NCBI GenBank assembly: GCA_026129405.1 | Contig: JAHCID010000011.1 | Span: 62,001-126,000 of the forward strand | Source: a bacterium | GTDB taxonomy: Bacteria; Desulfobacterota; Binatia; DP-6 | DNA length: 64,000 bases | Direction: 5' to 3' | In this document: positions 1-64,000 of the stretch, piece by piece | Layout of the letters: each line of letters opens with the position of its first letter | Position numbering within the stretch: the first letter of the stretch is position 1 | Notes under the pieces: model-generated | The model's database searches: none | Told to the model about the DNA's origin: nothing | Seen by the model: the letters and a program-made list of their open reading frames with translations, nothing else | Translations under genes and position numbers: made by a program

Positions 1-282
1 CGGGTTGCCGATCGCGACGTCGAGCGGATTGCCGGTCGTGGTGATCGGCCCGGGCGAGAAGTCGCGCCGCTGGAGGCTCTCGACCACCTGCGGGATCAGC
101 TCGAGCAGGACGGGATCGTCGACCGGCGGCAGCGGCCCGTTGAGGAGCGGCGACGACTCGAAGACGAAGCGCTCGGCCTTGTAGCCGGGCGTGTTCGCGT
201 TCGCGACGTTGTTGGCCACCGCGTCGAGCTGCCGCTCCATCGCGAGGCCGCCGGAGGCCAGAGTGTAGAGTCCGCGGTTCAT
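1..282 (-). CDS. flgF: Flagellar basal-body rod protein FlgF, N-terminal part
   Basis: Structural protein of the proximal flagellar rod, exported by the flagellar type III system. Reading from an ATG at 282 toward the window edge gives 94 codons beginning MNRGLYTLASGGLAMERQ, followed by the rod-family signature LDAVANNVANANTPGYKAER, which marks the FlgB/C/F/G N-terminal domain. The MxRGLYTxASG opening favours FlgF over FlgG, which normally follows it. The 3' end lies outside the window. A sigma-54 element sits just upstream, giving a leader of about 11 nt without a clear Shine-Dalgarno sequence. Confidence 0.85.
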   Translation of the reverse strand, partial: MNRGLYTLASGGLAMERQLDAVANNVANANTPGYKAERFVFESSPLLNGPLPPVDDPVLLELIPQVVESLQRRDFSPGPITTTGNPLDVAIGNP

Positions 283-303
283 GCGCGTCCGTCAGGCGGA
301 AAA

Positions 304-319
304 TGCAAGGCCGATGCCA
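304..319 (-). promoter_or_regulatory. Sigma-54 promoter for flgF
   Basis: Minus-strand TGGCAT-N5-TTGCA matches the sigma-54 -24/-12 consensus (TGGCAC-N5-TTGCW) with one difference and exact GG/GC spacing. The predicted transcription start is near 293, 11 nt before the flgF ATG. No GTCA-N6-TGAC box was found upstream. Confidence 0.6.
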
Positions 320-327
320 CGCGCCGG

Positions 328-345
328 GCCCCGCGCGGGCGGGGC
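328..345 (-). terminator. Hairpin between the fliA-distal genes and flgF
   Basis: A 7-bp all-GC stem (GCCCCGC/GCGGGGC) with a 4-nt loop lies just after the stop codon at 367 and upstream of the flgF promoter. There is no T-tract, so terminator function is inferred from position. Confidence 0.35.
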
Positions 346-366
346 ACGGCGCACGGCAGGACCTGC

Positions 367-786
367 CTACGCCAGGCGACCTCTGCCCAGGCTGAGCTCC
401 AGCTCGCGGCGCAGCCGCACCTCGGCCGGATCCGGCCCGGCGTCGGTCTCGTCGACCACGTCCGCGAAGGGCCGCACGAGCGGACGCCCCTCCGGCGCCG
501 GACGGCCCGCGCGCGCGGCGAGCGAGCCGTCGGCCTCGGCGCGTCCGATCTCGCGGAGCAGGCCGCGCAGGCTGCGCTCGCGCGCGGCCAGCGTCTCCTC
601 CAGCGTGCGCGCGCGCGCCTCGGCCTCGCCGAGGAGATGCGCGAGCTCGCCCTGGAGCCGCGCGAGGACGTCGCGCTGGTCCGCCGAAGCGGCCTCGCGA
701 TCGCGCCCGCTGCGCGTGACGAACCACGCGAGCGCCATGACGGCGAGGCAATCGACGATCGTCGTGACGAGCAGGACGGTCTCCAT
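367..786 (-). CDS. Membrane-anchored coiled-coil protein of unknown function
   Basis: 139 residues. Residues 1-23 form one hydrophobic segment (METVLLVTTIVDCLAVMALA...), followed by a charged helical region from about residue 30 to 85 rich in Arg, Glu, Leu and Ala that should form a coiled coil, then an acidic tail. A strong AAGGAGG lies 6-7 nt before the ATG. The layout resembles DUF2802-type proteins found beside flagellar genes, but I cannot confirm family membership. Its position between fliA and flgF, on the same strand, suggests a flagellum- or motility-linked membrane protein. Confidence 0.6.
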   Translation of the reverse strand: METVLLVTTIVDCLAVMALAWFVTRSGRDREAASADQRDVLARLQGELAHLLGEAEARARTLEETLAARERSLRGLLREIGRAEADGSLAARAGRPAPEGRPLVRPFADVVDETDAGPDPAEVRLRRELELSLGRGRLA

Positions 787-817
787 GGGTTCCTCCTTGG
801 GGTGCGGATGCGCGGGA

Positions 818-997
818 TCAGGCGATGACGTCGAGCCGGGAGCGGGGCGCCGGATCGGCGGGGATGACCGCCGGATCGGCGTCGGGACCGGGATCGGACG
901 GCGGCGGCGTGCCGGGACGGCCGGGGCGCGGGTGGCGGTCGCGCGCCGTCCGGCGCGGGTCCCGCTCGCGAAGCCCCTGCACCGCGCCGGCGTCCAT
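818..997 (-). CDS. Small proline/aspartate-rich protein, coupled to fliA
   Basis: A 59-codon frame begins with ATG at 997 that overlaps the fliA stop as TGATG, an arrangement typical of translational coupling. The product starts MDAGAVQGLRERDPRR, is rich in Pro, Asp and Arg in the middle, and ends SRLDVIA. No domain is recognised. The coupling and the ordered gap to the next gene (31 nt, with its own Shine-Dalgarno) argue that it is translated. The low-complexity composition leaves open that it is a chance frame in GC-rich DNA. Confidence 0.4.
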   Translation of the reverse strand: MDAGAVQGLRERDPRRTARDRHPRPGRPGTPPPSDPGPDADPAVIPADPAPRSRLDVIA

Positions 998-1806
998 CAC
1001 GAGTCCTCCGCGTCCTCCGGGGCGAGGCTGGTGCGCAGATGGCTCTTCAGCCGCAGCGTCGCCTGGGAATGGAGCTGCGAGACGCGCGACTCGGTCAGCC
1101 CGAGCACCGCGCCGACCTCCTTCATGGTCAGCTCGTCGTGGTAGTAGAGCGAGATCACCAGCTTCTCGCGCTCGGGCAGGCGCGCGATCGCGTCGGCGAC
1201 GAGGTGGACGCGCTCCTGCGACAAGAGCGTGCCGAGCGGATCGACGTCCTGCTCCTCGAAGCTGCGCTCGACGTTGAAGCGCTCCTCGCCGGAGCCGAAG
1301 CCGAGATCCTCGAGGCTGAACAGGCTCATCTCGCCCACCTTCGTCAGGAGCTCCTGATACGCCGGCAGCTTCATGCCGAGCTCGGCGGCGATCTCGTCCT
1401 CGACCGGCGGACGCCCGAGCCGGCCCTCGAGCTCGTGCGACACCTTCTCGATCAGCGCCGCCTTCTGGCGCACGCTGCGCGGCACCCAGTCGAGCGAGCG
1501 CAGGTGGTCGAGGATCGCGCCGCGGATGCGGAACTGCGCGTACGTCGAGAAGAGCGCTTCCTTCTTCGGATCGTACTTGCCGATCGCGTCGAGCAGCCCG
1601 ACGATGCCCCACGAGACGAGATCGTCGAGGTCGATGTGCGGCGGCTTGCGGACCGCGAGCCGCTGCACCACGCGCCGCACGAGCGGCATGTAGCGGCGCA
1701 GGATCTCCTCGCGGTTGCCCTGGAGCGCTTCGTACGCCTGCCCGCGCGCCTTGCCGGCGCGCCGGCCACGAACGAGCTCGCCGTAGCCGGTATCGGCCAT
1801 GATCAT
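997..1806 (-). CDS. fliA: RNA polymerase sigma factor for flagellar operon, FliA (sigma-28)
   Basis: Alternative sigma factor that directs late flagellar genes such as flagellin and chemotaxis genes. The product has the sigma-70 region 2 core (HIDLDDLVSWGIVGLLDAIG, then FSTYAQFRIRGAILDHLRSLDWVPRS, a hallmark of FliA), region 3, and region 4 with the ALPEREKLVISLYYHDELTMKEVGAVLGLTESRVSQLH helix-turn-helix. The ATG at 1806 overlaps the flhG stop (ATGA); a second ATG at 1800 (MADTGYG...) has a good GGAAGGA upstream and is an alternative start. About 269 residues, normal for the family. Confidence 0.95.
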   Translation of the reverse strand: MIMADTGYGELVRGRRAGKARGQAYEALQGNREEILRRYMPLVRRVVQRLAVRKPPHIDLDDLVSWGIVGLLDAIGKYDPKKEALFSTYAQFRIRGAILDHLRSLDWVPRSVRQKAALIEKVSHELEGRLGRPPVEDEIAAELGMKLPAYQELLTKVGEMSLFSLEDLGFGSGEERFNVERSFEEQDVDPLGTLLSQERVHLVADAIARLPEREKLVISLYYHDELTMKEVGAVLGLTESRVSQLHSQATLRLKSHLRTSLAPEDAEDS

Positions 1807-2666
1807 TCCTTCCCCGCCTCGGCGAGCAGACGCCGGAAGAAGAACTGGACCCCGCCCGTCGGTTGCGCAGGGGGACGCGCCGCCAGGCGCTGGGCCAGGC
1901 GCGCGATCGCCTGGCTCGCAGGCGAGCCCGGCGCCGTCAGGACGCACGGCTGCTGGCGACGCACCGCGCGCGCGACCGCGTCGTCGAACGGCACGAAGCC
2001 GAGGTACTCGAGCCGCACGCGCAGGAAGCGGTCGGTCACCTGCGCGAGACGGCGGAACGCGGCCTCCGCGTCGGCGACGCTCGCCGCCATGTTCACCAGC
2101 ACGAGGAAGTCGCGCCGGCCGTGGCGCAGCGCGAGCAGCTTCACGAGCGCGTACGCGTCGGTGAGCGCCGTCGGCTCGGGCGTCAGCACGACGAGCGTCT
2201 CGGCGGCCGCCGCGGCGAACCACAGCACGCTCGGCGACACGCCGGCGGCGACGTCGACGAGCAGCGCGTCGACCGCGCCGTCGAGGCCGTCGAGCTCGTC
2301 GAGCAGCGCGCGCTGCTGCGCCGTCGACAGCGTCGTCAGCTCGGCGACGCCGCTCGCGGCCGGGATCAGGCGCACGCCGCCCGGCCCCTCCACGATCACG
2401 TCGTCCAGGCGCGCCTCGTCGCGCAGCACGTGCAGCAGGCTCCGCGTCGGGCTGACGCCGAGCACGACGTCGAGGTTCGCCAGCCCGAGATCCGCGTCCA
2501 GCAGCCAGGTCCGCAGCCCGCGGCGCGCCAGCGCCACGGCAAGATTTGCCGCCACGCTGGTCTTGCCCACGCCGCCCTTGCCGCTGGCCACCGCGACGAC
2601 GCGCAACGGCGCGAGCGCACCCGCTGCGGCCCCGATCGGCGCCGTCTCCACCATCACCTCGTCCAT
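1803..2666 (-). CDS. flhG: Flagellar number regulator FlhG (FleN), MinD-like ATPase
   Basis: MinD/ParA-type P-loop ATPase that limits flagellar number and works with FlhF at the pole. A deviant Walker A motif, SGKGGVGKTS, lies at residues 28-37, followed by DADLGLANLDVVLG (switch I region) and LLVDVAAG (residues about 135-142, the Walker B equivalent). The family's LVVLTPEPTALTDAYALVK motif is present. 287 residues. It sits between flhF and fliA in the usual order, and its stop overlaps the fliA start. The N-terminal about 20 residues before the P-loop could carry the activator-binding motif seen in FleN. Confidence 0.93.
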   Translation of the reverse strand: MDEVMVETAPIGAAAGALAPLRVVAVASGKGGVGKTSVAANLAVALARRGLRTWLLDADLGLANLDVVLGVSPTRSLLHVLRDEARLDDVIVEGPGGVRLIPAASGVAELTTLSTAQQRALLDELDGLDGAVDALLVDVAAGVSPSVLWFAAAAAETLVVLTPEPTALTDAYALVKLLALRHGRRDFLVLVNMAASVADAEAAFRRLAQVTDRFLRVRLEYLGFVPFDDAVARAVRRQQPCVLTAPGSPASQAIARLAQRLAARPPAQPTGGVQFFFRRLLAEAGKE

Positions 2667-2670
2667 GCCG

Positions 2671-3673
2671 TCAGGCGACCTCCCCCGCGGCAGCCGTGAG
2701 CAGGCACCGTGCCAGGCGCGCCGGGGTCGCGGGCCGCAGGTCGCCCGCCATGCGCCGTCCGTGCGCCAGCAGCGCGATCGGCACCCCGGCCCGCCACAGC
2801 GCCGCGACCGAGGGAGCGCCGGAGGCCGCGTCGCATCTGGTCAGAACGGCGGCCGCCGGGCTGAGCGGCGCGAACGCGCCCCAGGCGCTTTTCCACCGCG
2901 GCGGCGGCGTTCGTCGCGCTTTCGCGACCAGAAGCCGGCAGGCGTTCCGCCCGCCGCGCCGCCAGCGCGGCCAACTCGGCGAGTTCGTCCTTCTGACCCG
3001 GCGCCGCGCCCGGGGTGTCGACCAGGACGACGTCGGCGTCGGCCGCGGCGACGGCGGCCGCCACGGCGTCGGGCGTGGCGGCGCGCACGACCGGCACGTC
3101 CAGCACCCGCCCGTAGGCAGAAAGCTCCGCCGCCGCGCCGAGGCGCACCGCGTCCGCACCGACGAGGCAGACGCGCCGGCCCTCGCATCGCGCGCGCGCC
3201 GCGAGCTGGACGAGCGTCGTCGTCTTGCCCTCGCCCGGCGGCCCGAAGACGACCTGCACGCGCTCGTCGATCGCCGGCGGCTCGGGGAGCGCACGCACGA
3301 GCGCGTCGGCGAGCGGCTCCCCGTTCGCGGCGCGGCGGCGCGCCGCGGCGACGAGCGCCGCGGCGAGCTCGCGCTCCACCCCCTGGCCGACGATCCGGCA
3401 CAGCAGCGCGCGCGCCTCGTCGTCGTCGCCCGCGGGCAAGGCCAGCTCGCGCACGAGCGCCATGAGCGCGCGCACCTCGCCGAGCAGCTCGGCGTCGCCG
3501 CCGCCCGGCGTGAGGCCGGGCAGCACGCCGGGGTCGTCGTCGACGGCGGCGCTCACGCTGACGCCGTCGGCGCCGGTGTGGGTTTCGAGCAGCACGGCGT
3601 CGGCGCCGAGCGCCGCCTTCACGAGGCGCAACGCCTCGGCCATGGTGGGAGCGGTGAAGCGTCGGATTCTCAT
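2671..3673 (-). CDS. flhF: Flagellar SRP-like GTPase FlhF, with apparent frameshift
   Basis: SRP-family GTPase that sets flagellar placement. From the ATG at 3673 (overlapping the flhA stop as ATGA) the protein reads MRIRRFTAPTMAEALRLVKA, with the P-loop GPPGEGKTT at about residues 144-152 and the G3-like DTPG. After ...NAAAAVEKRLG the reading frame must change to continue as AFAPLSPAAAVLTRCDAASG, the expected G4-type C-terminal region, ending at 2671. The shift falls at a run of four C at 2879-2882; removing one base restores the frame, and the 1003-bp length agrees. Either an assembly insertion or a real mutation. Confidence 0.88.
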
Positions 3674-5787
3674 TCGAGGGTCACCGTGCCGAGCGAGCGC
3701 ACGCGGACGTTGGGCGCGATCTCCGGCGGCGAGAGGACGACGAGCTGCGGCAGGTAGCGCTCGAGCAGGCGGCGCAGATGCGGCCGCAGCGTCGCCGCGC
3801 AGAGCAGGACGGGCGAGAGGTGCTGCGCCGAGAAGCGCTCGCCCCACTCCCCCAGCTTGACGACGACCTTCTGGGCCAGCGTCGGATCGGGCGCGAGCGT
3901 GGTGCCGTCCTCGCTGCGCTGGAGGGCGTCGATGAGGGCGCGCTCGATCGCCCCCGCCAGCGTCATCAGCGCGAGCGAGCCGTCGGCGCCGACGAGGCGC
4001 TGCGTGATGGCGCGGCCGAGGGCCTGGCGGACGTGCTCGGTGAGGACGTCGGGGTCCTTCGTGCGCGGCGCCACGTCGGCGAGCGTCTCCAGGATGGTCG
4101 CGAGGTCGCGCACCGAGACGCCCTCGCGCAGGAGGTTCTGGAGGACGCGCTGCACGCCGCCCACGGACAGCACCTGCGGCACCAGCTCCTCGACCACCTT
4201 CGGCCGCGACTTCGCGAGCTGGTCGAGGAGCACCTGCACCTCCTGCCGTCCGAGCAGCTCGTGCGCGTGCCGGCGGATCACCTCGGTGAGGTGCGTGATG
4301 ACGACCGTCCCCGGGTCGACCACCGTGTAGCCGGCGAGCTGCGCGCGCTCGCGATCCGCCGCCGCCACCCACAGCGCGTCGAGGCCGAACGCCGGCTCGC
4401 GCGTGGGCACGCCCGGCACCGCCGCCGACGCCGTCCCCGGGTTGATGGCGAGGTGGCAGCCCGTGCGGATCTCGCCGTGCGCGATCTCGACGCCCTTCAG
4501 CAGGATCGAGTACGCGTGCGGCTTGATCTGGAGGTTGTCGCGGATGTGGATCGGCGGGACGATGAAGCCCATCTCGAGCGCGAGCTGGCGCCGCAGGGCG
4601 CGGATGCGCTCGACGAGGTCGCCGCCCGGCGCGGCTTCGCCGTTGCCGAGCTTGCCGTCGACGAGGGTCACCAGCTCGAAGCCGACCTCCAGCTCCATGA
4701 GGTCGAGCGGCAGGAGGCCCTCGGTGCGCTCCTCGCGCCCCTTCGTCGCCGGCACCCCCGCCGTCCCGGCGGCGGCCGCCTCCTCGGGCGGCTTCGGGCG
4801 CGCCAGGCCGCCGTTCGCCGCCAGCCCGCCGGCGGCCCCGGCGAGCAGGATGAACGGCAGGAACGGCAGCCCCGGCACGATCGCGAAGGCGCCGAGGATG
4901 CCCGAGACGATCCACAGGACGCGCGGGCTCGTCAGGAGCTGGCCGGCGACCTCGGTGCCGAGATCGCTGCCCGAGGTCGCGCGCGTGACGATGATGCCGG
5001 CCGCGGTCGAGATGAGCAGCGCCGGCAGCTGCGAGACGAGCCCGTCGCCGATGGTCAGGATGGTGTAGGTCTGCGCCGCGTCCTGCCAGTTCATGCCCTG
5101 CTGGACGATGCCGATGAAGAAGCCGCCGACGATGTTGATCGCCGTGATGACGAGGCCGGCGACGGCGTCGCCGCGGACGAACTTCGACGCACCGTCCATC
5201 GCGCCGTAGAAGTCTGCCTCCTCCTCGATCGCCTTGCGGCGCGCGCGGGCCTCCTTCTCGGTGGTGAGGCCGCTGTTCAGCTCGGCGTCGATGGCGAGCT
5301 GCTTGCCGGGCATCGCGTCGAGGGTGAAGCGCGCCGCCACCTCGGCGATGCGGCCGGCGCCCTTCGTGATCACCGCGAAGTTGATGATGACGAGGATCAG
5401 GAAGATGACGAGGCCGACGGCGTAGCTGCCGCCGACGACGAAGCTGCCGAAGGCCTGGATCACGTGGCCGGCGGCGGCCGTGCCCTCGTGGCCGTGCAGG
5501 AGGATGAGGCGCGTCGAGGCGACGTTCAGCGCCAGCCGGAACAGCGTCACGACCAGCAGCACCGAGGGGAAGGTCGAGAACTCGAGCGCGTTCTGCGTGT
5601 ACATCCCGACCATCAGGATGACGAGCGAGAGCGCGATCGAGATCGCCAGCAGCAGGTCGATCAGCGCCGACGGGAGCGGCAGCACCATGATGATGACGAC
5701 GCCGACGAGCGCGAGCGGGATCGCGAGCTCGCCGGTGGCGGCCCCGGCGACCGGGCGCGGTGCGGCGGCGACGGCGGAGTCGGCCAT
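3670..5787 (-). CDS. flhA: Flagellar export gate protein FlhA
   Basis: Large inner-membrane component of the flagellar type III export gate. 705 residues: about eight hydrophobic segments up to residue 330, with the FHIPEP-family core (FRLALNVASTRLIL, GRIAEVAARFTLDAMPGKQLAIDAELNSG), then a cytoplasmic domain from about residue 360 that receives chaperone-substrate complexes. The length is typical. It is separated from flhB by 3 nt and its stop overlaps the flhF start, so the genes are one transcript. Confidence 0.96.
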   Translation of the reverse strand: MADSAVAAAPRPVAGAATGELAIPLALVGVVIIMVLPLPSALIDLLLAISIALSLVILMVGMYTQNALEFSTFPSVLLVVTLFRLALNVASTRLILLHGHEGTAAAGHVIQAFGSFVVGGSYAVGLVIFLILVIINFAVITKGAGRIAEVAARFTLDAMPGKQLAIDAELNSGLTTEKEARARRKAIEEEADFYGAMDGASKFVRGDAVAGLVITAINIVGGFFIGIVQQGMNWQDAAQTYTILTIGDGLVSQLPALLISTAAGIIVTRATSGSDLGTEVAGQLLTSPRVLWIVSGILGAFAIVPGLPFLPFILLAGAAGGLAANGGLARPKPPEEAAAAGTAGVPATKGREERTEGLLPLDLMELEVGFELVTLVDGKLGNGEAAPGGDLVERIRALRRQLALEMGFIVPPIHIRDNLQIKPHAYSILLKGVEIAHGEIRTGCHLAINPGTASAAVPGVPTREPAFGLDALWVAAADRERAQLAGYTVVDPGTVVITHLTEVIRRHAHELLGRQEVQVLLDQLAKSRPKVVEELVPQVLSVGGVQRVLQNLLREGVSVRDLATILETLADVAPRTKDPDVLTEHVRQALGRAITQRLVGADGSLALMTLAGAIERALIDALQRSEDGTTLAPDPTLAQKVVVKLGEWGERFSAQHLSPVLLCAATLRPHLRRLLERYLPQLVVLSPPEIAPNVRVRSLGTVTLE

Positions 5788-5790
5788 CGG

Positions 5791-6867
5791 CTAGCGCCCT
5801 CCCCCGAGGGCCGGCGCGCCGCGCAGCGAGTAGATGTAGGCGAGGATCTCGGCGACCGCCTTGTAGAGCGCCGGCGGCACCTCGCCGCCGATCCGGACGC
5901 TGCGGAAGAGCGCTCGGGCGAGCGCCCGGCGCTCGACGATCGGCACGCCGGCCGTGCGCGCGGCCGACTTGATGCGCTCGCAGAGCTCGTCCGCCCCCTT
6001 GGCGATCACGATCGGCGCCGCGCCCTCGGTCGGCCGGTAGCGGAGCGCCACGGCCACGTGCGTCGGGTTCGTCAGCACGACGTCCGCGGTGGCGACGTCG
6101 GCGAGCATGCGCCGCTTCGCCATCTCGCGGTGCGCGCGGCGGAAGCGGCCGCGGATCTGCGGATCGCCTTCCGACTCTTTGTGCTCCTGCTTCACCTCCT
6201 GGCGGCTCATCTTGAGCGAGCGCTCGTGCTGGAAGCGCTGCCAGAACCAGTCCGCGAGCCCGAGGGCCGTGAGCGGGAAGATCATCACCAGGAAGAGGCG
6301 CCGGAGGCCGTCACCGGTGAGCGCCAGGATGTCCTGGAGCGGCATCCCCGGCGTCGCCACCGCCGCCTCCCCGATCGTGCGCAGCACGCGGTAGGCGACG
6401 AGCAGGACGACGGTGATCTTGACGACCGCCTTCACCATGTTGGCGGCGCCCTGCATCGAGAAGACGCGCTTCCAGCCCTGGGTCGGGCTGATCCGCTCCG
6501 GCTTCGGCAGGAGCAGCTCGGCGCGCGGCTGGAATCCCACCTGCGCCACCACGGCGCTCACGCCCGCCACGCCGACGAGCACGAAGAACGGCCCGAGCAA
6601 CGCGCCCAGGTCGAGCGCCGAGCGCCAGGCGAGCGGCATCACCGGGTCGTCCGAGCCGCCGAGCGGCCCCACCGCCGCGAGCCAGGCGCGCATCACCTCG
6701 CCCATCCGCGCCGTCAGCAGCGGAGCGCCGATGGTGGCGATCGTCAGCGCGAAGAGCATCACCACCACGGGCGCGATCTCCGGCGAGAGGACGACCTGGC
6801 CGTGCTTGCGCGCTTCCTCGCGACGTTTTGGTGTCGCTTCTTCGGTGCGATCGGCGCTGTCAGCCAC
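5791..6867 (-). CDS. flhB: Flagellar export switch protein FlhB
   Basis: Inner-membrane export component that switches substrate specificity from rod/hook to filament after self-cleavage. The product begins VADSADRTEEATPKRREEAR, the classic EKTEKPTPKK-type N-terminus, has four membrane segments (about residues 30-215) and the self-cleavage motif NPTH at about 267-270. I chose the GTG at 6867, which overlaps the fliR stop by 8 nt, over an upstream ATG at 6906, because the family starts at this point. 358 residues. Confidence 0.95.
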   Translation of the reverse strand: MADSADRTEEATPKRREEARKHGQVVLSPEIAPVVVMLFALTIATIGAPLLTARMGEVMRAWLAAVGPLGGSDDPVMPLAWRSALDLGALLGPFFVLVGVAGVSAVVAQVGFQPRAELLLPKPERISPTQGWKRVFSMQGAANMVKAVVKITVVLLVAYRVLRTIGEAAVATPGMPLQDILALTGDGLRRLFLVMIFPLTALGLADWFWQRFQHERSLKMSRQEVKQEHKESEGDPQIRGRFRRAHREMAKRRMLADVATADVVLTNPTHVAVALRYRPTEGAAPIVIAKGADELCERIKSAARTAGVPIVERRALARALFRSVRIGGEVPPALYKAVAEILAYIYSLRGAPALGGGR

Positions 6868-7627
6868 CGGCGAACCCCCGCAGGAGCCCGCCGATCGTCG
6901 GCCCAAGGGCCGCGAAGCGCTCGGCGAGGAAGCGGAAGGTGAACGGCAGCGAGGCGCCGAGCACCATGAGGCCGACGCCGACGTTCACCGGGAAGCCGAC
7001 CACGAAGACGTTCAGCTGGGGGATCGTGCGCTGCAGCACGCCGAGCGTGGCGTTCGCGAGCAGCAGCACGATCAGCACCGGCGCCGCGATGCGCAGCCCG
7101 ATCGCGAACACCTGCGCCGCCTGCGACGGCACCGCGAACAGCACCTCGCGGTCGATGGTCCCATGCGCGATGGGCGCGATGCGGAAGCTCTCCACCAGGG
7201 CGGCGACGAGCAGGTGGTGGGCGTCGAGCGCCAGGAAGGCGAGCAGCGCCAGCAGCTGCTCCCATTCCGCGATGACCGTCGACTGCGCGTTCGACTGCGG
7301 GTCGACGAGGTTCGCGAGCCCGAAGCCGATCTCGATGCCCGCCATCTGGCCGCCGAGCTGCACGCCCGCGAACACGAGCTGCGCGACGAAGCCGATCGTG
7401 ACCCCGATCACCGTCTCGATCGCCGCCCGGCCCGCCAGCTCGGCGATCGAGCTCGCCGGCGTCATCGCGCCCGCGACCGACGGCGCGAGCGCCAGCGCCA
7501 GCACCATGGCGAGGCCGACGCGCGCGCGCCGCGGCACGAGCAGATGCCCGAGCAGCGGCGCCGCCATCACCAGCCCGGCGATGCGCGCCAGCACGAGGAC
7601 GTACGGCGTGGGATCGGGGATCGGCAC
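6860..7627 (-). CDS. fliR: Flagellar export gate protein FliR
   Basis: Core of the FliPQR export channel. 255 residues with six hydrophobic segments and the conserved opening LVLARIAGLVMAAPLLG, plus GFANLVDPQSNAQST-like family sequence around residue 110-125 and an IGLRIAAPVLIVLLLANATLG segment near residue 180. Its stop overlaps the flhB start by 8 nt. fliQ ends 10 nt upstream, as expected for the conserved fliP-Q-R-flhB order. Confidence 0.94.
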   Translation of the reverse strand: MPIPDPTPYVLVLARIAGLVMAAPLLGHLLVPRRARVGLAMVLALALAPSVAGAMTPASSIAELAGRAAIETVIGVTIGFVAQLVFAGVQLGGQMAGIEIGFGLANLVDPQSNAQSTVIAEWEQLLALLAFLALDAHHLLVAALVESFRIAPIAHGTIDREVLFAVPSQAAQVFAIGLRIAAPVLIVLLLANATLGVLQRTIPQLNVFVVGFPVNVGVGLMVLGASLPFTFRFLAERFAALGPTIGGLLRGFAGG

Positions 7628-7637
7628 GCGGCTCCGC

Positions 7638-7907
7638 TCAGCGCACGAAGGTGGGCAGGCTCTCGAAGAGCGTCGTCGTGTACGAGACCAGCCTCGTCAG
7701 CATCCAGGGCCCGAAGAGCGCCAGCGCGAGCCCGGTCGCGACGATCTTCGGGATGAAGGTGAGCGTGATCTCGTTGATCTGCGTCATCGCCTGGAAGACG
7801 CTGACCGCGAGCCCGGCGACCAGGCCGAAGAGCAGCACCGGCCCCGCGAGGGCCAGCGTGATCTCGACGGCACCGTGGCCGATGCCGATGACGGATTCGA
7901 CTCCCAT
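7638..7907 (-). CDS. fliQ: Flagellar export gate protein FliQ
   Basis: Small two-helix membrane protein of the FliPQR export channel. 89 residues, with two hydrophobic segments (about residues 13-38 and 50-72) joined by the strongly conserved SVFQAMTQINEITLTFIPK segment. It lies 12 nt after fliP and 10 nt before fliR. Confidence 0.95.
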   Translation of the reverse strand: MGVESVIGIGHGAVEITLALAGPVLLFGLVAGLAVSVFQAMTQINEITLTFIPKIVATGLALALFGPWMLTRLVSYTTTLFESLPTFVR

Positions 7908-7919
7908 CCGGCGATCTCC

Positions 7920-8597
7920 TCAGCGGAAGCTCTGGACGAGGGAGCCCGTGAGGACGTTCCACCCGTCCACGAGGACGAACAGCATGAGCTTGAACGGCAG
8001 CGAGATGAGGACCGGCGGCAGCATCATCATGCCCATCGAGGTGAGGACCGAGGCGACCACCATGTCGAGGATCAGAAACGGCACGTAGACGAGGAAGCCC
8101 ATCTGGAACGCGGTCTTCAGCTCCGAGATGAGGAACGCGGGCATCAGCACCTGCGGCGGCACGTCGGCCGGGCCTTCGGGCCGCGCGCCTCCCGTGGCGC
8201 CGACGAACAGCGCCAGATCCTTCTCGCGCGTCTGGCGCAGCATGAACTCGCGCAGCGGCGTCCAGGCGCGTTCGACGGCTTCCTTCCCGTCGATGCGCTC
8301 CTCCTGGTACGGCACCATCGCCTCGGCGTGGATCTGGAGGAGCGTCGGCATCATCACGAAGCCGGTGAGGAAGAGCGCCAGCGAGACCAGGACCTGGTTC
8401 GGCGGCATGCTCTGCGTGCCCACCGCCTGGCGCAGGAACGAGAGCACGATCACGATGCGGACGAAGCCCGTGAGGGTGACGAGGATCGCCGGCGCCAGCG
8501 ACAGCAGCGTCAGCAGCGCGACGATCTGGAGCGGCGTCGCGACGGCGCCGTCGCCGCCTCCGATCTGGAGGCTCACCTGGGGCAGGAGCGGCGTCAT
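7920..8597 (-). CDS. fliP: Flagellar export gate protein FliP
   Basis: Core subunit of the export channel. From the ATG at 8597 (ATGA overlap with fliO) the product is 225 residues: an N-terminal hydrophobic segment (PLQIVALLTLLSLAPAILV), the family core FVRIVIVLSFLRQAVGTQSM, a large soluble loop (about residues 90-150), and C-terminal membrane segments with GFLVYVPFLILDMVVASVL. The loop is on the short side. The long N-terminal extension in the same frame is an overlap with fliO and is excluded. Confidence 0.94.
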   Translation of the reverse strand: MTPLLPQVSLQIGGGDGAVATPLQIVALLTLLSLAPAILVTLTGFVRIVIVLSFLRQAVGTQSMPPNQVLVSLALFLTGFVMMPTLLQIHAEAMVPYQEERIDGKEAVERAWTPLREFMLRQTREKDLALFVGATGGARPEGPADVPPQVLMPAFLISELKTAFQMGFLVYVPFLILDMVVASVLTSMGMMMLPPVLISLPFKLMLFVLVDGWNVLTGSLVQSFR

Positions 8598-8863
8598 GCC
8601 GGCTCGCCGTCCTCCAGGTCGTCGTCGCGGCGCGCCCCGCCGAGCTTGGTGACCAGCCCGACGCGGTCGCCGGTCACGCCGAGCAGCAGGCGCTCCCCGT
8701 CGACCTCGACGATGGTGAGGTAGCGCTTGCCGCCGAGATAGCGGCTGCTGACGAGCCGGATCGCGTCGGGGGCGGCGGCGGCGCGGCGCTGGCGCCACGC
8801 GAGCACGAGGCCCACGAGCGCGAGCACGCCGCCGACGAGGGCGACGACGGTCTCCGACATCAC
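8594..8863 (-). CDS. fliO: Flagellar assembly protein FliO
   Basis: Small membrane protein that helps assemble the FliPQR channel. 89 residues: one N-terminal hydrophobic segment (VVALVGGVLALVGLVLAW) and a short cytoplasmic beta-rich domain (IRLVSSRYLGGKRYLTIVEV, then LLLGVTGDRVGLVTKL), which is the FliO signature. Both ends overlap neighbours by 4 nt (ATGA with fliN upstream and fliP downstream), showing tight coupling. Confidence 0.88.
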   Translation of the reverse strand: MMSETVVALVGGVLALVGLVLAWRQRRAAAAPDAIRLVSSRYLGGKRYLTIVEVDGERLLLGVTGDRVGLVTKLGGARRDDDLEDGEPA

Positions 8864-9165
8864 TTCAGCCCTTCGAGGCGCTCGCGCGGGCTCACGATGT
8901 CCGTCAGGCGCACGCCGAACTTGTCGTTCACGAGCACCGCCTCGCCGCGGGCGATCAGCTTGCCGTTGACGAGCACGTCGAGCGGCTCGCCCGCGAGCTT
9001 CGCCAGCTCGACGACGGCGCCCGGCGTCAGCTGCAGCAGCTCGCGCAGCGGCAGCGTCGTGCGGCCGATCTCCGCCGTCACCTCGAGCGGGATGTCGAGC
9101 AGCAGGTCGAAGTTGCCGGGCGCCTCGCCCCCGCCGATCGCCCCCGCGCCCACGTCCTCCGTCAT
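8860..9165 (-). CDS. fliN: Flagellar motor switch protein FliN
   Basis: C-ring component below FliM. 101 residues with the SpoA domain: LLLDIPLEVTAEIGRTTLPL, LLQLTPGAVVELAKLAGEPL, VLVNGKLIARGEAVLVNDKF and GVRLTDIVS, matching the FliN consensus almost end to end. The N-terminal about 18 residues are Gly/Ala-rich linker. It lies 25 nt after fliM and overlaps fliO by 4 nt. Confidence 0.96.
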   Translation of the reverse strand: MTEDVGAGAIGGGEAPGNFDLLLDIPLEVTAEIGRTTLPLRELLQLTPGAVVELAKLAGEPLDVLVNGKLIARGEAVLVNDKFGVRLTDIVSPRERLEGLK

Positions 9166-9190
9166 GTCCCCTCCGTCCCTCGTCGTCGGC

Positions 9191-10174
9191 TCAGAGCCGC
9201 GCGGTGACCCGCACCGCGTTGTTGCTCGCCGACACCCCCGGCGCGCCGTGGAAGTGCGGCCGCCCGGCGACGCGCACGAGCACCGGGCCCTCGCGTCCCG
9301 TCGGCAGCTGCACGACGTCGCCCACCTTCAGCGCGAGCACCTCGGCCATACGCATCGCCGTCGTCCCCAGCTCGGCGCTGAGCTCCACGGGGGCGTCGCC
9401 GAGCACGGCCTGGAGGCGCGCCGCCCAGCTGGTGTCCGCGGCCTCGTCGGCCATGTCCGGATCCTGGAGGCGGGCGAGCGCCTGCCGGATCGGATCGAGC
9501 GCGCCGTTCGGAATGCAGAACGCCAGCGTCACGTCGTCGCTGCCTTCGATGACGATCTGGAGCTCGACGTGCAGGACGAGCTCGTGCGGCGCGGCGATGG
9601 TCGCGAACAGCGGGTTCGTCTCCGTGCGCAGCAGCGTGCACTCGAGCGGCGCGATCGGCCGCCAGGCCTCGCGCAGGTCGGCGAGGACGCGGCCGCCGAG
9701 GCGCGCGAGGACGCGCTGCTCGATCGACGAGAACTCGCGTGCCGCCGGCACCGGGTTGCGCCCGGGGACGCCGCCGAAGAGCACCTGCATCACCGACGCG
9801 ACCAGCGTCGGACGCAGCACCAGCATGCCCTGCCCGCGCAGCGGCGCCAGCTTCCAGAACTGGAGGCCGACGGGCTGCTGGAGGCGCTGCATGTAGCCGC
9901 CGAACTTGCGCAGCTCCACCGTCCCCACGGTGACGTTCGGCACCTGCCCGAAGAACGGCGCGAGCGAGCCGCGGAGGTCCCGCACGAGACGTCCGAGCAC
10001 CACCTCGAGCCCCGGCAGGCGGCCCCGCAGGCTGCGCTCCTGGTTCGTGAGGTCGAGCGTGCGGACGCCGCCGAGGCCGTCCTCGGCGGTCTCGGGAGCC
10101 GCCCCTGCGACGGCGCCGTCGCCGACGGCCTTCAGCAGCGCGTCGACTTCGTCCTGCGAAAGGATGTCGCTCAC
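9191..10174 (-). CDS. fliM: Flagellar motor switch protein FliM
   Basis: C-ring protein that binds phospho-CheY and sets rotation direction. 327 residues from a GTG at 10174: it starts MSDILSQDEVDALLKAV, the conserved CheY-binding N-terminal peptide, then a CheC-like middle domain (FFGQVPNVTVGTVELRKFGGYM, with LFGGVPGRNPVPAAREFSSIEQ) and a C-terminal SpoA domain (VELSAELGTTAMRMAEVLAL...GDVVQLP). The start is fixed by the family opening; the stop of fliL is 8 nt upstream. Confidence 0.96.
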   Translation of the reverse strand: MSDILSQDEVDALLKAVGDGAVAGAAPETAEDGLGGVRTLDLTNQERSLRGRLPGLEVVLGRLVRDLRGSLAPFFGQVPNVTVGTVELRKFGGYMQRLQQPVGLQFWKLAPLRGQGMLVLRPTLVASVMQVLFGGVPGRNPVPAAREFSSIEQRVLARLGGRVLADLREAWRPIAPLECTLLRTETNPLFATIAAPHELVLHVELQIVIEGSDDVTLAFCIPNGALDPIRQALARLQDPDMADEAADTSWAARLQAVLGDAPVELSAELGTTAMRMAEVLALKVGDVVQLPTGREGPVLVRVAGRPHFHGAPGVSASNNAVRVTARL

Positions 10175-10182
10175 GGAACCCG

Positions 10183-10743
10183 CTACTGGACGATGAACTC
10201 GGTGAAGTAGACGGCCTTCACGGCGTCGGTGCGCAGCGCGTGGTTGAGCCGGGTGACGATCTCGTCGCGCAGCACCGCCTTGCCCTGCGGCGTGCGCACC
10301 TCGGCGAAGGTCTTGCTCGAGAAGAGCGTCAGCATGAGGTCGCGCACCTGCGGCAGCCGCTGCGTGAACTCGGGCGGCGCCGCCGGCCGGAAGAACTCGA
10401 CCGACAGCGTCGCCTTCAGGTAGCGGCGCCCGTCCTCGTCGCTCAGGTTGGCGATGAAGGGGTCGAGCGGCACGAGCGCCCCCATGCCGGCGCCCGCCGC
10501 GCCGCTTGCCGCGGCGCCGCCGTGCTCGCCGCCCGCGGCGGCGTTGGCCGGCTCCGCCCCGAGGTCCTTGGCCTCCGCGTGCTTCGCCTTGGCGCCGAGG
10601 AACCCGAGCTTCCACGCGACCCCGCCACCGCCGCCGAGCAGCAGGAGCACCGCGGCGACGAGGACGACCAGCTTCTTCCTGCCGCCGCCACCCGCCGCTT
10701 CGGCGCCGCCGTCGGCGCGCTCCGCGTGTGCCTCCTCCGCCAT
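10183..10743 (-). CDS. fliL: Flagellar stator-supporting protein FliL
   Basis: Inner-membrane protein around the stator. 186 residues from the ATG at 10743, preceded by GGAGGGG: a Glu/Ala-rich cytoplasmic start, one membrane segment (KKLVVLVAAVLLLLGGGGGVAW, about residues 23-44), a Gly/Ala-rich linker, and the periplasmic FliL domain (PLDPFIANLSDEDGRRYLKA, then LRDEIVTRLNHALRTDAVKA and the terminal VYFTEFIVQ). It is first in the fliL-to-fliA run and has its own sigma-54 promoter. Confidence 0.94.
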   Translation of the reverse strand: MAEEAHAERADGGAEAAGGGGRKKLVVLVAAVLLLLGGGGGVAWKLGFLGAKAKHAEAKDLGAEPANAAAGGEHGGAAASGAAGAGMGALVPLDPFIANLSDEDGRRYLKATLSVEFFRPAAPPEFTQRLPQVRDLMLTLFSSKTFAEVRTPQGKAVLRDEIVTRLNHALRTDAVKAVYFTEFIVQ

Positions 10744-10783
10744 CGCCCCTCCTCGCAGCCCGGACGGGCCGCCGGAGGGCTCC

Positions 10784-10799
10784 AGCAACGGCGGTGCCA
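10784..10799 (-). promoter_or_regulatory. Sigma-54 promoter for the fliL-flhA-fliA operon
   Basis: Minus-strand TGGCAC-N5-TTGCT is a full match to the sigma-54 core with exact GG/GC spacing. The predicted start near 10773 leaves a 30-nt leader with the fliL Shine-Dalgarno in it. Confidence 0.8.
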
Positions 10800-10841
10800 A
10801 GCAGGGACGGCCATCCGTGCCGGGTGGGGCACGGCGCGCGC

Positions 10842-10855
10842 GTCAAGAAACCGAC
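10842..10855. promoter_or_regulatory. FleQ-like activator box upstream of fliL
   Basis: GTCAAGAAACCGAC fits GTCA-N6-TGAC with one mismatch and has the AAA centre seen in the published Pseudomonas FleQ consensus. It lies 42 nt upstream of the sigma-54 core. Confidence 0.4.
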
Positions 10856-10901
10856 CTGCCGCCCGGCCTCGGGCCGGATCCCTGACCGGGGCGGGCGGCA
10901 G
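10856..10901 (-). terminator. Terminator after flgE
   Basis: A perfect 10-bp stem (CTGCCGCCCG/CGGGCGGCAG) around a 26-nt GC-rich loop starts 22 nt after the flgE stop. It is followed on the transcript by GTCGGTTTCTTG, a weak T-rich stretch. It separates the fliK-flgD-flgE unit from the fliL promoter. Confidence 0.5.
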
Positions 10902-10922
10902 ATTCGGCCGATGCGGCAGGGT

Positions 10923-12170
10923 CTACCGGACGATGTTGATGAGGTCGCCGAGCAGCTGATCGCTCGCCGTGATGACGCGCGCGTTCGCCTGGAAGGCGCG
11001 CTGCGTGCTGATCAGGTCGATGAACTCCTGCGCGATCTGCACGTTCGACTGCTCCAGCGCCGACGCCAGCACCGAGCCGTTGCCCTGCGACTGGGCGGTG
11101 GCCACCGCGGGCGGGCCCGAGTCGATCGAGGCGCGGAAGAGCTGGTTGCCGGCGGGGATCAGACCCTCGGGATTGCGGAAGGAGGCGACCGCCAGCTGGA
11201 AGAGCGGGCGCGTCTGACCGTTGTCGAAGGTGGCCGACAGGACGCCGACGGAGTTCACGGTCAGGCTGACGAGGCCGCCGGCGCCGAAGCCGTCCTGGCG
11301 GACGGCGTTCAGGCCCGAGGGACCGGCGACCTGGGTGAAGTCGTCGAGATCCACCGCGATCGACTGCGCCGCCGCGCCGGAGAAGGTCACGTTGCCCGTG
11401 AGGCTGCCCGTCGTGTTGACGGTGCCGTCGGTGTTGAAGGTGATCGTGCCGCCGGCGCCGTTGATCAACTGGATGTTGCCGGCGGTGCCGCCGGTGTCGC
11501 CGGCGTCGACGGCCAGGTTCACCTGCCACGAGTTCGCGCCGGTCTTGGTGAAGAAGACGGTCATGTCGTGCGGGCTGCCGAGCGAGTCGAACACCTGGAT
11601 CGACGTCGAGTAGCTGCTGGTGTTGAACGCCGTCGTGAAGCTCGTGCCGTCGAACGTGCTCGCGCTCGTCGTCGAGTCGAGATTGCCGCTCAGGTTCACG
11701 AGCGACGTCGGGTTCGCCTGCGACTGCAGGCCCGAGACGTTGACGTCCTGGAGGCCGCCGATCGGGCGCCCGGTGGCGTCGACCGGCGTACCCTGGAGCA
11801 CGTGCCCGAGGCTGTTCGTGATCGTGCCGTCGGCGTTCTTCTGGAAGTTGCCGGCGCGGGTGAAGATCTGCGCCTGTCCCTCACGCAGGACGAAGAAGCC
11901 CTGGCCCTCGATCGCCAGGTCGAGCGAGCGCCCGGTCGCCTCGATCGCGCCCTGCTCGAAGAGCGTGCGCACCGCGCCGATGCGCGCGCCGAGGCCGATC
12001 TTGCCGACCTGCCCGCCGGCCTCCGCCGAGATCAGATCCGCGAACTCGGTCCGGCTGCCCTTGAAGCCCACCGTGCCCACGTTCGCGATGTTGTTGCCGA
12101 TCACGGACAGCGCCGCGCCGTTCACGATCAGGCCCGAGCGGCCGCTCGAGAGTGCTCCGAAAATCGCCAT
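10923..12170 (-). CDS. flgE: Flagellar hook protein FlgE
   Basis: Subunit of the flagellar hook, exported by the type III system. 415 residues: N-terminal rod/hook helix (GNNIANVGTVGFKGSRTEF), the FlgE/F/G core (SLDLAIEGQGFFVLREGQ, FTRAGNFQKNADGTITNSLG), a Ser/Thr-rich variable domain (about residues 150-320) with the IQVFDSLGSPHDMTVFFTKT motif, and the C-terminal helix (EFIDLISTQRAFQANARVIT). It follows flgD by 18 nt. The next downstream gene begins a new transcription unit. Confidence 0.95.
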   Translation of the reverse strand: MAIFGALSSGRSGLIVNGAALSVIGNNIANVGTVGFKGSRTEFADLISAEAGGQVGKIGLGARIGAVRTLFEQGAIEATGRSLDLAIEGQGFFVLREGQAQIFTRAGNFQKNADGTITNSLGHVLQGTPVDATGRPIGGLQDVNVSGLQSQANPTSLVNLSGNLDSTTSASTFDGTSFTTAFNTSSYSTSIQVFDSLGSPHDMTVFFTKTGANSWQVNLAVDAGDTGGTAGNIQLINGAGGTITFNTDGTVNTTGSLTGNVTFSGAAAQSIAVDLDDFTQVAGPSGLNAVRQDGFGAGGLVSLTVNSVGVLSATFDNGQTRPLFQLAVASFRNPEGLIPAGNQLFRASIDSGPPAVATAQSQGNGSVLASALEQSNVQIAQEFIDLISTQRAFQANARVITASDQLLGDLINIVR

Positions 12171-12188
12171 CGTTCCTCCGTCGTTTCG

Positions 12189-12872
12189 TCAGGCGTCGTC
12201 GTTCGCCGGCGACCGCACCTTGGTCACTGCGTCGTAGGGGATCGACTGCCCGGCGATGGTGAGGGTCGGTGGGTTGGACGAGAGGTCGACGCCCTCGACC
12301 GCGCCGCGCGCCAGCGTGATCACGCCGAGCGGCTCGTCGCCCTTCTTGATCTGCGCGGCCACGTCGACCGTGTACTTGCCGTTCGGCAGCGCCGCGCCGT
12401 TCGTGGCCTTGCCGTCCCAGGTGAAGGTGTACGACCCCGCGGCCTTCGCGCCGAGGTCGATGACGCGCACGATCGTGCCCTGCGCGTTGCGGATCGTCGC
12501 CGCCATGGCCGCGACGTCCCTGCCGATCGTGTAGTGGAGGTCGGTCGCCTTGCCGTCGCTCAGCTGGACCTGATCGCCCTCGAACTCCACGTCCTTGCCG
12601 AGCATCGACAGCATCGCCGCGGTGACCTGCTTCTGCGTGGTGTCGGCGAGCCCGGTGAGCTTGTCGTTCACCGCCGTCAGCTGCTCCACGGTCGAGAACT
12701 GCGCCAGCTGCGCGGTGAGCTCGTTGGGCTCCATCGGCGCGAGCGGGTCCTGGTTCTTCAGCTGTTCGATGAACAGCAGGAGGAACTCCTGCTTGTCGAC
12801 GACCTGGTTGGCGGGCAGGTAGCCGGCCTGGGTGGCCGCGCTGCTGCCGGCTGCGCCGAGGGGATCCGTCAT
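12189..12872 (-). CDS. flgD: Hook scaffolding protein FlgD
   Basis: Cap for hook assembly. 227 residues: the conserved N-terminal QEFLLLFIEQLKNQDPLAPM and NELTAQLAQFSTVEQLTAVN, then a FlgD Ig-like/tudor region with VIDLGAKAAGSYTFTWDGKA and LPNGKYTVDVAAQ. The ATG at 12872 overlaps the fliK stop (ATGA). Standard length and standard position in fliK-flgD-flgE. Confidence 0.95.
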   Translation of the reverse strand: MTDPLGAAGSSAATQAGYLPANQVVDKQEFLLLFIEQLKNQDPLAPMEPNELTAQLAQFSTVEQLTAVNDKLTGLADTTQKQVTAAMLSMLGKDVEFEGDQVQLSDGKATDLHYTIGRDVAAMAATIRNAQGTIVRVIDLGAKAAGSYTFTWDGKATNGAALPNGKYTVDVAAQIKKGDEPLGVITLARGAVEGVDLSSNPPTLTIAGQSIPYDAVTKVRSPANDDA

Positions 12873-14377
12873 GCGCGAAGGCTCAGGGCTCCGGTCGGCG
12901 GAACCACGGGTTCGGGCGCGACGAGCGGACTCGTCGCGGCGGTGGTGGGTCGGGCGGCGGCGGGCGCCGGCGGCGCGGGACGCGCGTCGGCCTGCCCCTG
13001 GCCGGGCTGGTTGCCGTGTCCCTGTCCGAGATCGACGGTGAAGCCCTCGAGCCGCAGGTTCTGGCGGCCGAGCGCGGCTTCGAGCTGCGGCCGCTGCGCC
13101 ACCAGCGCGTCGCGCGCGGGGTCGCCGTTGGTCCGCAGCGTGGCGTGCACGGCGTCCTGCTGCACGCGCACGTGCAGCTCGACGCGACCGAGGGCGTCGT
13201 GGTTCACCTCGAGCCGCATCTCGCCGCCGTCGGACACGCGCACGCGGCCCAGCTCGGCCAGACGCACGAGCTGCTCGACGTCGCGCGGCGGCGCCGGCGG
13301 CGCCGCGCCGCGCGCCGTCGCGTGGGTCGCGCTCGTCTCACGCGGCGGCGGCGGCGCCGCGTCGTGGCGCGCGGCGGCGGGCCGTGGCTCATCGGCGGGG
13401 CGTCCGGCGCGAGCGGCGCGGCGTCGTGCCGCGGGCCGGCGTCGCCGCCGCCCGCGTCGGCGGTGTCCGTATCCGCACCGGCGTCGCCCGACGCGGCGCC
13501 GCTCGAGGCGCGCGAGCGCGACCTCGGGCGCCGTGGCCGCACGGGCCGGCGCCGGTGGGTTCGGCTCCAGCGGCGCGCCTCGGCCTCTGCGGGGGTCGCG
13601 GGCGCCGCCGCCGGCGCCGTCGCGGCGAGGCGCGGCGGCGGCCGGCGGCGGCGGAACGACACCCGACGGCTTCGCCGCCGCCTCGCGCGGCGCGAGCGCG
13701 ATCCGCGGCGCCGGCGCGGCCGGCGGCGGGACCGGCGGCGTCCGGCGCCGGCGTGGCGGCAGCGTCCGGCGCGCTCGCCGCGGGCGCCGCAGGCGGCGGC
13801 GGCGGATCGCACGCGGCGGCGGTGCTGCGCCGCCGTCCGCGGGCAGGTCCGACGCCGGCATGCCGGGGGCCGTGGCCTCCGTCTCGGGCGCCGCCGTTGC
13901 GGTCGTGTCGTGCGGCGGCGGTGCGCCCGGCGGCAGCGGCGCCGCGGCGCCGGGCGCCGCCAGCGCCGCCGGCGTCGGCGGCACCGGACGACGGCGGCCG
14001 GCCCGCCCGCCGCGGCCGCGTGCTCTCCGCCGCGGCAGCAGGGCACTCGCGACGGCGGGCACCGCCGACGCCGCCGCGACCAGCACCTCCGCCGCCAGCG
14101 CGGTCGCGGGATCGCGCTCCGCCTCGGGACGTCCCTCGTCGCCGCCGGCGGCCGCCTGGGCCGCGCCGCCGTCCGGCGCCGGACCGCCGCCAGCGCCGCC
14201 GCCGACGAGCAGCGCGAGCAGCGCCCCGAAGTCGACGCCGCCGAGCAGCGCCGTCACGCCGCTCGCGACCCCCGAGGCGACGGAGGCGGGGCTGGACGCG
14301 GCAGGAGCGGCGGACACGGGCACGACGGACATCGCGGGGCGGAAGAGCAACCGCGATGCCACCGCGTCGCCCAGCAT
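12869..14377 (-). CDS. fliK: Flagellar hook-length control protein FliK, with probable internal frameshifts
   Basis: Measures hook length and triggers the FlhB export switch. The C-terminal domain is clear: MRLEVNHDALGRVELHVRVQ, DALVAQRPQLEAALGRQNLR and LEGFTVDLGQGHGNQPGQG. The long Pro/Ala-rich middle contains Arg-rich patches (for example around 13380-13500 and 13790-13830) where another frame gives the Ala/Pro/Asp-rich, GC3-biased sequence expected of FliK (ASSGAASGDAGADTDTADAG). Compensating base errors are likely there. The start is uncertain: ATG 14377, or ATG 14332 just after the predicted sigma-54 start. Confidence 0.85.
   Translation of the reverse strand: MLGDAVASRLLFRPAMSVVPVSAAPAASSPASVASGVASGVTALLGGVDFGALLALLVGGGAGGGPAPDGGAAQAAAGGDEGRPEAERDPATALAAEVLVAAASAVPAVASALLPRRRARGRGGRAGRRRPVPPTPAALAAPGAAAPLPPGAPPPHDTTATAAPETEATAPGMPASDLPADGGAAPPPRAIRRRRLRRPRRARRTLPPRRRRTPPVPPPAAPAPRIALAPREAAAKPSGVVPPPPAAAAPRRDGAGGGARDPRRGRGAPLEPNPPAPARAATAPEVALARLERRRVGRRRCGYGHRRRGRRRRRPAARRRAARAGRPADEPRPAAARHDAAPPPPRETSATHATARGAAPPAPPRDVEQLVRLAELGRVRVSDGGEMRLEVNHDALGRVELHVRVQQDAVHATLRTNGDPARDALVAQRPQLEAALGRQNLRLEGFTVDLGQGHGNQPGQGQADARPAPPAPAAARPTTAATSPLVAPEPVVPPTGALSLRA
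14346..14361 (-). promoter_or_regulatory. Possible sigma-54 promoter for fliK-flgD-flgE
   Basis: Minus-strand TGGCAT-N5-TTGCT has correct GG/GC spacing. The predicted start, about 14335, is only 3 nt before the ATG at 14332, and no activator box was found, so this is weaker than the others. Confidence 0.45.
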
Positions 14378-14413
14378 CCACGGGCGTCACGGCCGCGCCC
14401 CGCCCGGCACCAT

Positions 14414-15195
14414 CTACCCGGGGGGTACGAACGAGCCGGTCGAAGCTGCCCGGTGCGCGGCGCGCACGGCCGCGAGCACCCGCTGCGGGTCGGAGCGACG
14501 CATGTAGTCGGTGGCCTGGTCGATCCAGCGCACGATGCCGGCGGCGTCGACGAGGATCGTCGTGGGGATCGGCAGCGGAATGACGATCCCGGGGCGAGGC
14601 GCGAAGTTGCGCGGGTTGCGCAGGCCGAAGCGGTCCGTGATGGCGAGGTCCGGGTCGGGCAGCATGGTCGCGCGCAGCCCGTGCTTCGCGCGCCCCACGC
14701 GGATCTCGGCCGCGTCGTCGGCGCACACGGCCACGATCGCGACCCCCTGCGCGTCGAGCGCCGGCCGCAGCTCCGCCTCCCAGCGCCGCAGCTCCGCCGT
14801 GCAGTACGGGCACCAGTGCCCGCGGAAGAACTTCAGCAGGACGGGACGGCCGCGCAGCGCCGCCAGGGCGAACGGGCGCCCCGTGTCGTCGGTCGCCACC
14901 AGATCGAGGACGGGCGCGCCGACGGCCACCGCCGACGACGTGCGGCGCTGCCCGCTGGCCGCGAAGAGCGCGAGGAAGGCGAGCCCCACGACCAGCGCCA
15001 GCGCCGCCCGACGCCGCCGGCGACGCCGGGCCCGCGCGCCACGGCCGCGGCCCCGAGCAGCACCGCCGCCACGCTCGCGGCGACGTACGCCGTCGCGTTC
15101 GCGGGCAGCCGCACCGCCTGCATCCGCTGCCACCAGCGCGCCCCGGCGCCGAGGATGAGCGCCCCTGCCGCCATGCCGAGCACTGCTCCGTCCAT
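14414..15195 (-). CDS. Membrane-anchored thioredoxin/peroxiredoxin-like protein, with frameshift
   Basis: Thiol-redox protein of the AhpC/TSA-TlpA group. From the ATG at 15195 (AGGAGG upstream) the first frame gives two hydrophobic segments (LGMAAGALILGAG; NATAYVAASVAAVLLGAAAV). At a GGG run near 15007-15009 one base is missing, and the second frame continues ALALVVGLAFLALFAASG and the thioredoxin fold with HWCPYC, where CPYC is the redox motif, then VAIVAVCADDAAEIRVG and IPTTILVDAAGIVRWID. The 782-bp length agrees with a one-base loss. Divergent from tetR. Confidence 0.75.
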
Positions 15196-15234
15196 GCCTG
15201 CCTCCTGTGCGCCGCCGCCGTCGTTGACGGCGCG

Positions 15235-15255
15235 TTTGGGTACGGTGTACGTAAA
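15235..15255. promoter_or_regulatory. Candidate operator between the thioredoxin-like gene and tetR
   Basis: An imperfect palindrome, TTTGGGTAC-GGT-GTACGTAAA, sits in the divergent intergenic region, 42 nt before the tetR ATG. Its size and place fit a TetR-family operator. A TTGACG at 15224-15229 with TACGTA at 15248-15253 could be the tetR promoter, which the palindrome would cover. Confidence 0.4.
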
Positions 15256-15296
15256 AGCCAGCGCCGCTCGGATGGGTCAAGGCGCCGGCACCGAGG

Positions 15297-15932
15297 ATGG
15301 GACGCCCTGCGAAGTTCTCGCGCGATCGGCTTCAGGCCGCGGCCCTGCGGCTGGTCGACCGCGACGGCGTCGCCGGCCTGTCGATGCGCACGCTCGCGCG
15401 CGAGCTCGGGACCGGCCCGATGACGCTCTACAACCACGTCGCCGATCGAGCCGATCTCGAGGTGCTCGTCGTCGAGGCGGTGCTCGCCGAGGTGAGGTGG
15501 GCGCGACGGCGGCACGCCGACTGGCGCGCGGACGCACGCAGCGTCGCCACCGCGATGTGGCGCGCGGTGCGCCGGCACCCGAACGCCATCCCGCTGGTGC
15601 TCGTCCGCCGCAGCCGGGCGGCGGCGCTGCTCGCCCCGTCCGAAGCGCTGCTCGCGGCGCTCGCCGGCGGCGGGCTGCGCGGCGCCGCCCTCCTCGTGGC
15701 GTTTCGCGCCGTCACCGCCTTCGTGATGGGCTTCGCGCAGGCGGAGCTGGCCGGCCCCCTCGCCACCGCCGCCGACGAGCCGGCCGCGGCGACGATCGCG
15801 CGCTTCCGGGCCCTCCCCCGAGCGCGCTATCCGCAGCTCGTCGAGATCGCCGGCGCCGCGGCGCGCAGCACGGCGGCGCGCGAGTTCCGGCAGGGGCTCG
15901 ACGCGCTGCTGCGCGGTCTCGTCCCCGAGTGA
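15297..15932 (+). CDS. TetR-family transcriptional regulator
   Basis: 211 residues. The N-terminal helix-turn-helix is typical: FSRDRLQAAALRLVDRDGVA followed by LSMRTLARELGTGPMTLYNH and VADRADLEVLVVEAV. The C-terminal helical domain (about residues 75-211) resembles TetR_C members that bind small hydrophobic ligands, but the ligand cannot be told from the sequence. It is transcribed away from the thioredoxin-like gene across a palindrome, so it probably represses that gene and itself. The Shine-Dalgarno is weak (GAGG). Confidence 0.85.
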   Translation: MGRPAKFSRDRLQAAALRLVDRDGVAGLSMRTLARELGTGPMTLYNHVADRADLEVLVVEAVLAEVRWARRRHADWRADARSVATAMWRAVRRHPNAIPLVLVRRSRAAALLAPSEALLAALAGGGLRGAALLVAFRAVTAFVMGFAQAELAGPLATAADEPAAATIARFRALPRARYPQLVEIAGAAARSTAAREFRQGLDALLRGLVPE

Positions 15933-15937
15933 TCCCG

Positions 15938-15954
15938 CCGCGCGTGGCGCGCGG
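15938..15954 (+). terminator. Hairpin after tetR
   Basis: A 7-bp stem (CCGCGCG/CGCGCGG) with a TGG loop begins 5 nt after the tetR stop. There is no T-tract. Confidence 0.3.
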
Positions 15955-16108
15955 TGGCAAGCGGCGAACGCGGCGACGCGGCACAGTGGCGGTGTGAGAC
16001 CGCCCCGATCGTCCGGGTGGCGCACCGTCTCTCCCGCCCGTTCCGCGTCACCGACGGCAAGCGCTTCCGGCTGAAGGACGTCGACCGCCGACGCCCGAGG
16101 AGACCGCC

Positions 16109-17533
16109 ATGCCGACCACCGAAGTCAGCCAGCTCGCGACCGTCGGCTGCCTCGTCACCGCCGCCGACGCGGACACCGTCCATCGTGACGTCTACCTGCG
16201 CCGCGCCGCGGCGCTGCTCGCGCCGCTGGTCACGCCCGAGCACCACCGCGAGGCGCTCGCGAGCCGCGCCCGGCTCGATCGGCTGCTCGCCCGGGCCCAC
16301 GCCGCCGTGACGCAGCAGGATTGGCCACGCGTGCGCGAGCTCGGCCGGGAGGCGAGCGCCCTCCAGCACACGCTGGCCGCCGAGGCCGAGGCCCTCGCCG
16401 CCGCCGACGCGGTGTACGGTGCGCCGCCCGTGGTGCTCGATCCGCTGTCGGCGGGGCTGCCGCCGTCGAAGCGCTGGAGCACCCCGGGCGCCGCCCGCGT
16501 CGACGTCCTGGCCGCGCTCGACACGCTCGCCGCGGCCGACCCGCCCCAGCGCGCGCTCTATGCGGCCCGCCGCGCCCGGCTCGAGGCGCTGGCGCTCCCC
16601 GGCACCGTCGCCGCGACGCCCACCGAGACGCCGCGCTCCGGTCTCGGCGCGCAGCAGCAGGCTCTGCTGGCCCTCGAGCGGGGCGACGCCGAGGCGCTCG
16701 AGCGCCTGGCCGACGGGGTCCTCGGCGCGCCGGCGCTCGCGGCGACGGACACCGCGCCGACCGCCGCGGTCCGCGTGGTCGCGCCCGCGGAGCTCGGCGC
16801 ACCCCTGCCCGACGGCTGCGCGGCGCGCGCGGGCGCGCTCGGGCTCGAAGCCGCCGAGACGATCCTCGGCCCGGGCCCCATCGCCGACGCGGTCGCGACC
16901 TTCGTCGAGCGCTGGGCGCTCGGCGCCTCGCCCGCCGTCCACGATCGCGCCCGCGACGGCGTCGCACGGCTGACGGGCGCCGCGCGCGAGATCGACATCC
17001 CGGTCGAGATCGCGGCCGTCTTCGCCGAGACCATCTCGCTCTTCGCGCTCCACCAGTACGTCAACTCGGCGGGCGTGCGCTTCGTGCCGGTGCCGGTGCC
17101 GCGCGAGATCCTGCTCGTCGAGGGACACGCCGAGGGCGACGAGACCCCCGGCCCGCTGCTCCGGGCGCTCGGCCTCGAGCGCCGGAGAGGCCTCGCCCGC
17201 GACGAGATCGAGGCCGCCCTCCTCACCCGCGGCGCCGACGTCGTCGCCGACCGCCTCGGCCTCGACCCGCTCGCGTTCCGCCTCGTCTGTGTCCCGCCCG
17301 ACGCGTTCATGCGCCTCGGGCGCACGCGCGGCTGGGGATCGCGACCCGAGTGGACGCACTTCGACGGCTACCAGGTCCTGCGCGGCGGGCGCCTGCGCGC
17401 GCTCGTCGGCGGCAACGCCCAGTTCGGCGGCCTGTTCGACCTGTGCAGCATCGCCAGCGACGACGGCCGCGAGAACACGCTCGTGCGCTTCGCCGTGATC
17501 CGGCGGGAGCGGCTCGCCGTGCGCCTCGCCTGA
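16109..17533 (+). CDS. Unknown protein, 474 residues
   Basis: No family recognised. A GAGGAGA lies before the ATG. The first 200 residues are Ala-rich and helical with few hydrophobic stretches (LVTPEHHREALASRARLDRL...). The centre contains DIPVEIAAVFAETISLFALH. The C-terminal third looks like a folded alpha/beta domain ending WTHFDGYQVLRGGRLRALVG, NAQFGGLFDLCSIASDDGRE and FAVIRRERLAVRLA. There is no signal peptide or membrane segment, so it is probably cytoplasmic. Codon use is normal for the window, so it is a real gene; it stands alone between tetR and a convergent araC-type gene. Confidence 0.7.
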   Translation: MPTTEVSQLATVGCLVTAADADTVHRDVYLRRAAALLAPLVTPEHHREALASRARLDRLLARAHAAVTQQDWPRVRELGREASALQHTLAAEAEALAAADAVYGAPPVVLDPLSAGLPPSKRWSTPGAARVDVLAALDTLAAADPPQRALYAARRARLEALALPGTVAATPTETPRSGLGAQQQALLALERGDAEALERLADGVLGAPALAATDTAPTAAVRVVAPAELGAPLPDGCAARAGALGLEAAETILGPGPIADAVATFVERWALGASPAVHDRARDGVARLTGAAREIDIPVEIAAVFAETISLFALHQYVNSAGVRFVPVPVPREILLVEGHAEGDETPGPLLRALGLERRRGLARDEIEAALLTRGADVVADRLGLDPLAFRLVCVPPDAFMRLGRTRGWGSRPEWTHFDGYQVLRGGRLRALVGGNAQFGGLFDLCSIASDDGRENTLVRFAVIRRERLAVRLA

Positions 17534-17548
17534 CACGGCTCCGGCCGC

Positions 17549-18595
17549 TCACGGACAGGGTACGCGGGCGGTCGACGCGGCGCCGGCCGGTACGTCCGCG
17601 AGATGGGTACGGCGATAGTCGCGCGGCGACTGCCCGCACCAGCGCCGGAACGCGCGCGTGAAATGCGCGTGGTCGGAGTACCCGATGTCGAGCGCGACCT
17701 CGAGGATGCGCGCGTCGGTCTCGGCGAGCATGCTCGCCGCCGACGCGAGCCGCGCCCGGTCGACGAGCGCCTCGTGCGTGACCCCGTACGAGGCGAGGCG
17801 GCGCTGCAACGTCCGCGGCGTCGTGCCGAGCGCGACGGCCGTCTCGCCGACCCGCGGCGGCCGCTCCCAGGTGAGCGTCTCCACCACCTGGGCGACCGCG
17901 TCGGCGAAGGTCGCCGCCGGCGCCGTCGCCCGCCAGGCCGCCACCGTCGCCCCGTCGCACGGCATCGTGGCGGCCGCCAGGCGCACGTCGAGCAGCCGGC
18001 GCGGGAAGGTGATGGCGGCGACGCGCTGCCCGAAGTCGATGCGAGCCCCGGCGAAGGCGTCGACGGCGCGCGCCGCCGCCCACTCGGGCGTCTGGAACTG
18101 CACGCGCGGCGGCCGCCACGTCGGTCCCGCCCCGAGCCGCAGGACGCCGAGCAGCAGGCGCACGACGTAGTGCTCCCCCTGGCGCCAGACCGGATCGCCA
18201 CCGTGTGGGACGCCGAGGCACAGCTCGAGGTCGGCGCCGCGCTCGTGCAGCCAGATGCGGCCGTGCGAGGCGAAGCGACGGCGCTGCGCAATGCACTCGC
18301 GCAGCGCGTCCCGCATCGTCGGCGCGGCGCACACCAGGGCGCCGAACACGCCGAGCGCCTCGACACCGCCCTCGCCGCCCGCGAGCGCGCCGAAGGCGTC
18401 GATCCCCTCCCGGCGGGCGGCGTTGCGCAGGAAGCGGGCCGCCGCCTCGCTCGGGATCAGTCCTTCCGGGGTCGCGAGCGTCGACGCCGGCAGGCCGACC
18501 CCCACGAGCAACGGCTCCGCCGCGCCGCCGATGCGGCGGAGGAACGCCAGCGCCGGCGACAGCACGCAGGCACGAATGAGCGACAGAGCGGCCAT
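17549..18595 (-). CDS. AraC-family transcriptional regulator
   Basis: 348 residues. The N-terminal about 230 residues match the ligand-binding region of OruR/ArgR-type AraC proteins (LASTLATPEGL-like opening, RNAARREGIDAFGALAGGEG, a FPRRLLDVRL segment). The C-terminal pair of helix-turn-helix motifs is clear: PPRVGETAVALGTTPRTLQR, RLASYGVTHEALVDRARLAS and ALDIGYSDHAHFTRAFRRWC with GQSPRDYRR. It ends 15 nt from the convergent unknown gene. A target gene is not evident in the window. Confidence 0.9.
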   Translation of the reverse strand: MAALSLIRACVLSPALAFLRRIGGAAEPLLVGVGLPASTLATPEGLIPSEAAARFLRNAARREGIDAFGALAGGEGGVEALGVFGALVCAAPTMRDALRECIAQRRRFASHGRIWLHERGADLELCLGVPHGGDPVWRQGEHYVVRLLLGVLRLGAGPTWRPPRVQFQTPEWAAARAVDAFAGARIDFGQRVAAITFPRRLLDVRLAAATMPCDGATVAAWRATAPAATFADAVAQVVETLTWERPPRVGETAVALGTTPRTLQRRLASYGVTHEALVDRARLASAASMLAETDARILEVALDIGYSDHAHFTRAFRRWCGQSPRDYRRTHLADVPAGAASTARVPCP

Positions 18596-18712
18596 GCCCC
18601 GCTAACAAACCTCGTGCCCCGCGCCGCCGCAGGCCCGCGCGGCCCGGCCGGTGGCGCTCCTTCCGAGCCACGGGAATGGGCGTCGAGCCGGCGACGCGCC
18701 TTCCGGAATGGC

Positions 18713-18737
18713 CGGCGGCGATTGCCGATCGCCGCCG
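18713..18737 (-). terminator. Strong hairpin between motE and the araC-type gene
   Basis: A perfect 10-bp stem (CGGCGGCGAT/ATCGCCGCCG) with a 5-nt loop lies 118 nt downstream of the motE-like stop and upstream of the AraC gene. It could end the long flgB-to-motE transcript. No T-tract follows. Confidence 0.4.
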
Positions 18738-18854
18738 CGGATGTGCCTCCCGTCTCCGGCTCCCCGCGTGCGCCCTGCGCCTCGCCGCGGTGCCGCCGCC
18801 GAGCAGTGCCCCGCATGGAGGGCGCGAGCCGGTGAGCCCCGCCGCGGCGGCGCT

Positions 18855-19472
18855 CTACGGCGCCGCGGCCTCGCTGCGCGTGCCGGCGAGGAGCTTCGTC
18901 AGCGCGACCGCGCGCTCGCGGCTCATCGCCGCGAGGATGGCGCCGATCTGCCGCTCCTTCATGCGGCCGAGCACGGCCCGCAGGGTGTCGTCGTCGACCT
19001 TGTCGAGGATGCCCGCCGCCTCCTCGGCCTTCATGGTCTCGAAGATGCGCGTGATCTCGACGACCCGCTCCTCGGCCGCCGGGCTCGCGGCGGAGGTCGT
19101 CGTGCCCGCCGGCTTCGCGCCGGGCTTCGGCCGCGCGCCCGCCGGCGCCGCGGCGTCGGCCGGGGACGGCGCGCCGGTGAGCGACTCCAGGCGGGCGACC
19201 TCCTGGCTCACGGTCTGCTCGAGCGACGCCAGCCCGGCCTCGCGCGCCGCGAGCTTCTGCTCGCGCTCGTCGAGCTGGCGATTGCGCTCCGCCACCGCGC
19301 TCAGCATCTCGCGGAAGCCGGCGCTCTGCTCGAGGAGCTCCTTCGGCAGGCCGGCCTCGGCCTTCTGTCGGGCAGGCGCCTCGGCCTGCACGACCGACGC
19401 GGCCCACCACGTCCCCAGGACGACGAGCTTCGCCGTCAGGCTCACCGCCACGATCAGCCGGATGATCCGCAT
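18855..19472 (-). CDS. MotE-like flagellar protein
   Basis: 205 residues: an N-terminal membrane or signal segment (IIRLIVAVSLTAKLVVLGTW), a long coiled coil (about residues 55-95: AERNRQLDEREQKLAAREAG), a Pro/Ala linker, and a C-terminal MgtE_N/FliG-like domain (RIFETMKAEEAAGILDKVDD, DTLRAVLGRMKERQIGAILA, AMSRERAVALTKLLAG). This is the MotE/FliJ-neighbour architecture, thought to support stator protein MotC or export. It is the last gene of the flgB-to-motE run, 2 nt from fliJ. Confidence 0.85.
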   Translation of the reverse strand: MRIIRLIVAVSLTAKLVVLGTWWAASVVQAEAPARQKAEAGLPKELLEQSAGFREMLSAVAERNRQLDEREQKLAAREAGLASLEQTVSQEVARLESLTGAPSPADAAAPAGARPKPGAKPAGTTTSAASPAAEERVVEITRIFETMKAEEAAGILDKVDDDTLRAVLGRMKERQIGAILAAMSRERAVALTKLLAGTRSEAAAP

Positions 19473-19474
19473 GC

Positions 19475-19915
19475 CTACTCCCGCTCTCCCCTGCCGCGCA
19501 GCGCCAGCTCGTCGAGCAGCCGCGCGTCCTCGCGGGCCGCGTCGGCGTCGAACCGGTCGCGTGCCCGCTCTTCCAGGCGCTCGAGCTTGCGCTCCTCCTG
19601 CCGCTCGGCGAGCAGCGCCTCGCGCTCGCGCTCGAGCTGCACGAGGAGCTGCTCGCGATCGCGCCGCAGGACGCGCTCGCGCGCCGCGGCGGCCGCCTCG
19701 AACGACCGCCACCGCGCCAGATCCGCGCCGGAGCAGCCGGCGGCGCTCGCCGCCTCCTCCGCCGCGCGCGCCTCGGCCTGGCTCGCCGCCGCCGCGGCGA
19801 TCCGCTGCTCGAGCGCCGCCAGCGCGGCGCGCGTGCGGGCGACGTGCTCCTGCGCCTGCTGGCGCAGCTGGGTGCGGACGCGCAGCACGCGGCCGAGCCG
19901 GAACCGGAACGTCAT
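19475..19915 (-). CDS. fliJ: Flagellar export protein FliJ
   Basis: Export chaperone/ATPase-stalk protein. 146 residues, almost entirely an antiparallel coiled coil, opening MTFRFRLGRVLRVRTQLRQQ, the FliJ signature (F-x-L-x-x-VL-x-x-R). It is rich in Glu, Arg, Ala and Leu (REQLLVQLEREREALLAERQ). The ATG overlaps the fliI stop (ATGA), as in most flagellar operons. The start is fixed by that overlap and the family opening. Confidence 0.9.
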   Translation of the reverse strand: MTFRFRLGRVLRVRTQLRQQAQEHVARTRAALAALEQRIAAAAASQAEARAAEEAASAAGCSGADLARWRSFEAAAAARERVLRRDREQLLVQLEREREALLAERQEERKLERLEERARDRFDADAAREDARLLDELALRGRGERE

Positions 19916-21231
19916 CGGACCACGCCTCCCACCAGCGAGGTCAGCGCCGCCGTCGCCTCGTCGAGCGACGCGGGCTCGGCGATCGCCTGGCGCAGGAAGC
20001 CCTGGATCTCGGGCAGCCGGGTGATGGCCTCGTCGATCGCGGCGCTGGCGCCGCGGGTGTACGCGCCGATCTGGATCAGGTCCTCCGCGTCGCGATACGT
20101 CGACAGCAGCGCGCGGACGCGCTGCGCGTGCGCGAGCTGCGCCGCCGGCACGACGTCGAGCATGACGCGCGAGATGCTCGACAGCACGTCGATCGCCGGA
20201 TAGTGCCCCTCGCTCGCGAGGCGGCGCGACAGCACGACGTGGCCGTCGAGGATCGAGCGCGCCGTGTCGGCGATGGGCTCGTTCATGTCGTCGCCTTCGA
20301 CCAGCACCGTGTAGAGCCCCGTGATGCTGCCGCGCGGCGCCCGGCCCGCGCGCTCGAGGAGCTTCGGCAGGAGCGCGAACACCGACGGCGTGTAGCCGCG
20401 CGACGCCGGCGGCTCGCCGACCGACAGCCCGACCTCGCGCTGCGCCATCGCGACCCGCGTGAGCGAGTCCATCATGAGCAGCACGTCGCGCCCCTGGTCG
20501 CGGAAGTACTCGGCGATCGCGCTCGCGAGGAAGGCGCCGCGGATGCGCACCAGCGGCGGCTGGTCGGACGTCGCCGCCACCACGATCGAGCGCCCGAGGG
20601 CGTCGCCGAGGTCGCGCTCGATGAACTCGCGCACCTCGCGACCGCGCTCGCCGACCAGGGCGATGACGTTCACCTCCGCCTTGGTGTAGCGCGCCATCAT
20701 GCCGAGGAGCGCGCTCTTGCCGACGCCGGAGCCCGCGAAGATGCCGAGACGCTGGCCGCGGCCGCAGGTGAGCAGCGCGTTGACGGCGCGGATGCCGAGG
20801 TCGAGCGGCTCGCGGATCGGCGAGCGGTCGAGCGGGTTGAGCGGCGCGCCGTAGAGCGGGTACTCGACGCCGCTGGCGAGCGCCGGCCCGCGGTCGAGCG
20901 GCTCGCCGAGCCCGTCGACGATGCGCCCGAGGAGGTCGTCGCCGACGTGGACGACGGGCCGCTCGCGCACCAGCGTCACCCGGCTGCCGGGTGCGACGCC
21001 GGCGAGGTCGCCGAGCGGCATCAAGAGCACGCGCCCCGAGCGGAAGCCGACCACCTCGGCCGGGATCGGCCGCGCGCCGTCGCCGCCGATCTCGCACAGC
21101 GACCCCACGGGCGCGCCCGGCCCGGTGGCCTCGACGACGAGCCCGATGACGTCGGTGACGCGGCCGGAGACGCGCACGGGGTTCAGGATCGCCAGCTCGC
21201 GCTGGGCGCGGGAGAAGTCGAGCTCGACCAC
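19912..21231 (-). CDS. fliI: Flagellum-specific ATPase FliI
   Basis: F1-beta-like ATPase of the export apparatus. 439 residues: beta-barrel N-domain, Walker A GIFAGSGVGKS at about residues 163-173, VIALVGERGREVREFIERDL, Walker B region DVLLMMDSLTRVAMAQREVG, and the FliI-specific GLSVGEPPASRGYTPSVFAL. C-terminal helical region with RDAEDLIQIGAYTRGAS. Length and motifs are standard. It sits between fliH (3 nt) and fliJ (4-nt overlap). Confidence 0.96.
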   Translation of the reverse strand: MVELDFSRAQRELAILNPVRVSGRVTDVIGLVVEATGPGAPVGSLCEIGGDGARPIPAEVVGFRSGRVLLMPLGDLAGVAPGSRVTLVRERPVVHVGDDLLGRIVDGLGEPLDRGPALASGVEYPLYGAPLNPLDRSPIREPLDLGIRAVNALLTCGRGQRLGIFAGSGVGKSALLGMMARYTKAEVNVIALVGERGREVREFIERDLGDALGRSIVVAATSDQPPLVRIRGAFLASAIAEYFRDQGRDVLLMMDSLTRVAMAQREVGLSVGEPPASRGYTPSVFALLPKLLERAGRAPRGSITGLYTVLVEGDDMNEPIADTARSILDGHVVLSRRLASEGHYPAIDVLSSISRVMLDVVPAAQLAHAQRVRALLSTYRDAEDLIQIGAYTRGASAAIDEAITRLPEIQGFLRQAIAEPASLDEATAALTSLVGGVVR

Positions 21232-21234
21232 GGC

Positions 21235-21903
21235 TCAGCCCCCCATCCGCACGAGCGCGCGCTCCGCCACCGCGAGCTGCGTCTCGACGCCGATGTCGAC
21301 CTCGCCGTAGCGGCTCTCGACGATGCAGCCGCCGGGTGGGAGGGCGGGGTCGTCGACGATCTGCATCTCCTTCACGTCCTCGAGCTGCGCCTTCAGCTCG
21401 GGCGCGTGCTCGAGCAGCCAGGCCGCGAGCGCCGGGGGCACCCGGATCAGGATGCGCTCGCGGTCGACCGCCTGGCGCACCGCCGCGCGCAGCATCGCCA
21501 TCCAGATCTCCGGCCGCTCCTGGAGCTCCTGCTGCACGACCTTGCGCGCCACGCCGAGGGCGACCAGCAGGAGCTCGCGCTCGTAGCGGCTGCGCAGCTG
21601 TGCCTGGAAGCGTGCGAGGCTTTCGAGCGACTCGGCGAGCGTGCGGTGCCCGGCGTCGATCTCGGCTGCGAGCTCCGCACGGGCTTGCGCGAAGCCGGCC
21701 TGCCACGCGGGATGGTCCTCCACGCGGTCGATCGGCGCGGACTCGGCGTCGCCCGGCTCGGCGCCCGCCGCCGCACCCTCCGGCGCCGCCGGCGGCCGCT
21801 CGGGCGCCGGCGCGGGTCCGCCGCCCACGAACGGCCGGAAGCCGCCTGCGTCCCCGCCGCCGCCGACCAGCGGCGCGAAGCCGGGCGGCTCAGACGAGGG
21901 CAT
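21235..21903 (-). CDS. fliH: Flagellar export ATPase regulator FliH
   Basis: Stator-like subunit that binds and regulates FliI. 222 residues: a Gly/Pro/Ala-rich N-terminus (about residues 1-60) and a FliH/YscL domain with HPAWQAGFAQARAELAAEID, LLLVALGVARKVVQQELQER, VRQAVDRERILIRVPPALAA and GGCIVESRYGEVDIGVETQL. It overlaps the 3' end of fliG by 14 nt and precedes fliI by 3 nt. Confidence 0.9.
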   Translation of the reverse strand: MPSSEPPGFAPLVGGGGDAGGFRPFVGGGPAPAPERPPAAPEGAAAGAEPGDAESAPIDRVEDHPAWQAGFAQARAELAAEIDAGHRTLAESLESLARFQAQLRSRYERELLLVALGVARKVVQQELQERPEIWMAMLRAAVRQAVDRERILIRVPPALAAWLLEHAPELKAQLEDVKEMQIVDDPALPPGGCIVESRYGEVDIGVETQLAVAERALVRMGG

Positions 21904-22966
21904 CGTCCCCTCCGCCGCCGAGCTGGATCTTCTGCTCCTCGGCCAGCCGGCGCGCGACGGTGATGATGTTGGCCTGCGCCTTCTCGACGTCCTTCAGGCG
22001 CACCGGGCCCATCGTGCCCATGTCCTCCTGGAGGATCTCGGCGGCGCGCGCGGAGATGTTGCGGAAGATCTTCTCCTGCATGGTCGGGCTCGCGGTCTTC
22101 AGCGCCAGCATGAGGTCCTCGCGCGCGACCTCCTTCAGCAGCGTCTGCATGCCGCGGTTGTCGAGCCGGGCCAGGTCCTCGAAGGTCAGCATGAGGTTGC
22201 GGATCTGCTCCGCGACGTCGGGGACGGAGTCGTCGAGCTCGCTGAAGACGCGCGACTCCACCGCCTTGTCGACCAGGTTCATGATGTCGGCTGCGAGCTT
22301 CGTGCCGCCCAGCCCGCCCCCGCTCTTGCCGCTCGACGTCGCCGCCGCGCCGCCGAGGCTCTGCACCTGGCCCAGGATCACCGCGCCCACCTCGGCCAGC
22401 AGCTCGGGCTCGACGCTCTTCAGCTCCGAGATGCGGCGCACCACGTCCGCGTGCAGCTCCTCCCCGAGCAGGTTAAGGACGTCCGCCGCCTGGCGCGGCA
22501 CGAGGTGGCCGAGCACCATCGCGATCACCTGCGGGTGCTCGGTCCCGAGCACCTTCGCGATGACCGCGGGCGACACGCCCTCGAGCTTCGCGCCGAGCGA
22601 GGGGCTGCCCTCGCCCTCCTTCGCGCGCGCGAGCTCGCGCATCGCCTCCTCCTGCGCCCCGCGGCTGGTGGGAGCGAGCGCCTGGATCAGCTGGCGCACG
22701 AAGGTCTCGCCGTCGACGAGGAAGCCGGAGCGGCTGGTGAGCCAGCGCCACGCCTCCTCGTGCACGGCCGCGGCCTCGGGCCGCGGGATGGAGCGCGTGC
22801 GCGCCATCGCCGCCGACAGCGCCCGCACCTCGCCTTCGCCGAGGTGCTTCATGACCTCGCGCGCGGCGTCGGGGCCGAGCGTCAAGAGGAGGATGGCGGC
22901 CTTTTCGATGCCGACGGCGGGTCCGGGGAGCCGCGGCGGGCGTGGCGTGAGGGCGGTCTCGCTCAT
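21890..22966 (-). CDS. fliG: Flagellar motor switch protein FliG
   Basis: C-ring protein that interacts with the stator to generate torque. 358 residues: N-terminal IEKAAILLLTLGPDAAREVM, middle domain with the EHPQ motif (LGTEHPQVIAMVLGHLVPRQ), the hinge, and the C-terminal torque domain (MLTFEDLARLDNRGMQTLLK, EVAREDLMLALKTASPTMQE, KIFRNISARAAEILQEDM). Charged torque residues are present. From an ATG at 22966; the fliF stop is 3 nt upstream. Confidence 0.96.
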   Translation of the reverse strand: MSETALTPRPPRLPGPAVGIEKAAILLLTLGPDAAREVMKHLGEGEVRALSAAMARTRSIPRPEAAAVHEEAWRWLTSRSGFLVDGETFVRQLIQALAPTSRGAQEEAMRELARAKEGEGSPSLGAKLEGVSPAVIAKVLGTEHPQVIAMVLGHLVPRQAADVLNLLGEELHADVVRRISELKSVEPELLAEVGAVILGQVQSLGGAAATSSGKSGGGLGGTKLAADIMNLVDKAVESRVFSELDDSVPDVAEQIRNLMLTFEDLARLDNRGMQTLLKEVAREDLMLALKTASPTMQEKIFRNISARAAEILQEDMGTMGPVRLKDVEKAQANIITVARRLAEEQKIQLGGGGDDALV

Positions 22967-22968
22967 GG

Positions 22969-24525
22969 TCAGGCGGTCCGGGTCTCCTGGTCTTCCTGGA
23001 GCCATTCGCGCACGAGCTGCGCCGCGCGCTCGGGATGCTGCTGGGTGAGCATCAGGTTCTCCTGCGTGAGGGCCGTCATCGCCGCGGTGACGTCGCCGCC
23101 GCGCAGCGCCTGCACGGCCGGGCTGTCGCGCCGCACGGCCAGCGCCAGCAGCAGCGGCCGCACGACGTAGAGCAGCGCGAAGGCCACGAAGGCGACGCCG
23201 AGGAGCCGCGTCAGCACGGCGGGCATCCAGCGTCCGACCGCCGACAAGACGCCGCTGCCCGTGGCCTCCGGCGCCTCCTGGAACGGGGCGCTCATCACCT
23301 GGATCTGGTCGCCGCGCTCCTCGTTGAAGCCGACGGCGCTCTTCACCAGCTCGGTGTAGCGGTCGAGCTCCTCCTGCGGCCGCGGCTGGAAGGTCCGCGT
23401 GCCGTTCTCCTCGGTGTAGGTGCCGTCGACCACCACCGCGACCGACAGGCGCTCGAGCGCGCCGACCGGGGCGATCGTCCGCGACACCATCTTCGAGATC
23501 TCGTAGGTGACCGACTGCTCGCGGCGCTCCGTGGTCGGGCCCGACGGCACGTTGGTCTCGACGACCTCGTTCGTCAGGTTCGACTGCGTGCCCGGCACGC
23601 CGCCCGTCGGCGGCGCGCCGACGGTCTCCTCGCGGCGCTGCTGCTCCGTCTTGAGGACCGCGCCGTCGGGGTCGAAGCGCTCCTCGGTGCGCTCGGCGCG
23701 CGCGAAGTCGAGCTTCGCCGCTACCCGCGCGACCACGGCGCCCCGGCCGACGATGGCGCCGAGCAGGCTCTCGACGCGCTCCTCGGTGCCACGCTCCATG
23801 GCGCGCTGGTAGTCGAGCGCGGTGCCCGACGCCGCGCCGTCGTCGAGCCCGGCGCCGCGGTCCGGCGTCAGCATGCGGCCCGCCTCGTCGACGACGGTGA
23901 CGCCGTCCGGGTCCATCCCCTCGACGCTCGCCGCGACCAGGTTCACGATGCCGTCGATCTGCGCCCGCGACAGCGCGCGCCCGGGCGCGAGCTTCACGAC
24001 CACCGACGCCGACGGCCGCCGGTCCTGGGAGACGAACAGCGAGCGCTCCGGCAGTGCCAGGTGCACGCGCGCCGAGTCGACGCCGCCCAGCTCCGAGATG
24101 GTCCGCGCGAGCTCGCCCTGGAGCGCACGCTGGTAGTTGAGGTGCTGGAGGAAGTCCGTCTGCCCGAGCGTCTGGCGGTCGAAGAGCTCGAAGCCGACGC
24201 CGCCGCCCTCGGGCAGCCCGCGGCTGGCGAGCGCCAGGCGCAGCTCGTAGAGGCGCTCGCCCGGGACGAGGATCGCGCGGCCGCCGTCGTCGAGCTGGTA
24301 GTCGACCTTCTCGTCGCGCAGCGCCTGGACGATGCGGCCCGCGTCGTCCTGCGACAGGTTGGTGAACAGCGGCCGGTAGAGCGGCCGCTGCACCCACCAG
24401 GCGAGGCCGAGCACGAGGAGCACCGACGCCACGCCGACGCCGACGATGGCGATACGGCGTGCGGGCGGGAGCGCGACGAAGAAGTCGCGGACGTTCTCGA
24501 GGAGCTGCTGGACGCGTGCGTTCAT
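22969..24525 (-). CDS. fliF: Flagellar MS-ring protein FliF
   Basis: Builds the MS ring in the inner membrane. 518 residues with an N-terminal membrane segment (ARRIAIVGVGVASVLLVLGL), the YscJ/FliF ring-building region (PLFTNLSQDDAGRIVQALRD, RLYELRLALASRGLPEGGGV, QTDFLQHLNYQRALQGELAR), a second membrane segment at about 425-450 (LLGVAFVAFALLYVVRPLLL), and a FliG-binding C-terminal tail. It starts 3 nt after fliE. Confidence 0.96.
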   Translation of the reverse strand: MNARVQQLLENVRDFFVALPPARRIAIVGVGVASVLLVLGLAWWVQRPLYRPLFTNLSQDDAGRIVQALRDEKVDYQLDDGGRAILVPGERLYELRLALASRGLPEGGGVGFELFDRQTLGQTDFLQHLNYQRALQGELARTISELGGVDSARVHLALPERSLFVSQDRRPSASVVVKLAPGRALSRAQIDGIVNLVAASVEGMDPDGVTVVDEAGRMLTPDRGAGLDDGAASGTALDYQRAMERGTEERVESLLGAIVGRGAVVARVAAKLDFARAERTEERFDPDGAVLKTEQQRREETVGAPPTGGVPGTQSNLTNEVVETNVPSGPTTERREQSVTYEISKMVSRTIAPVGALERLSVAVVVDGTYTEENGTRTFQPRPQEELDRYTELVKSAVGFNEERGDQIQVMSAPFQEAPEATGSGVLSAVGRWMPAVLTRLLGVAFVAFALLYVVRPLLLALAVRRDSPAVQALRGGDVTAAMTALTQENLMLTQQHPERAAQLVREWLQEDQETRTA

Positions 24526-24528
24526 CGC

Positions 24529-24849
24529 TTACACCTGCATGCGCACGATCTCCTGGTAGGCCTCCACGATCTTGTTGCGGACCTGCATCATGAGGCGGAA
24601 GGAGAGATCGGCCTTCTCGAGGGCGATCATGGTGTCGTGCAGCGTCGTGGGGCCGCCGCTCGCGAGATCGGTGATCGCGACGTCGGCCTGCTGCTGGAGC
24701 GAGTTGACCTGGGTGAGCGAATCCTCGAGCAGCTGCCCGAAGGTCTGCCCTCCCGCCTCGGCGAGCCCGAGGCCCTTCCCGAGGTTCTTCTTGTAGTCCG
24801 GCCCCTCGATGGTCGGGGGAAGGCCCGGAACGAGACGGGTGGGCTCCAT
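24529..24849 (-). CDS. fliE: Flagellar MS-ring/rod junction protein FliE
   Basis: Joins the MS ring to the rod. 106 residues: the family C-terminal helix is clear (TFGQLLEDSLTQVNSLQQQA, LHDTMIALEKADLSFRLMMQ, VRNKIVEAYQEIVRMQV). It lies 8 nt after flgC and is followed at once by fliF, the canonical flgB-flgC-fliE-fliF order. Confidence 0.95.
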   Translation of the reverse strand: MEPTRLVPGLPPTIEGPDYKKNLGKGLGLAEAGGQTFGQLLEDSLTQVNSLQQQADVAITDLASGGPTTLHDTMIALEKADLSFRLMMQVRNKIVEAYQEIVRMQV

Positions 24850-24857
24850 CGTGCCTC

Positions 24858-25307
24858 CTAGCCGGCGATCGACAGCGCGGCCTCACCGAGCCGCTTGGTC
24901 GCCGTCACCACCTGGATGTTGGCCTCGTAGGCGCGCGTCGCGGCCTGGAGGTCCACCATCTCGAGCAGCGGGTTCACGTTCGGATAGGTCACGTAGCCGT
25001 CGCCGTCGGCGTCGGGGTGCCCGGGATCGAAGACCATGCGTCCCGGCGTCGGATCGTCGACGACGCCGACGACGGACACGCCCGGCCGGCGCCCGCCGAG
25101 GCCGAACTCGGCCAACGTGTTCGCGAAGTCGCCGTCGAGCTCCTGGCCCATGAAGACGACGCTCTGGCGCACGTACGGGCCGCCCCCGACGGTGCGCGTG
25201 GTGTTGGCGTTGGCGAGGTTCGTCGCGATGACGTCGAGGCGCATGCGCTCGGCGCGCAGGCCGCTCGCGGCGATCGCGAAGGTGGGATTCAGGACGTCGA
25301 CGTTCAT
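24858..25307 (-). CDS. flgC: Flagellar basal-body rod protein FlgC
   Basis: Proximal rod protein. 149 residues: N-terminal helix FAIAASGLRAERMRLDVIAT with NLANANTTR, a FlgC-specific middle (GVSVVGVVDDPTPGRMVFDP, GHPDADGDGYVTYPNVNPLL) and the C-terminal helix EMVDLQAATRAYEANIQVVT. The ATG overlaps the flgB stop by 1 nt. Standard length. Confidence 0.95.
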   Translation of the reverse strand: MNVDVLNPTFAIAASGLRAERMRLDVIATNLANANTTRTVGGGPYVRQSVVFMGQELDGDFANTLAEFGLGGRRPGVSVVGVVDDPTPGRMVFDPGHPDADGDGYVTYPNVNPLLEMVDLQAATRAYEANIQVVTATKRLGEAALSIAG

Positions 25308-25675
25308 CAGCGGGTCCCTTCGATGGCCGAGCGCAGGAGGCCGAGACGCTTCGAGAGGATGCGCGTCAGCGCCACGTAGCGGCCGGCGTTGTCCGAGAGC
25401 TCGGCCATCTGCATGTCGAGATCGACGGTGTTGCCGTCGGCGCGTGGCGCGACGTCGTCGTCGTCGATCACGCGGGGATCGACCTTCGCCGTGCCGCCGA
25501 CCTCCGGCGCCTGGAACGCGCGGCGCAGCTCGGTGCGGAAGTCGACGTCCTGGGCGCGGTAGCCCGGCGTCTCGACGTTGGCGAGGTTCGTCGCCAGCAC
25601 GGTGTGGCGCCGGTTGTGCACCGTGAGGGCGTTGGCGAGCCCCTGGAGGGTCGGATCGAGCAGCGGTGTGCGCAT
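25307..25675 (-). CDS. flgB: Flagellar basal-body rod protein FlgB
   Basis: Proximal rod protein. 122 residues: N-terminal helix (LANALTVHNRRHTVLATNLA with NVETPGYRAQDVDF) and C-terminal helix (LDMQMAELSDNAGRYVALTR). It follows the sigma-54 activator gene by 1 nt, so the activator and basal-body genes are co-transcribed, which is less usual than a separate flgB promoter. Confidence 0.94.
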   Translation of the reverse strand: MRTPLLDPTLQGLANALTVHNRRHTVLATNLANVETPGYRAQDVDFRTELRRAFQAPEVGGTAKVDPRVIDDDDVAPRADGNTVDLDMQMAELSDNAGRYVALTRILSKRLGLLRSAIEGTR

Positions 25676-25676
25676 G

Positions 25677-27043
<1,367 letters not shown>

Positions 27044-27047
<4 letters not shown>

Positions 27048-27985
27048 GCCTCCGCCGCGCGCAGCCGTGGCGCGTCGGCCTCTTCGCTCCGGCGCGCCGC
27101 GGCGCGCGGAATGCTCACCGTGAACTCGGCGCCGCGCCCGGGCTCGCTGCGCAGCGCGAGCGTGCCGTCCATGGCGAGCACCAGCTCGCGCGCGACGGCC
27201 AGCCCGAGCCCCGTGCCCTTCGCCCGCGTGGTGTAGAACGGGCGGAACACCAGCTCCTGCTCCGCCGCACCGATGCCGGGACCGGTGTCGGCGACGACGA
27301 CGCGCACGCGGTCCGCGTCGAGACCGACGGCGACGCGCAGCGTGCCGCCGTCGCCCATCGCCTGCACGGCGTTGCGCACCAGGTTCAGCAGCACCGGGCG
27401 CAGGAGATGCGGGTCCGCCTCCGCCGTCACCACCGGCGCCGCATAGGCACGCTCGACGACGATCGCGTTCGCGGCCCGCAGCTCGCCGGTGTAGCGCAGC
27501 GCGTCCTCGACCAGCGCGCAGCAGTCGACCGCCGCCCGGGCGGCCACGCGCGTGCGCGTGAACTCGAGCAGGTTGGTGACGAGATGGTTCAGATCGGCGA
27601 TGCCCGACGCCACCTGCCGCGCGAGCCGCACCGTGTCCGGCTGATCGGCGAGGTCCTGGAGGAGGAGGCCGGTGAACAGCTCCATCGCCCCGAGCGGGTT
27701 GCGCACCTCGTGGGCGAGCATCGCCGCCATCTCGCCCATGGCGGCGAGGCGGCTCTGGCGCAGCGCCTCGGCCTCGAGGCGGCGCTCGCGCTCGAGGCTC
27801 TCGGCGAGCAGCCGGTTCTTCTCCTCGAGCTCGGTGGTGAGGTCCTGCACGCGGATGCGGAGCGCGCCGTACTCGTGCTCGAGCCGCGCGGTCGCGTCGC
27901 TGAAGTGCGCGAACGCGCGCGCCAGGCCGTGCAGCTCCGGCGGCGCCGCGGCGGCGCCGTCCAGCGCCAGCATCTCAATGGGCAT
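27044..27985 (-). CDS. Sensor histidine kinase (FlrB/FleS-like)
   Basis: Cytoplasmic kinase expected to phosphorylate the adjacent activator. 313 residues with no membrane segment: an N-terminal coiled coil ([20 protein letters not shown]), HisKA with His92 in [20 protein letters not shown], and HATPase with N-box [17 protein letters not shown]1 [11 protein letters not shown]-box and G2 [14 protein letters not shown]. It overlaps the regulator downstream and the AMIN/TPR gene upstream (11 nt). FleS/FlrB kinases have the same layout. Confidence 0.92.
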
Positions 27986-30518
27986 GGCGTTCCTCCAGCG
28001 AGGCGGGCTCGACCGGCGTCAGCGGGACGCCGTCGGCCGCAGGCCCGGCGGGCAGCTCCACGCGCCCCAGCGCGACCGCGGCGCGACGCACGAGCGGATC
28101 GCCGCTCTCGGTCGCGGCGGCGAGCGCGAGCCGCGCCTTCGCCCCCGTCGCGGCGCGTGAAGGCGATGCGCACGAGACCGGCGGCGGCGCCCGCCCGGGC
28201 CCGCACGCCGGGCCGAAGGCGGCTGCGCCTCGTAACGCGCCGTCGCGGCGTTCACCCAGTCGCCCACCGGCGAGCGCGGCGTCGCCCGCCGACGACGAAG
28301 GCGGCGGCGATCTCGCCGTCGAGGGCGTCGTCCAGGAGCGCTCCGCCGCGAGGCCCGCGGCGGTTCGGGTCGCCGTCGGCGAGCGCGATCCGGGTCCGCA
28401 CGCGGGCGAGCCGCGGGACGAGCGCGGATTCCATGGTGCGCGGCTCGATCCGCGCCACCGCGCCGCGCGCCCGGCGACGGCGCCGGCCACGAGCGCCGCC
28501 TCGGCGTAGGCGATGCGGCCCCCCGGGTCGCGGCCGGTGGCGTCGAACGCGAGCAGGCGTGCGGCCTCGCCCGGCAGACCGAGGCGGGCGAGCGCGTCGG
28601 CGATCACCGCGCGGTCGCGCGGGTCGAGCACCTGGCGCACCGTGGTCGTGTGCGCGGCGTAGAGCGTCGCCAGCCCCGGCCAGTCCTCGGCGGCGCGCAG
28701 CGAGCGGACCAGATCGCCGAGAAGCCCGGCGCGGCGAGCGTCGGCCTCGCGCTGCCCCTGCGGGCCGAGCTGCGCGGCGCGATCGAGGATGTCGAGCGCG
28801 TCGCCGAAGCGACCGCTGCGCGCGGTGGCGTCGGCGGCCTCGCCGAGCAGCTCGGCGCGCGGCGCGGCCGGGCCGTCGCCGGCGGCGAGCTCGGTGAGGC
28901 GCGCGGCGGCACGGCCGGCGTCGCCGCGGACGTCGAGCCGGGCGAGGCCGATCTCGGCCTCGAGCACGGTCGCGCGCGCGACGCGCCGTCCGAGCACGCG
29001 CTCGAAGGCGACCCGCGCGGTGTTCAGATCCTCGTCCTCGAGCGCGAGCCGTCCCTGGAGCAGGTCCAGCTTGGCGTCCTCCTCCGGCGTGGTGCGCTCG
29101 CGCGGCGCATCGAGCAGCGCCCGGGCCTCGGCCCGACCGCCGGCGGCGGCGATCGCCTCGGCGCGATCGTGCAGCGCGCTCGGCGTCGTCGCCACCGTCT
29201 CCGGGCACTCGGCGGCGACGCGGCGGAAGAGCGTCGCCGCGGCGTCGGCGCGGCCGACGGCGCGCTCCTGCCGCGCCTCTTCGACGCGACACTCGCAGGC
29301 GAGCTCCGCTCCGCCCGAGACGCGCGCCTCGCGCAGGCGCTTGCGCGCGTCGTCGAGCCGACCCCGCGCGCGCAGCGCGGCGGCGAGCCCGAGGCGCGCG
29401 TACGGTGCGAGCGCATCCGACGGGAAGCGGTCGAGGAAGATCGCATAGGCGGAGCTGGCCTCCGGCTGGAAGCCGAGCCATGCCGCCGCGAGTCCCACCA
29501 TCAGCTGCGCGCGCGGCGCCTCCGCGAAGTCGGGGGCGTTGCGCACGGCGCGCTCGTAGGCCGCGATCGCCTCCAGCGTGTCGTCCTGGCCGACCAGCGC
29601 GCGCGCCAGGAGCACGTCGCCGGCGAGGAACAGCGCGGCCGTCGACGCGGGCTGCGCCGGCGGCGGCGGCGGCACGGTGCCGTCGCTGCGCCACCGGCGG
29701 AGCGTCGCGCAGCGGCACGCCGCCGGTCGCCGTACTCGGCGCGCTCGAGGGCCGGCAGCACGAGGCGCATGCCCTGCACCAGCGTGTACGGCGTGCCGGC
29801 GATCAGCGCCGGACGGCGGCGTCGGCACCGGCGCCGCGGCCTCGAGCGGCAGGGACGGCAGGTACGGGCACCGGCGCCGACGGGCCCGGGCTGCGTCGTC
29901 CGACGGCCGGCTCGCCCGGCGGCAGCCGCCGGCCTGCCGGGCGCCGCGGCGGCGGGCGGGGCGGCCGGCCGGCGGCGGCGCAGCCAGGCGGCGCGCGGCG
30001 ACCGTCGCCACCGCGAGGCGCCCGGCGGGACGCGCGGGCGCGGCCGCGTCGCGCACCGGCACGCGCGGCGCCGGCGTGGCGAGCGGGCGCGGCGCCGGCG
30101 CCGCGGCGACCGGCTCCGGCGCGAGCCGCAGGCGCAGCTCACGCCCGCGCGCGCCGAGCGTGAAGCCCGTCGGCCGCTCGAGCTCGATCACCACGCGCGC
30201 GGTCGACGGATCGTGCTGTCCCGTGCGCACCGCCCGCACCTGCCCGCGGCCGGCAAAGGCGCGCGCCAGGCGCGGATCGAGCTGCGTCCCGGCCACGTCG
30301 ACGTAGACGCGCTCCGGCGCGCCGTCGCTCGCGGGCAGACGCCGGGCCAGCCCCTCCGCCCGAGCGCTCAGGAGGATGCGGACCTCGCGCTCGCCGACCT
30401 CGATGCGTTCGATGCGGGGGGACGGGGCCACCAGGCTCCGTCCCCCCTGTGCACCGTGTGGGGGCAGATCCACACCACGGGCGCCGGCCGTTCCACCGAT
30501 CACCACCGCACCCACCAT
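27975..30518 (-). CDS. AMIN-domain/TPR protein, with several apparent frameshifts
   Basis: Exported or periplasmic protein. The N-terminal part reads [15 protein letters not shown], then an AMIN-like domain ([53 protein letters not shown]) as in PilQ/AmiC. A Pro/Ala linker follows, then a long TPR array ([40 protein letters not shown] and many more). Better coding frames alternate near 29700-29950, 28290-28470 and 28140-28250, so several indels are likely. The start is uncertain. It lies behind a sigma-54 promoter and reads into the kinase. A link to motor or envelope scaffolding is a guess. Confidence 0.75.
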
Positions 30519-30574
30519 CAGCCGGCCGCACCACCTCAGCAGCCCCCGCGCCTGCCCCACGGAGCGGCGGAGGG

Positions 30575-30590
30575 AGCAAGCCCGGTGCCA
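30575..30590 (-). promoter_or_regulatory. Sigma-54 promoter for the AMIN/TPR-kinase-activator-flgB operon
   Basis: Minus-strand TGGCAC-N5-TTGCT is a full consensus match. The predicted start near 30564 leaves a 46-nt leader to the ATG at 30518. Because the operon encodes the sigma-54 activator, this implies positive feedback. Confidence 0.75.
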
Positions 30591-30664
30591 CCGGGCAAAC
30601 CCTTCCGCTTCCGGTGCTTCCTGCCTGCCGCCGGCCCGCCCGCGCGGCGGGGGCTGACACTCCG

Positions 30665-30678
30665 GCCAGAGCCTTGAC
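30665..30678. promoter_or_regulatory. FleQ-like activator box
   Basis: GCCAGAGCCTTGAC matches GTCA-N6-TGAC with one mismatch. It lies 74 nt upstream of the sigma-54 core at 30575-30590. Confidence 0.35.
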
Positions 30679-30709
30679 GGTCCGCGGCCGGCAGGAGCTG
30701 CCGCCCCGG

Positions 30710-33796
<3,087 letters not shown>

Positions 33797-33800
<4 letters not shown>

Positions 33801-34816
33801 GGCGGCCCGCTCCCCGGGTCGAGCCGCGCGACCGCGCCCGGCACCCGCGACGGACCGCCCAGATGGCCGATGCGCCGCATGACTGCGTCGACCCGCGGCA
33901 GCGTCAGCTCGAGGAGCCCGCCCGGCGCGAGGTAGCGGGCCTGCTCGTGCGCCGGCACGAGGCGGATGCCGCGCCCCAGCACGGCGCGGAACTCGCGCGG
34001 CTCGATGCCCTCGCGCGCCGCCATCGTCGCGTGCGCCTCGTCGGGGTGCGCCTCGGCGAAGCGCCGCGCGGCCTCGAAGGCGCGCGCGATGGCCCGGGCG
34101 TGGTGCGGGCGCTCGGCGACGAGCGCGGCGTCGAGCGCGACCACGTCGACGATCTCGCCCGGCAGCGCGCGGCTGCTGAACACGGGCACCGCCCCCAACC
34201 GCTCCAGCCCCGCCGCGAACGGCGGATACGTCACCGCCGCGTCGACCTCGCCGGCGGCGAACGCCTCGGCGATGTGCGTCTGGTCGATGAACACCGGCGC
34301 GACGTCCGCGAGCGTCAGACCGTGCGCCACGAGCGCGCGCGCGAGCAGGTAGACGCCGCTCGACGCCGGCTCGGCCGCGACGCGCCGGCCGCGGAGCGCC
34401 GCCACGTCGCCCAGGCCCGGCCGCGCGAGCACCACGTCGGCCCCGTCGGAGGTGTCGACCACGAGGATCGCCTGGGGATCGCGGCCGGCTACGCTGCGTG
34501 CGCCGAGCAGCTCGACGACGGTGCAGGCGAGCCCGTCGGTCTGGCCGCGCTCGTAGGCGCGGCGCGCGTCCGCGAGCGAGCTCAGCTCGACGAGGTGCAC
34601 CGGCACGCCGGCCTCGGCGAAGAGCCCCTGCTCCTGCGCCAGGTAGAGGAGGTCGAACGGCGGCCAGGGGTGCACCGCGATGCGGATGGGCGCCGGCGAC
34701 TCGGCGCGGCAGCCCGCGAGGACGAGCGCCAGCACGCCGGCGCACAGCCAGCGGTTGCCGCGTCGCCGCCCGCCCGGCCCGCGCACGCCGGCCCGCCGCC
34801 CGCCCGACGGCGTCAC
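33797..34816 (-). CDS. SsuA/THI5-like periplasmic-binding lipoprotein
   Basis: 339 residues from a GTG at 34816. Lipobox LALVLAGC places the lipidated Cys at about residue 36. The mature part is an NMT1/SsuA-type binding protein: [80 protein letters not shown] and [18 protein letters not shown]. No permease or ATPase gene is nearby. Overlaps of 4 nt join it to the 181-residue gene and to the hybrid kinase, which suggests it may act as a ligand receptor for the kinase rather than for transport. Confidence 0.88.
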
Positions 34817-35358
34817 GCCGTGCCGAGCAGCGCGGGCACGAGCTCGACGATCAGGATCTGCGCCACCTCGTCCCAGCGCCCGGCGCGCTCGGCGTCGGTG
34901 AGCCGGCCGCCCACGCGCTCCAGCACCGCGACGATGCCCGCACAGCGCGGCGCCCCGCCCTCGATGACGGCGAGGTGCTGGTCGAGCTCGAGGACGAGCC
35001 CCAGATCGCGCGACGCCGTGGCGAGGAGAGCGTTCGCCGCCTGGACCTCGCCGTGCGCGAAGCCGTCCGCCGCCCGCGCCAGGCGATCGGCGATGTGGCG
35101 CAGGTGGTCGCCGATCTGCCCGCGGCGCTCGGCCGCGAACTCCACCGGCGTCAGCGTCGTCACGGCGACGGTCTCCGAGCCGGCGAGGCGCCACGCCGCC
35201 AGAGCGACGCTGTCGGTGAAGTCGGCGGCGCGGCCGTCGACCTCGACGTCGGTGATGGTGCGATCGGGGTCCACGTGCGGCACGAGGGCCTCGAGCAGCT
35301 CGCCCAGGCTCCCCGGCCGCGGCAGCGCGACGGCCGCGCCGTCAAGCGTGATGTGCAT
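34813..35358 (-). CDS. Unknown two-part protein, 181 residues
   Basis: Not recognised. It starts [20 protein letters not shown] at the ATG 35358, with GGGAGGAC 10-14 nt before it. The first about 75 residues look beta-rich, like a small beta-grasp fold ([33 protein letters not shown]). Residues 75-181 are helical ([58 protein letters not shown]). The helical tail recalls FliS-type or flagellin-associated chaperones, but this is weak. It overlaps the heptosyltransferase gene by 17 nt and the lipoprotein gene by 4 nt. Confidence 0.65.
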
Positions 35359-36952
35359 CGGTTCGTCCTCCCTGGAGCAACGTCGCGAGACGCTCGGCGC
35401 GCTCGGCGAGCCGGTCGTGCAGGCCACGGGTGGCGGCGGCGAGAGCCGGCACGTCGTCGCCGTCGAGGTTCTCCTTGTCGAAGCGCAGCACCTGGCAGAG
35501 CAGGCTCGCGGGCTCGTGCATGGCGCCGAAGCGCAGCAGCGCGGCGTCGAGCTCCTCGAGCCGGCGGGCCGCGGTCTCCAGACCCGCGAGGTCGGCCGCG
35601 TCGCGGGCCAGGGCCTCGACGCGCGCCGCCTGCGCCCGCCCTTCGCTCGCCAGCTCGGCGAGCCGCGCGAGCGTGCGCGCCTCGGCCGGCAGCGCGGCGC
35701 CGAGCGGCGCCGGCGGCGTGCCGTCGAGCTCGGCCTTCCAGAACAGCCGATAGGCGCGGCGCAGCGTCTCGGCGCGGCTCGCCGCCGCCGGCCCGAGGCG
35801 CACGGCCTCGAAGAGGCCCTCGGCGTCGAAGCCGGTGCGATACCAGGCCACGTCCGGCCAGCGCACCGAGGCCGCCGCGAGCGCCGTCCAGTCGCCAGCG
35901 CGCCGCGCCACCACCGCCTCGGCGACCGCCTCGGGCGCGAACGTGTCGCGGCAGAACGGCTCGAGGCAGGTGACGTTGTGGTCGCACGGCGCGCACGCGA
36001 CCTCGGCGTGCAGGCAGACGTGATCCGGCGCGTACGGCCCGGTGTCGAACGGCAGCGCCGGGCCGAAGAACAGCGCCACCACCGGCGTGCCGACCGCGAC
36101 CGCCATGTGCATCGGCCCGGTGTCGCCCGTCACCAGCACGTCGCAGCGTGCGAGCAGCGCCCCCAGCTCGTCCACCGACGTCCGCCCGCAGCAGTCGATC
36201 GCCAGCGGCCCGAGCGCCGCCGCGATCTCCTCGGCGACCGGCCGGTCGCCGCCGCCGCCGCAGAGGACGACGCGCGCGCCGATGCGCTCCGCGAGCAGCC
36301 GCGCCACGGCGACGAAGCGCGCCGCGGGCCAGCGGCGCACGGCGCGGCTGGCGCCGAGCTGGAAGCCGACCAGCGGCACGCCGGGCGCCGCGCCCGCGGC
36401 GGCGAGCCGCTCCGCGACGGCGGCGTGCGCGGCGGCGGGCACCCGATAGGCCAGCGCCTGCGGCCCGCGGCGCACGCCGGCGACGCGCTTGTAGTAGTCG
36501 ACGAGGTTGAACGGCGCCTGCCGGCGCTGCAGGCAGCTCGCCGAGAAGAGCCGCGACCACGGATGCGAGATCAGGCGGTGGCCGTCGCTGGTCATCGTCC
36601 AGCCGCGCGTATCGGCGACGCCGATCAGGCGCAGCAGCACGGCGCTCATCTTGGAGCTCGAGTAGTTGAGCGCGAGATCGAAGCGCTCGGCGCGCAGCGC
36701 CGTCACCAGCGCCTCGACCGTGCGGTAGGCGCCGAGGAGGTCGTCCCGCAGCATGGTGCGGCCGAGCGCGTCGAGGTCGATCGGCCAGACGCGGTCGATG
36801 CCGGGCAGGCCGTCGCAGACGGCGGCGAAGTTGCGCTCGACCACCACCGTCACGTGCGCGTCCGGGTGCTCCTCGCGCAGCCCGGCGATCGTCGGCCCGG
36901 TCTGGAGGAGATCCCCGAAGCGGGTGAGGTTCACGACCAGGACGCGCCTCAT
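35342..36952 (-). CDS. Glycosyltransferase family 9 (heptosyltransferase-like) with C-terminal helical domain
   Basis: 536 residues. Residues 1 to about 350 are a GT9 enzyme: RRVLVVNLTRFGDLLQTGPT, VVVERNFAAVCDGLPGID, GFQLGASRAVRRWPAARFVA, RVVLCGGGGDRPVAEEIAAA and LVTGDTGPMHMAVAVGTPVV, ending in the CxxCDHNVTCLEPFC-type cysteine segment common in such enzymes. The C-terminal about 170 residues are helical and charged (ARTLARLAELASEGRAQAAR) and are not typical of LPS heptosyltransferases. It overlaps the next glycosyltransferase gene by 4 nt. The location suggests flagellin or surface glycosylation. Confidence 0.88.
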   Translation of the reverse strand: MRRVLVVNLTRFGDLLQTGPTIAGLREEHPDAHVTVVVERNFAAVCDGLPGIDRVWPIDLDALGRTMLRDDLLGAYRTVEALVTALRAERFDLALNYSSSKMSAVLLRLIGVADTRGWTMTSDGHRLISHPWSRLFSASCLQRRQAPFNLVDYYKRVAGVRRGPQALAYRVPAAAHAAVAERLAAAGAAPGVPLVGFQLGASRAVRRWPAARFVAVARLLAERIGARVVLCGGGGDRPVAEEIAAALGPLAIDCCGRTSVDELGALLARCDVLVTGDTGPMHMAVAVGTPVVALFFGPALPFDTGPYAPDHVCLHAEVACAPCDHNVTCLEPFCRDTFAPEAVAEAVVARRAGDWTALAAASVRWPDVAWYRTGFDAEGLFEAVRLGPAAASRAETLRRAYRLFWKAELDGTPPAPLGAALPAEARTLARLAELASEGRAQAARVEALARDAADLAGLETAARRLEELDAALLRFGAMHEPASLLCQVLRFDKENLDGDDVPALAAATRGLHDRLAERAERLATLLQGGRTDAHHA

Positions 36953-38754
36953 GCCCGCGCCTCGCGCACGTAGAGCTCGTCGAACTGGTGGAGGAAGAGG
37001 AGGATCTGCTCGGGCTCCGAGAGGCCGCCCTCGCGGCGCAGGAGGCGCTGCACCAGGCCATCGAGCGTGAACGGCGTCGCGGCGGGCACGGTGCCGAGGA
37101 AGGCGCCCAGGGGCGAGCCGGCCTCGGCGCGCGCCACGTCGCCGGCGGTCGCGCGGCGCGGCCGCGCGCGCAGGCGCTCGGCGTCGAGCCCGCAGACGGT
37201 CTCCAGCAGGCTCGCCATGCGGTGGCGGTAGGTGTGCTCGGCGAGCACGCGGCGGCGTGCCGCCGCCGCCGTCGTCATGCGGGCGGCGGGCCGCGCGAGC
37301 CAGTCGCGCACCAGCTCCGGCAGCGCGCCGGCGTCGGCGAAGGTGACGATCTCGCGCTCGGCCGCGAACAGCGGCGGCAGCAGCGCGCGCGCGTCCGTCA
37401 GCTGGAAGGCGCCGCAGGCGGCGAGCTCGAAGGTGCGCGGGTTCACGAAGTCGCCGCGTGGATCGACGCCGTCGACCCAGGTCGACGAGTGCAGATTCAG
37501 GTTGACGGTGGTGGCGTTGAAGATGCGCACCGAATCGTCGGTGCCGATGCGCGCCCCGTCCCGCTGCACGGCCGCCTCGACGATCCCCGCCCCGCCCCAC
37601 TCCGTGCCCCAGATGCGCAGCCCCTGCTCGAGCAGCGGCCGGAACGCCAGCCGGCGGTTGCGGTAGCCGGCGCCGACGAAGCCGACCGGCGCACCCAGCG
37701 CGGCGCGCTCGTCGGCCGACAGCGCCAGCGGCCGGTGCACGGACGGATCCGCCGCCAGGGGCAGGTAGTGCGCGCGCCCGCCGGTGGCGGCGCGCAGGTC
37801 GTCCAGAAACGTCCCCTGCTGGATGACGAAGAAGTGGTCGCAGGCCGGCGCCAGATCGCGCCAGTACGGGAACAGCCGGTGGTCCTCGACGAACCAGAAC
37901 GCGCGCAGCGCGCCGCGCTGGCCGATCTCGTGCAGCACGGCGGCGTCGACCGGCGCCTGCGCCATGCACAGCACGAGGTCCGGCTGCGCCGCCTCGACGG
38001 CGGCGAGGATGCCGGTCGCGAGGAAGCGCCCGAAGGCGCTCCGCACCACCCGGCGCGCGCCGGCGCTGGCCGTGAAGCGCGGGATGGCGTCCATCCCTGC
38101 CGCGTACGGCGCGAGGTCGAGCACGACGACGTCGTGGCCGAGCTCGCCGAGCGCGCGCGCACAGTAGAACGTGATCGGGTGCGAGCCGCCGCCGACGGGC
38201 GAGACGACCAGCACCCGCAGGCGCAGCCCGGCGAGCAGCGCGCGGGCCCCGAGCCGCTCGCGCGCGCCCTGGAGCGCGGCGCCGCCGCGCAGCAGCGCCG
38301 GCGCGTACGGGCAGAGCGCGAAGGCTCCCCAGGCGTCGAGCACCTCCGCCGCCGGCGCCTCGCGCAGCAGCATCGTGCGCGCCAGCACCGCGGTGAGATC
38401 GCGCGCGGCGAGCGCCGTGCGCACGAGCCGCAGGTCGGGCTCGACGACCACCACCGGCCCGTCCCATGCCGCACCCAGCGCCTCGACGTGCCAGCCGAGC
38501 CCGAAGCCGAGCACCACGGCCGTCGCACGCGGGCCGAGCGGCTCCAGGCGCGCCCGTTGGCCCTGCGCCCAGCGCACGCCGTCGCGGCGCGGGTCGCGGG
38601 CGTTGTGGAGCAGCACGCCGCCCGCGGTGAGCGTCGCATCCCCGCTCGGGGCGAGCACCGGCGCCTCGGGCAGCGGCGCCGCGGCGCGCACCAGCTCGGC
38701 CAGCGCCGCGTCGCGCGCGAGCGCGCGCAGGTTGGCTTCGAGGAACGCGCTCAC
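36949..38754 (-). CDS. CgeB-type glycosyltransferase with N-terminal methyltransferase-like domain
   Basis: 601 residues from a GTG at 38754. The N-terminal part (about 70-150: ATAVVLGFGLGWHVEALGAA, VVVVEPDLRLVRTALAARDL) resembles the Rossmann domain preceding DUF115/Maf-type flagellin glycosyltransferases. Residues about 180-500 are a CgeB/YkvP-type transferase (VLVVSPVGGGSHPITFYCAR, FWFVEDHRLFPYWRDLAPAC, GFVGAGYRNRRLAFRPLLEQ, IFNATTVNLNLHSSTWVDGV, RTFELAACGAFQLTDARALL). The C-terminus is helical. Such proteins occur in flagellar glycosylation islands. It has its own sigma-54 promoter. Confidence 0.85.
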   Translation of the reverse strand: MSAFLEANLRALARDAALAELVRAAAPLPEAPVLAPSGDATLTAGGVLLHNARDPRRDGVRWAQGQRARLEPLGPRATAVVLGFGLGWHVEALGAAWDGPVVVVEPDLRLVRTALAARDLTAVLARTMLLREAPAAEVLDAWGAFALCPYAPALLRGGAALQGARERLGARALLAGLRLRVLVVSPVGGGSHPITFYCARALGELGHDVVVLDLAPYAAGMDAIPRFTASAGARRVVRSAFGRFLATGILAAVEAAQPDLVLCMAQAPVDAAVLHEIGQRGALRAFWFVEDHRLFPYWRDLAPACDHFFVIQQGTFLDDLRAATGGRAHYLPLAADPSVHRPLALSADERAALGAPVGFVGAGYRNRRLAFRPLLEQGLRIWGTEWGGAGIVEAAVQRDGARIGTDDSVRIFNATTVNLNLHSSTWVDGVDPRGDFVNPRTFELAACGAFQLTDARALLPPLFAAEREIVTFADAGALPELVRDWLARPAARMTTAAAARRRVLAEHTYRHRMASLLETVCGLDAERLRARPRRATAGDVARAEAGSPLGAFLGTVPAATPFTLDGLVQRLLRREGGLSEPEQILLFLHQFDELYVREARA

Positions 38755-38813
38755 GCGCGGCCCCCGCCCGGCGCCGCGGGGGCGGTCGATCGACGGACGT
38801 CCACGCGGGCGTC

Positions 38814-38829
38814 AGCATGCGGCGTGCCA
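38814..38829 (-). promoter_or_regulatory. Sigma-54 promoter for the CgeB/heptosyltransferase operon
   Basis: Minus-strand TGGCACG-N4-ATGCT has the full -24 element including the following G and one mismatch in the -12 element. The predicted start near 38803 leaves a 48-nt leader. Confidence 0.6.
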
Positions 38830-38880
38830 TGTACCCGGCGCGCGGTCGGGCGCACGCGCGCCGCCGGACGGTGGTCCGGG

Positions 38881-38894
38881 GTCAGGACGTTGAC
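38881..38894. promoter_or_regulatory. FleQ-like activator box
   Basis: GTCAGGACGTTGAC is an exact GTCA-N6-TGAC palindrome, 51 nt upstream of the sigma-54 core at 38814-38829. It overlaps the stop codon of the upstream glycosyltransferase gene. Confidence 0.5.
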
Positions 38895-40231
38895 GCTGCC
38901 GCGCCGCCGCCCTGACGGTCGTCGTCCGCCGCCGGCGGCGGCGCCGCCTGGAGCTCGCGCAAGCCGTCGCGCACGCCGCTACCCGCGGGATGCCCGGGAT
39001 GCGCGGCGCACAGCGCCTCGGCCGCGTCGTAGGCGCGGGCGAGCGCCCCGCACTGCACCAGCGTGTCGATGTAGGCGAGATGGTCGGCGACGCCGCCGCC
39101 GTTGGCGACGACCCAGCCGAGCTGCGCCTCGGCGCGCGCCACCTCGCCGCGCTCGAGCGCGACCAGCCCGAGCACCGCGCTGCGGTCCGGCTCGTCCATC
39201 GGCCGGCGCAGCGCCAGCGTCTCGGCCTCGGCGAGATACGCGCCGCGGAGCGCGCGCGCGAGCGCGAGCGCCGCCGCCTGCGGCACCTTCGCCGCGTAGC
39301 GCGTGCACCAGTCGGCGAGCGCGCAGTAGGCCCGCGCCAGCCCGGCGTGGCGGATCGGCGCCGGCCGCCGCGGCGGCGCGCTCGCCGCCATCGCGAGCAC
39401 CGTGGCCGCCCGGTGCGACTCGAGATGCCGCGCCCGCACCGCCTCGCAGCCGCGCGCCGCGATGCGGGCGCGCGCCGGCTCGTCGGCGAGGAAGCGCTCG
39501 GCCAGCGCGACGAGGCCGCCGACGTCGCCGCGCTCGTAGGTGACGAGGTGCTCGCCGTCGCCGAACAGCTCCGGCAGCCCGTTGCCGGTGCGCTCGGTCA
39601 AAAGGAGCGCGCCGCTCGCCATGGCCTCGAAGACGCGCGCGTTGAGATCGCCGCGCACGGTCTGGTTCAGCACGATGCGGCTGCGCGCGAAGATCTCGGC
39701 GTACGGCCCCTGGGCCACGTGCAGCGGCAGGCGGGTGCGCAGCGCGTCCAGCAGGGCCACCCGCTCGGGGTGGAAGCGCGCGTCGAGCGAGCCCACGAAG
39801 GCGATCTCGTGTGCGAGCGTGCCGCCGGCGCGCGGCAGGTCGTCGGGCGCCCACAGCGGCAGCCACGCGGTGCCGCTCGCGCCCGCCTCGGCGAACATCG
39901 GCAGCCAGTCGCGCTGCGCGACCAGCGCGACGTCGGCGGCGCACGCGAGCGGCGCCTGCCAGAGGCCGTGGTGGTGCGCATCGACGGAGAGGAAGACGAG
40001 CGGGCACGGTGCGTCCTCGAGCCCGAGCACGGCGAGCGGCCGGCTGTCGTCGCCGAGCACGATGAGGTCCGGGGTCCATCCCGCCGGCAGCGCCGCGAGG
40101 ACGTCGCGCAGCGGCGCCGCCGCCTGCGCCTGGCGGAGATCGTGGTGGGCGTGCGGTCCCCACGCCAGCACCTCGTGCTCGCGACGCCAGCGTTCCCGGA
40201 AGTAGGGCGCGTGCAGCTCGAGGATTCGCAT
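38882..40231 (-). CDS. CgeB-type glycosyltransferase with TPR-like C-terminus
   Basis: 449 residues. I chose the ATG at 40231 (MRILELHAPYFRERWRREHE) with GGAGGT upstream over an ATG at 40261. Glycosyltransferase features: APCPLVFLSVDAHHHGLWQA, IAFVGSLDARFHPERVALLD, FARSRIVLNQTVRGDLNARV and FEAMASGALLLTERTGNGLP, i.e. the CgeB/GT1-like C-terminal acceptor motif. The C-terminal about 130 residues form TPR-like helices (RSAVLGLVALERGEVARAEA, YIDTLVQCGALARAYDAAEA). Probably acts with the other transferases on a surface or flagellar glycan. Confidence 0.85.
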   Translation of the reverse strand: MRILELHAPYFRERWRREHEVLAWGPHAHHDLRQAQAAAPLRDVLAALPAGWTPDLIVLGDDSRPLAVLGLEDAPCPLVFLSVDAHHHGLWQAPLACAADVALVAQRDWLPMFAEAGASGTAWLPLWAPDDLPRAGGTLAHEIAFVGSLDARFHPERVALLDALRTRLPLHVAQGPYAEIFARSRIVLNQTVRGDLNARVFEAMASGALLLTERTGNGLPELFGDGEHLVTYERGDVGGLVALAERFLADEPARARIAARGCEAVRARHLESHRAATVLAMAASAPPRRPAPIRHAGLARAYCALADWCTRYAAKVPQAAALALARALRGAYLAEAETLALRRPMDEPDRSAVLGLVALERGEVARAEAQLGWVVANGGGVADHLAYIDTLVQCGALARAYDAAEALCAAHPGHPAGSGVRDGLRELQAAPPPAADDDRQGGGAAASTS

Positions 40232-40249
40232 GTGACCTCCACCGGCGAA

Positions 40250-40265
40250 TGCAGCGGCCATGCCA
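40250..40265 (-). promoter_or_regulatory. Weak sigma-54-like element before the CgeB/TPR gene
   Basis: Minus-strand TGGCATG-N4-CTGCA keeps the GG and GC pairs at the right spacing with two other mismatches. The predicted start near 40239 would fall inside the Shine-Dalgarno, which is a problem. In favour is a shared activator box 74 nt upstream. Confidence 0.35.
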
Positions 40266-40339
40266 CGACGCGACGCCAGGCGCCGCGGGCACCCGGCAAG
40301 CGCTGCCCACGCGCAACGCTCAGGGACCCGTCACGCGCC

Positions 40340-40353
40340 GTCAGCGCGTTGAC
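40340..40353. promoter_or_regulatory. FleQ-like activator box between divergent genes
   Basis: GTCAGCGCGTTGAC is an exact GTCA-N6-TGAC box. It lies 82 nt from the plus-strand core at 40436 and 74 nt from the minus-strand core at 40265, so it could serve both. Confidence 0.5.
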
Positions 40354-40435
40354 CCCGCCTCGCGCGCCTGCGGCGCCGCGCCGCCGTTTCGCACCGTGCG
40401 CAGGCACGGCGCGACGCGCGCCGCACCACGCCGGG

Positions 40436-40451
40436 CGGCATGTCGCTTGCT
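40436..40451 (+). promoter_or_regulatory. Sigma-54 promoter for the radical-SAM genes
   Basis: CGGCATG-N4-TTGCT keeps both invariant pairs and the full -12 element. The predicted start near 40462 leaves a 23-nt leader containing GGAGGG. The 18 bp at 40435-40452 recur exactly at 50724-50741. Confidence 0.6.
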
Positions 40452-40484
40452 CGCACAGGCCCGCATGACCGCCGGAGGGCCGCG

Positions 40485-41936
40485 ATGAAGATCCTGCTGA
40501 TGGACCCGCCCTGGTATCGCTTCCAGCAGAACGCGAACCAGCCGTATGCGAGCCTCGGGCTCACCTACTGCGCGGCGATGGTGCGCGAGCAGCACGACGT
40601 CGTGGTCTACAACCCCGACCTCACGCCCGCCGGCGAGCTGAACCAGTACGACGTCGAGATGGACGGCTACCAGGACTACCTGGCGGCCTCGAAGGACCCG
40701 GGCCACGAGGTGTGGGAGGAGGTCCGCGACGTCATCGCCGACTTCGCGCCCGACGTCGTCGGCATCCAGGCCCGCACGGCGTCGTTCCCCGCCGCGGTGC
40801 AGGCGGCGAGCGTCGCCAAGGCGATCCGGCCCGACGTCCTCACGGTCGTCGGCGGCCCGCACCCGACGCTGGTCCCGAGCGATCTCGGGCACCCCGGCAT
40901 CGACGTCTTCGTGCACGGCGAGGGCGAGATCACCTTCCAGGAGCTGGTCGCCGCGCACGCCGCCGGCGCACCGCTGCGCGACGTCCCCGGTCTCGCCTGG
41001 AAGGCGCCCGACGGCTCGATCCACACCGGTCCGCCGCGCGCCAACTACCCGACGCTCGACGCCCTGCCCTTCCCCGCCAAGGACCGGATCCTGTTCGACG
41101 AGCTGATGGAGTCGGACGGCTACTGCACGCTGATGTTCTCGCGCGGCTGCCCGTACCGCTGCACCTTCTGCTCGTCGCCGCAGGTGTGGTCGCGCAAGGT
41201 GCGCTGGCGCTCGCCGGAGAACATGGTCGCCGAGATGGTCCACACGCAGCGGACGTGGGGCACCGAGTTCTTCAGCTTCCAGGACGACACCTTCACGACC
41301 AACCGCAAGCTCGTCCACGCCCTCTGCGACCAGATCATGGCGCGGAGCTGGGACGGCGCCTTCCGCTGGGTCTGCAACACCCGTCCCGAGCTGCTCGACG
41401 ACGAGCTGGTCGGCCACATGAAGGCCGCCGGCTGCCGCGCCATCGCCATCGGCGTCGAGAGCGGCAACGACGAGGTGCTGAAGCAGATGAAGAAGGGCTT
41501 CACCGCCGACGACGTCCGCCGCGCCGCCGACATCCTGCGCCGCCACGACGTCGTGCTGTCGTCGCAGTTCATGATCGGGCTCCCCTACGAGTCGCCCGAG
41601 CAGATGTGGGACACGGTGAAGCTGATGGAGGAGATCTCGCCCGTCAGCGTCATGCTGTCGGTGGCGACGCCCCTCCCCGGCACCGAGCTGCACGCGCAGG
41701 CGAAGGCGCTCGGCTACATCGGCGACGATCCCGACTGGACCACCGTCACCACCAAGAACGACGGCATGCTCTTCCGGCGCGACATCCCGCCGGACGAGGT
41801 GACGCGCACCATCCAGGAGATCCGTGCCCGCTTCGACGCCCAGCAGCGCGCCAAGGCGGAGGAGAAGTACCGCTACAGGAAGCTGAAGCCCGGCTACGGC
41901 TTCGGCAACGACCGCCCGCCGGCGGAGGAGCAGTAG
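40485..41936 (+). CDS. Radical SAM protein with N-terminal B12-binding-like domain (1)
   Basis: 483 residues. The N-terminal Rossmann-type domain is of the B12-binding radical-SAM family (FAPDVVGIQARTASFPAAVQ, LTVVGGPHPTLVPSDLGHPG, VFVHGEGEITFQELVAAHAA); I do not see a DxHxxG cobalamin-His motif. The radical-SAM cluster motif CPYRCTFC has Cys at about 222, 226 and 229, followed by SPENMVAEMVHTQRTWGTEF and IAIGVESGNDEVLKQMKKGF. Such proteins are often methyltransferases or other C-C/C-P modifying enzymes; the substrate is unknown. GGAGGG precedes the ATG; the second gene follows after 3 nt. Confidence 0.9.
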   Translation: MKILLMDPPWYRFQQNANQPYASLGLTYCAAMVREQHDVVVYNPDLTPAGELNQYDVEMDGYQDYLAASKDPGHEVWEEVRDVIADFAPDVVGIQARTASFPAAVQAASVAKAIRPDVLTVVGGPHPTLVPSDLGHPGIDVFVHGEGEITFQELVAAHAAGAPLRDVPGLAWKAPDGSIHTGPPRANYPTLDALPFPAKDRILFDELMESDGYCTLMFSRGCPYRCTFCSSPQVWSRKVRWRSPENMVAEMVHTQRTWGTEFFSFQDDTFTTNRKLVHALCDQIMARSWDGAFRWVCNTRPELLDDELVGHMKAAGCRAIAIGVESGNDEVLKQMKKGFTADDVRRAADILRRHDVVLSSQFMIGLPYESPEQMWDTVKLMEEISPVSVMLSVATPLPGTELHAQAKALGYIGDDPDWTTVTTKNDGMLFRRDIPPDEVTRTIQEIRARFDAQQRAKAEEKYRYRKLKPGYGFGNDRPPAEEQ

Positions 41937-41939
41937 GCG

Positions 41940-43409
41940 ATGCGCGTCCTCCTCGTCTTCCCGCCCAGCGTGGCGACGGAGACCACCGCCGGCTTCATCA
42001 GCGTCGGCCAGCCGCTCGGCGTCTCGTACCTCGCCGCGGCCGCACGCGAGGCCGGCCACGAGGTGGCGATCCTCGACGCGCTGGAAGAAGGGTTCGTGGA
42101 GGGTGTCGAGCGCCCGACGCGCGAGCCCTATCCCGTGCAGCGCGTGTCGGCGGGCTTCGCGCAGCGCGTGCCGCTCGGGCCGCCCTACCCCGAGGGCAGC
42201 TTCACGGTCGGGCTCACCGTCGACCAGGTGATCCGCCGCGTGCAGGATTTCCGGCCCGACGTGGTCGGCGTGTCGTGCATCTTCACCAGCGTCGCGCTCA
42301 TCAGCCACGAGATCTGCCGCCGCGTGAAGGCCCTCGACCCGCGCATCGTGACCGTCATGGGCGGCACGCACCCGTCGGGCCAGCAGAAGGAGACGCTCAC
42401 CCGCGACGGCGGCGTCGACTACGTCTGCTGGGGCGAGGGCGAGGCGGCGTTCGTGGCGCTGCTCGCCGCGCTCGAGCGCGGCGAGCAGCGCCCGGCGATC
42501 CCGGGCATCTGCTTCCGCGACGACGCCGGCCAGCCCGTGCTGAACCCGCCGAGCTTCACCACCGAGCTCGACGCCATCCCCTTCCCCGCCTTCGACCTCC
42601 TGCCGATGGAGCGCTACTTCAACACCGCGGCCGAGGGACGCATCGTCAAGATGATCACGTCGCGGGGCTGCACCTACAACTGCAGCTTCTGCTCCGTGCC
42701 CTACATGAGCCAGCGGACGTTCCGCGTGCGCTCGCCCGAGAACGTGCTCGCCGAGATCGACCGCTGGGTGGGCAGCTACGGCATCCAGGGCATCATGTTC
42801 GAGGACGACAACCTCACGCTGAACGTGAAGCGCGCCCACGCGCTCTTCGAGGGCCTCGCCGAGCGCGACTACGGCCTCAAGCTCTACGCGCGCAACTTCC
42901 GCGCCGACCTCTTCGACCTGCACATGCTGAAGACCATGCGGCGCGCGGGCTTCGACGTCATCTGGATCACGCCGGAGAGCGGCAACCAGCAGATCCTCGA
43001 CGAGGTCATCGACAAGAAGTTCGATCTGCGCGACGTCGACGACAGCGTCGTCCTCATGAAGGAGGCGGGGCTGCGCGTCGGCGCGGCGTTCGTGCTCGGG
43101 CTACCCGAGGAGTCGCGCAGCGACATCAACGACACCGTGGCCTACGCCCGCAAGCTGAAGGGGCTCGGCGTCGACCATTTCTGGTTCTCGATCGCGACCC
43201 CGATCGCGGGCACACGTCTCTACGACACGGCGATGGACCTCGGCCTGATCCAGGGCGTCGACCTCGAGCACTTCAGCTACTACGAGGGCCAGCTCTCGAC
43301 CGCCGAGTGGAACGCGCAGGAGCTGGTCCGCCTGCGCAACGACCTGATGGACGAGCTGAACGGCTACCACCGGCACGTGCTCCCGGGCGCGCAGTCGGCG
43401 GGGCTCTGA
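41940..43409 (+). CDS. Radical SAM protein with N-terminal B12-binding-like domain (2)
   Basis: 489 residues, same family as its upstream neighbour but clearly diverged. N-terminal domain MRVLLVFPPSVATETTAGFI, RPDVVGVSCIFTSVALISHE, VTVMGGTHPSGQQKETLTRD and YVCWGEGEAAFVALLAALER; cluster motif CTYNCSFC with Cys at about 244, 248 and 251; then MFEDDNLTLNVKRAHALFEG and IWITPESGNQQILDEVIDKK. The pair probably catalyses successive or alternative steps on one substrate. Followed after 14 nt by a sulfotransferase-like gene on the same strand. Confidence 0.9.
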   Translation: MRVLLVFPPSVATETTAGFISVGQPLGVSYLAAAAREAGHEVAILDALEEGFVEGVERPTREPYPVQRVSAGFAQRVPLGPPYPEGSFTVGLTVDQVIRRVQDFRPDVVGVSCIFTSVALISHEICRRVKALDPRIVTVMGGTHPSGQQKETLTRDGGVDYVCWGEGEAAFVALLAALERGEQRPAIPGICFRDDAGQPVLNPPSFTTELDAIPFPAFDLLPMERYFNTAAEGRIVKMITSRGCTYNCSFCSVPYMSQRTFRVRSPENVLAEIDRWVGSYGIQGIMFEDDNLTLNVKRAHALFEGLAERDYGLKLYARNFRADLFDLHMLKTMRRAGFDVIWITPESGNQQILDEVIDKKFDLRDVDDSVVLMKEAGLRVGAAFVLGLPEESRSDINDTVAYARKLKGLGVDHFWFSIATPIAGTRLYDTAMDLGLIQGVDLEHFSYYEGQLSTAEWNAQELVRLRNDLMDELNGYHRHVLPGAQSAGL

Positions 43410-43423
43410 GGGGGGACGGCGCC

Positions 43424-44653
43424 GTGCCGGATCTCGCGCAGCCCACGTCCGACGCGTCCGCGGGCGCCCTCGTCGAGGCCGGCTGCGCGCTGCTGAAGAC
43501 GTATCGGCTGGACGACGCGATCGCATGCTTCGAGCGGGCGCTATCCGCGCCCGAGCAGCGCGTGCTCGCCTGCTCCGGGCTGGTCTCGGCGCTGATCGCA
43601 GCGCGCCGGCTCGAGGCCGCGACCGACGTCGTGAGCCGCCAGCTCGCCCTCCACGGGCAGTTCCAGGCTCCGTCGGTCGACGACCTGTGCAACCGGTTGC
43701 TGTGGGCGGGCCGACACGCCGAGGTGGCGCAGTTCCTCACGGACAACCCGTCGATCTTCGGCTACCTCGCTTCGCACGAACCCGACGGCTACCACGTCGA
43801 CGCGCTCCTCACCTATGCGAGCGAGATCGACCCGGCGCTCGGACACGTGTTCGGCGACCTCTACGCCCAGATCGCCGGCCGTCCGTTCGCCTACCCGGAG
43901 CAGCTGCTCGCCGAGCCGGTGGACGGCCGGACCGAGCTGCTCTTCGCCGCCCATCCGTACGCGGGCGGCTCGGCGTTCGTGAATCTCCTCCTGCTGCTCG
44001 GCGTACGGGTGGACGAGTGCGGTCGCCGCCATCGCCTCCTGGGCGCCCTCGACGACGGCCACGACGTCTGGACGCTGCGCGACGCGCCCGACGTGCTCCC
44101 CGCGCGACTCCTCCAGCGCGTCACGATCTTCCGCCGGGACGTGCGCTGCTACAGCTTCTCGCATCGCCTCCCCGCTCCGAGCGCTCTGGTGGGGCGGCGT
44201 GCGGTGTTCGTGGTGCGCGACCCGCGTACGGCGCTCGCGGCCCGCGCGAAGCCGACCCGCGACCTGGTGGAGAGCGGGACCTTCGCCCGCATGGCCCAGC
44301 ACCAGGCCCAGGACTGGTGCGACTTCGTCGACGGCATCGCGCACGTTCCCGGCGCGCTGGTGATCCGCTTCGAGGACTGGAAGGCCGATCCGACGGCCAC
44401 GGCACGGCGCGTCCTGGCCTTTGCCGACCTGGACCTACGGCCGTCGCTCCTGGCGGAAGCGGTGCACTGGTCGGGGACCGAGGTGGCACGCCGGCTGCGC
44501 GCCGCCGTGCGCCCGGTCACGGCCGACGCGGCTCCCGTCACGACCGAGCCGCCCGCGACCGACCTCGACCGCGAGTATGCGCTGGTCGAGGCGGTGTGCG
44601 GCCCACGGCTCGGCCGCTACGGCTACGATTCGCGCCCGGCGCCCGCGCCGTAG
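43424..44653 (+). CDS. TPR plus sulfotransferase-like protein
   Basis: 409 residues from a GTG at 43424, preceded by a GGGGGG stretch. The first about 110 residues form TPR-like helices (AGCALLKTYRLDDAIACFER, LSGLVSALIAARR-like). From about residue 165 the sequence fits a P-loop sulfotransferase: LLFAAHPYAGGSAFVNLLLL (PAPS 5'-phosphate loop position), VVRDPRTALAARAKPTRDLV (3'-phosphate motif RDPR), and GALVIRFEDWKADPTATARR (FEDWKADP, typical of Sulfotransfer_1/3). It could sulfate a glycan. Assignment rests on motifs only. Confidence 0.75.
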   Translation: MPDLAQPTSDASAGALVEAGCALLKTYRLDDAIACFERALSAPEQRVLACSGLVSALIAARRLEAATDVVSRQLALHGQFQAPSVDDLCNRLLWAGRHAEVAQFLTDNPSIFGYLASHEPDGYHVDALLTYASEIDPALGHVFGDLYAQIAGRPFAYPEQLLAEPVDGRTELLFAAHPYAGGSAFVNLLLLLGVRVDECGRRHRLLGALDDGHDVWTLRDAPDVLPARLLQRVTIFRRDVRCYSFSHRLPAPSALVGRRAVFVVRDPRTALAARAKPTRDLVESGTFARMAQHQAQDWCDFVDGIAHVPGALVIRFEDWKADPTATARRVLAFADLDLRPSLLAEAVHWSGTEVARRLRAAVRPVTADAAPVTTEPPATDLDREYALVEAVCGPRLGRYGYDSRPAPAP

Positions 44654-44669
44654 CGCCGCGGCGCAGGCG

Positions 44670-45237
44670 TCATCGCGCCCCGGGCGCCGGGGGCGTGAGC
44701 CACCAGCGCCCGGGCTCGAGCGCGATCGCCGCGAACGGCTCGGCCCGCACGGCCATGCTGCCGCCGTGCACGGCGGCGGCGATCCACCGGCCCGCATCGA
44801 GCCGAAGGACCTCGAGCGTGCGGGCCAGCGGATCGATCAGCCAGAGGTGTGAGACGCCCTCGCCGGCATAGATGGGCAGCTTGCGGGTTCGGTCGATGGT
44901 GGCCGTGGCGGGAGAGAGCACCTCGCAGAGCCAGTCGGGCGGCAACGTGAACGCCGCCACGTCCGGCACCTCGGGCATGCGCTCGATGCGCCATGCGGCG
45001 AGATCCGGGACCAGCACGTCCTCTCCGAGGTGCAGCTCCGGCTCGTCGAGGAACCACCAGCCGCCGAGCGGACCGTCGAAGCGCCCGCCGAGGTCGACCC
45101 CGAGCCGGGTCGCGACCCGGGCGTGCGGGGCCGCGGGGCGCGCAGACGTGAGCAGCTCGCCGCCCAGGAGCTCGGCCACCATGTGATCCGGGACCGCGAG
45201 CAGATCCCGATACGTCGCGTGGGGGCGTGGCGCTCAT
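44670..45237 (-). CDS. Uma2-family (DUF820) endonuclease-like protein, with frameshift
   Basis: The long frame from 45182 starts MVAELLGGELLTSARPAAPH, and the core WWFLDEPELHLGEDVLVPDL, AAWRIERMPEVPDVAAF, PDWLCEVLSPATATIDRTRK and LPIYAGEGVSHLWLIDPLAR is the PD-(D/E)XK-type Uma2 domain. The usual TYRDLLAVPDH just before it is present in frame, but reaches the ATG at 45237 (MSATP) only if one C is removed from the C5 run at 45221-45225 (plus strand GGGGG). I therefore place the start at 45237. Uma2 proteins are common, often multi-copy, with unknown cellular role. Confidence 0.8.
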
Positions 45238-45345
45238 CTCCATGTTGGACATAGCACGCGCCGGGCCACGCCGGGGACCGCCCGCCCCGGGGGCCGGCGT
45301 GTTTCGGGGCGCACCGGAACGCTTCGCGCCGCGTTGCAGGCCGCG

Positions 45346-45367
45346 GTCCGGAGGGGCGCCGCCGGAC
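45346..45367 (-). terminator. Hairpin after the phosphoramidate operon
   Basis: GTCCGG/CCGGAC (6 bp, 10-nt loop) lies immediately after the methyltransferase stop at 45369. There is no T-tract. Confidence 0.3.
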
Positions 45368-45368
45368 G

Positions 45369-46142
45369 CTAGTGCAACGTGCCCCGCCGCCGCACCGTCC
45401 ACGCCCGCGTACGGTACGGAACCAGGATGCGCTCCATCCCCGCGATCTCCTCGGCGACGGCGGCGAGGACGCGCGTGAAGCGCTCCGGGCCCGCCTGGGC
45501 CTGGACGTCGTTCACCGAGCGCCACGCACCGAGGTACCGCTCGGGCGTCATCTCGACGGCGTGCGGCGCCTCTACGAAGAGCGGCGCCTCGAACCGTCCG
45601 CTCGCGACCAGGCGCTCCTCCAGGCCGACCGTGTAGCGACTCGCGCCCGACGAGACGCGCGACAGCTCGGGGACGATCGCCCGAATGCGCGCTTCGATGG
45701 CGGCGTGCAGCGGGCTGGCGTCGAGGTCGCGCGGGTTCCAGAGCGCGGTGAAGAAGCCCCCGGGACGCAGGATGCGATGGAACTCGGCGAGCGCGCGCGG
45801 CGCGTCGGTCCAATGGAAGGACGACCCCATGAGCACCCAGTCGACGCTCGCCGCCGGCAGCCCGGTCTCCTCCGCGGACCCCGCGCACCAACGGAACGCC
45901 CCACGATCGCCGAGCAGGCGCAGGCCTTCGGCCCGCATGGCGGCGTTCGGCTCGATCGCGAAGCCGCCGAGGCCCAGATCGAGCAGGTTCTCCGTGAGCT
46001 TTCCGGTCCCGGCGCCCACGTCGGCGACCACCCGCGCTCCGGCGTGGGCGACGAGCAGCCGCAGAACGCGGTCGGAGTAGCCCGTGCGATGGACGTAGCT
46101 CTTCGCGAGCGCGGTGAAGTCCCCGGGCGTGACGGTACTCAT
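45369..46142 (-). CDS. SAM-dependent methyltransferase of the phosphoramidate operon
   Basis: 257 residues. A class I Rossmann methyltransferase with motif I RVVADVGAGTGKLTENLLDL (about 38-57), GFAIEPNAAMRAEG (acidic residue of motif II), VLMGSSFHWTDAPRALAEFH and RILRPGGFFTALWNPRDLD. By position, last in an operon of phosphoramidate genes, it is the counterpart of the Campylobacter methyltransferases Cj1419/Cj1420, which O-methylate the phosphoramidate. The start at 46142 overlaps the kinase stop by 4 nt. Motifs alone do not fix the substrate. Confidence 0.82.
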   Translation of the reverse strand: MSTVTPGDFTALAKSYVHRTGYSDRVLRLLVAHAGARVVADVGAGTGKLTENLLDLGLGGFAIEPNAAMRAEGLRLLGDRGAFRWCAGSAEETGLPAASVDWVLMGSSFHWTDAPRALAEFHRILRPGGFFTALWNPRDLDASPLHAAIEARIRAIVPELSRVSSGASRYTVGLEERLVASGRFEAPLFVEAPHAVEMTPERYLGAWRSVNDVQAQAGPERFTRVLAAVAEEIAGMERILVPYRTRAWTVRRRGTLH

Positions 46143-46690
46143 GGCGATGCCTCCCCGGCGGCGCCGACGAGGCCCAGCCCCGCCGCCCGCTGCATGATGA
46201 CGTCCACGGCCGTGCCCACCTCGAGCGGCGCCGCCCCCTGGTCGAGCACGAGGTCCGGCTCCGCGGGCTCGTCGTAGGGGAGATCGACCCCGACCACGCC
46301 GCGGACGCGGCCGGCCAGCGCCGCCCGGTACAATCCCTTCGCGTCCCGGCGCACCAGCACCTCGAGCGGCGCCCGCAGGTAGACCTCCAGGTAGCGGGCG
46401 ACGTGGCGCCGGTTCCAACGCCGGATCTCGTGGAACAGCGACATGGTCGCGCAGACGACGAGCGACCCTTCGTCCGCGCGCGCCGCACAGTACGCAGCGA
46501 TGCGGCGCGCGTTCAGGAGCCGTCCCTCCAGATCGTGCCCGACGTCGGCGCCGGTGAGCGCGCGGAACACGTCGCCGTCGACGAGTGCCGCACGCGCGTG
46601 CCCGTGGGCGCAGAGCCGCTCGTACACCGCCCGCGCGATGGTCGACTTGCCGGCGCCGGAGAGGCCGGTGATCCAGACGACACCGCCCAT
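46139..46690 (-). CDS. APS-kinase-like cytidine diphosphoramidate kinase (Cj1415-like)
   Basis: 183 residues, homologous to adenylylsulfate kinase: Walker A GLSGAGKST at residues 9-17, ALVDGDVFRALTGADVGHDL, ARRIAAYCAARADEGSLVVC, YLEVYLRAPLEVLVRRDAKG and LYRAALAGRVRGVVGVDLPY. A sulfate assimilation role is unlikely because no cysD/N/H genes are near. The operon instead matches Campylobacter Cj1415, which phosphorylates cytidine diphosphoramidate at the ribose 3' position. ATG 46690 overlaps the upstream stop as TGATG. Confidence 0.82.
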   Translation of the reverse strand: MGGVVWITGLSGAGKSTIARAVYERLCAHGHARAALVDGDVFRALTGADVGHDLEGRLLNARRIAAYCAARADEGSLVVCATMSLFHEIRRWNRRHVARYLEVYLRAPLEVLVRRDAKGLYRAALAGRVRGVVGVDLPYDEPAEPDLVLDQGAAPLEVGTAVDVIMQRAAGLGLVGAAGEASP

Positions 46691-47463
46691 CACGGCCGCC
46701 AGTCGTGGCTCCATGCCTCGCCCGCGCGGCGCTCGTAGAGCCGGACGTCGGACTCCCGGTCGACCTCGCACCAGCGACCGTCGACCGGCACGGCGAGCAC
46801 CGGCTGGCCCGCGGCGATGAGCGCGCGCAGGAGCGACGTCATGTCGAGGCGGTCGCCGGCCGGACCGTCCAGCGCCGCCACCAGCCGTGCGATGTGCGCG
46901 AACGCCGCCGGCGCGATGCGGAGCAGGCCCATGTACTGCCCGTCGGTCGCGTCGAGGCGCGGACGCGGGCGGCCGATGTCGACGACCCGACCCTGCGCGT
47001 CGACGCGAAAGCTCTCCGCGTCGCCGGCCGGATCGTCGAACCGCTCGCGCCACAGCGCCCGCCAGAGGCGATCGTAGGCGATGGCCAGGTCCGCGTCGGC
47101 CGCGGCGAGGGCGGCGACGGTGTCGGGATGGTAGACGATGTCTCCATAGGCGACGATGCACGTCTCGCGCGCCAGCCACGGCGCCGCGCAGAGGAGCGAG
47201 CGCACCATGTTGGTCGTCGCCCAGCGCGGATTCTCGAAGCTCGCGAGCCCCGGCCGGGCGAGCTGCTCGCCGCGGTAGCCGCGCACCACGGCGATCTCGA
47301 TCACCCCGGCGGCCCGGAGCGCGTCGCATTGCCAGTCGAGGAGCGCGCGCCCGGCGAGCGGCGTGAGGCACTTCGGACGCGCGTCCGACAGCTCCCCCAT
47401 GCGCGCCCCTCGCCCCGCGGCCAGGATGACCGCCCGGCGTACGCCGCCGCCCGTTCCGGTCAC
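46690..47463 (-). CDS. Nucleotidyltransferase, CTP:phosphoglutamine cytidylyltransferase-like (Cj1416-like)
   Basis: 257 residues. Sugar-phosphate nucleotidyltransferase fold: AVILAAGRGARMGELSDARP with KCLTPL (residues about 11-35), then YGDIVYHPDTVAALAAADAD and a C-terminal IGRPRPRLDATDGQYMGLLR, DMTSLLRALIAAGQPVLAVP and the WCEVDRESDVRLYE ending. In the Campylobacter pathway Cj1416 couples CTP to L-glutamine phosphate. GTG 47463 overlaps the amidotransferase stop; ATG 47481 is an alternative start. Confidence 0.82.
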   Translation of the reverse strand: MTGTGGGVRRAVILAAGRGARMGELSDARPKCLTPLAGRALLDWQCDALRAAGVIEIAVVRGYRGEQLARPGLASFENPRWATTNMVRSLLCAAPWLARETCIVAYGDIVYHPDTVAALAAADADLAIAYDRLWRALWRERFDDPAGDAESFRVDAQGRVVDIGRPRPRLDATDGQYMGLLRIAPAAFAHIARLVAALDGPAGDRLDMTSLLRALIAAGQPVLAVPVDGRWCEVDRESDVRLYERRAGEAWSHDWRP

Positions 47464-48110
47464 GCCGGAAGTCCCAGCCATCGCCGCACGAGGCGACGAT
47501 CGGCGTCGCGGACGGCGCCGCGCTCCGGATGCCACTGCAAGGCCACGATGGGCGCGTCGCGGTGGTACACGCCCTCGACGATGCCGTCGTCCGCCACGGC
47601 GAACTCGCGCAGCCCGTCTGCCGCCGTGCCCTGCGCGACGGCGAAGCGATGGTAGGAGTTGACCTCCAGCCGCGCCCCGCTGGGCCGCCCGTACGGGGCG
47701 CCGTCCGTGATCGTGACCGCGTGCGTGCGGGCCAGATGGCCGTCCCCGGCGCATGCCGTCAGCGGACCACCGAGCCAGTGCTGAACGACCTGGAGGCCGC
47801 GGCAGACGCCGATCACTGGAACCCCGCGGGCACAGGCGTCCTCGAGCAGGCACGTCTCGGTGCGGTCGCGAACCGGCTCGGTTGCGAGATCGTTCCCGCC
47901 GCTCAGCAGGTAGGCGTCGAGCTGCCAGCGCCGCACGAGGTCCACGACGCCCTCGCCCACGTTCGCGATCGGCATCCAGGCGACCTCGGGCAGCACCGCG
48001 GCCAGGAAGCGCGACCAGTCGTGCGCCAGCGCGTCGCGCCGCTCGCCGTGGCCGGCGGCATGCTCCACGCGCATGGTGACACCGATGCGGCGCACCCGCG
48101 GCTCAGCCAC
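47460..48110 (-). CDS. Class I glutamine amidotransferase-like hydrolase (Cj1417-like)
   Basis: 216 residues. GATase1/gamma-glutamyl hydrolase fold with an intact triad: Cys103 in VIGVCRGLQVVQHWLGG, His194 and Glu196 in VALQWHPERG. LLSGGNDLATEP matches PuuD-type hydrolases. In Campylobacter, Cj1417 hydrolyses gamma-glutamyl-CDP-amidate to release glutamate and cytidine diphosphoramidate. The ATG overlaps the stop of the glutamine-kinase-like gene by 8 nt. Confidence 0.84.
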   Translation of the reverse strand: MAEPRVRRIGVTMRVEHAAGHGERRDALAHDWSRFLAAVLPEVAWMPIANVGEGVVDLVRRWQLDAYLLSGGNDLATEPVRDRTETCLLEDACARGVPVIGVCRGLQVVQHWLGGPLTACAGDGHLARTHAVTITDGAPYGRPSGARLEVNSYHRFAVAQGTAADGLREFAVADDGIVEGVYHRDAPIVALQWHPERGAVRDADRRLVRRWLGLPA

Positions 48111-50562
48111 GCAGCGGCCTCACGACCCGAGCGCCGCAGTCGAGCTCCACGCGCCCGGCCGCCACCACCCGCTCGAAGAGCTGCTCGCCGACGCCGATCG
48201 CCGCCGGCAGGCCGATCTCCGCGCAGCGAATCGCCATGTGCGAGTTCGTGCCGCCGAACCGTGTGACGAGCCCTGCGATGTCCCGGGTGAAGATCCAGTC
48301 GAACCCCGGATCCGCGTTCTCGATGCACACCACCGCGCGCGCCAGCCCGTCGCTGCGGAGCGAGCGGCTGTCCAGCCGGACGACGGCCGCCTCCACGGCC
48401 CGCGCGGTCACGAAGTTCGGCTGACTGCGGTGCGCCGGCACGACGTAGAGGTCGTGCGCGTCGCGCACGAGATGTCCGAGCCGCACGGCATGGCCCACCT
48501 CGGCGCTTCGGCGCCGCAGGGCGATCAGCTCCCGCAGGTACTCGTCGCGATCGCTCACGGAGGGGCTCGTCACCTGATCGGCGATCTCCTCGACGCACAG
48601 CCAGGACAGCTCCTCGCGCGACAGGTCGAGCCCTGCCCCCCAGCGCGCGATCTCTTCGAGGGCGTCAGACAGGTGGCGCGTGAAGACGAACTTCGCGTGC
48701 TCGCGGCCGGTGACCGCCTGGCGCGCGTAGCGCAGCAGCGTGCGGGCGTCGACGCCGTCGAGCCCGGCCTCCTGGAGCAGGGCATCGAGCGCCGCGACCT
48801 CCGCGGGCCCGAGGACGAACGGCGGGCGTGCGAGCTCGCGGGCCCGCGTCCCCGCAGCGGCGAAGAGATCCGGGCGCTGATCGTAGCGCAGCGACGCCAG
48901 ATCGTACGTACCGGGCCGCAGATGGCCGTAGCGCCGGAGAAAGACGTCGGGCGCGAGGGTGCCGCCCAGCACGGCGTCGAAGTCGGCCGTGAGCCGACTC
49001 GTCACCGTCTCGAGCGACGCCTTGAAGGCCGCGAGCCGCTCGGGCGCCAGGGCCTCCCGCTCGACGGCGGAGCGCAGGAGCGCCTCGGCGACGAAGGCGT
49101 GGCGCGCGATCACCGCGAAGGGATGGGTCCCGAGCCGGCGGCATTCCCGCAGGAGAGCCGTGAGGCGCCACGGGCCGGGCTCGCCCGCACCCGCCGCACG
49201 CTGGCGGTACGCCAGGCGCTCGATGCACGCCGTCGCGCGGGCCAGCGTGCCGTCGGGCCCGAGCGACACGCAGCGCCGCGTGAGCGCGGTCAGGCGCGCC
49301 GCATAGTCCACGAGCTCGCCGGCGCGCAGCACACCGGGGTAACGCTCCCGAACCGCGGCGTCGAACCCGAAGTCGCGCACGGTGGTGGCGACGGCGAACT
49401 CGACCTTGTCGTGCAGCTCCGGGTTGGCGGCGAGGCGATCGAGCCAGGCGTCGACGAGACGATCCTCCACCGTACGCTCGAGGCCGCGGGGCAGGAACGA
49501 GTTGAAGCTGTTGCGCACGTCGACGTACGGACGTCCCGCGAGCGAGACCATGAGGCATTCCCCGGGAACCGCACGGTAGCCCATGGCGACGCGGGCCGCG
49601 CGCCAGGTGCGATCGGTCACCAGCCGCCGATAGAGCGAGGTCGCCAGCGGCCGCGGGTGCGTGCCGAGGATCTCCGCGGGATTCCAATCGGGCATCTGCC
49701 CGAGGATCGTGCGGGAACCGGCGATGGCGGCGCGCGGCGCCGAGCGCTCGGCGACGAAGCGCTCGATGCGGCGCAGGGACTCGGAGACGCGGACCGCGAT
49801 GAAGCGATCCCAGGACGCGCAGGCGGCGATGCGACGCACCTGGAGCACGAACACCCGGCCGTCGCGCGTACGCGCGAACTCGATGTCGAGGGGCAAGCGG
49901 CGCCCGCACAGATCCTCGACCTCACGCGCCGTTTCGACCAGCGCGGCGACCCGCTCGGACTCGATGTAGCCGGGGAGCGACTCGTGGTGCACGGACAGGG
50001 TCTTGTTGACGCCCACTCCGCCCGTCACGCGGTCGGTCCGCCCCGATTCGTCGTCGTAGTTGATGACGTAGTACGGGGCGCCGGTGTCGAGCGCGTGGGT
50101 CATGAGAACGCCGCTCAGCACGACGTCCGCGACCATGCGCTGGACCAGCACCTGGTCCTCGCCGCTGCCGCCGTAGGATGCGATCACCTCCTCGACCGCG
50201 GCGCGGACGGCGCCGGCGTCGCTGCCGTCCACTCCGAGACACGAGCGAAAGCTGCCCGCCATGGACGCCCGTACACCGTCCTCGACGCGCGCGCTGGAAC
50301 GAACCGCGAGTGGTGCCCCACCGAAGCGCACCTGGATGGCCGCAACCCAGAACGCGCTCCCGTCGCGCCATGCCCCGACGGTGAAGTGCAGCCCATCGGG
50401 AACCACCGAGCGGCGCAGGAGCGGCCGCAGGCGTTCGAGCGTCTCCGCCTTGCTGCCGAGGACATCGACCGTCCCCGCAAGGCGTGCCGCCGCACCGCCG
50501 CCGCCGCGCGACGCCGACGGCCCCGGATCCGCCTGCCCGGACGCGTGCACCTCGCCCTCCAT
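48103..50562 (-). CDS. PEP-synthase-like L-glutamine kinase (Cj1418-like)
   Basis: About 819 residues. N-terminal ATP-binding region of the PPDK/PEP-synthase fold (DVLGSKAETLERLRPLLRRS, GAPLAVRSSARVEDGVRASM, ASYGGSGEDQVLVQRMVADV, FARTRDGRVFVLQVRRI), a long central region, and a C-terminal phosphohistidine swivel domain with VTRFGGTNSHMAIRCAEIGL, His at about 775. Cj1418 of Campylobacter has this architecture and phosphorylates the amide of L-glutamine. The ATG at 50562 has no Shine-Dalgarno; GTG 50550 has GGAGG five nt before it and fits the predicted sigma-54 start, so it may be the true start. Confidence 0.85.
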   Translation of the reverse strand: MEGEVHASGQADPGPSASRGGGGAAARLAGTVDVLGSKAETLERLRPLLRRSVVPDGLHFTVGAWRDGSAFWVAAIQVRFGGAPLAVRSSARVEDGVRASMAGSFRSCLGVDGSDAGAVRAAVEEVIASYGGSGEDQVLVQRMVADVVLSGVLMTHALDTGAPYYVINYDDESGRTDRVTGGVGVNKTLSVHHESLPGYIESERVAALVETAREVEDLCGRRLPLDIEFARTRDGRVFVLQVRRIAACASWDRFIAVRVSESLRRIERFVAERSAPRAAIAGSRTILGQMPDWNPAEILGTHPRPLATSLYRRLVTDRTWRAARVAMGYRAVPGECLMVSLAGRPYVDVRNSFNSFLPRGLERTVEDRLVDAWLDRLAANPELHDKVEFAVATTVRDFGFDAAVRERYPGVLRAGELVDYAARLTALTRRCVSLGPDGTLARATACIERLAYRQRAAGAGEPGPWRLTALLRECRRLGTHPFAVIARHAFVAEALLRSAVEREALAPERLAAFKASLETVTSRLTADFDAVLGGTLAPDVFLRRYGHLRPGTYDLASLRYDQRPDLFAAAGTRARELARPPFVLGPAEVAALDALLQEAGLDGVDARTLLRYARQAVTGREHAKFVFTRHLSDALEEIARWGAGLDLSREELSWLCVEEIADQVTSPSVSDRDEYLRELIALRRRSAEVGHAVRLGHLVRDAHDLYVVPAHRSQPNFVTARAVEAAVVRLDSRSLRSDGLARAVVCIENADPGFDWIFTRDIAGLVTRFGGTNSHMAIRCAEIGLPAAIGVGEQLFERVVAAGRVELDCGARVVRPLRG

Positions 50563-50579
50563 GCGTCGGCCCCGAGCCG

Positions 50580-50595
50580 AGCAAGGCGGGTGCCA
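50580..50595 (-). promoter_or_regulatory. Sigma-54 promoter for the phosphoramidate operon
   Basis: Minus-strand TGGCAC-N5-TTGCT is a full consensus match. The predicted start near 50569 gives a 19-nt leader to GTG 50550, containing GGAGG. Confidence 0.75.
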
Positions 50596-50667
50596 GCATG
50601 CGCGATCGCGCCGGCGGGACCGGGTCGTGGCAGCGACACGCGGCCGGGAAGAGGATCCCGTCACGAG

Positions 50668-50681
50668 GTCATCGCGTTGAC
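50668..50681. promoter_or_regulatory. FleQ-like activator box between divergent genes
   Basis: GTCATCGCGTTGAC is an exact GTCA-N6-TGAC box, 72 nt from the minus core at 50595 and 43 nt from the plus core at 50725. Confidence 0.5.
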
Positions 50682-50724
50682 GCGCGGCCCGCGGCCGCAT
50701 GCCCGCGGGCCAGGCGTGAGCGCG

Positions 50725-50740
50725 CGGCATGTCGCTTGCT
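50725..50740 (+). promoter_or_regulatory. Sigma-54 promoter for the zinc-finger gene
   Basis: CGGCATG-N4-TTGCT, identical in all 16 bases to the element at 40436-40451. The predicted start near 50751 leaves a 65-nt leader. Confidence 0.6.
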
Positions 50741-50815
50741 CCGCTCGGCGACCGACTGGGATGGCGTCGACTGCCGGCACGTGGGCGGCAGGGCCGAAGG
50801 CCGGAGGAGGATGGG

Positions 50816-51211
50816 ATGAGCGTCCGCTGCAACCGCTGCGCCCACGAGGCGAAGAACCTGCCCGAGCTCGCCGCCCACGTCCGCACCGAGCACCTGAGCC
50901 CGCGCGCCGCCCGGCTCGCCGCCGAGCGCGACGGCACGCTGGCGCCGCGTCCGAAGGGCGGCAAGCCCGGCGAGTCGAAGGCCCTCACGGAGCTGCGCAG
51001 CCTCATGGCGAACGGCCGCGAGGGCAGCGTCGCGCGCAGCACCGGCGCCGGGTTCGTCGACACGGGCGAACGTCAGGCCTGCGAGTCGTGCGGACGCCTC
51101 GACGTGCTGCGCCCGGTCGCACGCAGCTCGTGGAGCCTCGACCCGACGCGGCGCACGGCCCTCGTCTGCCCGATCTGTGCGGGCGCCGGCGCGCCGCCGC
51201 CGGCGGCATGA
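50816..51211 (+). CDS. Small protein with C2H2-type and CxxC-pair zinc sites
   Basis: 131 residues, ATG 50816 behind GGAGGAGG. The N-terminus has Cys5, Cys8, His21 and His26 in a CX2C-X12-HX4H pattern (MSVRCNRCAHEAKNLPELAA, then HVRTEH), and the C-terminus has Cys89, Cys92, Cys118 and Cys121 (CESC...CPIC), which should form a second zinc site. A basic, Gly/Lys-rich linker joins them. Not a known flagellar protein. The sigma-54 promoter identical to that of the radical-SAM genes suggests shared control. A nucleic-acid-binding role is plausible but unproven. Confidence 0.75.
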   Translation: MSVRCNRCAHEAKNLPELAAHVRTEHLSPRAARLAAERDGTLAPRPKGGKPGESKALTELRSLMANGREGSVARSTGAGFVDTGERQACESCGRLDVLRPVARSSWSLDPTRRTALVCPICAGAGAPPPAA

Positions 51212-51256
51212 GCCGCCCGGCCGCCTTGCCATTCCGCGCCGGGTCGAGCCACATGC

Positions 51257-51997
51257 GTGCGCATGTCCTCCGCCCCGACGCCCGATCTCCGGACCGCCTC
51301 CGTCGACTACCGCTGCGGCGACGACGTCCTCGAAGCCTACGTGGTCACGCACGCCGACGGCTCCCCCCGTCCCACGGTCCTCGTCTGCCACGACTGGAGC
51401 GGCCAGAACGGCGGCATCCGTGCGATCGCCGAGCGTGTCGCGGCGCTCGGCTACACCGCCGTCGCGCTCGACAACTACGGCAAGGGCGTGCGCGGCGCGG
51501 AGACGGCGGACAACACGCACCTCCTGACGCCGCTGCTCGCCGACCGTGCCCTCCTGCGCCGCCGCCTCCTCGCCGGCGTCGACTTCGCCCGCACCCAGGC
51601 CGCCGTCGATCCCGAGCGGGTCGCCGCCATCGGCTACTGCTTCGGCGGCCTCTGCGTCCTCGACCTCGCCCGTGCCGGCGCCCCCCTGCGCGGCGTGGTC
51701 AGCTTCCACGGCATCTTCGCGCCGCCGAGCCTGGGGCCGCAGGGCCCGATCGCGAGCAGGGTGCTGGTGCTGCACGGCTGGGACGACCCGCTGGCCCAGC
51801 CCGCCGACGTGCTCGCGCTGGCCGCCGAGCTCACCGCCGCCGGCGCCGACTGGCAGCTCCACGCCTACGGCCACACGCTGCACGCCTTCACGTTCCCCGG
51901 CGCCGCCTCCCCGGAGAAGGGCCTCGCCTACCACGCCGACGCCGAGCGGCGCTCGTGGGCGGCGATGCGCGCGTTCCTGGCCGAGGTGCTGGCGTAG
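51257..51997 (+). CDS. Dienelactone hydrolase family protein
   Basis: 246 residues. Alpha/beta hydrolase of the DLH type: the catalytic triad is Cys128 in AAIGYCFGGLCVLDLA, Asp176 in VLVLHGWDDPLAQP and His209 in GHTLHAFTFPGA. PRPTVLVCHDWSGQNGGIRA and VALDNYGKGVRG are also family-typical. No signal peptide. The start may be GTG 51257 or ATG 51263; no good Shine-Dalgarno for either. The substrate is unknown. Confidence 0.88.
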   Translation: MRMSSAPTPDLRTASVDYRCGDDVLEAYVVTHADGSPRPTVLVCHDWSGQNGGIRAIAERVAALGYTAVALDNYGKGVRGAETADNTHLLTPLLADRALLRRRLLAGVDFARTQAAVDPERVAAIGYCFGGLCVLDLARAGAPLRGVVSFHGIFAPPSLGPQGPIASRVLVLHGWDDPLAQPADVLALAAELTAAGADWQLHAYGHTLHAFTFPGAASPEKGLAYHADAERRSWAAMRAFLAEVLA

Positions 51998-52014
51998 CCG
52001 CGCGCGAGCAGCCG

Positions 52015-52884
52015 ATGGACGCGCCCAGGTCCTGGCGCGTCCGCGCCGAGCTGCTGCGGCTGGCGCTGCGCAGTCGCGTCTCCCGCCGAGCCGCCGTCGA
52101 CCCCGCGTGCCCTACCGTCGTCACCATGACGACGCATCGGGCGCGGCTCGCGTCGGTGCACCTGGCACTGGAATCCATCGCCCGCGGCACGGTGCGGCCG
52201 GGCCGACTGCTGCTCTGGATCGACGACCCCGCGCTGCTGGCGGCGCTGCCCGGGTCGTGGCGGCGGCTCGAGCGGCGCGGCGTCGAGATCCTCCCCGCCG
52301 CGCGCGAGGGCGTGCACACGAAGTGGTTCCCGTACGTCCACGGCGCCGACCGGCACACGCGCCCGCTCGTCACCGCCGACGACGACATGATCTACCCGCC
52401 GGGGTGGCTCGCCGGCCTCGTCGCCGCGCACCGCCGTCACCCGGGCGACGTGCTCTGCTACCGCGCGCACCGCATGCGCTTCGACGGCGAAGCGCTCGCG
52501 CCCTACCCCACCTGGGGACCTTGCCGCGACGGCGTCGCGACCATCGCCAACTTCGGCACCTCGGTCTCCGGCCAGCTCTTCCCGCCGCACCTGCTCGACG
52601 CGATCGCCGGCGCCGGCACCGGCTTTCGCGACCGCTGCCCGCACGCCGACGACGTCTGGCTCCATCACTGTGCGCTGCGCGCCGGCGCGCGGGTGCGCCA
52701 GATCGTGCCGGAGCCGATCCACTTCGAGTTCATCCCCCGCACCCAGGACGTGGCGCTCCACCGCACGAACTTCTCGCGCGACAACGACCTGCAGATCGCG
52801 GCCACGTACGACGCGGCGGATCTGGCGCGTGTCCGCGCGGCGGTGCCGGAGGCGGACGCGGCACGGGCGGGCGCGGTCGCGTGA
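52015..52884 (+). CDS. Glycosyltransferase, GT2-like
   Basis: 289 residues from ATG 52015. TVVTMTTHRARLASVHLALE, GRLLLWIDDPALLAALPGSW, and the metal-binding acidic motif VTADDDMIYPPGWLAGLVAA, followed by CPHADDVWLHHCALRAGARV, which resembles the acidic, substrate-site part of such enzymes. LPS/surface glycan transferases of the DUF-type glycosyltransferase group look like this. It follows the hydrolase by 17 nt on the same strand. Confidence 0.75.
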   Translation: MDAPRSWRVRAELLRLALRSRVSRRAAVDPACPTVVTMTTHRARLASVHLALESIARGTVRPGRLLLWIDDPALLAALPGSWRRLERRGVEILPAAREGVHTKWFPYVHGADRHTRPLVTADDDMIYPPGWLAGLVAAHRRHPGDVLCYRAHRMRFDGEALAPYPTWGPCRDGVATIANFGTSVSGQLFPPHLLDAIAGAGTGFRDRCPHADDVWLHHCALRAGARVRQIVPEPIHFEFIPRTQDVALHRTNFSRDNDLQIAATYDAADLARVRAAVPEADAARAGAVA

Positions 52885-53179
52885 GCGCGGGCCTGCGGCT
52901 CTGCCGGGCTACTCCGCGCCCGAGCGCCGCATGTCGGAGATGCCCCGGGCGGCGGTACCGCCGTGCGACGCGCGGACGGAGGCCGCGCCGCATCAGGTCG
53001 GCGCCCTCGGGCGCTGGAACCTCGCCGTCGAGATCGACGCGACCACCAGCTACCCGCGGTGGGACGGCCGGCCGACTACGGGCACATCGTCGCGACGCTC
53101 GTCCCGGTCGCGCCCTCGTGACCTTGCGCGATCGCTTTCTCCTTCCGTCCCGCCGTCCCGATGTCGTACACCGCCGCCC

Positions 53180-55071
53180 ATGCGGACCGCCCTCGCCGGC
53201 GCCATGCTGGCGCTCTGCCTCGCCGTCGCACCCGCCCGGGCCCAGCCCACCACCGACGCCTGGGGCGGCTTCACCGGCGTCGCCACCACCGCCACCGGGC
53301 GCTTCCGCACCGCCCAGATCGACGGCACCTGGTGGCTGCTCACGCCCGACGGCCACGGCTTCTTCTCGTCGGGCATCGTCGGCGTGCGCGTGCTCGGCGA
53401 CTACGCGCCGACGATCGGCACGGCGCCGTACCAGGACAACGTCCTCGCCCGCTACGGCAGCGAGGTCGCCTGGGCCACCGCGGCGCTGGCCCGGCTGCAG
53501 GCCGTCGGCGCGACCACGATCGGATCGTGGAGCCGCTACGATCTCTTCGTCGGGGTGATGGCCTACACGCCGATCCTCGGCTTCGCGCAGCATGCGCCGG
53601 CGGTGCCCGGCGTCGCGCCGGGGCTGACGGGGCAGCCCGTGCGCGACTACTTCGCGCCGGCGTTCGCGGCGGGCGCGGCGATCGAGGCGCAGAACGCGCT
53701 CTCCTGTGCGACCGATCCGTGGTGCATCGGCGTCTTCACCGACAACGAGCTCGGCTGGGGACCCGGCGTCGCGCTCACCCTGCCGCTCTTCGACGCCTAC
53801 TTCCGCCTGCCCGCGGGCGCGCCCGGCAAGCTCGCGCTCCAGGCCCACCTCGCGAGCCACTACGGCGGCGAGGTCGCCGCGTTCAACGCCGACTTCGGCC
53901 TGTCGCTCGCGAGCTTCGCCGACGTGCAGGCGATGACGACGCTGGTCGCCGACTGGAACACCGACGGGCCCGGCCGCCAGGCGGTGCGGCGTGCCTTCAC
54001 CGGCGTGGTCGCCGCGCGCTACTTCCAGGTGGCGCACGACGCGCTCCGCGCCGTCGAGCCGTCGATGCTGATCCTGGGCGCGCGCTTCCTCTCCTACAGC
54101 ACGCCGCCGCAGGTGGTGGCGGCGGCGGCGCCGTGGGTCGACGTCATGAGCACCAACTACTACGAGCTGCTGCCGGACTGGTTCGCGCTCTCGCAGACCA
54201 TCGCCCAGAACGCCGGCTTCATTCCCGCGGCGCGCATGTTCGACGACGTCGACACCATCTACGCGTTGGCGGGCAAGCCGATTCTCATCAGCGAGTTCGG
54301 CTACCGCTCCGCCGAGTCCGACCTGCCGAACACCTTCCCGCCCTTCTACCCGACGCTGCCGACGCAGAGCGCGCGCGCCGACGCCTTCGCGCGCTACTTC
54401 CGCCGCGCGCTCCAGCGCCCGTACGTCGTCGGCACGCACTGGTTCAAGCACGCCGACCAGCCGATCGAGGGCCGCAACGACGGCGAGGACAACAACTGGG
54501 GCATCGTCGACCTGCACGACGACCCCTACGTCGCCGTCGGCGATCGCATGCGTCTCCTGCACGACGGCGCCGCGCCGCGCCGCGCGCTCGTCCCCGGCGG
54601 CACCGACCCGCGCGCGGAATGCCTCGTCGAGTGGGCGGCGACGGCGCCGTCGGCGATGCGCGTGAAGGCCGGCGTCGCGCTGCCGACCGGCAAGCTCACC
54701 TGCACCGACGGCGACCCACCTGCGACCTCGACGGCGTCTCGGGCCAGTGCGTGATCGAGCTGGCCCCGTGCGCGCCGACGGCGGACGGGCGTCTCGCCGC
54801 ATGTGCGCCCGCGAGCCTCACCTCGGCCGTGCTGGTGAAGCCCAAGGCAGCCAAGGCGCCGGCGCTCGCGGCGGCGCTGTCGGCGAGCCTCGGCTCGCTC
54901 GTCGGCCTGGCGGTGCCGGGCACGGCGCCCACCACGTGCGGGGCGGCGGTGCAGGTGGTGCTGCCGCTCGGCACGAAGAAGCGCGCCAAGCAGGCGATCG
55001 TCACGCGGGCGTACGCCGGCACGCGGCGCGACGTCGACCGGCTGACGCTGGTGTGCGAGCGAGCACTCTAG
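53180..55071 (+). CDS. Secreted GH50-like glycoside hydrolase with C-terminal extension, with frameshift
   Basis: Signal peptide MRTALAGAMLALCLAVAPARA (residues 1-21). A clan-A TIM barrel follows: acid/base Glu190 in CIGVFTDNELGWG, nucleophile Glu372 in PILISEFGYRS, and HWFKHADQPIEGRNDGEDNN with WGIVDLHDDP, as in GH50 beta-agarases. At 54715-54717 one C appears lost; the next frame continues TCDLDGVSGQCVIELAPCAP and a segment ending VDRLTLVCERAL at 55071, giving a length two bases over a multiple of three, as expected. The stop shares CTAG with the convergent gene. Agarase activity is not implied. Confidence 0.78.
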
Positions 55072-57422
55072 CCGGCGCGCAGCGGCAGCAGCGCCCGGAC
55101 GAGGCGCAGCGTGCGCACGATGCTGCGCGCGCATTCCCGCGGCAGCGCGCCGCGGGCGGCAGCGCGACACGCAGGGCCTGATGTGCCCGAGACGGAGCAC
55201 GCGGCCGGGCTGCGCGGCCAGGCCCTCGGCGCGGCGCAGCCCGCGCTCCACGGCCGGCGGCCGCGGCGCGCCCGCGCAGGCCGGCGCCGACCACGCCGCC
55301 GCCAGCGCGCAGCGCGCCGCGCCGCCGCCGCGCAGGTCGGCGCAGGCGCCGAGCGCCGGCGACAGGCGCTCGAGCGGGTGCCCCGCTCGTCGGGCGGCGG
55401 CGGGGGTGGGCCGGGTGGCCCAGCGGGCGGCCCCACGGGCGGCTCGGGCGGCTGCGAAGGCGTCGTCCGCTGGAGGGTGAACGAGCACGCGAGCGGGCTC
55501 GGCGCCGCGCAGGGCACGCCGTCGCTCCCGAGCGGCTGGACCGTCAGCGCGGCGTCGCCGCGGATGGTCTCGGCGTGTCCGATCCGATCCTCCCAGATGG
55601 TCGCGGTCCAGGTCTGCGTGAGCGCGAGGGTCGACGACGAGCACGCGAGCGGCACCGGCGCGTCGAGCGCGAGCACGCCGCGCATCGGCTCCTCGCCGGC
55701 GGCAGGTGCCCGCAGCGTGAACCCGTCGACCTCGGCGGAGGCCGGGCCCGCGTCGCAGCCGACGGTCCCCCTCGTCCGATACGTCGGGAAGCCCACCCCC
55801 GGCCCGAGGCTGTAGTCCACGCTCACCTCGGTGCAACGCGACGGAGCGATCTCCACCCGACCCGTGGCGCAGTCCTGCGTCAGGCGTACGTCCTCGCTGC
55901 TCCAGCGGATCTCGGCCCAGGTGAAGCCGCCGAGCGAGCACCACCCGAAGAGATCCCAGCTTCCCTGCACGTCGATGGCGTCGCAGGCGAGCGCCGAGGT
56001 GCAGTCGTCGCGACAGCTGAGCCCCCACGCGGGGGCGGCGGGATCGCAGACCTCGCTCGGGTCGATGACGGCGTTGCCGCACGCGGTGGCGGTGCAGTTG
56101 CGGTCACAGCCGTCGCCGTCGATCGCGTTGCCGTCGTCGCACTGCTCGCCCGCGTCGACGACGCCGTCGCCGCACGGTGCCTGGGCGCCGGTGGCGGCGG
56201 ACACGAGCACGGCGGCGGCGACGGGGTCCCAGGAGTCCGCCTGGCCGGAATAGTGCTCGCCGGTGACGACGAGCGTGCCGTCCGCTACCGGCGCGACGAA
56301 CCGTGCCGCAGGCCCGCTCGTCCAGCGGCGAGGGGGCAGGAGATCGTCGCGGAAGAAGCGCAGGGTGCCGTCGTCGCCGCGCAGACGCGCCAGCGCAGCC
56401 AGGCCGCCCGTCACGCGCCGGGCGACCGACCCGACCACCAGCACGTCGCCATCCGGCAGCCCGACCACGGAACGGTTCCAGTCCCACGTGTCCATGCCGC
56501 CATCCATGCTCCAGCGCCAGCGCTCGCGCCCCGTGTCCGCGTCGAGCGCGAGGACGCCGAGGTCCGCGGCGCGCTCGTACGGCGGGCTGCCCGGCAGCAG
56601 CAGGGTTCCATCCGGGGCGACCACCACGCTCGAGCCGACGAGGATGTCCGGCCACCAGGACGTGTACGGGAACCGCCACCGCTCCACTCCCGTCGTCGCC
56701 TCGAGCGATACCACGCCGCCGTCCGGGTTGGCCGCGCGGGCGAGCAGATGGCCGGCGCGGTCGAGTCCGAGCACCCGCAGCGTCCCGATATCCGCCCGTG
56801 ACAGCTCCGTCCCGTCGCCGGCGTCCAGCCGAACGAGCGTCCGGATGCCCGTGTAGTCGCCCCAGAGCTCAACGACGACGACGCCGGAACCGATGCCGAC
56901 GAACGTCACGGTGACCTGGTCGAACGCCCGCGCCCAAACCTCCTCGCCCGTGTCGCCGTCGAGGCGGGACACGACCTCACCGGAGGCGGCGATCACGGCG
57001 CCTCCGTGGAGGGCCCACGCGCGGCGCGGATACCGCCAGCGCTCGACGCCGGTCGCGCCGTCGAGGCGAACGGCAAACTGCGTCGCGTACTCCCGGACCT
57101 CGCAGGCCCACGTGTCCGCGCCGACGATCGGGTCGCCGCCGATGACGCCGACGATCCCGCCCGAGGCGCAGCCGCCCCCGCCGTCCAGCCCCCAGGTCCA
57201 TCGGGGCATGCCGCTGGCGACGTCGAGGGTCTGGACGCGCAGCGTGCGAGCGCGCTCCGAGCAGGACGGACGGTCGAGGTACGGCACGAATACGTCCCCA
57301 CCCGCCGTCGCCGGCGGCCCGGCCGCATAGCTGCAGCCTTCGGCCGGCTGCGGCGCATCCCACTGCCACGCGAGCACGGGGGACGCGAGAGCGAGCACCA
57401 ACGTAACCGCGCAACGGAGCAC
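55068..57422 (-). CDS. Secreted PQQ-propeller/cysteine-rich repeat protein
   Basis: From GTG 57422: signal peptide (MLRCAVTLVLALASPVLA), a PQQ-type beta-propeller with repeated blade ends (GVERWRYP, GEEVWARAF, GVERWRFPYTS, GRERWRWSM), then two cysteine-rich repeats of the DUF4215/Myxococcus type (GDGVVDAGEQCDDGNAIDGD, CGNAVIDPSEVCDPAAPAWG). The C-terminal part, 55385 to about 55160, reads better in another frame (LSPALGACADLRGGGAARCA), returning to the first frame for ALPRECARSIVRTLRLVRAL, so two compensating indels are likely. An ATG at 57512 is an alternative start. Confidence 0.72.
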   Translation of the reverse strand: MLRCAVTLVLALASPVLAWQWDAPQPAEGCSYAAGPPATAGGDVFVPYLDRPSCSERARTLRVQTLDVASGMPRWTWGLDGGGGCASGGIVGVIGGDPIVGADTWACEVREYATQFAVRLDGATGVERWRYPRRAWALHGGAVIAASGEVVSRLDGDTGEEVWARAFDQVTVTFVGIGSGVVVVELWGDYTGIRTLVRLDAGDGTELSRADIGTLRVLGLDRAGHLLARAANPDGGVVSLEATTGVERWRFPYTSWWPDILVGSSVVVAPDGTLLLPGSPPYERAADLGVLALDADTGRERWRWSMDGGMDTWDWNRSVVGLPDGDVLVVGSVARRVTGGLAALARLRGDDGTLRFFRDDLLPPRRWTSGPAARFVAPVADGTLVVTGEHYSGQADSWDPVAAAVLVSAATGAQAPCGDGVVDAGEQCDDGNAIDGDGCDRNCTATACGNAVIDPSEVCDPAAPAWGLSCRDDCTSALACDAIDVQGSWDLFGWCSLGGFTWAEIRWSSEDVRLTQDCATGRVEIAPSRCTEVSVDYSLGPGVGFPTYRTRGTVGCDAGPASAEVDGFTLRAPAAGEEPMRGVLALDAPVPLACSSSTLALTQTWTATIWEDRIGHAETIRGDAALTVQPLGSDGVPCAAPSPLACSFTLQRTTPSQPPEPPVGPPAGPPGPPPPPPDERGTRSSACRRRSAPAPTCAAAARRAARWRRRGRRRPARARRGRRPWSAGCAAPRAWPRSPAACSVSGTSGPACRAAARGALPRECARSIVRTLRLVRALLPLRAG

Positions 57423-57534
57423 GCCCTGACCAGCAAGACAGCGGCCAAGCCCGACTGTCGTAGACGCGAGGGCTCTCGGCGACGCCGATGCGACGCCATG
57501 CGCAGGTGCCACCCCACCCCGCCAAAAGTCGGGG

Positions 57535-58353
57535 CTACTCCGCCGGCGCCGTGCCGCCCGCCCCCACCTGCGACCCGAGCCACGCCCAGAGCGTGTTCTT
57601 CACCTGCACCAGCTGCGGGCTCGGCAGCCGCTGCGCAGGGCCGCGCCCGGCTTCGGTCTGCGGCGCCAGCACGCCGACCCACATGTCGCCGTCGGTCCAG
57701 TAGCGGTCGCCGCCGCCGTTGCGGCCGTTCAGGGTCGGGCCGATGCCGGTGACGGAGAAGACCTCGGCCAGCTGCCCGGCCGCGTCGAGGCCGTTCACGA
57801 GGAAGGCGCGCTCGGCGTCGATGTCGCCGTCGATGCCGTGCGTGATCTGGCCGGTGCGGCGCGACAGCTCGACGCGGTCGTCGCGGGTCGCGGCGCCGAC
57901 CCAGACCGGACGGTCGCCGCGCTCGCGCAGATCGGAGCGCCAGAAGCGCACGTGGTTGCGCCGCCGCGCGCTGCGGCCGACCTCCCTCTCGAAGGCCAGA
58001 TCCTGCTTGCGGCCCCAGAGGACCAGCGTGCTGACGGGCGCCGTCGGATCCGGCCGATCGAGCAGCACGCTGGCGGCGATGCCGAGATCGCTGCGCACGC
58101 CCAGCGCCGCCGCCGGTGACCACCCGGCCGCCGCGAACGCACGCTGCACCTCGTCCGCGGTGCCGATCAGCGCGACGTTCAGCGGATCGCCCTGGATGCC
58201 GCCCGCCGTGCGCGTGCAGGTGGGCAGGTCCTCCATGGCGGGGAGATGCTGATAGTGCCGCCAGCAGGCCGGCAGGACGACGTAGGCCAGCGCGAGATAC
58301 GCCGCGACGACGGCGAGCACCCACTCCATGCGCCGTCGTCTCCTCGCCGTCAC
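57535..58353 (-). CDS. LssY C-terminal-domain protein
   Basis: 272 residues. N-terminal membrane segment (MEWVLAVVAAYLALAYVVLP), then a LssY_C domain: DPLNVALIGTADEVQRAFAA, AGWSPAAALGVRSDLGIAAS, FEREVGRSARRRNHVRFWRS, RPVWVGAATRDDRVELS and ITHGIDGDIDAERAFLVNGL. LssY_C proteins are membrane-linked with no settled function. GTG 58353 or ATG 58329 could be the start. Confidence 0.82.
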   Translation of the reverse strand: MTARRRRRMEWVLAVVAAYLALAYVVLPACWRHYQHLPAMEDLPTCTRTAGGIQGDPLNVALIGTADEVQRAFAAAGWSPAAALGVRSDLGIAASVLLDRPDPTAPVSTLVLWGRKQDLAFEREVGRSARRRNHVRFWRSDLRERGDRPVWVGAATRDDRVELSRRTGQITHGIDGDIDAERAFLVNGLDAAGQLAEVFSVTGIGPTLNGRNGGGDRYWTDGDMWVGVLAPQTEAGRGPAQRLPSPQLVQVKNTLWAWLGSQVGAGGTAPAE

Positions 58354-58356
58354 CCG

Positions 58357-58758
58357 CTACTTCTTCGTGCCGCCCTTCGCCGCCGCCGCGTCGATCTCGA
58401 CCGCGGTCAGCACCTCGTCGTCGTCGGCGTCCGCGGCGTCGAAGTCCTTGAAGCGCGCCGCGGTGAACTCGCGCAGCGAGAGCGTGCCGTCCTTGTTCTC
58501 GTCGGCGGCGACGAAGCGGTCGGTGTCGACCTCACCCAGCTCGGTCGCGGTGAGCTTGCCGTCCTTGTCGACGTCGAGGAGGAAGAACACGTCCGCCTGG
58601 CGGTCGTGGTACTCGGCGTGGTCGATGACGCCGTCCTGGTTGCGGTCGGCCTGCTCCATCGCCGTCGCCGGACCCGTCGTCGTGATCTCCGGCTCCGCCG
58701 CGACCGCCAGGGTGGCGGCGGCGAGGAGCGCTCCCAGTGCCATCGTCGTGTGTCGCAT
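58357..58758 (-). CDS. Secreted EF-hand calcium-binding protein
   Basis: 133 residues. Signal peptide MRHTTMALGALLAAATLAVA (about residues 1-20) and four EF-hand loops: DRNQDGVIDHAEY, DVDKDGKLTATEL, DENKDGTLSLREF and DADDDEVLTAVEI; the last lacks the usual Gly at position 6. Probably periplasmic or outside the cell. It ends 4 nt before the LssY_C gene. Confidence 0.88.
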   Translation of the reverse strand: MRHTTMALGALLAAATLAVAAEPEITTTGPATAMEQADRNQDGVIDHAEYHDRQADVFFLLDVDKDGKLTATELGEVDTDRFVAADENKDGTLSLREFTAARFKDFDAADADDDEVLTAVEIDAAAAKGGTKK

Positions 58759-58775
58759 CGCTCGCCCTCCCCCGC

Positions 58776-59258
58776 TCAGCCGACGATCTTCCACTGGCCG
58801 TCGGGCTGCCGGCAGGCGGTGCCGTACGAGGTCTGCTTCTTGCCGCCGACCGTGATCGTCTGCGTGTACTCGCGGCAGTACTGGCCGCTCGCGGTCTGAT
58901 AGGTGCGGTTCGGCGTCACGGTGCCGGAGTTGCCGTTGTCGGGGTTCTTCCACGCCGTCGTGCTGCCCGAGGGCGCGGTCTCGAGCGAGCGCTGCGCGGT
59001 CTGCGCCGCGAGCTGGCGATCGCGCTGGTCGAGATAGTTGCCGACCGCGCCGCCGAGGAGGCCGCCCAGAATGACGCCGGCCGCGATGCCCGCGCCGCCG
59101 CCGCCCGCCGCCGCGCCGATGAGCCCGCCCGCCGCCGCACCGCCGAGGCCGCCGATGGCGGTCTTGGTGCCGATCGAGTCGCCCATGTTCGCGCAGCCGA
59201 CCGTCGTCGTGACGACGAGCATGCCGGCCAGCGCCACCGTTCCCGCTCTCCGCAGCAT
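58776..59258 (-). CDS. Outer-membrane lipoprotein, 17 kDa surface-antigen-like
   Basis: 160 residues. Lipoprotein signal ending [11 protein letters not shown], with the lipid Cys at about 22. A Gly-zipper region ([40 protein letters not shown]) as in Rickettsia 17 kDa and RT0821/Lpp0805 antigens. The C-terminal domain [20 protein letters not shown] with [16 protein letters not shown] is typical of that family. Structural envelope role inferred. Confidence 0.87.
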
Positions 59259-59355
59259 GATGCCTCCCGGCCCCGATCGGGCCGCGGCCCGGTTAGCACG
59301 CTTCGCGCGACCGGCAAAACTCGCCGGCGCCGATCGACTCTGCTACGGGGCGCGC

Positions 59356-60195
59356 ATGCAGCGCTGGCAGATCGGCGAGATCACCGTCACCCGCATCGTG
59401 GAGAGCGAGGTGCCGACGCCGGCCCCGTGGCTGTTCGCGAAGGCGACGCCCGAGGCGCTCGGGCGGCACGCGTGGCTGCGCCCGCACTTCGTCGACGCGC
59501 GCGGACAGCTCGTCGCCGCGGTGCAGGCGCTGGTCGTCGAGCACGCGGGCCGGCGCATCGTCGTCGACACCTGCGTCGGCAACGACAAGCCGCGCACGGT
59601 CGCCGCCTGGAATCGGCGCCAGGGCCCGTTCCTGCACGACCTCGCCGCCGCCGGCTTCCCGCGCGAGTCGATCGACACCGTCGTCTGCACCCACCTGCAC
59701 GTCGACCACGTCGGCTGGAACACGACCTGGGACGGCGCCGGCTGGGTGCCGACCTTCCCGAACGCGCGCTACCTCTTCGTACGCGGCGAGTGGGCGCACT
59801 GGTCGGCGCAGCCGCCGATGCCCGAGGGCGACGTGGTCGGCGACTCGGTGCGCCCCGTCGTCGACGCGGGGCTCGCCGACCTGGTCGCGACCGACCACGC
59901 GATCACCGACGCCGTCCGCCTGGTGGCCACGCCCGGGCACACGCCGGGCCACGTGAGCGTGTGTCTCGGCGACGGCGCCGTCATCACCGGCGACGTCATG
60001 CACCACCCCGTGCAGTGCGCCGAGCCCGACTGGGCCAGCAACTTCGACGTCGACCCGGAGCGCGGCCGCGCCACCCGCCGCGCCTTCCTCGCCGAGCACG
60101 CGGCGGCGGCCACCCTGGTGCTCGGTACCCACTTCGCGGCGCCGACGGCGGGACGCATCGTCGCCGACGGCGCGGCGTGGCGGTTCGCGGTGTAG
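59356..60195 (+). CDS. MBL-fold metallo-hydrolase
   Basis: 279 residues from ATG 59356. Metallo-beta-lactamase fold with the HxHxDH motif THLHVDHVG (His113, His115, Asp117, His118), TPGHTPGHVSVCLGDGAVIT, GDVMHHPVQ (metal-bridging Asp) and a terminal His in LVLGTHFAAPTAGR. No signal peptide. Related proteins include lactonases and other hydrolases; the substrate is not known. It is not joined to its neighbours, being divergent from the surface-antigen gene. Confidence 0.88.
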   Translation: MQRWQIGEITVTRIVESEVPTPAPWLFAKATPEALGRHAWLRPHFVDARGQLVAAVQALVVEHAGRRIVVDTCVGNDKPRTVAAWNRRQGPFLHDLAAAGFPRESIDTVVCTHLHVDHVGWNTTWDGAGWVPTFPNARYLFVRGEWAHWSAQPPMPEGDVVGDSVRPVVDAGLADLVATDHAITDAVRLVATPGHTPGHVSVCLGDGAVITGDVMHHPVQCAEPDWASNFDVDPERGRATRRAFLAEHAAAATLVLGTHFAAPTAGRIVADGAAWRFAV

Positions 60196-60206
60196 GCCTT
60201 CGGCCT

Positions 60207-60627
60207 TCACCCGCCCAGCGCCGCGAGGGCGCTGCGCGCGTCGGGGTTGGTCGGGTTGAGGCGCAGCGCCTCGGCGAGAAGCCGCCGTGCCTCCTCGGCC
60301 TGGCCGCGCAGCGCGGCGAGGACGCCGAGCCCGCACCAGGCCCAGTCGAGGGCCGGGTCGAGCCGCGCCGCCGTGTGCAGCGCGTCCTCGGCCTCGCCGT
60401 GGGCGCCGCGCTCGATCAGCACGAGGCCGAGGCCGGCCTGCGCGCTCGCGCCGCCGCCGGCGCCCAGCGCCGTGCGGAAGCAGGGCTCGGCCTCCGCGCC
60501 GCGGCCGAGGCGCGAGCGCCTCGCCGCGCAGCGTCCAGAGCGCGCCGTGGTCGGCGGCGGGCGCGCTGGCGATCGCCGGCGCGTCGATGGCGGCGACCAC
60601 GTCGTTCCAGCGCCCGGCGGCCGTCAG
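60207..60627 (-). CDS. TPR protein or TPR tail of the upstream glycosyltransferase, with frameshift
   Basis: Read as about 140 residues: LTAAGRWNDVVAAIDAPAIA, an apparent one-base shift near 60510-60520, then CFRTALGAGGGASAQAGLGL and TPR units (LIERGAHGEAEDALHTAARL, DPALDWAWCGLGVLAALRGQ, AEEARRLLAEALRLNPTNPD). No proper start codon is seen; only CTG at 60627 overlaps the stop of the glycosyltransferase gene. A missing base there would instead fuse it to the glycosyltransferase, whose end reads DLVARARA and continues naturally as LTAAGRW. Confidence 0.5.
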
Positions 60628-61913
60628 GCCCGGGCGCGGGCCACCAGGTCGGACGCTCGACGGCCACCGGCGCCGACCACCGGCCGACGGCGGGTCGCGC
60701 GCGCGGCGAGGTCGAGGGCGAGCGCCGCGACGCGCTCGGCGGCGCGGCCGTCGGCGGGGCCGGCGTAGTCGGCGCAGAACGCGACGCGCGCACGCGCGAA
60801 CGCGGCGCGGGCGTCCGGGTCCCGGAGCAGCGCCGCCGCCGCCTCGGCCACCGCCGCACCGCTCGCGGCCACCGAGCGCACGGCGTCGCCGGCGTACTCG
60901 AACTCCGGCGCGACGACGGGCGTGCCGAGCAGGATCGCCTCGACGGCGATGGTCGACGGCAGGGTCACGAGGACGTCCGTGCGCGCGAGCACCGGGACGG
61001 CGTCGCCGCGCACGACGCGATCGGGCGGCGCGTCGGCTTCGACGGCCAGGCGCACGAGCCGCTCCTCCTCGCCCGCGGGCGCGCTCGGATGCAGCTTCAG
61101 CACGAAACGCAGATCGCCGTGCCGCGCGCGCAGGCGCGCGACCCCCTCCATCGCCGCGCGCGTCCAGCGCGCATGCTGCACGCCGACGAAGCCGTCCTCG
61201 GCGACGCCGCGGCCGAGCCACGACGTGGCCACGGTCACGACCGGACCCGGCGGGAGGCCGAGCGCGGGGAAGTCGTCGCGGCGACGATCGCAGAGGCGGT
61301 CCCAGGCCGGGTTGCCGGTGACGACGACGCGATCCGCGGACAGGCCGCGCGACCGGAACCACGCCCGCTGCTGCGGGCCGCACACCGCCACGACGTCGCT
61401 GCACACGCTGCCGTGCACGTCGGCGCCGACGAGCCGCTCGGCCACGTACACGCCGTGCGGGACGTGCACGCTCGGCACGCCCGCGCGCGCCGTCGCCGAG
61501 AGCAGCGCGCGCACGACGGGCGTGACGTCCTCGTGCACGAGCACGGCGGCGAGCCGGCCGGTCGCGGCCATGCCGCGACCGAGATCGGCCACCACGAGCT
61601 GCTCGGCGAGGCGGCGCTCGAGCACGCCGGCCGCCGCCTGCACGACGGCGGGCGTGCGATCCCGGCCGCGGTAGGCGAAGCGGCGCGTGCAGAGGCGCTC
61701 CACGCCCTCGCGCGCCAGCGCCGCTGCCTGGGCGGGAATCGCCGCGGCGCGAGCCGCATCGCCGAACGCCGTCCACGGCACGGCGTCCATGCCGCCGGCC
61801 ACGAGCCGCTCGGCGATCGCCGGGTCGGGCACGACCAGCGTGCAGGAGCGGGCGAGGATCGGGGCCAGCGGGGTCAGCGTGTTGCCCCACGAGAGAAAGA
61901 CGAGCGGCTTCAC
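60624..61913 (-). CDS. GT-B-like transferase, CDP-glycerol glycerophosphotransferase/epimerase-like
   Basis: 429 residues from GTG 61913 (GTGA overlap with the upstream gene). Two-Rossmann layout: KPLVFLSWGNTLTPLAPILA, LVHEDVTPVVRALLSATARA and VPSVHVPHGVYVAERLVGAD in the first half; DRVVVTGNPAWDRL, RFVLKLHPSAPAGEEERLVR and the donor-site VTLPSTIAVEAILLGTPVVA with PEFEYAG in the second. This fits transferases of the CDP-glycerol/UDP-GlcNAc 2-epimerase superfamily; the donor is not known. Confidence 0.75.
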   Translation of the reverse strand: MKPLVFLSWGNTLTPLAPILARSCTLVVPDPAIAERLVAGGMDAVPWTAFGDAARAAAIPAQAAALAREGVERLCTRRFAYRGRDRTPAVVQAAAGVLERRLAEQLVVADLGRGMAATGRLAAVLVHEDVTPVVRALLSATARAGVPSVHVPHGVYVAERLVGADVHGSVCSDVVAVCGPQQRAWFRSRGLSADRVVVTGNPAWDRLCDRRRDDFPALGLPPGPVVTVATSWLGRGVAEDGFVGVQHARWTRAAMEGVARLRARHGDLRFVLKLHPSAPAGEEERLVRLAVEADAPPDRVVRGDAVPVLARTDVLVTLPSTIAVEAILLGTPVVAPEFEYAGDAVRSVAASGAAVAEAAAALLRDPDARAAFARARVAFCADYAGPADGRAAERVAALALDLAARATRRRPVVGAGGRRASDLVARARA

Positions 61914-62872
61914 AGCTCCTCCCGGATGCAGCGGTCGAGCGCTTCCCCGAACGCGGCGACGAGGTCGTACTCCAGGGTCTCCCCGAGGTCCGGCAGCTCC
62001 GCGGGCCCGGGCCCGAGCGCCGCGATCGCCCGGCGCGCGAGCCGGTGGGTCGCCGCCTCGTGGAGGCGTTGCGCCTCGAGCTCGGGCTGCCACCAGCGCT
62101 TGCGTGCCCGCAGCAACGCGCGCAGCGCCGCCTCGCCGGCCGGGTCCATGGCGAGCCCCCGCAGCCAGCCGACCAGATCGAGGTCGACGCCCGGGAGCGC
62201 GAGCAGCTCCGCATCGACGAAGGCGAGCGCGCGCACCACGGCGTCGTCGTGGATCAGCACGCGCGCCGACTCGTGCAGCGCCGGCGCGGCGAGGCCGCGC
62301 GGCGTCTCCGCGAACTGCACCACGTCGCCGCGGACGCCGACGACCAGCACGCGCGCCGCCTGGCTCGGATCGAGCGCGGCCGTCACATGACGCTCGACGA
62401 GGCGCACCGCCGCCCGCACCGCCGGATGGCCGAGGTGCAGGTCGAGCTCGTCCAGCACGCGCCGCGTCTCCGCCCCGAGCAGGCGGCGCCAGGGCGAGCA
62501 CAGCCCGAGCAGATCGAACGGCGTGCGACGCACGACGCGGAAGCCGGCGGCGGCGAGCGTCGTCTCGACCTGCGGCAGCGTGCGCGGTCCCGCCCCCGGC
62601 AGCGCGCCGGCGTCGCCGCCGCAGGCGACGAGCGCCACCGTCGCCACCGGGGCGCAGGCGCCGAGCAAGGTCGCCAGCCGGCGCGCGTGGTCGTCGGGCT
62701 CCTCCGGCCGCGCGCAGTCGACCACGGCCGCGAACGGCCCGTTGCCGTCGAGCCGCGGCAGGCGGCAGCCGAAGCCGGTCGCGGTCTCGCGCACCAGCGC
62801 CGGACCGCCGATCGCGCCCTCCAGGAGCTCGCGCGCGCGCGCCTCCGCCAACGAAGCCCACCGTCGACTCAC
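61910..62872 (-). CDS. Unknown protein, 320 residues
   Basis: Not recognised. From GTG 62872, overlapping the upstream stop (GTGA). It starts MSRRWASLAEARARELLEGA; a Rossmann-like stretch (GPFAAVVDCARPEEPDDHAR, PVATVALVACGGDAG, AAAGFRVVRRTPFDLLGLCS) recalls a methyltransferase-like fold without a clear SAM-binding motif. The C-terminal half is helical (DLHLGHPAVRAAVRLVERHV, WLRGLAMDPAGEAALRALLR). No signal peptide. Placed between a GH38-like and a glycosyltransferase gene with 4-nt overlaps, so it likely works in the same pathway. Confidence 0.6.
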   Translation of the reverse strand: MSRRWASLAEARARELLEGAIGGPALVRETATGFGCRLPRLDGNGPFAAVVDCARPEEPDDHARRLATLLGACAPVATVALVACGGDAGALPGAGPRTLPQVETTLAAAGFRVVRRTPFDLLGLCSPWRRLLGAETRRVLDELDLHLGHPAVRAAVRLVERHVTAALDPSQAARVLVVGVRGDVVQFAETPRGLAAPALHESARVLIHDDAVVRALAFVDAELLALPGVDLDLVGWLRGLAMDPAGEAALRALLRARKRWWQPELEAQRLHEAATHRLARRAIAALGPGPAELPDLGETLEYDLVAAFGEALDRCIREEL

Positions 62873-64000
62873 GCGAACACCTCCGCAGAAGACATCAGGG
62901 ACGGGGCGGCGCGGCGGCGCACGACGTGCAGCCCCGACGCCGCCTGGATCGCCTGGCGGCGCATCTCCGCCGGGTCGGCACCGCGCCCGAGATACGACAC
63001 CGTCAGCGTCGTGTGGCCGCGAAAGTGCGGCGCCGCGGTCTCGTCGCTCTCGGCGAGCGAGAGCGATACGCGCGTCAGGGCGCGGTCGCCCGCCGGCGTG
63101 TGCTGCACCATCGGCGCCGGGGCCACCCGGCTCGGGTCCCACGCCATCGTGACGCCGCGGGCGGCGTCGCCGACGTCGACCCAGCCCTCGGTCGCACCCA
63201 GGCAGGCGCGCGCCGTCACCCCGAACGACACCGGATCGCCGTGGCCGACGCGGGCGTCGCCGAGCGCGAAGGTCTCGACGTCGCGGCCGCCGTTGACGGT
63301 CGCGTAGCGCAGCGCTCCGGGCGCGAAGGCGTCGGGCGCGAGCGTCAGCACGCCGAGGCGCAGGGAGCGCGGGCGCTGGTCGCGCAGCACGAGGTGGTAG
63401 CGGACGTCGACGCGCGGCACGTCGCGATACGCCCACACCGTCTTCCAGCACTCGCCCCACGGCCCGCCGAGGCGCGCGACGACCGGGACCCGGATCGGGC
63501 ATGCGCTCGGCGGCGCGGCGTAGCGCAGCGCCACCGGCTCGAGGTCGGTGTGCTTGGCGCCGGCGGCGTCGTGCAGGACGAGGTGGCCGGTGTACCAGTC
63601 GGCGGCCAGCTCGATCGGATCGAAGGCGCCCTGCGGCACGGTGCCCGCGAGCGGCGCGGCGCCCAGGTGCGGGAACCCGAGGGCGCGCACGGCGGCGCCG
63701 CGGCGGGCCGAGAGCACCAGCGTCGTCGACGCGGTGTCGAGGCGCTCGGGCGCCGGCCCCGCCTCCGCCGGCGCGGGCGCGCTCGTGCAGCGCAGGCGCA
63801 GCGTCCCCAGCGCGGGCAGCGTCGGCGCGAGGACGACCACCGCCCGGCGCAGGCTGCCGTCGCGATGGGTCTCCACCTCCTCGAGCTGCGACGGGACGCG
63901 CCGCCCCTGCTCGTCCAGCAGCGCGAGCCCGCCCCGCACCACGCCGGGCGGCCAGGCGAGCGTGGTCGCGAACGGCTGCGCCGTCCAGGCGAACGGGTGC
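62869..64000 (-). CDS. GH38-like (alpha-mannosidase) C-terminal region, 5'-partial
   Basis: The gene enters from beyond 64000. The visible 377 residues begin HPFAWTAQPFATTLAWPPGV and include the linker LLDEQGRRVPSQLEEVETHR and ALGTLRLRC, then beta-rich sequence (TLVLSARRGAAVRALGFPHL, ADWYTGHLVLHDAAGAKHTD, GGPWGECWKTVWAYRDVPRV, DVRYHLVLRD) typical of the GH38 C-terminal beta domains. The catalytic N-terminal domain is outside the window, so activity cannot be judged. The end is coupled to the next gene. Confidence 0.65.
   Translation of the reverse strand, partial: HPFAWTAQPFATTLAWPPGVVRGGLALLDEQGRRVPSQLEEVETHRDGSLRRAVVVLAPTLPALGTLRLRCTSAPAPAEAGPAPERLDTASTTLVLSARRGAAVRALGFPHLGAAPLAGTVPQGAFDPIELAADWYTGHLVLHDAAGAKHTDLEPVALRYAAPPSACPIRVPVVARLGGPWGECWKTVWAYRDVPRVDVRYHLVLRDQRPRSLRLGVLTLAPDAFAPGALRYATVNGGRDVETFALGDARVGHGDPVSFGVTARACLGATEGWVDVGDAARGVTMAWDPSRVAPAPMVQHTPAGDRALTRVSLSLAESDETAAPHFRGHTTLTVSYLGRGADPAEMRRQAIQAASGLHVVRRRAAPSLMSSAEVFA

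Follow-up and report, generated by a model that had tools for sequence, protein, structure and literature searches.

What does a block of five overlapping genes headed by a putative glutamine kinase make in a bacterium of the DP-6 lineage, and how would the product reach its acceptor? The window, meaning the whole stretch of 64,000 nucleotides that was analysed, carries on its minus strand five ORFs running from 50562 to 45369 in the order K-G-N-A-M:

48103..50562, minus strand: K, kinase of the PRK05849/NF004508 family, putative L-glutamine kinase of the Cj1418 type (NF004508 profile)
47460..48110, minus strand: G, C26/GATase hydrolase, gamma-glutamyl-CDP-amidate hydrolase-like (Peptidase_C26, 88 bits)
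46690..47481, minus strand: N, MobA/LicC-like nucleotidyltransferase, putative CTP:phosphoglutamine cytidylyltransferase (NTP_transf_3, 74.5 bits)
46139..46714, minus strand: A, APS-kinase homologue, putative CDP-amidate 3'-kinase (NF004041/PRK05541 profile)
45369..46142, minus strand: M, SAM methyltransferase (Methyltransf_11, 58 bits)

Adjacent genes overlap (K/G by 8, G/N by 22, N/A by 25 and A/M by 4 nt, with inferred start codons). K starts at ATG 50562 or, alternatively, at GTG 50550, which is preceded by GGAG. An earlier note on this DNA had described the same genes as a complete operon for MeOPN, the methyl phosphoramidate of Campylobacter jejuni. Its gene order and coordinates are correct, and Pfam and NCBIfam matches agree with the families it named. 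The functional claim survives in part. The operon very probably encodes a core that activates phosphoramidate in the manner of Cj1415-1418. However, "complete" was an overreach because the literature credits only Cj1415-1418 with 3'-phospho-CDP-amidate synthesis (PMC11800397). No function has been assigned to Cj1419/1420 (PMC11800397), so O-methylation in the DP-6 operon is only a guess.

K matches NF004508 with 857 bits against a cut-off of 501, and the match spans positions 10-788 of 789; the next-best NCBIfam family reaches 47 bits. Every PEP synthase model scores below 50 bits, which rules out K as a PEP synthase. The swivel-domain His775, within GGTNSHMA, is kept in at least 93% of 83 relatives. 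The family, to which Cj1418 presumably belongs as a PRK05849 member, has a single copy in this genome. K is listed here as a predicted L-glutamine kinase of the Cj1418 type.

A resembles the APS kinase CysC in its P-loop (GLSGAGKST), DGD motifs and APS_kinase domain. It differs in having SLFHE..WNR where canonical APS kinases have SPYR..RVR, in its own position in the tree and in its co-location with the glutamine-kinase family. It scores 165 bits against NF004041/PRK05541 (NCBIfam cut-off 127) and separates from the true APS kinases that these genomes also encode, in a tree whose long branches are caused by two rows that are sulfotransferases (L011 15492 and L042 14718). A separate canonical APS kinase is encoded elsewhere in the DP-6 genome, on C1. 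Profile scores and tree together rule out a plain APS kinase, and A is predicted to be a CDP-amidate 3'-kinase. The earlier note had named placement of the products among PEP synthases or APS kinases as grounds for rejecting its reading; for K and A, the NCBIfam scores and the A tree speak against such a rejection.

The Cys-His-Glu triad that the note reported in G is indeed intact (C103/H194/E196), and its conservation across 70 relatives is 93% or higher. The best NCBIfam family for G is the Cj1417 equivalog NF045546 (GCDPHdlase), in line with the note's reading, but the score of 85 bits is below the equivalog cut-off of 250. A search of 12 related genomes gave no protein above that cut-off either, the best having 110 bits. 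With its triad intact G may act like the Cj1417 hydrolase even though the cut-off is missed, and it is not classed as its equivalog. N has a weak PDB match to the CTP:phosphocholine cytidylyltransferase 1jyk, and its LicC-like motif (N84/N91-M92/L96) is kept among relatives. The M family accompanies the core in 31 of the 84 loci typed by tailoring module.

Is this core peculiar to DP-6? In a contig scan the core genes co-locate with K in most of the best 80 loci, over many phyla, and their conservation is far above chance. This makes widespread a kinase family that a 2022 review called C. jejuni-specific (PMC9561416), and suggests that the pathway as a whole extends over many phyla. Campylobacterota are not represented among the scan's best 80 loci. 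Perhaps the same families carry out some other chemistry, with K acting on a different amide or phosphate acceptor and no phosphoramidate resulting. The literature found gives no assay of members outside Campylobacter, G lies under its equivalog cut-off, and the same-class operons L083, L111 and L112 have no G at all. However, all four Cj1415-1418-type families are kept together over many phyla with their catalytic residues conserved, and K fits its profile almost from end to end. Both points argue against other chemistry, which we regard as improbable.

What, then, would transfer an activated phosphoramidate? The earlier note recognised no transferase of the Cj1421/1422 type, but that the locus has no transferase at all is probably wrong. 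Adjoining the operon is a compact plus-strand unit, R1-R2-S, with gaps of 3 and 14 nt:

40485..41936, plus strand: R1, B12-binding radical SAM protein (B12-binding and Radical_SAM; Pfam)
41940..43409, plus strand: R2, B12-binding radical SAM protein (Pfam, NCBIfam)
43424..44653, plus strand: S, TPR and sulfotransferase-fold protein, candidate phosphoramidate transferase (Sulfotransfer_3, 22 bits, E 2e-4)

S lies on the opposite strand to the K operon, and a Uma2-family gene lies between them. Residues 168-406 of the S model (mean pLDDT 67) match PAPS sulfotransferases (Foldseek prob 1.00, E 6e-6; VIA Z 12.1 over 191 residues). The 3'-phosphate-binding Arg (RxPxD) is kept in 10 of 10 operon S copies, and the window S has RDPR. 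The Lys/Arg of the phosphosulfate loop is found in 0 of those 10 copies versus 15 of 16 control sulfotransferases (p 2e-6), the controls having been picked from strong Pfam matches, a choice that favours canonical loops. The window S has Tyr at this 5'-phosphosulfate-loop position. With the loop Lys/Arg absent, S is not classed as a functional sulfotransferase.

The neighbourhoods of related operons point in the same direction. S homologues are located within the operons of L009, L012, L013 and L065, and S relatives, counted from first-round matches and Pfam results only, adjoin or sit in M-type operons; an iterative full-length search drifted to TPR proteins. Within two genes of M-type cores Sulfotransfer_1 is the top Pfam family (9 of 96, plus 4 of the Gal-3-O type), compared with at most 1 of 130 farther away. 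The Verrucomicrobial operon L016 has an A gene in which APS_kinase and Sulfotransfer_1 are naturally fused (114 and 92 bits), so that the kinase would make the donor for the sulfotransferase domain. The R family adjoins K operons in L005, L016, L042, L069, L070, L083 and L110-L112. No fold is assigned to the Gal-3-O group because the model of its L083 member, made from two sequences, has a pLDDT of 36. S is put forward as a putative phosphoramidate transferase with 3'-phospho-CDP-amidate as a PAPS-like donor, and S-type transfer seems somewhat likely. It is not universal, since PF00685 has no match genome-wide in the M-type Desulfovibrio L028, L037 and L054. F-type operons have a Glyphos_transf-like (PF04464) neighbour, and PF04464-type proteins are alternative transferase candidates in this second operon class.

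The next question is how the operon is controlled. The elements that bear on this are:

50580..50595, minus strand: exact sigma-54 -24/-12 box TGGCACCCGCCTTGCT, 18 nt upstream of K
25677..27044, minus strand: FlrC/FleQ-type response regulator with sigma-54 activation domain (Sigma54_activat, 232 bits)

The sigma-54 promoter of the earlier note finds support, in that its box is exact and both RpoN and an activator are encoded in the genome. Exact TGGCACN5TTGC sites number 3 in the window against 0.03 expected, and 23 genome-wide against 2 for the reversed pattern. Exact boxes also lie upstream of the K operons in L005/L016 and L028. Taken together, these patterns make sigma-54 control of the operon probable. 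The flagellar cluster of the note is real, as Pfam confirms FlhA, FlhB, FliI, FliG, FliF, FlgE and the sigma-54 activator in the window; these genes stop about 18 kb short of the operon. No flagellar genes were seen next to the corresponding operons of the other loci that were examined.

An acceptor other than capsule had been suggested, and this is borne out for a Kps-type capsule. KpsC/KpsS (PF05159) has no match in the DP-6 genome (completeness 100), whereas the same search was positive in E. coli and B. subtilis. The Maf flagellin transferase (PF01973) also has no match in the DP-6 genome; pseudaminic-type genes adjoin flagellin there. The window itself holds several glycan genes:

36949..38754, minus strand: CgeB-like glycosyltransferase (Glyco_trans_1_2, 122 bits)
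38829-38814, minus strand: sigma-54 box with one mismatch, 60 nt upstream of the CgeB-like gene 36949..38754
35342..36952, minus strand: GT9 (heptosyltransferase-family) glycosyltransferase, in one unit with 36949..38754 (Glyco_transf_9, 118 bits)
38882..40231, minus strand: CgeB-like glycosyltransferase (Glyco_trans_1_2, 84.5 bits)

Our best guess is that the acceptor is a flagellar or other surface glycan and not a Kps capsule. A flagellin glycan in particular is a tentative, rather doubtful choice.

What if the core does make the donor and S has nothing to do with its transfer? S might be an ordinary sulfotransferase or an unrelated neighbour, with a CgeB-like or GT9 protein, or a distant Cj1421/1422 homologue, acting as the transferase. 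This fits with the divergence of S from Pfam (22 bits), its position outside K's operon in the window, the Desulfovibrio genomes that lack a PF00685 protein and the PF04464 neighbour that takes the place of S in F-type operons. In addition, Cj1421/1422-type transferases (592-603 aa) were initially annotated as glycosyltransferases (PMC13317227, PMC9561416). However, an ordinary sulfotransferase does not sit easily with the enrichment of sulfotransferases beside M-type cores, the L016 fusion or the loop residue missing from all ten operon copies, and we consider this reading unlikely. Still less convincing is a sulfation cluster, with A as an additional APS kinase, S as a sulfotransferase that uses PAPS and K/G/N as an operon unrelated to them. 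A does match APS kinase families and S does have the sulfotransferase fold, but the genes identified next to A include no ATP sulfurylase. The SPYR signature is missing from A, which is well separated from the canonical APS kinase encoded in this genome, and the loop Lys/Arg is missing from S. In addition, A overlaps the genes on both sides of it, N and M. A sulfation cluster is very improbable.

For the preferred reading, phosphoramidate synthesis followed by S-type transfer, we infer all the catalytic steps, the donor identity and the acceptor. Activated phosphoramidate would be made via the Campylobacter Cj1415-1418 route. N would couple the product of K to CMP, G would strip glutamate to leave CDP-amidate, and A would add a phosphate at the 3'-OH. 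The resulting 3'-phospho-CDP-amidate is structurally analogous to PAPS. With it as donor, S would place the phosphoramidate on a glycan hydroxyl and release 3'-phospho-CMP. Either the phosphoramidate or the acceptor may be altered by M, perhaps also by the radical SAM proteins, and sigma-54 would drive the operon together with the flagellar regulon. As a whole, this combination of donor route, S-type transfer, sigma-54/flagellar-regulon expression and surface-glycan acceptor is fairly likely. The broader proposal is evenly balanced. It holds that a widespread "sulfation-like" pathway, here in a sigma-54 flagellar regulon, uses an APS-kinase paralogue to make 3'-phospho-CDP-amidate and loop-altered sulfotransferase-fold enzymes to decorate surface glycans. 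If true, very rare P-N chemistry would follow the familiar scheme of sulfation, and a connection with flagella might exist as well.

The activation pathway itself is already known. What is new here is a variant of the Cj1415-1418 pathway with a candidate transferase family, proposed with a residue-level signature and the natural kinase-transferase fusion of L016. As late as August 2025 the mechanism of methyl phosphoramidate capsule decoration was described as future work (PMC12409886). Like DP-6, C. jejuni keeps kinase, cytidylyltransferase-like, C26 hydrolase and APS-kinase-like genes together (Cj1415-Cj1418), with a methyltransferase nearby and in a surface-glycan setting. DP-6 differs in lying outside Campylobacter, in having no Kps capsule genes and in its sigma-54 box and flagellar neighbourhood. 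Its candidate transferase is a sulfotransferase-fold protein with radical SAM partners, where C. jejuni has Cj1421/1422. With PAPS sulfotransferases (Sulfotransfer_1/3; Teg12, StaL, SULT) S shares the fold, the 3'-phosphate-binding RDPR arginine and a partner kinase, A, that is an APS-kinase homologue and the expected maker of a 3'-phosphonucleotide. Unlike them, the ten operon-linked S copies compared all lack the phosphosulfate-loop Lys/Arg and are placed with phosphoramidate genes. CDP-glycerol glycerophosphotransferases (PF04464) also transfer a phospho-group from a CDP donor and neighbour F-type phosphoramidate operons, whereas no PF04464 gene is adjacent to the DP-6 operon. Finally, the LPS phosphoramidates of Xanthomonas campestris and Shewanella, as they are cited in PMC3907429, are unmethylated P-N tags on surface glycans outside Campylobacter.

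The five overlapping minus-strand genes at 45369-50562 are present, in the order and with the overlaps that the earlier note gave them. The kinase K (50562-48103) scores 857 bits against NF004508/PRK05849 among the NCBIfam profiles (cut-off 501). A PEP synthase identity was considered for K and rejected because all PEP-synthase models score below 50 bits, so the profile search proposed in that note came out in favour of its reading. The Peptidase_C26 protein G has the expected intact triad (Cys103-His194-Glu196). The best-scoring NCBIfam profile for G, gamma-glutamyl-CDP-amidate hydrolase, gives 85 bits, short of its cut-off of 250, so G is not classed as that equivalog. Profile matches identify the third gene, N, as an NTP_transf_3/LicC-like nucleotidyltransferase, the fourth, A, as an APS-kinase homologue of the PRK05541 subfamily and the fifth, M, as a Methyltransf_11 protein.

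Judged by its sequence, A is no true APS kinase. Those of canonical type in the same genomes score 167-249 bits against PF01583, whereas operon copies mostly score 80-131. In a tree, too, the groups separate, except for two sulfotransferases that had been mislabelled and a single genuine APS kinase encoded close to an operon. The Pro of the canonical SPYR..RVR segment is found in 19/19 canonical APS kinases. Most operon copies have Leu, Ile or Met in its place, with a downstream Asn, and the window segment reads SLFHEIRRWNR. Tree and segment thus place A away from the APS kinase clade, as the earlier note's reading requires.

That note recognised no transferase. However, it overlooked a sulfotransferase-fold gene whose relatives abut phosphoramidate operons:

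43424-44653, plus strand: candidate phosphoramidate transferase S, directly after two B12-radical SAM genes and 0.7 kb from the operon end

S contains TPR repeats, and Pfam gives it a weak Sulfotransfer_3 match. In its AlphaFold model (mean pLDDT 67), residues 168-406 match PAPS sulfotransferases; the Foldseek hit to Teg12 with PAP has an E of 6e-6 (probability 1.00), and VIA gives a Z of 12.1 over 191 residues. When about 1,350 neighbourhood genes were searched with the single sequence and TPR-only matches were set aside, relatives turned up directly abutting the phosphoramidate operons of loci L012, L009 and L013, with a weaker one in L065. A Uma2-family (putative endonuclease) gene, 44670-45182 on the minus strand, separates S from the operon.

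The association was examined around operons with the window's type of methyltransferase (M type) by comparing genes no more than 2 positions from the core genes with genes 4-8 positions off in the same loci. Near genes carry Sulfotransfer_1 more often than any other Pfam family (9/96, including one hand-added gene earlier labelled otherwise), and Gal-3-O-sulfotransferase occurs in four more. Every sulfotransferase family stays below 2/130 in the far genes (Fisher p ~8e-5; 0.005 by a stricter count). In verrucomicrobial L016 the operon's APS-kinase gene is naturally fused (9834-11279), with an APS_kinase domain of 114 bits and a Sulfotransfer_1 domain of 92 bits, linking donor synthesis with transfer. 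Another sulfotransferase-like gene comes after the fusion, at 12084. Away from the kinase operon, the same genome has another APS-kinase-like gene (G063:C64:33987-34967, 130 bits) adjoining a sulfotransferase-like gene.

In PAPS sulfotransferases, a Lys or Arg of the N-terminal loop (PKSGTT, PRSGTT) grips the 5'-phosphosulfate and the Arg of RxPxD grips the 3'-phosphate. The loop Lys/Arg is present in 15/16 control sulfotransferases from elsewhere in the same genomes and in 0/10 operon-linked copies (the window has Y here and the other copies P, S or N; p 2e-6), the controls being strong Pfam matches, a choice that favours canonical loops. The 3'-phosphate Arg is kept in 10/10 operon-linked copies. 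This combination would be expected of a 3'-phosphonucleotide enzyme whose transferred group is not sulfonate.

B12-binding radical SAM proteins adjoin M-type operons in the window (40485-43409) and in L005, L016, L042, L069, L070, L083 and L110-L112. Radical_SAM is found in 9 near and 4 far genes. These proteins reach no NCBIfam equivalog cut-off and distantly resemble several families, P-methyltransferases among them.

With the window K as query and one genome per species, the best 80 loci of 349 candidates came from Verrucomicrobiota, Acidobacteriota, Lentisphaerota, Omnitrophota, Planctomycetota, Chlorobiota, Bacteroidota, Thermodesulfobacteriota, Pseudomonadota and others. As recently as 2022, a review still described glutamine kinase as specific to C. 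jejuni (PMC9561416). Clustering of neighbouring ORFs finds N, G and A each in about 70 of 81 loci, many on truncated contigs. The distribution is patchy, since K is absent from all six same-family relatives of the window's genome and present in six same-class genomes (the fragmented G050 copy included). In a supported clade (SH-aLRT 99), the window K groups with operons, either M-type or untyped, from Verrucomicrobia, Acidobacteria and the class of the window itself.

Among 84 typed loci, 31 are M type, 36 have a formyltransferase-like (F) or SGNH-like (H) module replacing M, and 17 have no assignable type. F-type operons encode a ~190 aa protein without a Pfam match and a formyltransferase-like protein where the methyltransferase would be, and may make a formylated or otherwise N-substituted phosphoramidate. 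H-type operons encode a ~405-430 aa protein that has a GDSF-like motif (SGNH-type, by eye) but matches nothing in Pfam, and they usually also carry a second methyltransferase.

F-type loci: L014, L015, L017, L019, L020, L024-L027, L029, L032, L033, L043-L046, L048 and others
H-type loci: L049:14338, L060, L062, L071:12896, L075, L077, L081

Not every operon shows the sulfotransferase link. Sulfotransfer_1 is absent from the whole genome in three M-type Desulfovibrio, and the genes found next to F/H-type operons are instead PF04464 glycerophosphotransferase-like (14/123), often of CDP-glycerol type beside F-type operons. PF04464 proteins likewise take a phospho-group from a CDP donor. In L083, L111 and L112, from the window's class, the order is radical SAM, sulfotransferase-like, K, N, A, M. 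Here the glutamyl group may stay on, because the C26 hydrolase is missing and all NF045546 matches in the L083 genome are at or below 29 bits.

What is the acceptor? A sigma-54 box, TGGCACCCGCCTTGCT, lies 18 nt upstream of the K ATG. The 16-mer pattern has 23 sites genome-wide versus 2 for its reverse, and 3 of the 23 fall in the 64-kb window (p 0.002). RpoN is encoded in the genome, and the window has an activator gene:

25677-27044: FlrC/FleQ-type activator

The glycosyltransferases at 36949-40231 and the radical SAM-S unit have weaker boxes in front of them. Perfect boxes precede K operons in Verrucomicrobia L005 and L016 and Desulfovibrio L028 (TGGCACGGCACTTGCT, TGGCACGACACTTGCT, TGGCACGACTCTTGCT), which suggests that sigma-54 control recurs in other phyla. 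An identical sigma-54-like 16-mer, CGGCATGTCGCTTGCT, occurs on the plus strand at 40436-40451 and 50725-50740, upstream of the radical SAM-S unit and of a small zinc-ribbon-like ORF (50816-51211). The minus-strand 1941-codon frame at 27975-33800 probably represents two genes; within it, an exact box (30590-30575) lies between a PAS/HAMP histidine kinase and a distinct AMIN/TPR part.

The genome encodes neither a KpsC/KpsS-type protein nor Maf. On another contig (G000:C10 / L115:9511-19999), genes for flagellin, FliD and FliS are followed by PseB/PseC/NeuB/PseF/PseG-like genes, identified by eye and cluster label, pointing to a putative nonulosonic acid on flagellin despite the absent Maf. Given the sigma-54 context, the lack of KpsC/KpsS and the pseudaminic-type genes by flagellin, a flagellar-regulon glycan is our leading, still tentative, guess for the acceptor.

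In C. jejuni, Cj1415-1418 convert Gln to N-phospho-Gln, a CDP adduct, CDP-amidate and finally 3'-phospho-CDP-amidate (PMC11800397). By analogy, K would make N-phospho-Gln from Gln, N would form the CDP adduct, G would yield CDP-amidate and A would produce 3'-phospho-CDP-amidate. The earlier observation of the operon is confirmed and its interpretation partly supported: the core of the pathway was read correctly, but the methyl step too confidently. M may add the O-methyl group or methylate the sugar, and no function has been assigned to Cj1419/1420 either. The addition to the C. jejuni scheme is S, which would pass the phosphoramidate group on to a hydroxyl of a glycan, freeing 3'-phospho-CMP.
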